Positions 1 to 36,306 of a stretch of 36,306 nt of DNA are shown one piece after another. Position 1 is the stretch's first letter. Each line of letters opens with the position of its first letter. The stretch is from Bacteroidales bacterium (GTDB lineage: Bacteria; Bacteroidota; Bacteroidia; Bacteroidales; UBA12077). The DNA lies in the NCBI GenBank assembly GCA_028282785.1, contig JANQHE010000007.1:1-36306 (forward strand), in the 5' to 3' direction. A program made the position numbers and the translations under genes. The notes under the pieces were generated by a model. It searched no databases, had not been told where the DNA came from, and saw only the letters and a list, made by a program, of their open reading frames with translations.

Positions 1-580
1 TTTGACCTAAAGGTATCGCACACCTGATACCAATTGTCCCGATCATTATAAATCTTGCTTGTATCCAAAGAAATTTGTGGCTCAACTTCGATAACTTTAG
101 TACTTAATCTTTTTATTACAGGTTCTTCCGAAACATATAGCCCAAGCCTATTTACCACATATGTTGAATAAGAAGCAATACAAAAATAAAATTGAATGCT
201 ATAAAGACTATCTTTTTTTAAAGGTGATGTTAACTGCGCCTGTAAATACTCCCTGTAATGAAGAGGTTTTTTTAATTTAGATTCTGCAGGAGGTTGTTCA
301 ATCAGAATAATACCGGCATAAGCATCTCCTTGAAGTGCAAACATATGTCCCATTACGTTATCCGGTACATTTACCTGACGAAGAGCACAGCTATTAAAAT
401 AATCCGTTGTTCCTTTATTTGGCATATACCAGTGCGGAATAAGCTCTCTTCTGGAATCAATGGTCACTTCATCCGGGCATTCCTCAAAATCCTCAAAGCT
501 ATGATTTCGAACAAGGTTCTGAGAATTAACCGAAACAGCACCTATAATAAAAGGAAGTATTAATATCTTTTTAAGCATAT
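1..580 (-). CDS. OmpA-family-type envelope protein, N-terminal part (3' end cut by window edge)
   Basis: About 193 codons are visible from the ATG at 578-580, and the frame runs open off the window start. The product begins with a signal peptide (MLKKILILPF..., cleavage near NSQ-NLV). A domain follows that I recognise from many Bacteroidota OmpA-family proteins: NLVRNHSFEDFEECP, then W-x2-P-x2-GT-x-DYF, VPDNVMGH and a GDAYAGI segment. In that family this jelly-roll-like part precedes a C-terminal peptidoglycan-binding OmpA domain, which would lie outside the window, so its presence here is inferred. The start is 11 bp from the stop of the small secreted-protein gene upstream, so it is probably the last visible gene of the long minus-strand array. 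It is likely in the outer membrane or periplasm. Family assignment is fairly secure; function is not known. Confidence 0.75.
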
Positions 581-591
581 TACAGGATAAA

Positions 592-1062
592 TTAAAATCC
601 CATTTTTGGAACTTTTCTCCAATATATATTAACTCCTGTACAAATTCTTAAATCAAATGCATCTTTTGCCTTTAAGTCTTCGGCTAATACCGTAATATCG
701 AAAACAAGGTTTTGTGTTTTGTCGATAGTAAAACCAACTGATTCAACATAATCATCTTCTTTATTATCGTATAAAATTTCTTTAGTATCTGCATTACTTA
801 TTACAAAATGAATCGGATAATATCCGTAGTCCGTACACAAAACTACTTTATAATCACGCTGTCCGTAAAAAACAGCTTTAAACGTAGCCTGTTTTCTTAT
901 TTCCAATAAAGCACTGCGAGATTGTCCGTAATACTCAAATCCATCCGACCTGTATATTTTACAGTCTCCGGTTTTATGATAACCATCGCACCTTTGTGCC
1001 TGGACCGAAAATGAAATGATTGATATAATAAAAATAAAATATATTTTTTTAAGGTAAACCAT
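592..1062 (-). CDS. Small secreted protein with conserved C-x8-C motif (copy A)
   Basis: This 156-aa protein is of unknown function. It has a clear signal peptide (MVYLKKIYFIFIISIISFSVQA), so it should be periplasmic or secreted, with a mature region of about 134 residues. Four cysteines are visible: C25 and C34 (C-x8-C near the mature N-terminus), one in VLCTDYGYYPIHF, and one in RICTGVNIY near the C-terminus. Two paralogues lie on the plus strand at 18984 and 19486. They share the C-x8-C start, an SR...L.I(G/R)K segment, a V-(F/L)-YGQ-type segment, YYPIHF and a C-terminal C-x-G. The cysteine spacing suggests two disulfides, which is inference. It sits 48 bp downstream of the lipoprotein gene and 11 bp upstream of the OmpA-type gene. 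The same lipoprotein plus small-protein pairing recurs on the plus strand. Confidence 0.8.
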   Translation of the reverse strand: MVYLKKIYFIFIISIISFSVQAQRCDGYHKTGDCKIYRSDGFEYYGQSRSALLEIRKQATFKAVFYGQRDYKVVLCTDYGYYPIHFVISNADTKEILYDNKEDDYVESVGFTIDKTQNLVFDITVLAEDLKAKDAFDLRICTGVNIYWRKVPKMGF

Positions 1063-1110
1063 AACGCTAAATTTTAAGTTTCTATTAAATATATACGTGT
1101 TGTTTTGAAC

Positions 1111-2007
1111 TTAATTAATAGATTTTGAGATACTTATCAACAACGTCCTTACTTTAGTTATGTTTTCTCTAAATCCTAAATATGCATCTTCTGTAACTAT
1201 TATTTCTTTACCTCCCTGAATTACCAAAAAATCTTTATCTTTCTCTTTTGTAACTTTTATATCACTTTCCTTAAAATCCAAATGATCAAACATGTCCCTA
1301 ATTGCTGTCAACTCACTTAAAACTGTTTTAACATAAATGTCATCGGAATAATGTGATGCAAACTCATAATAATTATCGAAAACAAATTTTTGATCGAAAA
1401 TTTTTTGGATTACTTCTCCCGAATGATTAAAATCAATATTATTTATTGCCAGATAAAGTGCTTCAACAATCGCTCCGGTTGAAATTAAAACCAGAATATT
1501 ATTTCTGTCTGAATTCTCAAGTGTTCTGGACATTTTATAATATAGTTCCTGTGAAATTCTATCTAACGAATCCTTCACCATTAAGTTATTATTGATTCTA
1601 TCTAACATTTCTTCATCCACGATCCCATATAAATTCACTTTATCCATTAAATCACGAATTATTCTTAAATATTCTAATTCATCGGCACTATCATCAATTG
1701 CACTTAGGTAAGCAAAATCGGCTATGTAAATACCAAGGTTTACTGATTGTGATTTAATATCTACATAATTTGTTGCATTTGTTGATGGATTAACAAACTC
1801 AGGTTTTAGCTCAATATCTTCAATAAATATTTCATTAAAAATCTCATCAGGTGAGGGCAACATATAAACAACTTGTTCCTCATCACCAAAACCCTGAGTA
1901 TCTTTTATTTCGATTGGTTGTTCTTTCTCTTCTTTTTTATCAGATTTACATTGCACCAATGTAAACACCGCAAAGAAACTTAGAATAAAAAGTAATTTCA
2001 TTTTCAT
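1111..2007 (-). CDS. Lipoprotein of uncharacterised NLGIY-x-AD family (copy A)
   Basis: This 298-aa protein has an N-terminal signal whose hydrophobic stretch ends in LVQC followed by a charged, Lys/Glu-rich tail (KSDKKEEKEQ). That looks like a Bacteroidota lipoprotein signal, although Gln before the Cys is not a textbook lipobox residue. The rest is soluble and largely helical. It includes VYMLPSPDEI, a YVDIKSQSVNLGIYIADFAY motif and an ISTGAIVEALYLA segment. The plus-strand protein at 18151 is a clear paralogue along its whole length, with matching LPSP/LYPTP, NLGIY-x-AD-x-AY and GA-x-(V/I)-E segments. I recall similar unnamed lipoproteins in other Bacteroidota but know no function. It follows the ABC transporter gene by 30 bp in the same direction, so an envelope partner of that transporter is a reasonable guess and no more. 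Confidence 0.8.
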   Translation of the reverse strand: MKMKLLFILSFFAVFTLVQCKSDKKEEKEQPIEIKDTQGFGDEEQVVYMLPSPDEIFNEIFIEDIELKPEFVNPSTNATNYVDIKSQSVNLGIYIADFAYLSAIDDSADELEYLRIIRDLMDKVNLYGIVDEEMLDRINNNLMVKDSLDRISQELYYKMSRTLENSDRNNILVLISTGAIVEALYLAINNIDFNHSGEVIQKIFDQKFVFDNYYEFASHYSDDIYVKTVLSELTAIRDMFDHLDFKESDIKVTKEKDKDFLVIQGGKEIIVTEDAYLGFRENITKVRTLLISISKSIN

Positions 2008-2037
2008 GAGATAAAAGTTTTTTAGTTTATATAATTT

Positions 2038-5000
2038 TTAAAATTTTTTATAAAATAAAATGATTAAAAAGATACAAAAAATAAGTGTCATAAACCAAAG
2101 AACAACTATATTAAAGCTTATTGTATTTATGGTTAACGAACCTAATTTTTTCTCAGATGCAAAAAAATGAGACCTGCCAATCTTCGATCCTGGAACATGA
2201 TAAATTGGCTCAATTTTTCTAATTATCTTATTATTGTTTTTTATAAATGGTTTAAAAGTTTGCCTTTTTAAAACCAACTCGTTTATGCTTTTATTTGAAT
2301 TCCTATTCTTAAAGTTATTATAGTTCTGAATATCCCCCAGATGAGAAATTAAAGCATGTGTTATGCTATCTTTTTGGTAAGATATATTATTTACAATTTC
2401 TATTAATTCTGAATTTAATTGGCTTAGATAATCTTCAACAGAATTTAATATTTCGATTGATAAATCTTCAAATTTTAGTTTTTTAAGATCCGGAAAAGAT
2501 CCGGGATTAATCTTTCTCAGTTCGTAAATCAATAATTTGTAATGATCTTCTAACTCTTCAATATCACCATCTCTTAAACCATTTCTAAGTACATCTACTG
2601 CATCTTTTAGTTCAGGAATTAAGAATAAAACATAAAAACGTGCATAACTATCTCGTTTATCATATTTAAAATATTTTTTCTGATACTTATTTTTACCGAA
2701 TTGAGAGACCACAATTGCCTCATATGCCCAACGCGAAGCCATTATATCACCAACAAAAGGAACGTATTCATCGTTTATCACTTTGGAATTTAGTTTATCG
2801 TATTCAACCATGGTTCCGCTTAACAATATTTGAGGAACTATAAATAATGGTACCAATATATAGATTACAACAATCGAATTAAATAATGATGATATAAGCA
2901 ATCCAACAACATTAGCGAAACAAAATGTTGAGAACAGAATGATCCAATAATAGAATATCATTGCTTTAATACCAAGTATCAAGTTTCCTAATATTGCAAA
3001 TAGAAATGCCTGAATGGCACTTAAAATAAATAAGAAAAGAATTTTTGATTTTAGATAACTTATCTTATTTAATTTAAGGAAAGCTTCTCGTTTAAGTATT
3101 TTACGATCGCGATAAATATCTTCCGCACTAATAATTAAGCCAACAAATAATGCAACAATTACCGCCATAAAAAGATAGGCCGGTAGGTTCTCATTTCCAA
3201 ATAATACATAATGATCAAAATCTGAGCTTGTATGTTTGCACAATAATGAAAGAATTACTGCTAACAAAGGGGTTATTAGAAACGCCAATAAGACATACTG
3301 TTTATTCGCAAATTTCGATAGAAAATTACGTTCACTAAAGATTAAAAATTGTTTAAAGAAATTGGGTCTGTTAAATGTAATTTGCGGTATCTCTTTCTTT
3401 ATATCAACAGGTTCTTTAATTGATTTTACTTGCTCCAGATAATGCTGATGCCATTCCTCAGGCTTAACTTTTCGAAAACTTACAAATTCTCCCTTTTTGT
3501 TTACTTTTTTTTCTTCAAGGATCTTAAATATTGATTCAGGGTTTATATTTCCACAAGTTTGACAACTATCAGCTACGGTTACAAAGCTTTCTGCAAGCGT
3601 ATTAAAATGAGGGATTGACTCTACCGGATTACCAAAATAAACGGGATAACCTTCTTTATCAAGCATTAGGATTTTATCAAATGACTTAAACGTATCAGAT
3701 GAAGGTTGATGTATATTCATTGCTACAATCCGCCCCTTTATAGTTTGCTCGGTAAACAATTGCATAATCTCCTCGGAATCTGATGATGATAACCCGGACG
3801 TTGGTTCGTCGGCAAATAAAATATAAGGTTCACGAATTAATTCCAGGGCAATATTTAACCTTTTGCGCTGCCCTCCACTTATAAACTTATTCAACGGAGT
3901 ACCAACTCTTAGATCTCTTACATCATACAAGTCGAGATCTCTGAGCAATCGGATTACTTTTTCTTCTATCTGTTCGCTCGTTAGATCTCCAAAACAAAGC
4001 TTAGCATTTAAGTATAAATTTTTAAATACTGAAAGTTCCTCAACAAGAAGATCATCTTGAGGAATATACCCAATAAGCCCTTCGAGTTTGTTTTGATCTC
4101 TTTTTATATCAAAATTATTAATGGTAACCTGTCCCTTTTGCGGCAAAAGAGTTCCATTTAATAAACTTAATAAAGTAGATTTTCCAACACCACTTCGTCC
4201 TATTATACCAATCATCTGGCCTGATTTAATCGTTGCTTTCAAATCATGGATTCCGTTTTTACTATTCTTAAATCTGAAATCAATATCCTTTGCCTCAAAA
4301 AGCAATTGTACTGTTTCTTCAGACAGAAAATGCCTTAGAATCTGATTGTAATATATTGGTTCGATATGCTCTCCTTTGATTGACGCACCCTTGGGAAGTG
4401 TATAAATATTCTCAGGGAAGATAATTTGATTATTAAATTGTATATTCTCTTTACCCTTGTAGTAAAAGATAATAAGTTTTATGCTTCTAATTATCAGAAA
4501 GTAAAGCTGCCCTTTAAAACCGTCCTTCTCAAAAAAATTAATTTCAATACTAAAAGGTTTTTTTTCGCAAAGCAGTAATAAGTTTTCCTTCTCTTTTAGG
4601 TTATATAGTTTTTCTTCTACAAATGATTTACAGTTTTTATACTCATTATCATCAATATTCAATTCAGATGCTATTTCCTTTAGTAAGTCAGATAATCGAA
4701 TCAGGCTTTCGCTTTTGTGAAAAGGGTAACGTAAAAGGAATTTATTAAAAAGCAGTAATCTAATTAATATTACAAAACGTTCTCGTTGAGGTAATTTATC
4801 ATTAACCTCTCTGGTTAATCTTAATAATATATCTTTAAGCGGTTCCTTATTTTCTGATTTTACTTCCTTATATTTTAAATAATTCGACTCAAATTGGGAT
4901 ACAAAATCCTTTACAGCTTCTTTACCAAATTCTTTCTTTAAAATTGATGATATGAAATCCTTTACATTTGTGCTCGGCACGGAGGAATAAATGTTAGAAA

Positions 5001-5046
5001 TTATTGAAAACAAACGAATTATATACTCTATTAATATTTTATTCAT
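2038..5046 (-). CDS. ABCG-like ABC transporter with long extracytoplasmic loop
   Basis: This 1002-aa protein is a half-transporter in the order NBD then membrane domain, as in ABCG/White-type proteins. An N-terminal helical region of about 250 residues matches nothing I know. The ATPase has Walker A GRSGVGKST (residues 283-291), signature SGGQRKRLN (near 389) and Walker B ILFADEP (near 404-411). A CxxC pair (C495, C498) lies in the linker. Six hydrophobic segments follow, roughly between residues 570 and 745, with the last at 980-1000. Between the fifth and sixth lies a hydrophilic stretch of about 230 residues that should face the periplasm, far longer than the usual ABCG loop. The start overlaps the stop of the upstream pseudokinase gene by 8 bp, which implies translational coupling. 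The substrate is unknown. Export is likely from the architecture. Confidence 0.88.
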   Translation of the reverse strand: MNKILIEYIIRLFSIISNIYSSVPSTNVKDFISSILKKEFGKEAVKDFVSQFESNYLKYKEVKSENKEPLKDILLRLTREVNDKLPQRERFVILIRLLLFNKFLLRYPFHKSESLIRLSDLLKEIASELNIDDNEYKNCKSFVEEKLYNLKEKENLLLLCEKKPFSIEINFFEKDGFKGQLYFLIIRSIKLIIFYYKGKENIQFNNQIIFPENIYTLPKGASIKGEHIEPIYYNQILRHFLSEETVQLLFEAKDIDFRFKNSKNGIHDLKATIKSGQMIGIIGRSGVGKSTLLSLLNGTLLPQKGQVTINNFDIKRDQNKLEGLIGYIPQDDLLVEELSVFKNLYLNAKLCFGDLTSEQIEEKVIRLLRDLDLYDVRDLRVGTPLNKFISGGQRKRLNIALELIREPYILFADEPTSGLSSSDSEEIMQLFTEQTIKGRIVAMNIHQPSSDTFKSFDKILMLDKEGYPVYFGNPVESIPHFNTLAESFVTVADSCQTCGNINPESIFKILEEKKVNKKGEFVSFRKVKPEEWHQHYLEQVKSIKEPVDIKKEIPQITFNRPNFFKQFLIFSERNFLSKFANKQYVLLAFLITPLLAVILSLLCKHTSSDFDHYVLFGNENLPAYLFMAVIVALFVGLIISAEDIYRDRKILKREAFLKLNKISYLKSKILFLFILSAIQAFLFAILGNLILGIKAMIFYYWIILFSTFCFANVVGLLISSLFNSIVVIYILVPLFIVPQILLSGTMVEYDKLNSKVINDEYVPFVGDIMASRWAYEAIVVSQFGKNKYQKKYFKYDKRDSYARFYVLFLIPELKDAVDVLRNGLRDGDIEELEDHYKLLIYELRKINPGSFPDLKKLKFEDLSIEILNSVEDYLSQLNSELIEIVNNISYQKDSITHALISHLGDIQNYNNFKNRNSNKSINELVLKRQTFKPFIKNNNKIIRKIEPIYHVPGSKIGRSHFFASEKKLGSLTINTISFNIVVLWFMTLIFCIFLIILFYKKF

Positions 5047-6163
5047 TGTCTTCCACGGTTAATTTATCAGGATTAAAATAGAGTTCAATAAGCATTCCTG
5101 CATCCTTTGGGTTTTTTATCTCAATCTTTCCCGAGTGTTTTTCTACAATTTGATTAATTAAAAACAGGCTTAGACCGAAATTGTGTAAAAGATCTTGATC
5201 TGAAGCTCGAAATGGATTCATCAATAAATCTTCCGAATCTTCAATTTCTATATCGCCATGATCAAGAATTGAACATTTAATATATTCATCGACCTTCTCT
5301 AATTTTATGTCTATTGATGTTTTTGGATTTGTAAGAATAATGGCATTCTCAATTAAATATAAAAATGCTTTATGCATTAAATCACGATCTCCTTTTATGA
5401 CCAGGTTCGGATCTATATCTTCAACAATCTCAATTTGTTTGTCCATGATCTCATTGGTAAGTTCCAAATAACAATACTGAATTAGTTCTTTTGCATTGAG
5501 GTCCGATATATTTAGTTGATAACTCCCTGAACTTAACTGTGTTGAGAGAATCGTCTTATTTGCAAAATCATCTAAACGTTGAACTGAATTCTGTAATGTC
5601 TCCAAAAGTTCTTTAATTGTAGATGAAAATTCTTGGTTTCTTAGAAGATGTAAAGCTCCGGATATTCCTGTTAATGGAGTTCTGATTTCCTGGCTTATCA
5701 TATTAAGAAAATGAGTTTTCATATTATTTAAGCTTTCCACCTCTTTCTGCATTCGCTTTAATTTCTCATCATTCTCAATTTCTTTGATAATACGATTTAC
5801 AATAACATTGATTTGATTTAAAAAATCGCCGGTTTTAACAAGGTATTCCTTAGCACCTAATTTCATTATTTCAACAGCGATCCTTTCATCGCCAAAACCA
5901 GTCATGAAAATAAAAGGTATTTCTATGTTTTCTTCATTTAGGTTTTGTAATAATTCTTTCCCGGTAATATCAGCTAACTTATAATCCAGCAACATTAAAT
6001 ACACATCTTGTGTTTTAATAAAATCCAACGCTTCCGCTCCGGAAATAGCGGTAATAATGTTATACTTTTCTTCTTCGAGTTTTGATTTTATTAAATATTG
6101 TAGTCCTACATCATCTTCGACAACAAGTATGGTATATTTTGAATCCGGAGTATAATTTGCCAT
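5039..6163 (-). CDS. Receiver domain fused to degenerate histidine kinase (pseudokinase)
   Basis: This 374-aa protein begins with a complete receiver domain: acidic pair D17/D18, phosphoacceptor D60 in LLDYKLADITG, T88 and K110. A kinase-like region follows from about residue 125. Its H-box reads MISQEIRTPLTG, so the phosphorylatable His is replaced by Gln158 (codon CAG at 5690-5692). The ATP-binding half keeps an N-box-like LIENAI. The G1 box is DHGDIEI instead of D-x-G-x-G, and the G2 box is reduced to NFGLSLF. Autophosphorylation therefore looks lost. The receiver should still accept phosphate from a neighbouring kinase, and the kinase-like half probably acts as a dimeric output or scaffold (inference). 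It overlaps the ABC transporter start by 8 bp, the tightest link in the array, so the transporter is a plausible partner. No membrane segment or signal peptide is present. Confidence 0.88.
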   Translation of the reverse strand: MANYTPDSKYTILVVEDDVGLQYLIKSKLEEEKYNIITAISGAEALDFIKTQDVYLMLLDYKLADITGKELLQNLNEENIEIPFIFMTGFGDERIAVEIMKLGAKEYLVKTGDFLNQINVIVNRIIKEIENDEKLKRMQKEVESLNNMKTHFLNMISQEIRTPLTGISGALHLLRNQEFSSTIKELLETLQNSVQRLDDFANKTILSTQLSSGSYQLNISDLNAKELIQYCYLELTNEIMDKQIEIVEDIDPNLVIKGDRDLMHKAFLYLIENAIILTNPKTSIDIKLEKVDEYIKCSILDHGDIEIEDSEDLLMNPFRASDQDLLHNFGLSLFLINQIVEKHSGKIEIKNPKDAGMLIELYFNPDKLTVEDNE

Positions 6164-6215
6164 TTTATTAGTTTATTTATCTTTAAATGTACTAAACTTA
6201 TTTTAATTTATGAAC

Positions 6216-9071
6216 TTAAACTATTGGTTTTTCAAGGTTTATAAAAAATTTTGATCCTACTCCTTCTTCTGACCCCACAGATATCTTTCCATCCAATCGC
6301 TCAATTGTTTTTTTAATTAATGATAAACCCATTCCTTCTCCATTCTGATTATCAGGGTTAATACGGTAAAATACATCAAATATCTTATCCAATTCTGTTT
6401 CCGAAATTCCTATACCATTATCCTCAATACTATAAATTACTCTATGCCCCTCTTCCTTTCCTGTAATTTTTATACGAGCCTCTCTATCTGTTGATCGGTA
6501 TTTAATTGCATTATCGATTAAATTAGAGAATACTTGATTTATTTGAACTTCATCTGTATGACATGCCGGTAATTCATCAACTTCAATGTTAATATTCTCT
6601 TCGTGTATTTTATACTCAAAAGTACTTATCAACGAACTCATTAACTGATTCATATCTACATTAACTTTATTAATTGCTGCTCTTCCCAGCCGCGACAATT
6701 TTAATAATGCTAATAATAATTTGTCAATTTTTTGCCCACTGATCTTTATAAAACTTAATATATGAGGGATATCTTTTTCTAAGATAAACTTTATATCTTC
6801 CTGATTTTCAATTTTATTATTTTCATTAAATATTTTATCGGATAATTTATTTAAAGCTTTGATCATTTCGTCACTAAAGCCAAGTATATTAACAACCGGA
6901 GAACGAATATCATGAGATGTTACATAAACTACTTGCTCCAGTTCTTTATTTTTGGTAACTAATTCCGTATTTAGCTTATTTACCTTATCTTCAGCTTCTT
7001 TGCGACTAAAAGCATGCCCGATAATATCTGAAATTGTTCTAAGTAAAGATAGATCCTCAATTGTCCATTCATCCACTTCGTAAATATTGCTAATAACTAA
7101 TAAGCCTTTAAGTTTCAAGTTAGAATAAAAAGGTATCCCAAGAAAATTAAAAATGTTATATTTTTCAAAAGCCTCCTTCTCAATTTTAGCTTCTTCCGGT
7201 AATTTAGATACATCTTCAATAAAAATAAAATCCAGTGAATCCAGCATATTTAAACTATATTCAAAAAGTTTATAATCCATTTCTTCAAACTTAGGTAGCT
7301 CTTTTAATGGATTATTGTAATTTTTATTTAAAACAAGATTTAATTTATTGTTGTTTATAGTAAGAATGCTATAACGCTCGGCCTCAATAATATTATGTAA
7401 TTCCTTTAGTGAATCTTCCAGCTTTGATTCAAAATCGTCAGTTGATATGAATTGAGAAGAGATATTTATAATGGATTGCTCTATTATCAATTTCTTTTCG
7501 AGTCGTTTTGTTGAGTATTCCTCTGCTGTTTTATCAATTATTAATCCTAAGGTACCAACAATCTCTTCTTTATCATTCAACCAAGGTACCGAAAAAATTT
7601 CTATGATTCTCTTTTTTCCATCCTTTCTTTTAATACCTGCTTTATACTGTGAACTAATATTATTTTTTCGATTTTTCGTTTCCTGAAGAATTTTAGGGAT
7701 ATCTTCAGGTACTATAAAATCTTTTAAGTTTTTACCTAACATCTCTCCTTCATTATAACCAAATATATGATCGAATGAAGCATTTGAGAAAATAACCGTT
7801 TCATCAAAATCAATGATACTCAGCCCCTCATGCATATTTTCAACTAACGCTTTGTACTTTCTTTCGCTCATTTCAAGTTCTTGCGCTAATTTATCTTCTT
7901 GTTTAAGTTCCTGGCCCGAGCTTAACGCTCCTATTATGTTCCCGGCAGAATCTCGTATTTGCTTACTTTCCCATAATATAACTTTTTGTTTTTTTGTTGC
8001 AGTTAGAATATTTCCTTTAATCTTCTTATCAATAATTATTGAACCATCCATTATACCATTAAAAGTGTTTTTAACTTTTTTTATTTCATTTTCAGGTATA
8101 AATTTATCAAACCAGTTTGCCCCAAGTAGTTGATCCTTATTTAATTCCAGAATTTTACAGGCCTTTTTGTTTATACTGGTTATATTTCCATTTAAGTCTA
8201 AGGTAATATACATTTGATCTGATGTATCCAAGATAAAATCTGCAATTTCTTTTTCTTTTATTTTTTCTGCTTCAAACTTTCTCCGTTCAGAGACATCAAA
8301 CATGTGGCCTAATAATCCAACTACGTTTCCACTATCATCTCTTAAAGCTGTTTTATAAAATATCACATCCATTACATCGCCGTTAACATTAGCTACTTTA
8401 TATTCGTATTTCTGTGTAACAGGATTCTTGAAAAATGCCTCATCCATTTCATGATATTTCTTTGCTAACTTTTTAGGAGCAATATCAAAAACTGTTTTAC
8501 CAATAATTTCTTCTTTGGGTAATCCTATAAACTCTGCAAAAGCCTTATTACATCCAAAATACCTCCCTTCCTTTCCTTTATAGAAAATTGGATTTGAAGT
8601 CGATTCAATAAGTTGATTTAAAAAATGACCGTGTTCACTTTGTGTTTTTTGGCTACGTAGTAGTTCTTTTTTAGTAAAATCAAACTGCTCTATAACTTTG
8701 GTTTTCTCAAAATTCCTTATCAGACCCAAACATACCTGACTTATATTCGATTTTTCAACGATGTCGTTAATGCCAATTTTATTAATGTTTCGAATAAGAT
8801 TTTCACCAAACTTATCCGATGCTACCAAAATACTCAACTGAGGATTCCAATTAAAGAGTTGTTTAACTAAAGAATCTAATTTGTTCCTTACCAATTCATA
8901 ATCGAAAATAACTACATCCCAATATCGATTTTTCAAACTCAACATTTCAGCATTCAAATCCTTAATATTATTGCAATTCAGAACGTATCCCAATTTTTGT
9001 ACCTCTTCTGTGAGCTGCTTTATATCTTGATTTGAATAATTATAAAAAAGAGCATTAATTTTATCTTCCAT
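6216..9071 (-). CDS. Soluble multi-sensor histidine kinase (pseudo-receiver, 3 PAS, GAF)
   Basis: This 951-aa protein shows no membrane segment. In order: a receiver-like domain (about 1-130) that keeps D57 in VVIFDYEL but lacks the N-terminal acidic pair; three PAS domains at about 149-272, 277-395 and 403-520; a GAF domain at about 535-690; HisKA with H720 in VTSHDIRSP; and HATPase with N-box NLIDNAI, G1 EDNGIGI and G2 GEGMGLSL. The kinase core looks intact. The PAS/GAF array points to sensing of a cytoplasmic signal such as redox state, a small ligand or light, but no cofactor residue could be assigned. It lies 11 bp downstream of the 1002-aa hybrid kinase gene and 52 bp upstream of the pseudokinase gene, whose intact receiver is a candidate phosphate target. 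Confidence 0.9.
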   Translation of the reverse strand: MEDKINALFYNYSNQDIKQLTEEVQKLGYVLNCNNIKDLNAEMLSLKNRYWDVVIFDYELVRNKLDSLVKQLFNWNPQLSILVASDKFGENLIRNINKIGINDIVEKSNISQVCLGLIRNFEKTKVIEQFDFTKKELLRSQKTQSEHGHFLNQLIESTSNPIFYKGKEGRYFGCNKAFAEFIGLPKEEIIGKTVFDIAPKKLAKKYHEMDEAFFKNPVTQKYEYKVANVNGDVMDVIFYKTALRDDSGNVVGLLGHMFDVSERRKFEAEKIKEKEIADFILDTSDQMYITLDLNGNITSINKKACKILELNKDQLLGANWFDKFIPENEIKKVKNTFNGIMDGSIIIDKKIKGNILTATKKQKVILWESKQIRDSAGNIIGALSSGQELKQEDKLAQELEMSERKYKALVENMHEGLSIIDFDETVIFSNASFDHIFGYNEGEMLGKNLKDFIVPEDIPKILQETKNRKNNISSQYKAGIKRKDGKKRIIEIFSVPWLNDKEEIVGTLGLIIDKTAEEYSTKRLEKKLIIEQSIINISSQFISTDDFESKLEDSLKELHNIIEAERYSILTINNNKLNLVLNKNYNNPLKELPKFEEMDYKLFEYSLNMLDSLDFIFIEDVSKLPEEAKIEKEAFEKYNIFNFLGIPFYSNLKLKGLLVISNIYEVDEWTIEDLSLLRTISDIIGHAFSRKEAEDKVNKLNTELVTKNKELEQVVYVTSHDIRSPVVNILGFSDEMIKALNKLSDKIFNENNKIENQEDIKFILEKDIPHILSFIKISGQKIDKLLLALLKLSRLGRAAINKVNVDMNQLMSSLISTFEYKIHEENINIEVDELPACHTDEVQINQVFSNLIDNAIKYRSTDREARIKITGKEEGHRVIYSIEDNGIGISETELDKIFDVFYRINPDNQNGEGMGLSLIKKTIERLDGKISVGSEEGVGSKFFINLEKPIV

Positions 9072-9082
9072 TAAATTATTAT

Positions 9083-12000
9083 TTAAGGCAAACAGCTTAA
9101 TTCAGCATTCAATATATATGATTTTATAATACTTATCAACTTTTTATCATCTATTGGTTTAGGGATAAAATCATCACACCCTGATTTAGAAGCCTTGACT
9201 TTATCCTCTAGTGTTGTAAGAACCGATTGTGCAATTATCGGAACATTTTTATTCAGTTTCCTGATTTCTTTTGCCACCTCAAAACCGCTGATATCAGGCA
9301 ACTTTAAATCCATCAAAATTAAGTCAACGTTTTTGTGATCATTGTAAAGTTCTAATGCCAATTTCCCATTCTCAGCATGTATAATGTGATAAATCCCTAT
9401 TTCTTCGAGTAAGCCTTTAAGATACTCAAGGTTTAATAACTCATCTTCGACAATTAAAACCTTTGCTTTTTTCATAGCATTCTTTTGGTCTTTTTTAGTT
9501 AATTGAGTTGATATATTTCCTTTGGGAGCCTGTTTGTAAGGTAATGTAAAATAAAATTCGGATCCTTTCCCTTTTTCCGATTCTACCCAAATTTTTCCTC
9601 CCATTATCTCGACAAAAGCTTTTGAAATAGAAAGCCCCAGGCCTGTTCCACTATATTGATATGTTAAATCAATTTCTCCCTTATTAAATCTATCAAATAC
9701 CTCATGAATTCTATCTTTACTAATTCCTATTCCTGTATCACTAACCGTAATCGTAAATAAATCTTTTTTAAAACTACATTCAATACCAACTAATCCTTTT
9801 CCTGTAAACTTAATTCCATTATTTATAAGATTTGTAATGATTTGCTGAAGTTTAGTCTGATCTGCAAATATTAAATCTTTATTTTGAGGAATTTGGATAT
9901 TTTTAACTAAATCAAGTTTTTTTGATTCTGCAATTGGTGAAAAAGAGTTGTAAATGGTTTCTAACATCTCAGTTAAAGAAAATTCTCTATTATATAAATC
10001 CACATCACCGGTTTCAATTCTTGAAATATCAAGAATATCTCCAATAATTGATAAAAGTTGCTGACTACTATTGTTTATTACACTTACATATTTTTCTCTT
10101 TTATTTTGATCAAGGTCTTCCTTTAACAATAATTTGGCAAAACCTACAATTCCATTCATTGGAGTTCGAATTTCATGACTCATATTTGCCAAGAAAGACG
10201 ATTTTAGCTGATCGCTTCTTTCAGCTCTTTCTTTTTCTTTAATAAGTTCCTCTTCAAATCTTTTTAAATCACTGATATCCGATATAAATCCCTCGAGGTA
10301 TTTTACTTTTCCATCTTCAGTTTCAATTCCTATACCTTTTTCCCAAACCCATTTTTCTTTACCTTCTTTCGTAGTAATTTTATATTCGAGTTGGAACTGC
10401 CTTTTTTCTTTAATAGCTATTTGTATGTCTTCCCGTGTTTTTGATTTTGAGTCTGAGTGAACAATATCATTATAAGAAATCAATTTATTGTTGATTAAAT
10501 GTTCTGGTTCATAACCTGTTAATTCTTTACATCCATCACTAACAAATAACATTGTATAATTCTTATCATTATTACAACGATATGCTATTCCGGGCAAGTT
10601 ACTCATAAGAACTGATAACATTCTTTGCGATTCTTTTAAAGCTTTATCTGTTTTTATTCTCACAGAAATATCGCGAATTGCTGCAATATGTACTTTCTTA
10701 TTTTTCCACTCAAAAAATCGCCCCGTTATTTCAACAGGAAATACCTCTCCTTTTTTATTTTTATGGTAACGAAGCGGAATAAATGCCACATTTTCCTTAA
10801 TTACAGGTGATTTTAGTGTAAAATCTTTTGTTTTATCAGGTTCTGCCGATAAATCGGTATTTTTCTTTTTTAATAATTCATCAAGCGGATACCCATAAAG
10901 TTTTTCGGCTGCTCTATTTGCTTTTAGAATATTTCCCGTTTTATTTTCAATTAAAAATATAGCATCAGATTCCGACTCAAAGAGTTCTCTGTATAGTTCT
11001 TTGCTTTCTCTTATAGTATCTAGAGTACTCTTTAGCTCGGTTTTGTCAACAACAATCCCAAAAGATTTTATCGGATGTCCTTTTTTATCGTACTCAGTTT
11101 TAAATTTTTGTTTTATATACTTTATCTTCCTTTGAGGCGTATAAATTCTGTATTCCAATATTAATTCCTTTTTTTCTTCAACTGAATTTATATAGTTTTT
11201 TTGTATATTGCTTCTATCATCCGGATGAATAAGATGTAGAAAAAACTCAAAGTTTAATTCCTGAACTTTCTCTTTTTCAATTTCAAATAATTTATAAACC
11301 TCATCCGACCAGAAAAATCTGTTATTGATCATATCAAATTCCCAATGACCAATTTTTGTTATACTTTCAGCCTCTGTTAAAATTTCAACTTTATGCTCTA
11401 ATTCTTTCTCAACTTGTTTCAGTTTTGTTATATCCTTAAATACACAATATGTTTTTTCGACCTCACCCTCTGTATTATAACCAATACTTCCATTAAATTC
11501 AACACCGATGTAAGTTCTATTTTTTCTTGTTAATCTGTAGTATACATTTTTTTGAGATCCGGTATGTAAAAACCTCTCATAGTTAATATTAAACTGGTTT
11601 TTATCATCATTGTGCAATAAATCCTTAAAAGAGGTTCCAATCACCTCTGATTTTTTATAACCAAGCGTATCGGACCAGGCCGGATTTACATCCACAATAA
11701 CACCTTCTTTGTTTAAAGATTGCATACACAGTGGTGAATAATCATAAAATGACTGAAATATTTCACTCTTTTTAATTAGTTCTTTTTCTAAAAGCTTATT
11801 TTCAGTAATATCCTTAATTATAATCAAGGTGTGTGGTTTACTCTCCCAATTTATTTTTTGAAAAGAAAACTCAAGGTTTCTTTCAGAATTGCCTTCGAAA
11901 ATTGTTACCTCGTTATATCCATGACTTAAAACCGGATATTCAAATTCCGAGTTCAGAAGAGATCCCATATCCTTATCTAATATTCCAACTGCCGAAAAAT

Positions 12001-12091
12001 TAGCATAATGAATAATTTTCTCCTGATTTATAATCACGATTCCATCTTGTAATTTGTCAAGTATTATATTTGAAAGATCTTTTATAGACAT
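9083..12091 (-). CDS. Hybrid histidine kinase with five PAS domains and C-terminal receiver
   Basis: This 1002-aa protein is soluble by inspection, with no signal peptide or hydrophobic segment. Five PAS domains occupy about 5-100, 105-225, 237-345, 350-470 and 480-600, several followed by PAC-like ends such as CVFKDIT and AAIRDIS. HisKA has H639 in MSHEIRTPMNG. HATPase has NLINNGIKF, SDTGIGIS and SGTGLGLSI. The C-terminal receiver has D928 in LMDLKLPD, Ser in the usual Thr switch position (IIAQSVL) and PKP. All catalytic motifs are present, so it should autophosphorylate and pass phosphate to its own receiver. The third PAS (IGHWEFD... WSDEVYKLF) closely resembles the second PAS of the kinase at 15932, suggesting shared domain ancestry. 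It starts 24 bp after the 1104-aa hybrid kinase gene ends. Confidence 0.92.
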   Translation of the reverse strand: MSIKDLSNIILDKLQDGIVIINQEKIIHYANFSAVGILDKDMGSLLNSEFEYPVLSHGYNEVTIFEGNSERNLEFSFQKINWESKPHTLIIIKDITENKLLEKELIKKSEIFQSFYDYSPLCMQSLNKEGVIVDVNPAWSDTLGYKKSEVIGTSFKDLLHNDDKNQFNINYERFLHTGSQKNVYYRLTRKNRTYIGVEFNGSIGYNTEGEVEKTYCVFKDITKLKQVEKELEHKVEILTEAESITKIGHWEFDMINNRFFWSDEVYKLFEIEKEKVQELNFEFFLHLIHPDDRSNIQKNYINSVEEKKELILEYRIYTPQRKIKYIKQKFKTEYDKKGHPIKSFGIVVDKTELKSTLDTIRESKELYRELFESESDAIFLIENKTGNILKANRAAEKLYGYPLDELLKKKNTDLSAEPDKTKDFTLKSPVIKENVAFIPLRYHKNKKGEVFPVEITGRFFEWKNKKVHIAAIRDISVRIKTDKALKESQRMLSVLMSNLPGIAYRCNNDKNYTMLFVSDGCKELTGYEPEHLINNKLISYNDIVHSDSKSKTREDIQIAIKEKRQFQLEYKITTKEGKEKWVWEKGIGIETEDGKVKYLEGFISDISDLKRFEEELIKEKERAERSDQLKSSFLANMSHEIRTPMNGIVGFAKLLLKEDLDQNKREKYVSVINNSSQQLLSIIGDILDISRIETGDVDLYNREFSLTEMLETIYNSFSPIAESKKLDLVKNIQIPQNKDLIFADQTKLQQIITNLINNGIKFTGKGLVGIECSFKKDLFTITVSDTGIGISKDRIHEVFDRFNKGEIDLTYQYSGTGLGLSISKAFVEIMGGKIWVESEKGKGSEFYFTLPYKQAPKGNISTQLTKKDQKNAMKKAKVLIVEDELLNLEYLKGLLEEIGIYHIIHAENGKLALELYNDHKNVDLILMDLKLPDISGFEVAKEIRKLNKNVPIIAQSVLTTLEDKVKASKSGCDDFIPKPIDDKKLISIIKSYILNAELSCLP

Positions 12092-12115
12092 TTATTAAGA
12101 TAAAGTAGATTCAGT

Positions 12116-15100
12116 TTAATCGTTTAAGGAAATATACTTTTCAATTAGATTTAACAAACTGTCATAATCAATTGGTTTCGCAATATAATCATCGCAACCT
12201 GCCTCTAATGCTTTTTCGCGGTCGCCCGGAATTGCCAGTGCTGTCTGTGCAATAATCGGTATATTTGAGTTCATTGATTTAATCTTACGAGTTGCCTCAA
12301 ATCCATTCATAATTGGCATTTTTAAATCCATCATTATTAAACCAATATCATCCTGATCATTCATCATTTCAACTGCTTCCTTTCCATTGTAGGCTCTTAC
12401 AATATTCTCAACGCCTAAACCATTAAAAACCCGTTTAATATATTGATAATTAATTTCTTCATCTTCCGCTACCAAAACTTTTGCATTACTAAAACTTATT
12501 ATTGGTTTCTGAATGTCTTCTATAGGTATAATCTTCTCTTTTTTAGTTTTTTGATAAGGTAATTCAAAATAAAAAGTAGAACCTTTATTTTTCTCTGACT
12601 CAACCCAAATCTCTCCACCCATTAATTGTATATATCCTTTCGCTATTGCCAAACCTAAACCTGTTCCACCATAGGTTCTGGACATATCAACTTCTGCTTG
12701 CCTGAACCTTTCAAATATTTTGTCTTTTAATTCAGGTTCTATACCAATTCCAGTATCTTTAACAAAGAATTTTATATGTTCGTTATTATCATTTATTCCA
12801 ATTTCTATTTTGCCTTCATGTGTAAATTTTATGGAATTATTTAATAAGTTTTTTAGGATTTGTATCACTTTTATTTTATCAGAATACAATTTTCTCTTTT
12901 TTAAAGTTTTACAATAAAAGCTCAGTTCAATTCCGTTTTGTTTACAAATTTCTTTATGCTCCAAGAAAATATTGTTCGTTATTTCTTCGGGATCAAAATC
13001 TTCGTTCATTACTTCTATCTGTTGAGTTTCCAATTTAGAAATCTCGAGTATATCTTCTATAATTTTTAGTAATTGTTGACAACTTTCATTTACAATATTT
13101 ACATAGCGTATCCTGTTTTCATGAGATAATTCCGGATCCCTTAGAAATTGGGAAAATCCAATAATACCATTCATAGGTGTACGCACTTCGTGCGACATAT
13201 TCAATAAGAATGACGATTTAAGCTGGTCACTTTCCTCTGCTTTTTCCTTGGCTTCTTTTAATTCTTTAATATTTCGAGAGTTAAATAATGCTAAAGAAGC
13301 TAACTCTCCAAAAGCACTAACAATTCTTGCATCCGCTTTCGTAAAATTAGTAAGTTTATTTGCAATTCCGATTACACCAACAGTTTGATTTTTAATAATT
13401 AACGGGGCAATTAATACATTTTTCAGAATAACATCATCTTTAGGCAAATACTTAACCCATTCGGAATTACTAAAATCATTATTATAAACAACTTCCTTTT
13501 TTAGATAAGCTAACTCCTTTAGTCCGTGAACTAACGTAGGCAAATCGGGATCAACATTACTATGATCTCCTCCATCATCTATAAAAAGTACATTATATTC
13601 GTTACTCGATTCTGACAACAAGGCAACATATCCTGCTTTAGCTCCTGTAAGTTTTTTACAAGAATCAAAAAGGATTTTAGCAATTTTTTCAAATGAACTA
13701 AGTTCCAGGATTTTTTTAGCGCCATCCAACAATTCAGATATCTCAGTATTTTTGATCTGCATTTCGATTAATAAATCTTTAATCTTTCTTTCTGATTCTT
13801 CGGCTTGATCCTTAGCAACTAATAGTTCTTTTTCCTTATCAATTCTATCTGATATATCTTCTTTTATAGCTACATAATGTGTTATTTTATTTTCATAATT
13901 AGTTATTGGCGATATTTTGGCCTCTTCATAATATATCTCGCCCGATTTCTTTTTATTAATAAAAATTCCTTTCCATGTTTCACCCTTACCAATAGTTTGC
14001 CATAAATCGAGGTATGTTTTTGCTGTTGTTTTTCCAGATTTTAGGATTTTTGGATTTTTCCCTAAAACTTCGTCTTTCGTATACCCGGTAACTTCCGTAA
14101 ACCTATTGTTAACATACTTTATATTTCCATCTACATTGGTTATAATTACTCCGGCAGGGCTTTGCTCTACAGATAAAGAAAGTTGATGTATTATTTCTTC
14201 ACTTTTACTTTTCTGAATTGCAAGTGTAATTTGTTTGGCAATAAACTTAACCAACTCTAAGTCTTCATTGTTAAAAGCCGAATCATTCTCAAAATCTTTA
14301 AGAATTAAAACTCCATGTTTTTCGTTATTACTATATATTGAGGCTCCTAACCATGATTTTGGAACTTTTCCGTTAAACTTTTTATTCTCTTCTTTTATAA
14401 GTTTATTTAACTCTTCTCCAGTGTAATACTTTGCATCTTGATTTTCCAGCAATAAATCACATATGCTCTCATTTAATGGGAATCTGTGAATTTGAATCTC
14501 TTCATTCTTAACACTAATGAAATCAAGTTGGTTTTCCTTTGTTATTGCAAGGCAGATATCTTTATCGTTGAAAATTTTATGTACTTCTTTATAAATAATT
14601 TTGAAAAAATCTTTTTCATTCTCAACCACATTTATTGAAGATGTAATTGTGTTAACAAAATTCTTTACAGTTTCATTTCTCCAGTTACTTGTTATATCTG
14701 TTGTAGAGATATATTTTACAATTTTACCTTCATTCGTTTTTTTAACAGTTGTTCTATTTCTTAAATAACAACGCCTGCCATCTTTTCTTTGAATCCACAA
14801 AGATTCATCACCATAGAAATTACCAGAATCGCTTAACTGATTAAAAAAACTTGTTAGATTAGTTTCAATATCAGTTTCTCCGGTATATATTAGCATAAGT
14901 TCTTCAAGCGAATAACCCGTTATTTCGGTCATTCTGTTATTTACGTATACAATTTTCTTATTCTCAATAATAGTTAATCCATCCTGTATATTCTCTGCTA
15001 TACTTTTAAACCTGTCCGTACTTTCCAATAATTGATTTGATAATTTTTTTCTATTGAATGAGTACCTAATCGTTTGGAACATTTTTTCCACATCATATTC

Positions 15101-15430
15101 ACCCTTAACAATATAATCCTGTGCTCCTAATTTTATTGAATTTAAAGCCACTTGTTCATCACCTAAACCACTTAATACAATAATTGGCAGATGACTAAAG
15201 TTCTCTGCTAATTTTATAAATGTTTCGATACCTTTGCTATCCGGTAATCCGAGATCAGTTATAACTAATTCAAAAACTTCACTTTTTAAGGTGCTAATTG
15301 CATCTTTCAAAGTTTTTTTTATTACAATATCAAATTTGTAATTTTTAACTTCGCTTATTATTTCTTTAAATAAAAAAGCATCACCTTCATCATCTTCAAG
15401 GAGTAAAATTCTATATATTTCTTTGTCCAT
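12116..15430 (-). CDS. Hybrid histidine kinase with receivers at both ends (REC-PAS-GAF-PAS-GAF-HK-REC)
   Basis: This 1104-aa protein has no membrane segment. An N-terminal receiver (about 5-125) carries D13/D14, D59 in VITDLGLPD and VKG. PAS 1 spans about 140-250, GAF 1 about 255-415, PAS 2 about 420-545 ([24 protein letters not shown]-like in shape but without the flavin-binding NCRFL motif) and GAF 2 about 570-720. HisKA has H747 in [12 protein letters not shown]. HATPase has [16 protein letters not shown] and GGTGLGLAI. The C-terminal receiver has D1035 in [11 protein letters not shown] and AKP. Both receivers look competent, so this protein can take input from another kinase (N-terminal receiver) and hand phosphate on (C-terminal receiver). 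It lies 65 bp downstream of the single-domain regulator gene. Confidence 0.92.
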
Positions 15431-15495
15431 AACTAAATTAATTAGATTTAAATCATATATTTAGTTTGCTCCGGGTTGGGTTTAGTTAATAAATC

Positions 15496-15939
15496 TCAAG
15501 GTTTAGGTGGATATTTAACAACAGTCAACCAAAAATTATCTACTGCTTGCACAACTTTCTGAAACTGCTCTAAACCTACCGGTTTTGTAACATAACAGCT
15601 TGCCCCGAGTTTATAAGATTTTATAATATCCTCATCTGCTTTTGATGTTGTGAGTACAACAACCGGAATCATTTTGAAATCATCGTCCTTTTTTATTTCA
15701 TCCAAAAATTCTTTTCCATTCATTTTAGGCATATTTAAATCAAGCAATATCAGATCCGGTCTTATGGCTTCGGTGTATCCATTTTCTTTTCGCATATACG
15801 ATAATGCTTCCGCACCATTGTTTACTACATTAATATTTATTTTCACTTTTGACAATTCCATTACTTCTTTAGTGATCTCTACATCCTGAGGATCGTCTTC
15901 GATTAACAGGACCTGGATAAATTTTAAATCGTTAGTCAT
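15496..15939 (-). CDS. Single-domain response regulator, Rcp1-like
   Basis: This 147-aa protein is a stand-alone receiver of the type found next to phytochrome-like kinases (Rcp1 family). It has LLIEDDPQDVEIT with D15/D16, phosphoacceptor D67 in LLDLNMPKMNGKEFL, the VLTTSKADEDI switch region (T97) and K119 in TKPVGLEQF. No output domain is attached, so it works as a phosphate shuttle or by protein contact. Its start overlaps the stop of the histidine kinase gene upstream by 8 bp, as usual for a cognate pair. It is the only small freely diffusing receiver in the array and could link the first kinase to the larger hybrid proteins (inference). Confidence 0.93.
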   Translation of the reverse strand: MTNDLKFIQVLLIEDDPQDVEITKEVMELSKVKININVVNNGAEALSYMRKENGYTEAIRPDLILLDLNMPKMNGKEFLDEIKKDDDFKMIPVVVLTTSKADEDIIKSYKLGASCYVTKPVGLEQFQKVVQAVDNFWLTVVKYPPKP

Positions 15940-17638
15940 AATTTTTTAATTTTTTAGGTATTGTAAAATAGAATGTTGATCCCCCTTGCCTGCCAGCAGG
16001 CAGGTTTCTTAATTCTGATTCTATCCAAATTGTTCCCTTGTGTCGTTCAATAATTTTCTTGCAAATTGCAAGGCCAATTCCTGTTCCGGCATATTCCTCT
16101 TTTGTATGCAAGCGTTGGAACACCTCGAAAATCTTTTCTTTATACTTCATGTCCATACCTATTCCATTATCACTGATCGAAAATTCCCAGTTATTATTGT
16201 TTTCTTCAACACTAATTTTTATAACAGGAGGTATATCCGATTTGAACTTGATAGAATTACCAATTAAATTTTGAAATACCTGGATCATTTGGGATTCATC
16301 TACCTTTAATAACGGTAATTCATCAATTACTAACTGAGCTTGATATTCTTCAATACTTAGTTGTAAATTTTCAACTACCTTTTTAACTGTCTCGTTTAAA
16401 TCTGTAGGAACAAATTCCTTACCCCTTGTAGAAACCCTTGAAAGGCTTAACAGATCAAGCACAAGAGTTTGCATTCTATCGGCTCCGGTTGTGATATAAT
16501 TGATATATTGATTAGCCTTTTCATCAACTACACCGGAATATTTTTTTGCAAATAATTCGGTAAAATTTTTCACTTTCCTTAATGGTTCCTGTAAGTCGTG
16601 AGAAGCAACATATGCAAATTGTTCCAGCTCTTTATTAGAGCGCTCAAGTTCATTAACGGTATTTTCCAGTTTTATTTGTGCGGTTTTTCTTCCCGTAATA
16701 TCTTGTACCGTACCAATAGAACGTAAAGGTTTCCCATCATTATCAAACGATGTATTACATTTTTCCAGAACATATTTAATTTTTTCACCTTTTAACAATA
16801 ACTTATGCTCAATTTGATACGATGTTTTGTTTTTAAGAGAGTCCGAATAGGCTTTGTTTACCATTTCCCTGTCATCCGGATGAATTGATTCGAGAAAAGC
16901 TTCATAAGTAGCCTTGAATTGTTGTGGTTCCAAATCGAAAATCCTGTAAATTTCATCGGACCAATCTAATTTATTATTTACAATATCTAATTCCCAATGT
17001 CCAAGTTGTGCTATTTTCTGAGCTTCTTTTAGTATTCTTTCTTTTTTTCTGAGATCTTCGTTCAAATCAGCCAATTCTTCATTGTTAGCTCGCAATTCTT
17101 CTTCTACTGCTCCCAATTCTTCTATTTTTTCTTTTAGTTCTTCATTTTGAACTGTATACTCCTCATTTAAAGCTTCATATTCTTCATTTTTTTGTTTTAA
17201 TTTTAATTCAGTTTTTTTCCATTCAGTAATATCGGTTACAATTCCTTCTATGGCAACAGGCTTTCCATTATCATCTTTTATAAGAACATTACGCTGATTT
17301 AACCATCTTTCTTCACCAGATTTATGTATAATTTTATATTCATACCTTACCGGCATTTTATCGTTTAAAAGATTTCTCCATTCTTGCTGAAAATACTCTT
17401 TAAAATCAGGATGAATAGATTCTCGTATAAGTGTTGGCGAATTATAGAAAACTTCCGGTTCATATCCGAAAATCTGTTTGGAGGCAGGGCTAACATATTC
17501 ATAAATACCTTCGGGAAGTGACATCCGGTAAATCATATCTGTGGCATTTTCCAGCAAACGAATGTACCTTTTATGCTTTACTTCAAGGTCCTCGTTATTT
17601 TTAATCAACTCTTCACGAGATTTGCTTTTGTCGATCAT
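15932..17638 (-). CDS. Soluble PAS-PAS histidine kinase (phytochrome-type HisKA, no chromophore domain)
   Basis: This 568-aa protein has PAS 1 at about 22-140, a Glu/Leu-rich coiled coil at about 140-200 (EELRANNEELADLNEDL) and PAS 2 at about 205-325. HisKA has H347 in ASHDLQEPLRKV, the variant typical of bacteriophytochrome-like kinases. HATPase has QNLIGNSIKF, SDNGIGMD and AGTGIGLAI. No GAF/PHY phytochrome module or membrane segment is present. Near the C-terminus the expected ESE-x-GKGSTF reads ESELRNLPAGRQGGSTF. The inserted LPAGRQG is encoded by a GC-rich palindromic repeat at about 15981-16010. It lies in a surface turn and may be tolerated. This is the first gene of the minus-strand array and is coupled to the response regulator gene by an 8-bp overlap. 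Confidence 0.92.
   Translation of the reverse strand: MIDKSKSREELIKNNEDLEVKHKRYIRLLENATDMIYRMSLPEGIYEYVSPASKQIFGYEPEVFYNSPTLIRESIHPDFKEYFQQEWRNLLNDKMPVRYEYKIIHKSGEERWLNQRNVLIKDDNGKPVAIEGIVTDITEWKKTELKLKQKNEEYEALNEEYTVQNEELKEKIEELGAVEEELRANNEELADLNEDLRKKERILKEAQKIAQLGHWELDIVNNKLDWSDEIYRIFDLEPQQFKATYEAFLESIHPDDREMVNKAYSDSLKNKTSYQIEHKLLLKGEKIKYVLEKCNTSFDNDGKPLRSIGTVQDITGRKTAQIKLENTVNELERSNKELEQFAYVASHDLQEPLRKVKNFTELFAKKYSGVVDEKANQYINYITTGADRMQTLVLDLLSLSRVSTRGKEFVPTDLNETVKKVVENLQLSIEEYQAQLVIDELPLLKVDESQMIQVFQNLIGNSIKFKSDIPPVIKISVEENNNNWEFSISDNGIGMDMKYKEKIFEVFQRLHTKEEYAGTGIGLAICKKIIERHKGTIWIESELRNLPAGRQGGSTFYFTIPKKLKNYD
15981..16010 (-). repeat. GC-rich palindromic repeat inserted in frame (encodes LPAGRQG)
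   Basis: A short GC-rich island in an AT-rich gene. Seven-base arms TGCCTGC (15987-15993) and GCAGGCA (15996-16002) flank a CA centre. Read on the minus strand it encodes LPAGRQG within the HATPase C-terminal turn of the kinase. I recall the same PAGRQ peptide and its palindromic DNA scattered through Bacteroidota proteins as a small dispersed repeat. The palindrome is seen directly; membership of that repeat family is from memory. Confidence 0.7.
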
Positions 17639-18150
17639 AATCAGTTTTCATTTAAAAATTCAATAACTAGGTATTTTTACTTGGTATTAACAATTTGTAT
17701 TATATCAACTTCCTTTGTTTTAGTTTTTTATATTTTCAAATCTTATTTTTCAATAATGTTTAAGTTTATAGGCTAAAGTACCTTCTTATAAAGCTATCAT
17801 TTTACAAATGCCTATTATATAGTCTATTACAAAAAATATATCTATCTAAAACTGGTCTTTTCATTTTATTAAACTTTATTGTCAAATTAAGCTTTATAGC
17901 TTCCAATTAGGTACTTATAATCCTATACATAATTAAATCTAATCTTGAATAATTAATAGGGTATTAATACCTAATTATTGAATTGAATAATATATTCTAT
18001 TTATATAAGGAAGTATATATGGAAAAGTGAATAATTATCTTTATCTTACAGAAGTATAAACCATAGATCTTACATTATTAATCAGTAACTTGAATTCGTT
18101 TTTACATATTTTTTTCATATTTTTAGTGTACATAATCAAAACTTAAAGTA
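17639..18150. other. Divergent intergenic region, 512 bp, very AT-rich
   Basis: No open reading frame worth calling was found. The region must carry the start signals for the minus-strand kinase array (start 17638) and the plus-strand secreted-protein operon (start 18151). I looked for the Bacteroidota promoter pattern (TTTG, about 19-21 bp, TAnnTTTG) on both strands and found no convincing match. The only structured element is the inverted repeat listed at 17948-17979. Such a long spacer is unusual here, where most genes are less than 100 bp apart. Confidence 0.7.
17948..17979. promoter_or_regulatory. Inverted repeat in divergent intergenic region (candidate operator)
   Basis: A central 10-bp perfect palindrome, GTATTAATAC (17961-17970), extends to GGTATTAATACC and is flanked by AATAATTA (17948-17955) and its exact complement TAATTATT (17972-17979). 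The left side carries four extra bases (ATAG), so the full dyad is slightly asymmetric. It lies about 170 bp before the plus-strand operon and about 310 bp before the minus-strand array. A regulator-binding site is possible; chance in AT-rich DNA is also possible. Confidence 0.35.
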
Positions 18151-18981
18151 ATGAATTATAAGCTCCTAATTTCCATCCTCTGCTTTTTGTTCTTACACCA
18201 AGTCTCTATCTCACAAACAAGTGCCGAGGTCTATTTCCTATATCCTACACCAGGTGAACTGATTGCGGTAATAGATGAAGGTCAGTTATCTTTTGATAAC
18301 AAACTGATGAATCCAACTGAAAATCTTTCAAAGTATATAGATACTAAATCGAGAAATTTAAATCTTGGGATTTATATGGCAGACATGGCGTATGCCGCGT
18401 TTTTTTCGAGAAGGACCAAAGTTTTAAATTACTTAGAAGTTATTGGTCAGTTAAGTAATTATCTTTTAATATCATCTCAGATAAAAGAAAACCTGGTAAA
18501 TGATTTTACCGAGAACATTGATAATTTCGACTCAATTTATCACTTTACCAATGTATATTACTACGATATAATGAATGAACTGGAAGCCAATAATAATCAA
18601 AATGCGATGACGTTGATTATTGCAGGCGCCTATATTGAATGTATTTATATTGCTGTAAATCTTGCCGGTGATTATGAGGAAAATAGTGCTTTAATTCAAA
18701 AAGTGGCAGAGCAAAAATATGCTTTTAATAATTTAGTTAAATCATGTGATTTACATAAAAACAACCGAAATCTTGCAGCGATATTGGTTTATCTCAAAGA
18801 TATACAAGCTATTTATGACATGGTAAGGTTAACTGAAGGAACCAAACGGGAAATAATTCGAACTCCGGATGGAAAAATACGATTTAAAGGAGGGCCAACC
18901 CTTAAAATGGAGAAGGAAGAATTTTACAAGTTGAAAGAGACGATTTCAAGGATAAGAACTGAAATAGTAAATAATAGTTAA
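18151..18981 (+). CDS. Secreted protein of NLGIY-x-AD family (copy B)
   Basis: This 276-aa protein is a paralogue of the lipoprotein encoded at 1111-2007 on the other side of the kinase array. Shared landmarks are VYFLYPTPGEL near the mature start, YIDTKSRNLNLGIYMADMAYA, an IIAGAYIECIYIA segment and a helical C-terminal half ending in a RIRTEI-type helix. The signal sequence (MNYKLLISILCFLFLHQVSISQ) has no lipobox Cys at its cleavage point, so this copy is probably soluble in the periplasm or secreted, whereas copy A is probably lipid-anchored. It is the first gene of a three-gene plus-strand operon, with only 2 bp to the next start. Its function is unknown. The repeated pairing with a small C-x8-C protein argues that the two kinds of protein act together. 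Confidence 0.8.
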   Translation: MNYKLLISILCFLFLHQVSISQTSAEVYFLYPTPGELIAVIDEGQLSFDNKLMNPTENLSKYIDTKSRNLNLGIYMADMAYAAFFSRRTKVLNYLEVIGQLSNYLLISSQIKENLVNDFTENIDNFDSIYHFTNVYYYDIMNELEANNNQNAMTLIIAGAYIECIYIAVNLAGDYEENSALIQKVAEQKYAFNNLVKSCDLHKNNRNLAAILVYLKDIQAIYDMVRLTEGTKREIIRTPDGKIRFKGGPTLKMEKEEFYKLKETISRIRTEIVNNS

Positions 18982-18983
18982 AT

Positions 18984-19469
18984 ATGATTATAAAAACATA
19001 CATATTGGGTTTACTATTTCCGTTGGTAATGGACACTTCGGCTAGTGCAATAATAAAGAATGATGTGGAATGTTTAAATTTCCTGGAAACAAGTAACTGT
19101 AGTTATGAGTTTGCTGAAGGAAGATATAAGCGCAGTGGATTATCAAGAAGGTATGATTTGGAAATAGGAAAAACTGTTAGATACGAACTTGTATTTTATG
19201 GTGGCATTGAAATTGTTATTCAATGTTGTACGGAAGATGATTTTTATCCGATTCATTTTAAACTAATAAAATCGGAAAGCGGAAAAGTTATTTACGACAA
19301 TAAATACAATAATTATATTGATAATTTGAATTTATTACTTGACCATACCGAGTTACTGGCTGTTGAAATTACAATTGATCCTAAAGAAAATAAAATAAAA
19401 AAATCTAAAGATGGGAAGGCATGTATAGGTATGGCAATTTATATGGAAGATAATTTTAATACGAGATAA
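18984..19469 (+). CDS. Small secreted protein with conserved C-x8-C motif (copy B)
   Basis: This 161-aa protein has a signal peptide (MIIKTYILGLLFPLVMDTSASA) and a mature region related to the proteins at 592 and 19486. It has the C-x8-C pair (CLNFLETSNC), GLSRRYDLEIGKTVRYEL, VIQCCTEDDFYPIHF with an adjacent Cys pair, DNKYNNYID, DHTELLAVEITI and a C-terminal ACIGMAIYM. It starts 2 bp after the stop of the upstream secreted-protein gene and ends 16 bp before the next paralogue. No known domain is recognised. The beta-strand-rich pattern and conserved cysteines suggest a small, disulfide-stabilised envelope domain (inference). Confidence 0.8.
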   Translation: MIIKTYILGLLFPLVMDTSASAIIKNDVECLNFLETSNCSYEFAEGRYKRSGLSRRYDLEIGKTVRYELVFYGGIEIVIQCCTEDDFYPIHFKLIKSESGKVIYDNKYNNYIDNLNLLLDHTELLAVEITIDPKENKIKKSKDGKACIGMAIYMEDNFNTR

Positions 19470-19485
19470 TAAAAAAAATATACAA

Positions 19486-19956
19486 ATGAAGATTCATCAT
19501 TTATTAATTGTAGCGATCATTATCATTGCCGGTTTTACAAATCCTGCACATGGTCAAAAATGTCATGAATTTCATAAATCAAAAAACTGCCGGATGGATG
19601 ATATTGAAGGATTCAAACTAAGTAGTTTATCGCGTAGTCATTATTTAGGGGTCGGAAAAACAGTAATTTATGAAGTTGTATTATATGGTCAGAAAGAAAT
19701 AATTATTCAGTGCTGCACAGAGGAAAAGTACTATCCCTTGCGCTTTAAATTAAAAAGCTCTGTTAACGGAGAAGTTATTTTCGATAATAAATATGATAAC
19801 TATATCAATATGATTAGTCTGGCATTAGATCATACCGAATTAATCACCATTGAAATTACAATTGTATCAAATGATGAAAATGTCAGTGTTATGCAAGGAA
19901 CAAAAGCCTGTGTTGGGCTTGCAATTTATATGGAAAAAACTCAAGTCAGGAATTAG
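19486..19956 (+). CDS. Small secreted protein with conserved C-x8-C motif (copy C)
   Basis: This 156-aa protein carries signal peptide MKIHHLLIVAIIIIAGFTNPAHG followed by QKCHEFHKSKNC, the C-x8-C motif shared with two other proteins here. Further matches to copy B include SLSRSHYLGVGKTVIYE, IIIQCCTEEKYYPLRF, FDNKYDNYI, LDHTELITIEITI and ACVGLAIYME. It is closer to copy B than to copy A, so the plus-strand pair probably arose by a local tandem duplication after the module itself was duplicated. It is the last gene of the plus-strand operon. A hairpin terminator follows about 34 bp downstream. Its function is unknown. Confidence 0.8.
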   Translation: MKIHHLLIVAIIIIAGFTNPAHGQKCHEFHKSKNCRMDDIEGFKLSSLSRSHYLGVGKTVIYEVVLYGQKEIIIQCCTEEKYYPLRFKLKSSVNGEVIFDNKYDNYINMISLALDHTELITIEITIVSNDENVSVMQGTKACVGLAIYMEKTQVRN

Positions 19957-19989
19957 TAAAACTTATAAAATATCCCATGCTCCTCGAGT

Positions 19990-20024
19990 AAAATCAGGAA
20001 TCTGAACAAGCATACCTGATTTTT
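19990..20024 (+). terminator. Hairpin terminator after the plus-strand operon
   Basis: Perfect 9-bp arms AAAATCAGG (19990-19998) and CCTGATTTT (20015-20023) enclose a 16-base loop, with T residues at the 3' side. It lies between two convergent coding regions and could stop transcription from the plus strand and possibly from the minus strand. Confidence 0.65.
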
Positions 20025-20043
20025 AACAGAAGTCCTTGATAGT

Positions 20044-20238
20044 TCAATGATTGAGGACCATTCCTCCATATTCACCAACTTCACGAGCTTTTTCTCCTAC
20101 TTCTTTTGTAATTGGATGTTCATACTCAGTTAACATTTTTTCCATTTTTTCTGCTGATAAAAAACTATGAGCATCAGGTTCTACCGATTTTATACTATAA
20201 TTTGGCAGATAATTCTTTACAATCCTATTCACATCCAT
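20044..20238 (-). pseudogene. Remnant of a GH109 / Gfo-Idh-MocA family enzyme (C-terminal fragment)
   Basis: The frame is only 64 codons, but its middle strongly resembles part of GH109-type glycosidases of the Gfo/Idh/MocA oxidoreductase fold. PDAHSFLSAEKMEKMLTEYEHPI and KEVGEKAREVGEYGGM match the region that normally reads HP...GE.A...GGHGGMDF in that family. Here the usual HGGMDF is YGGMVLNH followed by a stop. An in-frame stop lies just upstream of the ATG, so neither the NAD-binding domain nor the last helices are encoded. I therefore call it a decayed fragment. It lies 31 bp beyond the stop of the GspF-like gene, codirectional. A small functional peptide is possible but unlikely. The family call rests on remembered motifs. 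Confidence 0.5.
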
Positions 20239-20269
20239 TCCTGGAATTCTGGATTAAATATAGAGATTA

Positions 20270-21418
20270 TTAATAAAACGAAGTCCCCAACTGAAACATT
20301 GGCATGTACATTGCAATTAGGATTACACCTACCAGCAAACCCACAAAAATGATCATGATAGGTTCTAAAACACTACTGATCATACCTATTCTATGCTCCA
20401 GTTCGTCGGAATACTGATCGTTTAATTTTGCAAAAACAGTATCAAGCTGGTTTATTTCTTCGGCAACTTTGGTAAGCGAAACAGTTCGTTTATCAAATAT
20501 TGAAAACTGTTCCATGCTTTCATGCAAAGGTTTTCCATACAAGATATCATTCTCGATGGTTTCCAAAGCCTGTTGATACGGATAAAATGTTATCATATTT
20601 TTGATAAGCTGTATAGCCCTTAGCATAGGAGTTTTAGATCCGATTAATAATGCCATTGACTGGCAAAACCTTGCCAGGTAAATTTTTTGAACCAATACAC
20701 CAAACATTGGGATTTTTAGTAACAATTTAGTTGAAAAACTTCTATACCAGTTCTTTTTTCTGATTATATATAAAAACAGAACGATTGAAATAATAATTAA
20801 AAAAGTTAAGCCTAAGTATTCTGAAAATACATTTGATAGCTTAACAATCGTTTTGGTTAGTGCCGGTAAATCTCCTTTAAATCGTTTGAAAACATCCACA
20901 AACATGGGTACAATAAAGTTCAGCATGAAAATAACTGCGCCAATTGCTGTTACCAGTACCAGTAAAGGGTAAGTTAAAGCGCTTGTAAACTGCTTTCTCT
21001 GTTTTATCTTTTTTGAAAAGTATATACTTAAATCTTTTAGTACATTATTTAATTTACCGCTTTCCTCACCAATACGTATGCTGTAATATTCATATGGAGT
21101 AAATTCCGACGAGCTTTCCATTGCTTCCGACAAACTAACACCCTGCAAAACCCGGTTTGTTAAGTTTTCGAAAATAGCTCTGTCTTTCTTTTTTGTTTGC
21201 TCTTCTACAATAATGTCCATAGCGGTACGCACATCAGTACCTGAAGTTAACAGAATATTTAATTCGGAATAAAATTGTTCCTTTTTAGGGTCTTTTAATC
21301 CTTTTTTTCCAAATGAAATATCTTTACTTAAAAAATCAAATATCCCCTTCCCGTCTTTTTGTGAAGACTTCAAGGTAGATTTTTGTTTTTTCTTAATATC
21401 TGCTAAATCAATACTCAT
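20270..21418 (-). CDS. Type II secretion / type IV pilus inner-membrane platform protein (GspF/PilC family)
   Basis: This 382-aa protein has two T2SSF domains, each with the helical pattern of the family. Repeat 1 has FYSELNILLTSGTDVRTAMDII and IRIGEESGKLNNVL. Repeat 2 has FCQSMALLIGSKTPMLRAIQLI and LTKVAEEINQLDTVF. Three hydrophobic segments fit the usual topology: one after repeat 1 (near residues 145-175), one about 40 residues later, and one at the C-terminus (SVLEPIMIIFVGLLVGVILIA). The protein would form the inner-membrane platform that works with a secretion ATPase to move pseudopilins. The ATG overlaps the stop of the upstream prepilin-like gene by 4 bp (ATGA). No GspE-type ATPase, secretin or prepilin peptidase is encoded in the window, so the system is either completed elsewhere or incomplete. 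Confidence 0.88.
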   Translation of the reverse strand: MSIDLADIKKKQKSTLKSSQKDGKGIFDFLSKDISFGKKGLKDPKKEQFYSELNILLTSGTDVRTAMDIIVEEQTKKKDRAIFENLTNRVLQGVSLSEAMESSSEFTPYEYYSIRIGEESGKLNNVLKDLSIYFSKKIKQRKQFTSALTYPLLVLVTAIGAVIFMLNFIVPMFVDVFKRFKGDLPALTKTIVKLSNVFSEYLGLTFLIIISIVLFLYIIRKKNWYRSFSTKLLLKIPMFGVLVQKIYLARFCQSMALLIGSKTPMLRAIQLIKNMITFYPYQQALETIENDILYGKPLHESMEQFSIFDKRTVSLTKVAEEINQLDTVFAKLNDQYSDELEHRIGMISSVLEPIMIIFVGLLVGVILIAMYMPMFQLGTSFY

Positions 21419-21918
21419 TTAAAGATTGTGCTATTTACTTTTTCTTCACTCTGATATTCTTTATAAAAAGAGAATGGTAACGTTTGTTTATGTAATTTTA
21501 CTTCGAACGAGAAATGTTTTACCATTCCCGTATTTCCATGTTGCAATTTATACTCAATATTTGAATAATCCAGCTTAAAAGTATCAATATTTTCCTGATA
21601 CCTTCGAATTATACCATCACTTGAAAATTCGTATTCACATACTTCGTTTTTATTCTTAAATTCCAGTTCATAAATACCATATTCAATTTTATGGTAACGC
21701 TCAAAATCATTATTCAGAACGGCTTTTAATTGCAATGCTCTTTGGTTTGTACCATAATCTTTTAAAATTCGTTTATTTGAGCTTACTAACTGCATATATA
21801 AACTTATCGCCAATACAATAACTATACTTGTAATGGTTAATGCTACAAGTATTTCTACGAATGTATATGCCGGTAGTTTTTTCAAAATGTTATTCCGATT
21901 TTCGCCTCCGGAACTCAA
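21415..21918 (-). CDS. Prepilin-like protein (type IV pilin / pseudopilin, GspJ-like position)
   Basis: This 167-aa protein carries a prepilin signal: short basic leader KKLPA, then YTFVEILVALTITSIVIVLAISLYM, with Glu at position 5 of the mature helix. Ala rather than Gly sits before the cut site. The remainder is a beta-rich globular domain. There is no ATG before the hydrophobic helix. The frame can start at TTG 21918, or at a second TTG at 21885, which would give the compact leader M-K-K-L-P-A typical of prepilins. I give the longer form but consider 21885 at least as likely. It overlaps the GspF-like gene by 4 bp. The gene just upstream is an unrelated ATPase, which separates this gene from the second prepilin-like gene at 23163. 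Confidence 0.75.
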   Translation of the reverse strand: MSSGGENRNNILKKLPAYTFVEILVALTITSIVIVLAISLYMQLVSSNKRILKDYGTNQRALQLKAVLNNDFERYHKIEYGIYELEFKNKNEVCEYEFSSDGIIRRYQENIDTFKLDYSNIEYKLQHGNTGMVKHFSFEVKLHKQTLPFSFYKEYQSEEKVNSTIFK

Positions 21919-21969
21919 AATTAATTTCTTTTAACCTCAAGTTTAAGAATTCGGAGTATTTAATTCTTA

Positions 21970-23100
21970 TCACATAATTCCAAATCCTTTTTTAAACCAT
22001 ATTTCAAAAAACGGATCAACAAATGATGATTGGCCTTTGGAATAAAAATGAATTATATCTTTCAATTCAAGTACTTTTTTATTTTTAGAGATATTTCTGG
22101 GTGTTCCAAGTTTAAATTCTTTGACTGTATCAACAGAAAATAAATGCTCCGATTTATGAGCAATTGCATTCAATAAATTAACCTGCGTATTACTTAAGTT
22201 ATCAATCGTTTCCTGATAAAAAATCGAATTTGTATTCATTACATTTTCAAGGCTTTGCTCAATTACCTGATCTGTAACTTCACTTTCTGTCAATAACCAA
22301 ATCTCATTTGCTAATTGTTGCAAATAATAAGAGTGATCGTTTACTAAAGTTGCTATTTTGTTTGCATCAGGTTCCGAGATTATTTTATTTGTTTTTTCAA
22401 ACTGAGTAACCATATAATTAATCCAGTGTTTTCTTTCAATTTTATTTAAAAGGATTAAGTCTCCAAACCTATAAAACGGCCTGTTTTCCTTATTAAAAAT
22501 GTTAAGCATCATATGTCTTTTGCTGCCATATAAACAGTATGAAACATTTTCGTGATGCATCCAATAAGATCTTAGCTCTTGTTCAAGGTTTTCATAGTCA
22601 GCAAACTTACTTATACTTTGAAACTCATCAATACAAACGATTATCTTAAAATTTCTTTTTGAGGCTATATTTTCCGGAAGGTTTAAAATTTCGTCTTTTG
22701 CCAGCACCGCTTCTTTCCAATCAAAACTAACGGATAAGTCTGTTTGAGGATCTAATCCAAATGAAAAGCGTGGTATTAGTTTTTTAAAAAATTCTTTACC
22801 GGTATTTAATATTTCGTTACTTTTTGAAATGGTAGCTTTAATTACTTCCTGGGTATAATTCTTTAAAAATGATTCTTCATCACGAAAAGTTTGAATATCT
22901 AAAAAAACGAATTTTATATTCTTATTATCTAATCTTTTTACAGCTTCCTTCACTAATGAAGATTTACCCCACCGCCGAGGTGAAATTAAAATGGAATTAT
23001 TGCCGCTTTCAAAATTTAACTGCAAACGATCAATTTCTTTTGTCCTATTTACAAAATGTTCGCCGGTTACAACTTTACCAAAAATAAAAGGTGACTTCAT
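21970..23100 (-). CDS. AAA/STAND-type ATPase (archaeal-type ATPase family)
   Basis: About 376 aa from the ATG at 23100. A TTG eight codons earlier is possible, but MKSPFIFGKVVTGEHFVNR fits the family start well. Motifs seen are a Walker A variant SPRRWGKSSL, Walker B IIVCIDEFQSI and a later YGSKRHMMLNIF sensor-like region. A C-terminal winged-helix-like part follows (LLNAIAHKSEHLF... LKDIIHFYSKGQSSFVDPFFEIW). This is the lineage of single-gene ATPases that occur in many unrelated sites in Bacteroidota and archaea; their function is uncertain. It separates two prepilin-like genes that should be adjacent, and two tandem dyads lie just upstream. An inserted, autonomous gene is the simplest reading (inference). 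It plays no evident part in secretion. Confidence 0.82.
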   Translation of the reverse strand: MKSPFIFGKVVTGEHFVNRTKEIDRLQLNFESGNNSILISPRRWGKSSLVKEAVKRLDNKNIKFVFLDIQTFRDEESFLKNYTQEVIKATISKSNEILNTGKEFFKKLIPRFSFGLDPQTDLSVSFDWKEAVLAKDEILNLPENIASKRNFKIIVCIDEFQSISKFADYENLEQELRSYWMHHENVSYCLYGSKRHMMLNIFNKENRPFYRFGDLILLNKIERKHWINYMVTQFEKTNKIISEPDANKIATLVNDHSYYLQQLANEIWLLTESEVTDQVIEQSLENVMNTNSIFYQETIDNLSNTQVNLLNAIAHKSEHLFSVDTVKEFKLGTPRNISKNKKVLELKDIIHFYSKGQSSFVDPFFEIWFKKGFGIM

Positions 23101-23116
23101 TTCAAAAACCTTATTT

Positions 23117-23145
23117 ATACCCAAAGGTATAATACCTAAAGGTAT
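23117..23145. repeat. Two tandem 14-bp dyads, ATACC-YAAA-GGTAT
   Basis: ATACCCAAAGGTAT (23117-23130) and ATACCTAAAGGTAT (23132-23145) are spaced one base apart. Each is an inverted repeat with 5-bp arms ATACC/GGTAT around a 4-base centre, so repeat centres are 15 bp apart. They lie immediately upstream of the ATPase gene on its coding strand, between it and the prepilin-like gene. A binding site for autoregulation, or the end of the inserted unit, are both possible. Confidence 0.6.
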
Positions 23146-23162
23146 AAAACAAATCTTTCTTA

Positions 23163-23528
23163 CTAATTCTTTTCAATAATTATGAGCTCGTTTTGCTCAT
23201 ATAATATCCTGTTTTGCAAATCGTAAGCAACAATATTCAGTTGAAATAATTCCTCATTTTCTTCGTATTCCGTTACCGATCTTTTGATAACAATATTTCC
23301 ATAATTAAATTCTTCATCCAGGAACTCATTTTCTGCTTTAGTTTGCACCAGTACATCATTTGCTAAAATATATGCTTTGGTTTTTAGGCTATTGTTAGAA
23401 TTTTTACTAATGTTAAGTATTAAAACCAAAGCAAACGAGAATGCAATGGTAACAATCAGCATCGCAATTATTGCTTCTATTAAGGTAGAAGCTTTTAATC
23501 TATTGAATATTTTAATTTTAAAAACCAA
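23163..23528 (-). CDS. Prepilin-like protein (GspI-like position)
   Basis: This 121-aa protein begins with a basic leader (FKIKIFNRLKA), then STLIEAIIAMLIVTIAFSFALVLIL, matching the prepilin pattern with Glu at mature position 5 and Ala before the likely cut. The rest is a short hydrophilic domain. The only usable start after an in-frame stop is TTG at 23528, so this gene, like the other prepilin-like gene, seems to start with TTG. It is the first gene of the small minus-strand pilin/GspF group and follows the terminator of the YD-repeat gene. The ATPase gene and its dyads lie between it and the downstream pilin gene. Confidence 0.72.
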   Translation of the reverse strand: MVFKIKIFNRLKASTLIEAIIAMLIVTIAFSFALVLILNISKNSNNSLKTKAYILANDVLVQTKAENEFLDEEFNYGNIVIKRSVTEYEENEELFQLNIVAYDLQNRILYEQNELIIIEKN

Positions 23529-23580
23529 TTATAGAAAGTTTGTTCAAAAATAATTTTTAATTCGTAGAATTTCGAAAAAT

Positions 23581-23611
23581 AAATGGTACAAACTTTAAGC
23601 ATGTACCATTT
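23581..23611 (-). terminator. Hairpin terminator of the YD-repeat gene
   Basis: Nine-bp arms AAATGGTAC (23581-23589) and GTACCATTT (23603-23611) are exact complements around a 13-base loop. On the minus strand the hairpin is followed by ATTTTTCG, giving a U-rich tail. It lies 23 bp after the stop of the 1369-aa gene and before the pilin-like gene, so it probably separates two transcription units. Confidence 0.65.
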
Positions 23612-23633
23612 TTAACTATTCCTAAATTTGTAA

Positions 23634-26600
23634 TTATTCAATTTGTAAAGGATCGCCAGGCCCTCCCGGGTCTCCTATTTGTGTAACATTTATTGTTCTG
23701 GTTATACCACCACCGGAAATTGTTATGGTACCTGTTTGATCCCCTAAAACTTCATTACCGGAAACAGTAATAGTCTGATTATTACTACCGGAATTTGATG
23801 AAAGAGTTAACCATGTGCTTGACAATATGGTCCAATTAACATTGGAGGTTATATTAAATGTAGTTGAATAAACACCATTTCTAAATATTATTGCAGATTT
23901 ATTTACTGCTAGGATAGCTGAAGGGGTTTCCACGTAATTAAACTGACCAGCCATCGTGTTGTTTGCTTCATTGCTTTCATCATTCTGGTTGTCAGCATCG
24001 ATTTTTGCAATAATATAATGGGTCCCTAAACTTAAATTAGCCGGTAATGTAAGATTTATAATATAACCTCTGTCATATGCATTAATTAAGGTTCCTACAT
24101 CTTGTTCCGCCAGTTTTATATCGCCGGCATCCAGGTTAGCATCATCGGATATGTAGATATATAGTTTGCAGGCATTTGACACCAAATTACCGGAATTTCT
24201 GATTGAAACATCAACATCAATGGTTGTTTCATTATCGTTAACAGCTGTTGGGCAGGTTATACGGCTAACAGACAAATCAACAAAATCTTCCGTAAATTCA
24301 TTAACAGGTTCTCCTTTATAATGGTAGGTGTATTTATTGATAACATTACCATGATGATCTTTAACAAACTCCAACCTGCCAAAATCATCGTATATATAAG
24401 TTGCTTTTTTGTTATCCGGCCCTGTTTGTGATGTCATTCCAACTAATGGATCATAGGTATATGATGTCATTTGAGCATCCGCGGGGTATAATCGAAGATC
24501 ATCAAACCAGATTTTACCTGAATTATCACTACCATAAACCCATAAAGTTAAGTCCGTTACTGTAGAACCATCAAATGTTGCCGGTAAAGTATATTCACCT
24601 TCAACGTAAATCCATTGATTAGTAACTGTAGTATTAGCATTACCCACTGAATTATAAACACCATTGGCTTTCTTGAAATACAAAGAAACTACAGCTTTCG
24701 GACCATTTGAATAAACCCATCCGGAATACCTATACCTTTTAGGTAAACCTGATATAACCGGCTTTAATTTAAATACTTCGTAACGCCTTTCCCAAATTGA
24801 CTGAGATGGATTGGATAATGTATATTCTAACGATCTATCTCCGGAATATGACCTGGTAGTTACACAATCATCAATTACAAGTGACATTAAATCTTCTTCC
24901 TCTCCCTCAAAGCTTGTAAAGAAAGTTTCGTTGCTAACTGCATTTTCTACCTTAGCAATTGGGTATTGCCTACCATAACCCCAAATAAATGATTGATTAT
25001 TATCATTTATTTTATGGTACTGTAATATGTTACCATAGTTATCATAAGCATCTATATTAATTTGTTCCTTACACCTACTATCAATAGTAAAATTACTGGT
25101 TACTTCTTGATAATTACTTAATGGAACATTTGTTTCCAGCTTGTATGTCTTATTTAGCATAAAATTTCCTCCAAATAAAAATCCTTGAGGATTCATTACG
25201 CAATCGTAACAACCGAAACGATTGATTGTAGAAGTTATTACTTTATTATTTTTGTATTGAATCGTTTCAATAGGATAGTTCATCAAATTGTTAACCGAAT
25301 TAGCCATACTATACGTGACTAAATCATTTGGAAAAGATACCGGATATTTAAATTCTGTTTTTAGCTCTTCTCCATTACTATCGGAGGTAATAATACTAGT
25401 TAATTGTTTATGCCCACTACCTTCATACTTATAATTTGTAGCCTTTGAATTATACTTTGTATCGTCCTGAGAGTTGTATGTATATTTCGTTACACTACTT
25501 TGAACAACCCAAGGGGAGATAATATCATATTCAGCAAAAAAATAGCTATAACGTGTTTTGCTTCTCCTGCTACTCCCTTGTCCACAATACAACGTCATTG
25601 AACCTTCTTTTTGTGAAAATACTGATGATATTTTTTCAACTGCTTTTATTTTATAAGTATTTACAGTTTTCTGTACTTTATTAGAAGTGTTATCATAAAC
25701 AGTTACTTCTTCTAAAAGCCCCCGGTACCAGTCTAAATTAGAATTTGGTGGGTACGGTTGTGAAATTTCACAATCTCTGGTAAAATAGGTAGGTGGATTA
25801 TTACAAAAAGTACTCACTTGATAATCATAAATTTTCATTTCAGACCTTGTGTATATCGGAGAACCATCAACATAAACATCTTCATCCACTCCAAATGCAC
25901 CGGGCATTTTATATTTATACCAGGTATATCCATTGCCCGTTATTTCTTCTTTTACTTCTGTATAACCTACATGGCTACCATGGGTTGTACCTAAACCTGA
26001 CAAGCTATGGGTTTCAAAACTTATTTGAGAGGGAAAATCCTCCGGATCACAACTCAAACCTGAAGTCCAGTTTTTTGCATATTGGGGAAGCTGGGCTATC
26101 TTACCGGAAGTTGTACTTGCATCAGAGGACAATTCGTAATGATATTTTTTTTCGATAAACTGACTACCATCTTCCGAATGTGTAATTGACTCTATCCTAA
26201 TACCTCCACCTTTAATATTACTGCCTAAATCAAATAGATTATCCGGATTTTGAAATTCATGCAATTCATAGTTAAACTGTGAATATCCACCAGTAGGATA
26301 ATCTACCTTTTCCAGTAAACATGCAAAAATATCATCCTCATTGCAATTTCTATCAGCACCATCTATGAATTCTTCTGTTCCTGTGTATGTTTTTAAAGGA
26401 AAAATACAATGTTGACTTCGCAATGTCTCATCATAATAGTCGGGGTAATAATAGGTTTTTGTCTTTGACTGTGTGACATTACTATTATAATACCCCCAAT
26501 AATCTTGAGAAATACTCAACCTACTTGGTAACTGTTTAGTATTATAATGAAAAATATATGAAGGTTTTGTAGTACTTTCTCCGTATTCTTGCACTGATTC

Positions 26601-27743
26601 AAGTTTTAAACGTTTCCCTATAGCTTCATTAATGCCATTGGTTACAAAATGCGAATAAGATAAACTATAACCCTTAACAAATTCATTACGTAAATTATAA
26701 ACAGAGATATCAGTTAGTGCCTTTGCCCCTGTCAAATCTTCTCTATTTAATCCTCTTGTGAACCTAACAGTACCACCATTCCAGTTAATAGATCTTAGCT
26801 TCTTTGTTTCAACAACATACTCAACTTCATTATATTCGGTAAACCAGACCGTATAGCCATATTCACATCTATAATAATATTTCTTGTGACCTCTTTGCTC
26901 ATAAGTTATTTCTTCATCATCATATTCAAAATTAATTACATTACCTTTAGCATCAGTTACCGAACCAAGCAGCCACGATGAATTGTAGGTCTTTGTATAG
27001 ATATCTTTTTTTTCAGGTACCTTCCAATTAGGGAAAGTTACTATTGTTTTACTTTCTTCAGCCTTGTTAAAATAATATTTAATGCCCCTTGCATCGATAA
27101 CGGTAAAAGCGGTAATAGAACCGTTGCTATCCATCTCTTTAGTAATAACAATATCACTTTGCGGTATTAAATGGACATTTTCATCTTTATCAAAAGCAAA
27201 CTTGAAATTTAAGTTTAAACAGTTAACATAAAAATAATCGGGCTGGGTATCGATAGTCTGATTTCGCACCCCATTGAAAATTCCACTACTAATATAATTT
27301 GTTATATTACCGTTTTGAAATAGGCCCGTTCTATATTCATTTTGATTTTCATGATAATATCCGGTAAAATCGTTTTCATATACTTCCAAATAATGAAATC
27401 CGTCATCAGGTAAACCTTGTACCGACCTCGTTATAAGCCCACCTGCATTGAGTGACCAGCCTAATCCAACCCAACTAGCTATATCTTCAACCTTATTTCC
27501 CTTTGCATGGTAGCTTATGGTAACAGGTATACTTAATTCTTTTTGCTTAATGGTATAAAACGGAATTTGTATCTCTGGTATACCCGTATAGTGGCTAACC
27601 GGGAAATCGATATATTCCCCTAAGGCCGATGCTGTTGGTGATGGCGGCATTATATTTACATTTGATACATTGGAATCGTCTTGTCCAAAACAGATATTGT
27701 TAGTAACTGTAATTATCAATAGTATTTTTATTATTTTTCTCAT
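23634..27743 (-). CDS. YD/RHS-like surface protein with C-terminal CARDB and BACON domains
   Basis: This 1369-aa protein has a signal peptide (MRKIIKILLIITVTNNICFGQ). The N-terminal half resembles the SpvB/RHS N-terminal shell region of Bacteroidota proteins: PSPTASALGEYIDFPVSHYTGIPEI, IPVTISYHAKGNKVEDIASWVGLGWSLNAGG. A jelly-roll, carbohydrate-binding-like stretch lies near residues 930-1080 (SFEGEEEDLMS... KIWFDDLRLYP). Only a few YD repeats follow (YTYDPLVGMTSQTGPD, YIYDDFGRLEFVKDHHGN). Next come a CARDB domain (about 1160-1275, NSGNLVSNACKLYIYISDD) and a BACON domain (about 1280-1360, NVNWTILSSTWLTLS... GTITISGG). It lacks the RHS core (DPxGR-type) and has no toxin tail, so it is probably a surface-exposed structural or adhesin-like companion of the RHS gene upstream. 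The exact domain limits are approximate. Confidence 0.82.
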   Translation of the reverse strand: MRKIIKILLIITVTNNICFGQDDSNVSNVNIMPPSPTASALGEYIDFPVSHYTGIPEIQIPFYTIKQKELSIPVTISYHAKGNKVEDIASWVGLGWSLNAGGLITRSVQGLPDDGFHYLEVYENDFTGYYHENQNEYRTGLFQNGNITNYISSGIFNGVRNQTIDTQPDYFYVNCLNLNFKFAFDKDENVHLIPQSDIVITKEMDSNGSITAFTVIDARGIKYYFNKAEESKTIVTFPNWKVPEKKDIYTKTYNSSWLLGSVTDAKGNVINFEYDDEEITYEQRGHKKYYYRCEYGYTVWFTEYNEVEYVVETKKLRSINWNGGTVRFTRGLNREDLTGAKALTDISVYNLRNEFVKGYSLSYSHFVTNGINEAIGKRLKLESVQEYGESTTKPSYIFHYNTKQLPSRLSISQDYWGYYNSNVTQSKTKTYYYPDYYDETLRSQHCIFPLKTYTGTEEFIDGADRNCNEDDIFACLLEKVDYPTGGYSQFNYELHEFQNPDNLFDLGSNIKGGGIRIESITHSEDGSQFIEKKYHYELSSDASTTSGKIAQLPQYAKNWTSGLSCDPEDFPSQISFETHSLSGLGTTHGSHVGYTEVKEEITGNGYTWYKYKMPGAFGVDEDVYVDGSPIYTRSEMKIYDYQVSTFCNNPPTYFTRDCEISQPYPPNSNLDWYRGLLEEVTVYDNTSNKVQKTVNTYKIKAVEKISSVFSQKEGSMTLYCGQGSSRRSKTRYSYFFAEYDIISPWVVQSSVTKYTYNSQDDTKYNSKATNYKYEGSGHKQLTSIITSDSNGEELKTEFKYPVSFPNDLVTYSMANSVNNLMNYPIETIQYKNNKVITSTINRFGCYDCVMNPQGFLFGGNFMLNKTYKLETNVPLSNYQEVTSNFTIDSRCKEQINIDAYDNYGNILQYHKINDNNQSFIWGYGRQYPIAKVENAVSNETFFTSFEGEEEDLMSLVIDDCVTTRSYSGDRSLEYTLSNPSQSIWERRYEVFKLKPVISGLPKRYRYSGWVYSNGPKAVVSLYFKKANGVYNSVGNANTTVTNQWIYVEGEYTLPATFDGSTVTDLTLWVYGSDNSGKIWFDDLRLYPADAQMTSYTYDPLVGMTSQTGPDNKKATYIYDDFGRLEFVKDHHGNVINKYTYHYKGEPVNEFTEDFVDLSVSRITCPTAVNDNETTIDVDVSIRNSGNLVSNACKLYIYISDDANLDAGDIKLAEQDVGTLINAYDRGYIINLTLPANLSLGTHYIIAKIDADNQNDESNEANNTMAGQFNYVETPSAILAVNKSAIIFRNGVYSTTFNITSNVNWTILSSTWLTLSSNSGSNNQTITVSGNEVLGDQTGTITISGGGITRTINVTQIGDPGGPGDPLQIE

Positions 27744-27791
27744 TTTTGTTTTAAATTTTTTATATCATTCTCTTTTATTCAAAGAAACTAA

Positions 27792-27929
27792 TTAGGGCAA
27801 ATTATCTTTAACATACCTTACCCAGAGAGCATCATTCTTATCTGCATTCCAAAAACCTACTCTATTTTCAAAATACTTGATACTAAAATACCCGTATAAA
27901 GTATCATCTTTTCTTACAGAAATACTCAT
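27792..27929 (-). CDS. Small 45-aa protein overlapping the candidate immunity gene
   Basis: ATG at 27927-27929 overlaps the stop of the preceding gene by 4 bp (ATGA), the usual sign of translational coupling, and the frame ends at TAA 27792-27794. The product, beginning MSISVRKDDTLYGYFSIKYFENRVGFW, is aromatic and charged, with no signal peptide and no family I recognise. Its place directly after a candidate immunity gene suggests either an accessory part of the toxin-immunity unit or a remnant of another immunity gene. The short length lowers confidence. Confidence 0.5.
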   Translation of the reverse strand: MSISVRKDDTLYGYFSIKYFENRVGFWNADKNDALWVRYVKDNLP

Positions 27930-28378
27930 CTTTTTTTAAATAAATATGGATATTCTTTTATCATAAAAGCATTTATATCAGCTAACCTTGATTTAAAGTT
28001 TGGCTTATCGAAAAAACCTTGAATTAAGGACAGGTTTTTGTAGAGTAAATCAGATATATAACTAATCTGCTTTTTGTAATATTCTTCAAGTTCCTTTTCT
28101 CCGGAGAGTTCATTATGATAATAGTTAAATTCTGAAAACTTTATTTCCAGAAATCTAAATAAATTAAATAAACTAATTCCTTTATCTTTAAAGGTTGAGC
28201 TAAACAAAGTTGGTTGAAAATCTCTTCTGTATTTTTCAATTTTTAACATAAAAGTATCAGACCAAAACTCTATTGAATAATCATCTTTAGTATTTACCTC
28301 ATTCCTTTTTACAAAACCATGTTTTTTAATTAGTTTTGAGAAACATATATCTATGTGTTTTAGAATTTTTTTATTCAT
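27926..28378 (-). CDS. Candidate immunity protein for the RHS toxin
   Basis: This 150-aa cytoplasmic protein runs from the ATG at 28378; a GTG one codon earlier is also open. It has no signal peptide and is predicted mostly helical, with FSKLIKKHGFVKRNE, YSIEFWSDTFMLKIEKYRRDFQPTLFS and a Lys-rich C-terminus. I do not recognise the family. The case for immunity rests on position: it starts 7 bp after the stop of an RHS protein with a variable C-terminal domain, codirectional, exactly where cognate immunity genes lie in polymorphic toxin loci. Its stop overlaps the next small gene by 4 bp. The lack of a secretion signal fits neutralising a toxin that acts in the cytoplasm. Confidence 0.6.
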   Translation of the reverse strand: MNKKILKHIDICFSKLIKKHGFVKRNEVNTKDDYSIEFWSDTFMLKIEKYRRDFQPTLFSSTFKDKGISLFNLFRFLEIKFSEFNYYHNELSGEKELEEYYKKQISYISDLLYKNLSLIQGFFDKPNFKSRLADINAFMIKEYPYLFKKR

Positions 28379-28385
28379 CACTTAA

Positions 28386-31300
28386 TTATTTTATATATAC
28401 GCGTATTCCACTACTAGTTGTAATGAATCTAGGCATTTTAAATTGAACCAGTTTCGAGAAATCATCAGCCCATTTATAGCCATGCCGTGTTAAGTAATCT
28501 ATTTCACGAGCTAATACTGATTTAGGATCTAACATTGCTGGGTTAAACTCTCCAGCAAAAACTACATCATCCCCTCTTTTAATTACATCTATAAGAAAAT
28601 TTTCATTTTTTGCCCATGTCCATGCATCATCTGTAACGTTAAGAAAATTTGCACCAACTTTTTTCGCATATTGCCTATACGTTGCTCTTGGTCCAATTAC
28701 AGATACTCCTTTAGATGTAGCTTGTTTCGTTGTCTGTCTAACCATATTTGCAGAGGCTGTTCGTGTAGTCCCTCCAATACATGCTTTCAGGCCAGCACAC
28801 TCAGCAACTCCTAAACCAATATGAACAGCAGCCATAAAATAATTCCCATCTTCCCAGGCTTCTCCTGATCTTTTAGCTGATCCCCATACAGGTAGATAAT
28901 GTTGCCAGTCACCAGATTTGAAATAATCGCTCCAACCAACAGCATTTTCATAACTAAATACTTTTTCTAAATAGTTTGATGGCGTATCGTACCAAGAGGT
29001 TGCGGTAGACTTCTCTTTGTAATGAATGGACATTGTTTTCCCGGCAAACTTACCATCTTTGAAATTGTAAATTACCATATTGCTTCCACCAAGCTCTGAC
29101 CTGCGCACTAAATTTCCATTTACTACATCGTATTCAATCTGTCCATCAGGATCAATTACCCTTATTGGATTGTTAAAGAATGCCCCATAAAGAGTTACAT
29201 TATATTTATTTTCAACAATAGGGTCCGACACATGCCATCTTCCCAATTCAGGGTCATACATCCTAGCCCCATAATCTAACCATCCTAATCCTAATTCTTC
29301 ATGCAACTCCTTACCATTATATAAATATTGGTTTGGTTTTATCCCACTTGTGCGTTCACTTAATCCCAGCATTTGCATACCAAATGGGAAGTAGCTGTCT
29401 TCCTGTACAATTTCGGCTGTACCATTATGATCATAATCGGCAAATACCACCCGGTTATTTCCTAAATGGTCTTTTAAGAAATATTCGTAATTTATTTCAC
29501 CAGCATCGCCAAAGGTTATTCGGCCTTCGGGGGTTAAAATATATTCCAGGTTAAAAGATTCTGTAGTACTACCTCCTGGTAATACAGGATACCGAATATG
29601 ATGTAAATAATTAAACGGACCAATGTAATGTCGTGTATCTCTAATTGGTAAAACATTTAAACTATTGCTTAGCTTATTGCCAGTAGCATCATAATCGATA
29701 CTAAAGTGTTGTGTACCTTTAGAAACAGATGCAAGCAGATTAAGGGTATTATAATTAAAATTTAAAGCCTTATTAGCATCATCGATCATATTCCCGTTAT
29801 CATCGTAAAGGTATTCTGTTCCGGCACTGCCCGCTACGCCATCGTTAAATCCGAGATTAGCACTACCTACTGCAGCATCACCAACCGCCACCAGTTTATT
29901 TCCATTGTATACATAATCCAGGTTATCAATTTCTCCATTCTCTGCTCCGGCATTACGCGAAATACTTTCAATGTTGCCATTTAAATCATAGGTAATTCCC
30001 TGCACATCATATAATCCGTTTGTCCAATTGGAATTATCGCCATAATAAGCATCGGTTAGTCGATTAATATCATCATATTTAAATCCATACCCGCGTTTTT
30101 TCTTGAAAGTTCCGTTGGTATTCCAATACATACCGGTTATATTTCCATTGTAGTTTTCTTCTATGGTTGGATCAATGTTTGTAACCGGATTGTTATAAAC
30201 CAGCTCCATACCAAATAAATCTTTACTATTGCTTAAGTCTGCATCGTTTACTTTAGTTAGCCAGCCACGAATATTGTATTTGTAATCAACCTCCTGTAAG
30301 TAATTTGAACCTCCATCTTCGGAATGCATTTTCTTGGCAATCTGCTCACCGTTTTCGTTGTATTCATAGGCAGTCATCAGAACTTTGTCAGCACTGTTAT
30401 TTCCATACTGGTGGTAATGATGGGTTAAACGGCCTGCATGGTCGTATGCATAAAATTCCCAGATATTTTTTTCAACCGGGTCTAAACTTGCATCTATTGT
30501 ATGAGTTAATTTTGTTTGCGTTACTTTACCCACAAAATCATATTGTGTTGTCAGAATATCGAAACCACTTAAATGATTTTCTGCTATAGTTTGAATTATT
30601 CGCCCATACTCATCATAATAATTTACAGTTACATAATATTCCGATTGATCAAGATTCCAAACTAAAGTTCCTGTTACTTGATTTATGGGTTTAGTTTCTC
30701 TCGTTACTGCATCGAAACCTGAAGGTAAACTATAATTATAACCATATGAGCTTAAACTGTTATAATTATCATAATAGATTACTGTTAGTAAGTCAGATTC
30801 TGTAATTGCAGCTTCCGAAGGATAGCTACTATTTAGCGTGTATTTATATGTTTCACTGGTATTTATACTTTCGTAATGAGTACCATGATTTTTAAAAGCC
30901 GTAACTAACTGGTTATAGTTAGAACCGGTTATTTGAACAATACCAGTTATTATTGGGCGGTTCAAGACATCATATTTGGTAAAGCTCCATTTGCCCTGAG
31001 ATCTTAAATTACCATCCTGGGTCAATATTAATCTGTCTCTATTATCATAAATCATTAAAACTTCATCAGCTCCAGGTATTTTCTTCTTAATCATCCTGCC
31101 CTTTTCATCATATTCATAATAATAAATTAACTCACTTAAACTTGCTGGTGTTAAGGATGTACCTGCCTGATTTGTTGCTTTAGGAGGCAACACATAACGC
31201 AGACGATCGAAATCATCGTAAATATAATAAGTCAATAAATCAGCGTTTCCATCACTGGTTTTCTTTAAAATAGTTTTCCCGGTTAGATCCACAAATTCTA

Positions 31301-32096
31301 TAACCGAATGGTCATTTTCGTCAATTGTTTCGTTTTTAAACAAATTACCGACAGAGTACGTACCTGTATTTGTACAATTTCCTGAATTATCAACAGTCCA
31401 AATTATAACACCATCGGAAACTGTATTGGTTAAATAATTCATGTCAACAGTATGCCCTGAATTAGGTATACTTCCGTCGTGTGGTTGCCAATCGGCTCCC
31501 GGTGCTCCCTTTTCTAATACACGGTTTAACGGAGAATTGTCAAACACTTTCTCGGCAAAAGGATAAGCAGAATTAGCAATATCCGACTGGTTATTATAAT
31601 AAAAACCTTGTTCGCCTGCAGCTTCTCCACGAAAAGCACCATTTTGAGATTTAACCGAATAAGGTAAATATTCACGAACCTGCCTTCCTAAATGATCATA
31701 TTCAATATGTAATACGATATCCTTTTTTGCAGGACTGCCTTGTTTTATAACCGTTTGAACTTGTCTACCCAATCCATCAAAATAATTAAAAACTGTGCTT
31801 TTTTGTTCTACTGCCAAATAATCAATACTGTTCTCAGTAGAACCAGAAATTAGCGCTGTTTCAGTTTTAACAAAATTATGGTCAAAATGATTATCAGATA
31901 CTGCAAAATAATCGATTTGAGCCGTAAACTTTGTTCCTGCCGGGGCATGAAAACCAGGGCTCAATATTATCTTCCTTTTTGCAACCACTGTAGTATCGCC
32001 TGTTATAGGTTCGCTTAACGTAATATTTTCTTCAAGCTGCCCAAAAACAGTAGCGGTAAGAATAAGGTTTAAACCTAGGGTTAGTAACTTTCTCAT
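28386..32096 (-). CDS. RHS/YD-repeat protein with C-terminal toxin-like domain
   Basis: This 1236-aa protein has a signal peptide (MRKLLTLGLNLILTATVFG) and a Bacteroidota 3-coathanger-like stack (ILSPGFHAPAGTKF). Next is a DUF6443-type segment with VFNYFDGLGRQVQTVIKQGSPAKKD and YDHLGRQVREYLPYS. Many YD repeats follow, and the RHS core ends with YFLKDHLGNNRVVF, SYFPFGM, YLYNGKEL and GARMYDPELGRWHVSDP. The motif PIRVIDPDG (near 975-985) fits the P-x4-DP-x-G boundary after which RHS tails vary. The last 250 residues differ: a linker with a GLGVAECAGLKAC hydrophobic patch, then SVIGPRATYRQYAKKVGANFLNVTD and RGDDVVFAGEFNP, ending in basic FITTSSGIRVYIK. I do not recognise this tail as a known toxin family. 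Its role as a toxin is inferred from architecture and from the candidate immunity gene 7 bp downstream. Confidence 0.85.
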   Translation of the reverse strand: MRKLLTLGLNLILTATVFGQLEENITLSEPITGDTTVVAKRKIILSPGFHAPAGTKFTAQIDYFAVSDNHFDHNFVKTETALISGSTENSIDYLAVEQKSTVFNYFDGLGRQVQTVIKQGSPAKKDIVLHIEYDHLGRQVREYLPYSVKSQNGAFRGEAAGEQGFYYNNQSDIANSAYPFAEKVFDNSPLNRVLEKGAPGADWQPHDGSIPNSGHTVDMNYLTNTVSDGVIIWTVDNSGNCTNTGTYSVGNLFKNETIDENDHSVIEFVDLTGKTILKKTSDGNADLLTYYIYDDFDRLRYVLPPKATNQAGTSLTPASLSELIYYYEYDEKGRMIKKKIPGADEVLMIYDNRDRLILTQDGNLRSQGKWSFTKYDVLNRPIITGIVQITGSNYNQLVTAFKNHGTHYESINTSETYKYTLNSSYPSEAAITESDLLTVIYYDNYNSLSSYGYNYSLPSGFDAVTRETKPINQVTGTLVWNLDQSEYYVTVNYYDEYGRIIQTIAENHLSGFDILTTQYDFVGKVTQTKLTHTIDASLDPVEKNIWEFYAYDHAGRLTHHYHQYGNNSADKVLMTAYEYNENGEQIAKKMHSEDGGSNYLQEVDYKYNIRGWLTKVNDADLSNSKDLFGMELVYNNPVTNIDPTIEENYNGNITGMYWNTNGTFKKKRGYGFKYDDINRLTDAYYGDNSNWTNGLYDVQGITYDLNGNIESISRNAGAENGEIDNLDYVYNGNKLVAVGDAAVGSANLGFNDGVAGSAGTEYLYDDNGNMIDDANKALNFNYNTLNLLASVSKGTQHFSIDYDATGNKLSNSLNVLPIRDTRHYIGPFNYLHHIRYPVLPGGSTTESFNLEYILTPEGRITFGDAGEINYEYFLKDHLGNNRVVFADYDHNGTAEIVQEDSYFPFGMQMLGLSERTSGIKPNQYLYNGKELHEELGLGWLDYGARMYDPELGRWHVSDPIVENKYNVTLYGAFFNNPIRVIDPDGQIEYDVVNGNLVRRSELGGSNMVIYNFKDGKFAGKTMSIHYKEKSTATSWYDTPSNYLEKVFSYENAVGWSDYFKSGDWQHYLPVWGSAKRSGEAWEDGNYFMAAVHIGLGVAECAGLKACIGGTTRTASANMVRQTTKQATSKGVSVIGPRATYRQYAKKVGANFLNVTDDAWTWAKNENFLIDVIKRGDDVVFAGEFNPAMLDPKSVLAREIDYLTRHGYKWADDFSKLVQFKMPRFITTSSGIRVYIK

Positions 32097-32188
32097 ATTT
32101 GTTAGATTATTAGTATCAAGATATGAGAATCAAGAGCTATTAGCTGTTAGTTCTTAGCTAAAAGCAAATCTTGAAACTCTATCTCTGT

Positions 32189-33592
32189 TTATTTCATTAA
32201 TTTTTTTAATTCTTCTATTTCATTTTTTAATTCGGTATAATCACTGTGTTGCTTTTCAATTAATTCTTTTTGGTTATCAATTTCTTTTTGTTGTTCAATT
32301 GTATGTAATGTCAATTCCTCTATCTTCTGTAAAAGCTTGGCATTCATTTCACCAACGGAAATACCGTTCGCTTCTACTTCTTCGGTTGTAGGAATTTCAG
32401 GTAAGTGTTTGTTTTCTTTAATGTAGGAATCGAGTTCCTGTAAAGGCATCAGGTTGTAATCGTCTTCGAAAACGAAATCGGCCCAACCGTCGTTGGTGAC
32501 AATAACTTCCTTGGCTCCAATGGTGCCATTAACCGAAAGCTGGTGTGTTGGGTTAGTAGTTCCGATGCCAACATGCCCAATACTATTTACTATTAAACCA
32601 GTTACAGCTCCATTACTTCCTCTTACCCATAGTGGATATGAATTAGAGGTATTATCTGTTGTTGTTATAAGTAGTCCCGATCTTCCACTACCAGTTCCAG
32701 AATTCCTTATATGTGCGGTATAAGCTGCACCCGATTCTAAAATATCTAATTTATACCCAGGATTTGTATTTCCAATTCCGACTTTACCATTATAATTTAT
32801 AAACAACCTAGTTTTAGCACCAGTAATATAAGCATCTGTAGTAGCAAAATACATTTTTGTCCCATAAGAACCATCGCTTCTAACATATATGCCTGCTTGT
32901 GCATTTCCTGCATCACTTGCACCCCATGTAATTGCATTTCCAAAATGATCGGAATTTGAGCCAGTGCTTAAGTGAATGGTTCCATAGCTATGACCAGGAA
33001 TCGTTTCGTTCCAATTTGCTGATGCACCTTCAATGTGTAATTTTGTAATAGGATCTTTAGGTCCAATTCCAACTCTTCCAAAAGTATTTACAACGAATGG
33101 AACTTTATCTAATGTTCCATCAAAATCAGTATCAGTTCTTATCGCAAATGCATCACGAGCATCATTTGCATAAATATCCATAACCAAGTGACCATATTTT
33201 CGACCAGTAATAGAAGCGGCAGAAGTTGTTAACCCAGGATTTAGATTAGTTACATCAACATATGGCTTTAACAGCATATAATGATCGCCACCTATATCTA
33301 ATCTCAAATTTCCATTAATTTCCAACTTTTCATCCGGGCTTATTGTTCCAATACCGACATGACCGTTGTGTTGCAGTTTCATCATTACCAAATTGCCAAC
33401 ACTTTGAATTTCGAAACCATTTGCAACGCCTAATCCTTCTCCACCAACTCTAATCCTTGCAATATCATTGAGCCATGATAACCTTACGCTTGCACTACTA
33501 TTATTTGGATTATAAGACACAGGATCTTGTCCAACCAGAATTTGCATAAGTAAAAGGTTTAGGCAGCTAAATAATAATATTTTCTTTTTCAT
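32189..33592 (-). CDS. Tail-fibre-like surface protein (copy 1)
   Basis: This 467-aa protein has a signal peptide (MKKKILLFSCLNLLLMQILVG) and several short repeats of the GNVGIGTTNP type (HVGIGTISPDEKL, VGIGPKDPITKLHI, VGIGNTNPGYKLDI, VGIGTTNPTHQLSV), each followed by beta-rich segments. The C-terminus holds the conserved block GAKEVIVT-x2-GWADFVFEDDYNLMPL, ENKHLPEIPTTEEV and NGISVGEMNAKLLQKIEELTL, ending in a Glu/Lys-rich coiled coil. This resembles trimeric phage-tail-fibre-type proteins common on Bacteroidota surfaces. Function in display or adhesion is inferred. It precedes the RHS gene by about 90 bp in the same direction and shares its C-terminal cassette with the two genes upstream. 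Confidence 0.82.
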   Translation of the reverse strand: MKKKILLFSCLNLLLMQILVGQDPVSYNPNNSSASVRLSWLNDIARIRVGGEGLGVANGFEIQSVGNLVMMKLQHNGHVGIGTISPDEKLEINGNLRLDIGGDHYMLLKPYVDVTNLNPGLTTSAASITGRKYGHLVMDIYANDARDAFAIRTDTDFDGTLDKVPFVVNTFGRVGIGPKDPITKLHIEGASANWNETIPGHSYGTIHLSTGSNSDHFGNAITWGASDAGNAQAGIYVRSDGSYGTKMYFATTDAYITGAKTRLFINYNGKVGIGNTNPGYKLDILESGAAYTAHIRNSGTGSGRSGLLITTTDNTSNSYPLWVRGSNGAVTGLIVNSIGHVGIGTTNPTHQLSVNGTIGAKEVIVTNDGWADFVFEDDYNLMPLQELDSYIKENKHLPEIPTTEEVEANGISVGEMNAKLLQKIEELTLHTIEQQKEIDNQKELIEKQHSDYTELKNEIEELKKLMK

Positions 33593-33711
33593 ATTTTTTA
33601 TTTAAATCAGATTGTAAAGTTTTTTCTTATTTGCTAATATCTTTCTATCATAACATTGATTCGTAATTGGTACTAATTCATTTTTACTTCTTACTCACCA
33701 ATTACTGCCTA

Positions 33712-35169
33712 CTATTTAATTAACTTTTTTAACTCTTCTATTTCACTTTTTAAATAAGAATTAATTTGCTTTTGCTCTTCATTTTCTTTATTAAGTTCAA
33801 TTATATAAAGAGTTAACTCCTCAATCTTTTGCAATAATTTTGCATTCATCTCACCAACGGAAATACCGTTCTTTTGAACTTCTTTTGTAGTAGGAATTTC
33901 AGGTAAGTGTTTGTTTTCTTTAATGTACGAATCGAGTTCCTTTAAAGACATTAAGTTGTAATCATCTTCGAAAACGAAGTCGGCCCAACCATCGTTGGTT
34001 ACAATAACCTCTTTTGCTCCAATTGTTCCGTTAACTGAAAGTTTGTAGGTAGGATTTGTTGTTCCTATGCCAACATTTCCTGTATTAACAACTAAACCAT
34101 GTCCAGTTCCATAATTATCTATTTTTAAAGTAACATCAGAAGTTTCTCCTCTTATCCATGCTGTATTATAAGTTGCTTCAATATCAGGATTTTGAGCAAT
34201 ATATAGCAATCTCTCTCCATATGAATTTGTATTATTCCTTACCTCTAAGTTTGCACCAGGAGATGTGGTTCCAATACCTATTTTTCCTCCAACTGGATTC
34301 AACACTATATCCTGAGCATATCCTGAATAATTATTAAAGGCTTGTAACCATGTATATGTACTACCTCCAATACCGGCATATAACTTTGTATTAGTTGCTA
34401 ATCCAATTGTAGATGATAACATTATGCTAGAATTCGCTTTTAAAGTTTCATAATCTGCCGCAGGTACTCCACCATTGCCTTCGATATGCAGTTTTGTTAA
34501 AGGCCCTGTAGTACCTATTCCAGTATTTCCATCAAAATACACCCTTTTATCAGGATAAATCCTTAATGCATTATCATTATAATCTTTTCCTATATATAAG
34601 TAGTCAAGAGTTGGAATACTGCCTATATTATTACGTGCTAACATTCCAATATTAACAAGATTTACTTCATTAGATCCATTATCGAAGCTTAAATTCATAG
34701 CTTTAATAGCAGCAGCCGAACCACTCTCTCTATGGACAGTATATGTAATCGAAGGTGCATTACCTTTAAGCCTGGCATTTACCGTTGTCAAATTTCCTTT
34801 ATCTATATCCAGGGTATAATTGGGTGATGTTGTTCCAATACCTACATTACCTCCCACCGGATTTAATAATAAATTCTTTGAATTACTTAAATCTGATCTA
34901 TAAGTAGCCTGAATCCAGCCACTTGTATTGCTCCCTCCATTAACTCCAAAATCTAAAACGCTTCCGGTTTGCGTTGATTCAATTCTATATATACCATAAG
35001 TTTGGTTAGTCCCTGAAGTTGCAGGAAATCCTACGACATTTCCTTGAACATTTAATTTTTGAGAAGGGTTAGTATTACCTATACCAACTTCATCACTAGT
35101 ATCTGTAACTTGCCCAAGTACTTTTAAAGTAAATACTAAAACTACGCTTAATAGGATTATTCTTTTCAT
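33712..35169 (-). CDS. Tail-fibre-like surface protein (copy 2)
   Basis: This 485-aa protein has a signal peptide (MKRIILLSVVLVFTLKVLG). Repeats such as VGIGNTNPSQKLNV, VGIGTTSPNYTLDI, TGIGTTGPLTKLHI, IGIGTTSPGANLEV and VGIGTTNPTYKLSV form the central body. The C-terminus has the same GAKEVIVTNDGWADFVFEDDYNLM block as its neighbours, with small changes (KEVQKNG in place of EEVEANG), and a terminal coiled coil. The central parts differ strongly from the other copies while the last 150 residues hardly differ, so the copies look like variable bodies on a fixed stem. The start overlaps the stop of copy 3 by one base. About 120 bp separate it from copy 1. Confidence 0.82.
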   Translation of the reverse strand: MKRIILLSVVLVFTLKVLGQVTDTSDEVGIGNTNPSQKLNVQGNVVGFPATSGTNQTYGIYRIESTQTGSVLDFGVNGGSNTSGWIQATYRSDLSNSKNLLLNPVGGNVGIGTTSPNYTLDIDKGNLTTVNARLKGNAPSITYTVHRESGSAAAIKAMNLSFDNGSNEVNLVNIGMLARNNIGSIPTLDYLYIGKDYNDNALRIYPDKRVYFDGNTGIGTTGPLTKLHIEGNGGVPAADYETLKANSSIMLSSTIGLATNTKLYAGIGGSTYTWLQAFNNYSGYAQDIVLNPVGGKIGIGTTSPGANLEVRNNTNSYGERLLYIAQNPDIEATYNTAWIRGETSDVTLKIDNYGTGHGLVVNTGNVGIGTTNPTYKLSVNGTIGAKEVIVTNDGWADFVFEDDYNLMSLKELDSYIKENKHLPEIPTTKEVQKNGISVGEMNAKLLQKIEELTLYIIELNKENEEQKQINSYLKSEIEELKKLIK

Positions 35170-36128
35170 TATTCTGAGATTTTATTTTTTAATTGTTTTA
35201 TTATTTCATCTTGTTCTTCATTCTTTTTCTGAAGTTCAATTACATAAAGTGTTAATTCCTCAATCTTTTGCAATAATTTTGCATTCATCTCACCAACGGA
35301 AATACCGTTCTCTTCTACTTCTTCAGTCGTTGGAATTTCAGGTAAGTGTTTGTATTCTTTAATGTAGGAATCGAGTTCCTGTAAAGGCATCAGGTTGTAA
35401 TCGTCTTCGAAAACGAAGTCGGCCCATGCATCCTTTGTTACAACTACCTCGCGTGCTCCTATAACTCCTTCTACGGCAAGTTTATATGTTCCCGGATTAT
35501 TGGTTCCGATGCCTACTTTCCCCTTATTGTAATATATATTGTCTCCATTACTATTCCATGATGAACCAGCAGGGCCCAATAAACCTTTGTAGGGAGTGGT
35601 TGCCTCCGGATGGATAAAATAAAGTTCAGATATACCCAGTCTTCCGTCTGTTCCCGTGGCTTCATAAAAAGTAAATCTTAATTTTGTATAAGCACCAGCT
35701 TTGCATTTAACGTTAAAATCGTATCCAGAGAAATCAATATTTTCATAATCAGCTAATGTTGTCCACCCATTACCATAATATTCATCAAATCCTTCAATCT
35801 TAAAACGTTTAGGATTCCACCACCTAGTCGACCACCCAATCCATGCACCTTGTTGAATATGAGATTTCGGAAGTCCTGAAATTTCTACCACGGTAGGGTC
35901 TGAAAATGAAGGTGCAACAGATGTATACGACGGCACGAAGTTCCCATTAAATAAACGGTCAATTGATAAAACTGCAGATCCGGCCTGAATCACAGTATAT
36001 CTACTCTGAGCATTAAACAGCATATTATGCTCCATACTAACTGCATTTCTGTTGGTAGTTATTTCCTGTGCAATAGCAGAGCTCCCTAAAATAAACAATA
36101 GGAAAAATGAATAGCGTTTATTCTTCAT
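35169..36128 (-). CDS. Tail-fibre-like surface protein (copy 3, short form)
   Basis: This 319-aa protein has a signal peptide (MKNKRYSFFLLFILGSSAIA). Its N-terminal part is unlike the other copies, with a beta-sandwich feel: YTVIQAGSAVLSIDRLFNGNFVPSYTSV and KFRFTFYEATGTDGRLGISELYF-type strands, reminiscent of F5/8-type (discoidin) carbohydrate-binding folds, which I cannot confirm. Only one GNVGIGT-type repeat remains (KVGIGTNNPGTYKLAV) before the shared C-terminal block (GAREVVVTKDAWADFVFEDDYNLMPL) and coiled coil. It is the first gene of the tail-fibre/RHS group, with a 1-bp overlap into copy 2. A lectin-like tip on a common stem is a reasonable inference. Confidence 0.8.
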   Translation of the reverse strand: MKNKRYSFFLLFILGSSAIAQEITTNRNAVSMEHNMLFNAQSRYTVIQAGSAVLSIDRLFNGNFVPSYTSVAPSFSDPTVVEISGLPKSHIQQGAWIGWSTRWWNPKRFKIEGFDEYYGNGWTTLADYENIDFSGYDFNVKCKAGAYTKLRFTFYEATGTDGRLGISELYFIHPEATTPYKGLLGPAGSSWNSNGDNIYYNKGKVGIGTNNPGTYKLAVEGVIGAREVVVTKDAWADFVFEDDYNLMPLQELDSYIKEYKHLPEIPTTEEVEENGISVGEMNAKLLQKIEELTLYVIELQKKNEEQDEIIKQLKNKISE

Positions 36129-36306
36129 TGGTATATAATTAATAACAAGGTTAAAACTAAATTAAGTCTCATAAACTTAATTAGAAATAAATTTAATACT
36201 TAAAATCCAATAAATACAAAATCGTAAAATGTTTTTATTAACTTGTTTATCTGAATATTAGTAATTACAACATCTGCATAATTTATTAACAAATTATCAA
36301 CATCTG
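36129..36306. other. AT-rich region upstream of the tail-fibre gene group
   Basis: No coding frame is visible in these 178 bp. It probably holds the promoter of the minus-strand tail-fibre/RHS group, but I found no clear TTTG/TAnnTTTG pair. The nonamer CAACATCTG occurs twice (36268-36276 and 36298-36306), 30 bp apart, running into the window edge. Confidence 0.5.

Follow-up and report, generated by a model that had tools for sequence, protein, structure and literature searches.

A receiver–pseudokinase protein conserved beside an ABC transporter of Bacteroidota, a candidate direct phospho-switch of transport

The output of two-component systems is usually taken to be a transcription factor. 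Bce-type modules link a transporter to a histidine kinase system, and their kinases are membrane proteins that have no input domains and signal to a DNA-binding regulator. EpsW of Myxococcus xanthus, a single-domain response regulator without a DNA-binding domain, is described as controlling EpsZ directly (PMC12802240). SiaC is reported to bind and activate SiaD, a diguanylate cyclase of Pseudomonas aeruginosa, and the authors of that report suggest that SiaC-like proteins modulate adjacent proteins (PMC8457831). For Rv1747, an FHA-ABC protein of Mycobacterium tuberculosis, a phosphoprotein is reported to bind the FHA I domain (PMC5549992), and its gene is described as sharing an operon with pknF, a kinase gene (PMC3908365).

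The DNA analysed here, referred to as the window, is a stretch of 36,306 nucleotides from a Bacteroidales bacterium (contig JANQHE010000007.1). Its minus strand carries a run of seven codirectional open reading frames (ORFs), which encode, in transcription order, proteins of 568, 147, 1104, 1002, 951, 374, and 1002 amino acids and are spaced by −8, 65, 24, 11, 52, and −8 bp. A first-pass annotation, made from the letters alone, had described six codirectional signalling genes and an ABCG-like transporter gene with gaps no larger than 65 bp and two overlaps of 8 bp; the genes lie where it placed them and the spacing is exact. It omitted, however, the commonest neighbours of the transporter gene. 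The run extends beyond ABC (2038..5046), since Lip298 (1111..2007, gap 30 bp) and Sec156 (592..1062, gap 48 bp) come next on the same strand. Lip298 is a predicted helical lipoprotein without a Pfam family over the cut-off, and its Cys20 is kept in at least 90% of 41 aligned sequences; Sec156, also without a Pfam family, is small and has an N-terminal hydrophobic, signal-like segment. Scanned against Pfam at a low threshold, Lip, Sec, and the ends of ABC gave weak, unrelated matches only, and no fold is claimed for Lip298 because its fold search returned no match (best E 0.85). Past the opposite end of the array, divergent plus-strand genes resembling Lip and Sec occupy 18151–19956: Lip276 (18151..18981; 24% identity to Lip298 in alignment), Sec161 (18984–19469), and Sec156b (19486–19956), the last two being relatives of Sec156 by eye.

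Pfam assigned the domains of the six signalling proteins, all encoded on the minus strand. HK568 (15932..17638) is a soluble histidine kinase, a lineage-specific input to the array, consisting of two PAS domains, HisKA (SHDLQEP), and HATPase, and RR147 (15496..15939), which overlaps it by 8 bp, is a stand-alone receiver. HK1104 (12116..15430; receiver-PAS-GAF-PAS-GAF-HisKA-HATPase-receiver) and HK1002 (9083..12091; multi-PAS-HisKA-HATPase-receiver) are hybrid kinases. HK951 (6216..9071) has three PAS domains, the H-box SHDIRSP, and HATPase, without an intact receiver, and RRpK (5039..6163), a complete receiver fused to a histidine pseudokinase, overlaps the ABC gene by 8 bp. Receivers over the Pfam cut-off number five (RR147, RRpK, HK1002, and two in HK1104); the sixth receiver-like domain of the earlier count, at the N-terminus of HK951, was recognised by visual inspection alone and is missing the acidic pair normally present. 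The earlier tally of about ten PAS and three GAF domains becomes two GAF and roughly 11–12 PAS, the latter a reading of overlapping Pfam stretches. Its claim that the array lacks a DNA-binding output agrees with Pfam, which detected no helix-turn-helix or other DNA-binding family in the seven proteins at E ≤ 0.001. By a simple hydropathy scan, five signalling proteins have no membrane-like segment, as had been stated for all six; the sixth, HK1104, has one borderline stretch within a GAF domain (residues 672–690, 1.70 against a threshold of 1.6). NCBIfam gave generic kinase and ABC matches only, far below cut-offs. Unlike Bce-type modules, the array has soluble PAS/GAF kinases and no DNA-binding domain by Pfam.

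The receiver of RRpK has its full set of residues (E16/D17, D60, T88, and K110), and in the kinase part Q158 takes the phosphoacceptor His position, so that the H-box reads SQEIRTP where the other kinases of the array have SHD or SHE. The window protein is nevertheless recognised by Pfam at 48 bits for HisKA and 37 bits for HATPase. An RRpK gene stands directly upstream of ABC in 16/16 distinct testable loci of one ABC clade, defined as the smallest holding all RRpK loci (19 leaves, support 0.964, less two cut off upstream and one apparent duplicate). No RRpK-type gene was found directly upstream of the other ABC genes scanned, nor at 18 further loci. Extra sampling of 20 new regions, aimed at RRpK in ABCs of this clade, yielded two clade members and adds no independent case, because one (L170) is cut off upstream and the other (L172) apparently lies on the same contig as L080, both contigs having a length of 21114; a family-wide search returned already known loci and nothing further. 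The co-occurrence check proposed with the first-pass annotation therefore shows the pseudokinase–ABC pair to be conserved beyond this species. None of the 16 proteins has the His, which is replaced by Asn (8), Gln (6), Thr (1), or Lys (1), and the acidic pair, Asp, and Lys of the receiver are kept in every one. Most ATP-site residues are retained (N-box in 13/16, G1 Asp in 15/16), so RRpK may have a role beyond that of a scaffold. The H-box Glu following the lost His is kept in 15/16; this Glu and the Thr/Asn after it are important to both activities of HisKA proteins, kinase and phosphatase.

The transporter is of the ABCG type, with an ABC ATPase (PF00005, 267–417) N-terminal to an ABC2 membrane domain (PF01061, 566–783) in one chain; its best NCBIfam model, TIGR00955, scored 233 bits, far below the cut-off of 736. 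It is a putative exporter. Its cytoplasmic head appears to consist of a TerB-like (3–143) and an FHA-like (156–232) part. In the window protein Pfam detected no TerB and no FHA, even in the low-threshold scan of its ends; TerB exceeded the cut-off in two distant family members from G333 (39.4 and 34.1 bits against 24.4). AF2 predicts a helical domain at the N-terminus and models the FHA-like region at a pLDDT of 91.5. The FHA likeness comes from Foldseek, in which 13 of the top 20 titles name FHA (best E 0.065, none below 0.001) and five more are CEP170, also an FHA protein. This arrangement recalls Rv1747, an ABC transporter with FHA regulatory domains that adjoins a signalling gene and has PknF and Rv2623 as known partners. 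Rv1747 works with a Ser/Thr kinase and FHA domains that bind phosphothreonine, whereas the window family, which belongs to Bacteroidota, combines a TerB-like with one FHA-like domain and goes with receiver or SiaC switches and a lipoprotein partner; no Ser/Thr kinase adjoins the window ABC, and the kinases of the array are all histidine kinases by Pfam. Judged by sequence, ABC-Lip-Sec is a Bacteroidota family in which the small, predicted secreted protein is usually present; no description of it was found among open-licence papers with the search words chosen.

ABC-Lip-Sec, and not the kinase array, is the conserved unit. We dropped the view of the array as such a unit because its kinases are unrecognisable in 11/16 RRpK loci. 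Kinases other than RRpK differ between species at this locus, and in 7/16 loci no codirectional kinase gene stands directly upstream of RRpK. The first-pass annotation had expected the pair to travel with these kinases and had named their separation as evidence against its reading; that separation is what the 11 loci display for the kinases, while RRpK and ABC stay paired. The relay it drew, from HK568 through an Rcp1-like regulator and the double-receiver hybrid to the others, is unsupported, as the kinases are exchangeable and Pfam reported no Hpt family for the seven proteins (E ≤ 0.001), leaving them without the Hpt that stands between receivers in a classical hybrid phosphorelay. In the window locus and the four loci most like it (L044–L047), RRpK is immediately preceded by a kinase of the HK951 type, and an HK568 relative occurs among orthologous loci only in L044 (a 900-aa ORF, open at the sequence edge). 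A Lip gene at the Lip276 position is also present in L045, L046, and L047, and equivalents of Sec161/Sec156b adjoin Lip in L045 and L046. A DNA-binding regulator just outside the array had been named as a second finding that would speak against the earlier reading. One is present in the ortholog L044 (genome G016), where a LytTR regulator gene lies two genes past Sec on the opposite strand; none is found at that place in L045–L047, and the window contig stops short of it.

Neighbours of other members of the ABC family were compared in 85 loci having two ORFs on each side, with genes of the same loci lying over five ORFs away from any ABC as background (duplicate records left in). ORFs were called mechanically (at least 70 amino acids, longest first). 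One ABC search retained the best 80 of at least 579 confirmed places, with ABC genes of Labilibaculum, Marinifilum, and Breznakibacter among the matches; ABC copies with an identical internal segment were counted once (117 kept). Lip is the commonest neighbour, lying within two genes of ABC in 57/85 loci against 5/242 background genes, and Sec lies there in 40/85 against 11/242. A SiaC or receiver gene occurs within two genes in 46/85 loci against 37/242 (Fisher p 2e-11). Since the query belongs to the RRpK clade, the count is also given without its 14 loci (32/71, p 5e-7); no longer counting five of these that have DNA-binding regulators leaves 27/71 (p 8e-5), although one of the five, L144, has SiaC too, and all of these p-values overstate independence because the genomes share ancestry. 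Neither SiaC nor a receiver lies within two genes in 39/85 loci. The notion that the receivers beside ABC genes are all non-DNA-binding switches was rejected, because Pfam identifies DNA-binding regulators in 5 of the 24 receiver-positive loci (LytTR in L093, L096, L105, and L119; Trans_reg_C in L144). A LytTR–kinase pair is also found near ABC in L164, and L168 looks alike. LytTR regulators are present as well in the loci of Labilibaculum filiforme and Marinifilum caeruleilacunae.

This genome carries five paralogous copies of the ABC transport machine. In it and in G016 and G007, an RRpK, a stand-alone receiver, or a SiaC adjoins all 15 ABC copies, the SiaC neighbours (167–170 aa) being confirmed by Pfam. 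A single SiaC was detected in each of three further genomes (G107, G204, and G244), at most ~110 bp away from an ABC gene and as part of the codirectional run SpoIIE-SiaB-SiaC-ABC-Lip-Sec. The SiaABC partner-switch gene set is present at L042 (PF09345, PF19788, and PF07228 by Pfam), and SiaC, SiaB-type, and SpoIIE genes occur together at L163, L165, and L167 by HMM search, with Pfam backing from PF09345 for all three genomes and from PF07228 for L163. The position that we take to be the SiaC phospho-site is T or S in 40/40 aligned SiaC matches. Presence of ABC and SiaC agrees in 59/59 relatives, 286/296 genomes of the phylum, and 230/247 of the order; the order sample comprises 93 genomes with both, 7 with ABC only, 10 with SiaC only, and 137 with neither. 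SiaC without ABC occurs in 10 genomes each of the phylum and order samples, and ABC without SiaC in 7/100 (order); some ABC copies may be missed in these counts, because few candidates were scored per genome (14 for relatives, two for the phylum, three for the order). As in SiaABCD, SiaC, SiaB-type (DUF6272), and SpoIIE-type phosphatase genes stand together directly beside the sister ABCs, but the known target there is SiaD, whereas the adjacent gene in the sister loci is an ABC transporter. At the window no SiaC or SiaB gene adjoins ABC, and RRpK occupies the place where SiaC would be.

Our main reading, to which we assign a probability of roughly 0.52, is that an ABC-Lip-Sec machine is gated by RRpK, set in turn by soluble kinases, with SiaC or receivers in this role in sister copies. 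The PAS/GAF kinases would set the phosphorylation of the RRpK receiver, HK951 being the most likely cognate kinase as the neighbour of RRpK and the other array kinases providing further inputs. The output would be the dead kinase domain, binding the ABC head or ATPase through protein contacts, and docked RRpK would allow or block the ATP cycle and with it the presumed transport of a substrate. In sister copies, SiaC, switched by a SiaB kinase and a SpoIIE-type phosphatase, or stand-alone receivers would replace RRpK. EpsW offers a partial precedent as a non-DNA-binding response regulator acting on a membrane enzyme, but its target EpsZ is a phosphoglycosyl transferase and not an ABC transporter, and it has no pseudokinase fusion. 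We favour post-translational control because the RRpK–ABC pair is conserved, the receiver is complete, the His is never present, and sister ABCs often adjoin phospho-switches. The earlier proposal that the pseudokinase gates transport gains comparative support from the conserved pair and complete receiver, with contact and direction of control supplied by the model. Gene expression may not be the only route of control over such pumps, which may also be switched directly; LytTR or similar DNA-binding regulators near some other ABC clades speak against a purely protein-level reading.

Three alternatives are about equally unlikely. One is that kinases have accumulated beside the transporter in a lineage-specific way, as an ordinary signalling cluster with shared expression and no coupling at the protein level. 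A genome rich in receivers (132 over the cut-off), the varying kinase content of the locus between species, and the DNA-binding regulators at several sister loci all suit such a cluster, but it does not lead one to expect the order RRpK–ABC in 16/16 loci with conserved loss of the His, nor different phospho-switches at sister loci and the strong co-occurrence of ABC with SiaC. It is improbable, too, that signalling runs in reverse, with the ABC–lipoprotein complex sensing the outside or the transport load and reporting via RRpK to the kinases in a Bce-like manner. The last two membrane-like segments of ABC (hydropathy) are ~240 residues apart, a stretch that would suit sensing, as would the lipoprotein partner and array kinases without convincing membrane segments; against this, these kinases are rich in PAS/GAF inputs, unlike Bce-type kinases, seven RRpK–ABC pairs have no codirectional kinase directly upstream, and the array holds no DNA-binding output to receive the report. 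About as improbable is an RRpK that acts on the kinase network as phosphatase or phosphate sink beside a merely co-transcribed ABC gene, for although the retained Glu and ATP-site residues would fit, the pair persists without an adjacent array kinase and stand-alone receivers occur in the sister ABC clade.

A broader form of the direct-switch reading, which we hold tentatively and at somewhat less than even odds, is that the ABC head serves as a shared docking platform on which phospho-switches are interchangeable, that parallel pumps have their own switches, and that a transporter, in place of a diguanylate cyclase, is a main SiaC effector in Bacteroidota. The switches concerned are SiaC partner switching, stand-alone receivers, and a dead histidine kinase carrying a receiver. 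Set against the usual readout of two-component systems, what is tied to a transporter here is a conserved kinase that is catalytically dead but has its receiver intact, and the sister transporters have a protein switch of another kind. If direct switching is true, it would provide a testable target for SiaC-type proteins outside Pseudomonas and a reason for several paralogous ABC–lipoprotein sets in one genome, and the family would offer a natural experiment on how a single regulatory head takes inputs of different chemistry.

The window is the whole of contig C78 (36306 bases, 31.6% G+C), one of 81 in a 5.5 Mb source genome. Its minus strand carries seven codirectional genes spaced by -8, 65, 24, 11, 52 and -8 bp: the histidine kinase HK568, the receiver protein RR147, the kinases HK1104, HK1002 and HK951, a receiver fused to a histidine pseudokinase (RRpK), and an ABCG-like transporter (ABC). 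The array is continued by genes for a lipoprotein, Lip298, after 30 bp and a small secreted protein, Sec156, after a further 48 bp. A second lipoprotein gene, Lip276 (24% identity to Lip298), is divergent from the array across a gap of ~510 bp and is accompanied, beyond the array, by two genes that resemble Sec156 by eye. Pfam reported no DNA-binding families in the seven array proteins.

Other features of the window were also recorded. An 18-base palindrome-like repeat (15987-16004) lies in frame inside HK568, near the end of its HATPase domain, within a stretch that translates as NLPAGRQGG. With at most one mismatch, the pattern has 9 genome matches per strand, mostly the two strands of one site, against 0 for the reversed control; the repeat may represent a small mobile palindrome. 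The stretch 20270-23528 holds a gene of the type II secretion F-like kind (PF00482) and two small genes whose N-termini look, by eye, hydrophobic and pilin-like; an ATPase_2 gene (21970-23124) lies between these. Two very long genes occupy 23634-32096: the 1369-aa product has CARDB and a weak RHS repeat, the 1236-aa product DUF6443. In 32189-36128, three adjacent genes are almost identical to one another over a C-terminal stretch (ADFVFEDDYNLM..GISVGEMNAKLLQKIEELTL).

In the window's RRpK the receiver is complete and the HisKA-HATPase region has Gln at the phosphoacceptor position; the array's remaining four kinases retain an SHD/SHE H-box. Seventeen receiver genes of 330-420 aa were found directly upstream of an ABC gene, 16 of them distinct (locus L079 is the L051 contig). 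The kinase His is replaced in all 16 (N in 8, Q in 6, T in 1, K in 1), and the receiver Asp, Lys and second acidic residue are retained in 16/16. The ATP site is partly preserved (N-box Asn 13/16, G1 Asp 15/16, second Gly box 11/16). Autophosphorylation is thus predicted to be lost, and nucleotide binding or phosphatase action could still occur.

In the ABC tree the RRpK loci all fall in a clade of 19 leaves, the smallest to hold them (support 0.964), comprising the 16 RRpK loci, L052 and L170, which are cut off upstream, and L172, an apparent duplicate. Its sister has copies with stand-alone receivers (L039, L059, L063; joining node 0.998), and ABCs neighboured by the partner-switch protein SiaC are scattered over several parts of the tree. 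Directly upstream of RRpK, an HK951-type kinase is found in five loci (the window, L044-L047), whereas four (L048-L051) have another kind of protein, REC-HK-REC in layout and 790-807 aa long. Seven loci lack a codirectional kinase there: a 761-aa gene lies at this place in L053 and L080 (the L053 copy, by eye, a TonB-dependent receptor), and a divergent gene in L054, L083, L085, L088 and L122. Because the upstream kinases differ, the kinases are, by comparison of loci, interchangeable as inputs, and what stays constant is the RRpK-ABC pair. The first-pass annotation had ordered a relay from HK568 through an Rcp1-like regulator and a double-receiver hybrid to the others; with kinases varying among RRpK loci, that order is without support.

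The transporter is encoded by Bacteroidota, judged by record titles, in 80/80 loci (the best 80 of at least 579 confirmed). Homologs occur in 38/59 relatives searched, often several per genome, and a 12-sequence alignment shows likeness over the full length, including the N-terminal 250 residues. AlphaFold2 (75 sequences) modelled this N-terminal region with mean pLDDT 91.5, as helices to residue 143 and a beta domain to 232. Foldseek titles named FHA in 13 of the top 20 matches, and 5 more were CEP170, an FHA domain; the best E was 0.065 and none fell below 0.001, so the modelled beta domain is termed FHA-like only. Pfam placed an N-terminal TerB above its cut-off in two distant members (both in genome G333) and not in the window ABC. 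Hydropathy gave six membrane-like peaks in 585-742 (two overlapping) and a last one at 980-998, with ~240 residues between. Distant ABCs at L159-L162 (G333, G341) measure 1201-1309 aa and have an extended N-terminal region; SiaC was not found in the stretches fetched there.

Neighbours of 117 distinct ABC copies were scored with purpose-built HMMs. Fractions were taken from the 85 loci with two ORFs on each side and compared by Fisher tests with 242 genes away from the ABC in the same loci. Within two ORFs, a Lip-type gene was present at 57/85 loci (background 5/242) and a Sec-type gene at 40/85 (11/242). The predicted Lip structure (pLDDT 85.7) is largely helical and has a beta hairpin at its C-terminus; Lip had no PDB fold match and no Pfam family above cut-off, and Cys20 is nearly invariant in the aligned sequences. 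Sec has an N-terminal hydrophobic segment by hydropathy and no family. The presence of both suggests that the transport machine extends past the inner membrane. After Sec, L044 carries a further gene (17345-18142; no Pfam family for this copy), with equivalents in L045-L048, L050 and L051; the products span 251-278 aa and are secreted by eye, and the window contig stops short of its place.

SiaC lay within two ORFs at 23/85 loci (12/242), a receiver at 24/85 (25/242), and one or the other at 46/85 (37/242), leaving 39/85 with neither. The 24 receiver loci comprise 14 RRpK, 3 stand-alone receivers, 5 DNA-binding regulators (4 LytTR, 1 Trans_reg_C), 1 receiver-SpoIIE (L072) and 1 hybrid kinase (L073). 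Minus the RRpK loci the combined fraction is 32/71, and minus the DNA-binding cases too it is 27/71; both exceed background. Pfam confirmed SiaC, SiaB-type DUF6272, SpoIIE phosphatase and CheB at L042, SiaC and DUF6272 at L040, and SiaC at L041, L060 and L064. L042 (10278-15930), a SiaC-type ABC locus of the window's source genome, has two CheR-like genes (by eye) besides CheB. This genome, G016 and G007 each have five ABCs, of which one has RRpK as neighbour, another a stand-alone receiver and the remaining three SiaC; the source genome's 5/5 stands against a backdrop of 132 receivers above cut-off and 18 SiaC matches.

ABC and SiaC also co-occur across genomes, in figures inflated by shared ancestry. 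Among the 59 relatives, 38 had both (25 from the window's own family), 21 neither and none was discordant. A phylum sample (n=296) gave 7 with both, 10 with SiaC only and 279 with neither; in two of the 7 (G333, G341) the proteins are longer and the ABC match is confined to residues 250-795. An order sample overlapping the relatives (n=247) gave 93 with both, 7 with ABC only, 10 with SiaC only and 137 with neither. The single SiaC found in each of G107, G204 and G244 adjoins an ABC, within a SpoIIE-SiaB-SiaC-ABC-Lip-Sec run. Against the link count G413 and G520, ABC genomes without SiaC in which the ABC examined has Lip and no SiaC or receiver gene nearby (in G413, at L183, the third gene upstream is a kinase-core gene), and the second ABC of G107, with a LytTR regulator and a kinase nearby.

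A LytTR response regulator gene stands just before Lip-ABC at L093 (Marinifilum caeruleilacunae), L096 (Labilibaculum filiforme) and L119 (Ancylomarina sp.), so these copies may be regulated transcriptionally. FHA-ABC transporters are already known (PMC5549992), as is direct response-regulator control of membrane enzymes (PMC12802240). In the open-licence literature searched we found no description of an FHA-ABC transporter that also bears a TerB-like domain, is paired with a lipoprotein and goes with alternative switches, one of them a receiver on a conserved pseudokinase. SiaB phosphorylates SiaC, and structures have been reported for SiaC and for the phosphatase domain of SiaA (PMC7647112). 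We infer contact, direction and substrate, and favour a reading in which RRpK would control the transporter directly, by analogy with SiaC-SiaD (PMC8457831) and the FHA-ABC protein Rv1747 (PMC5549992).
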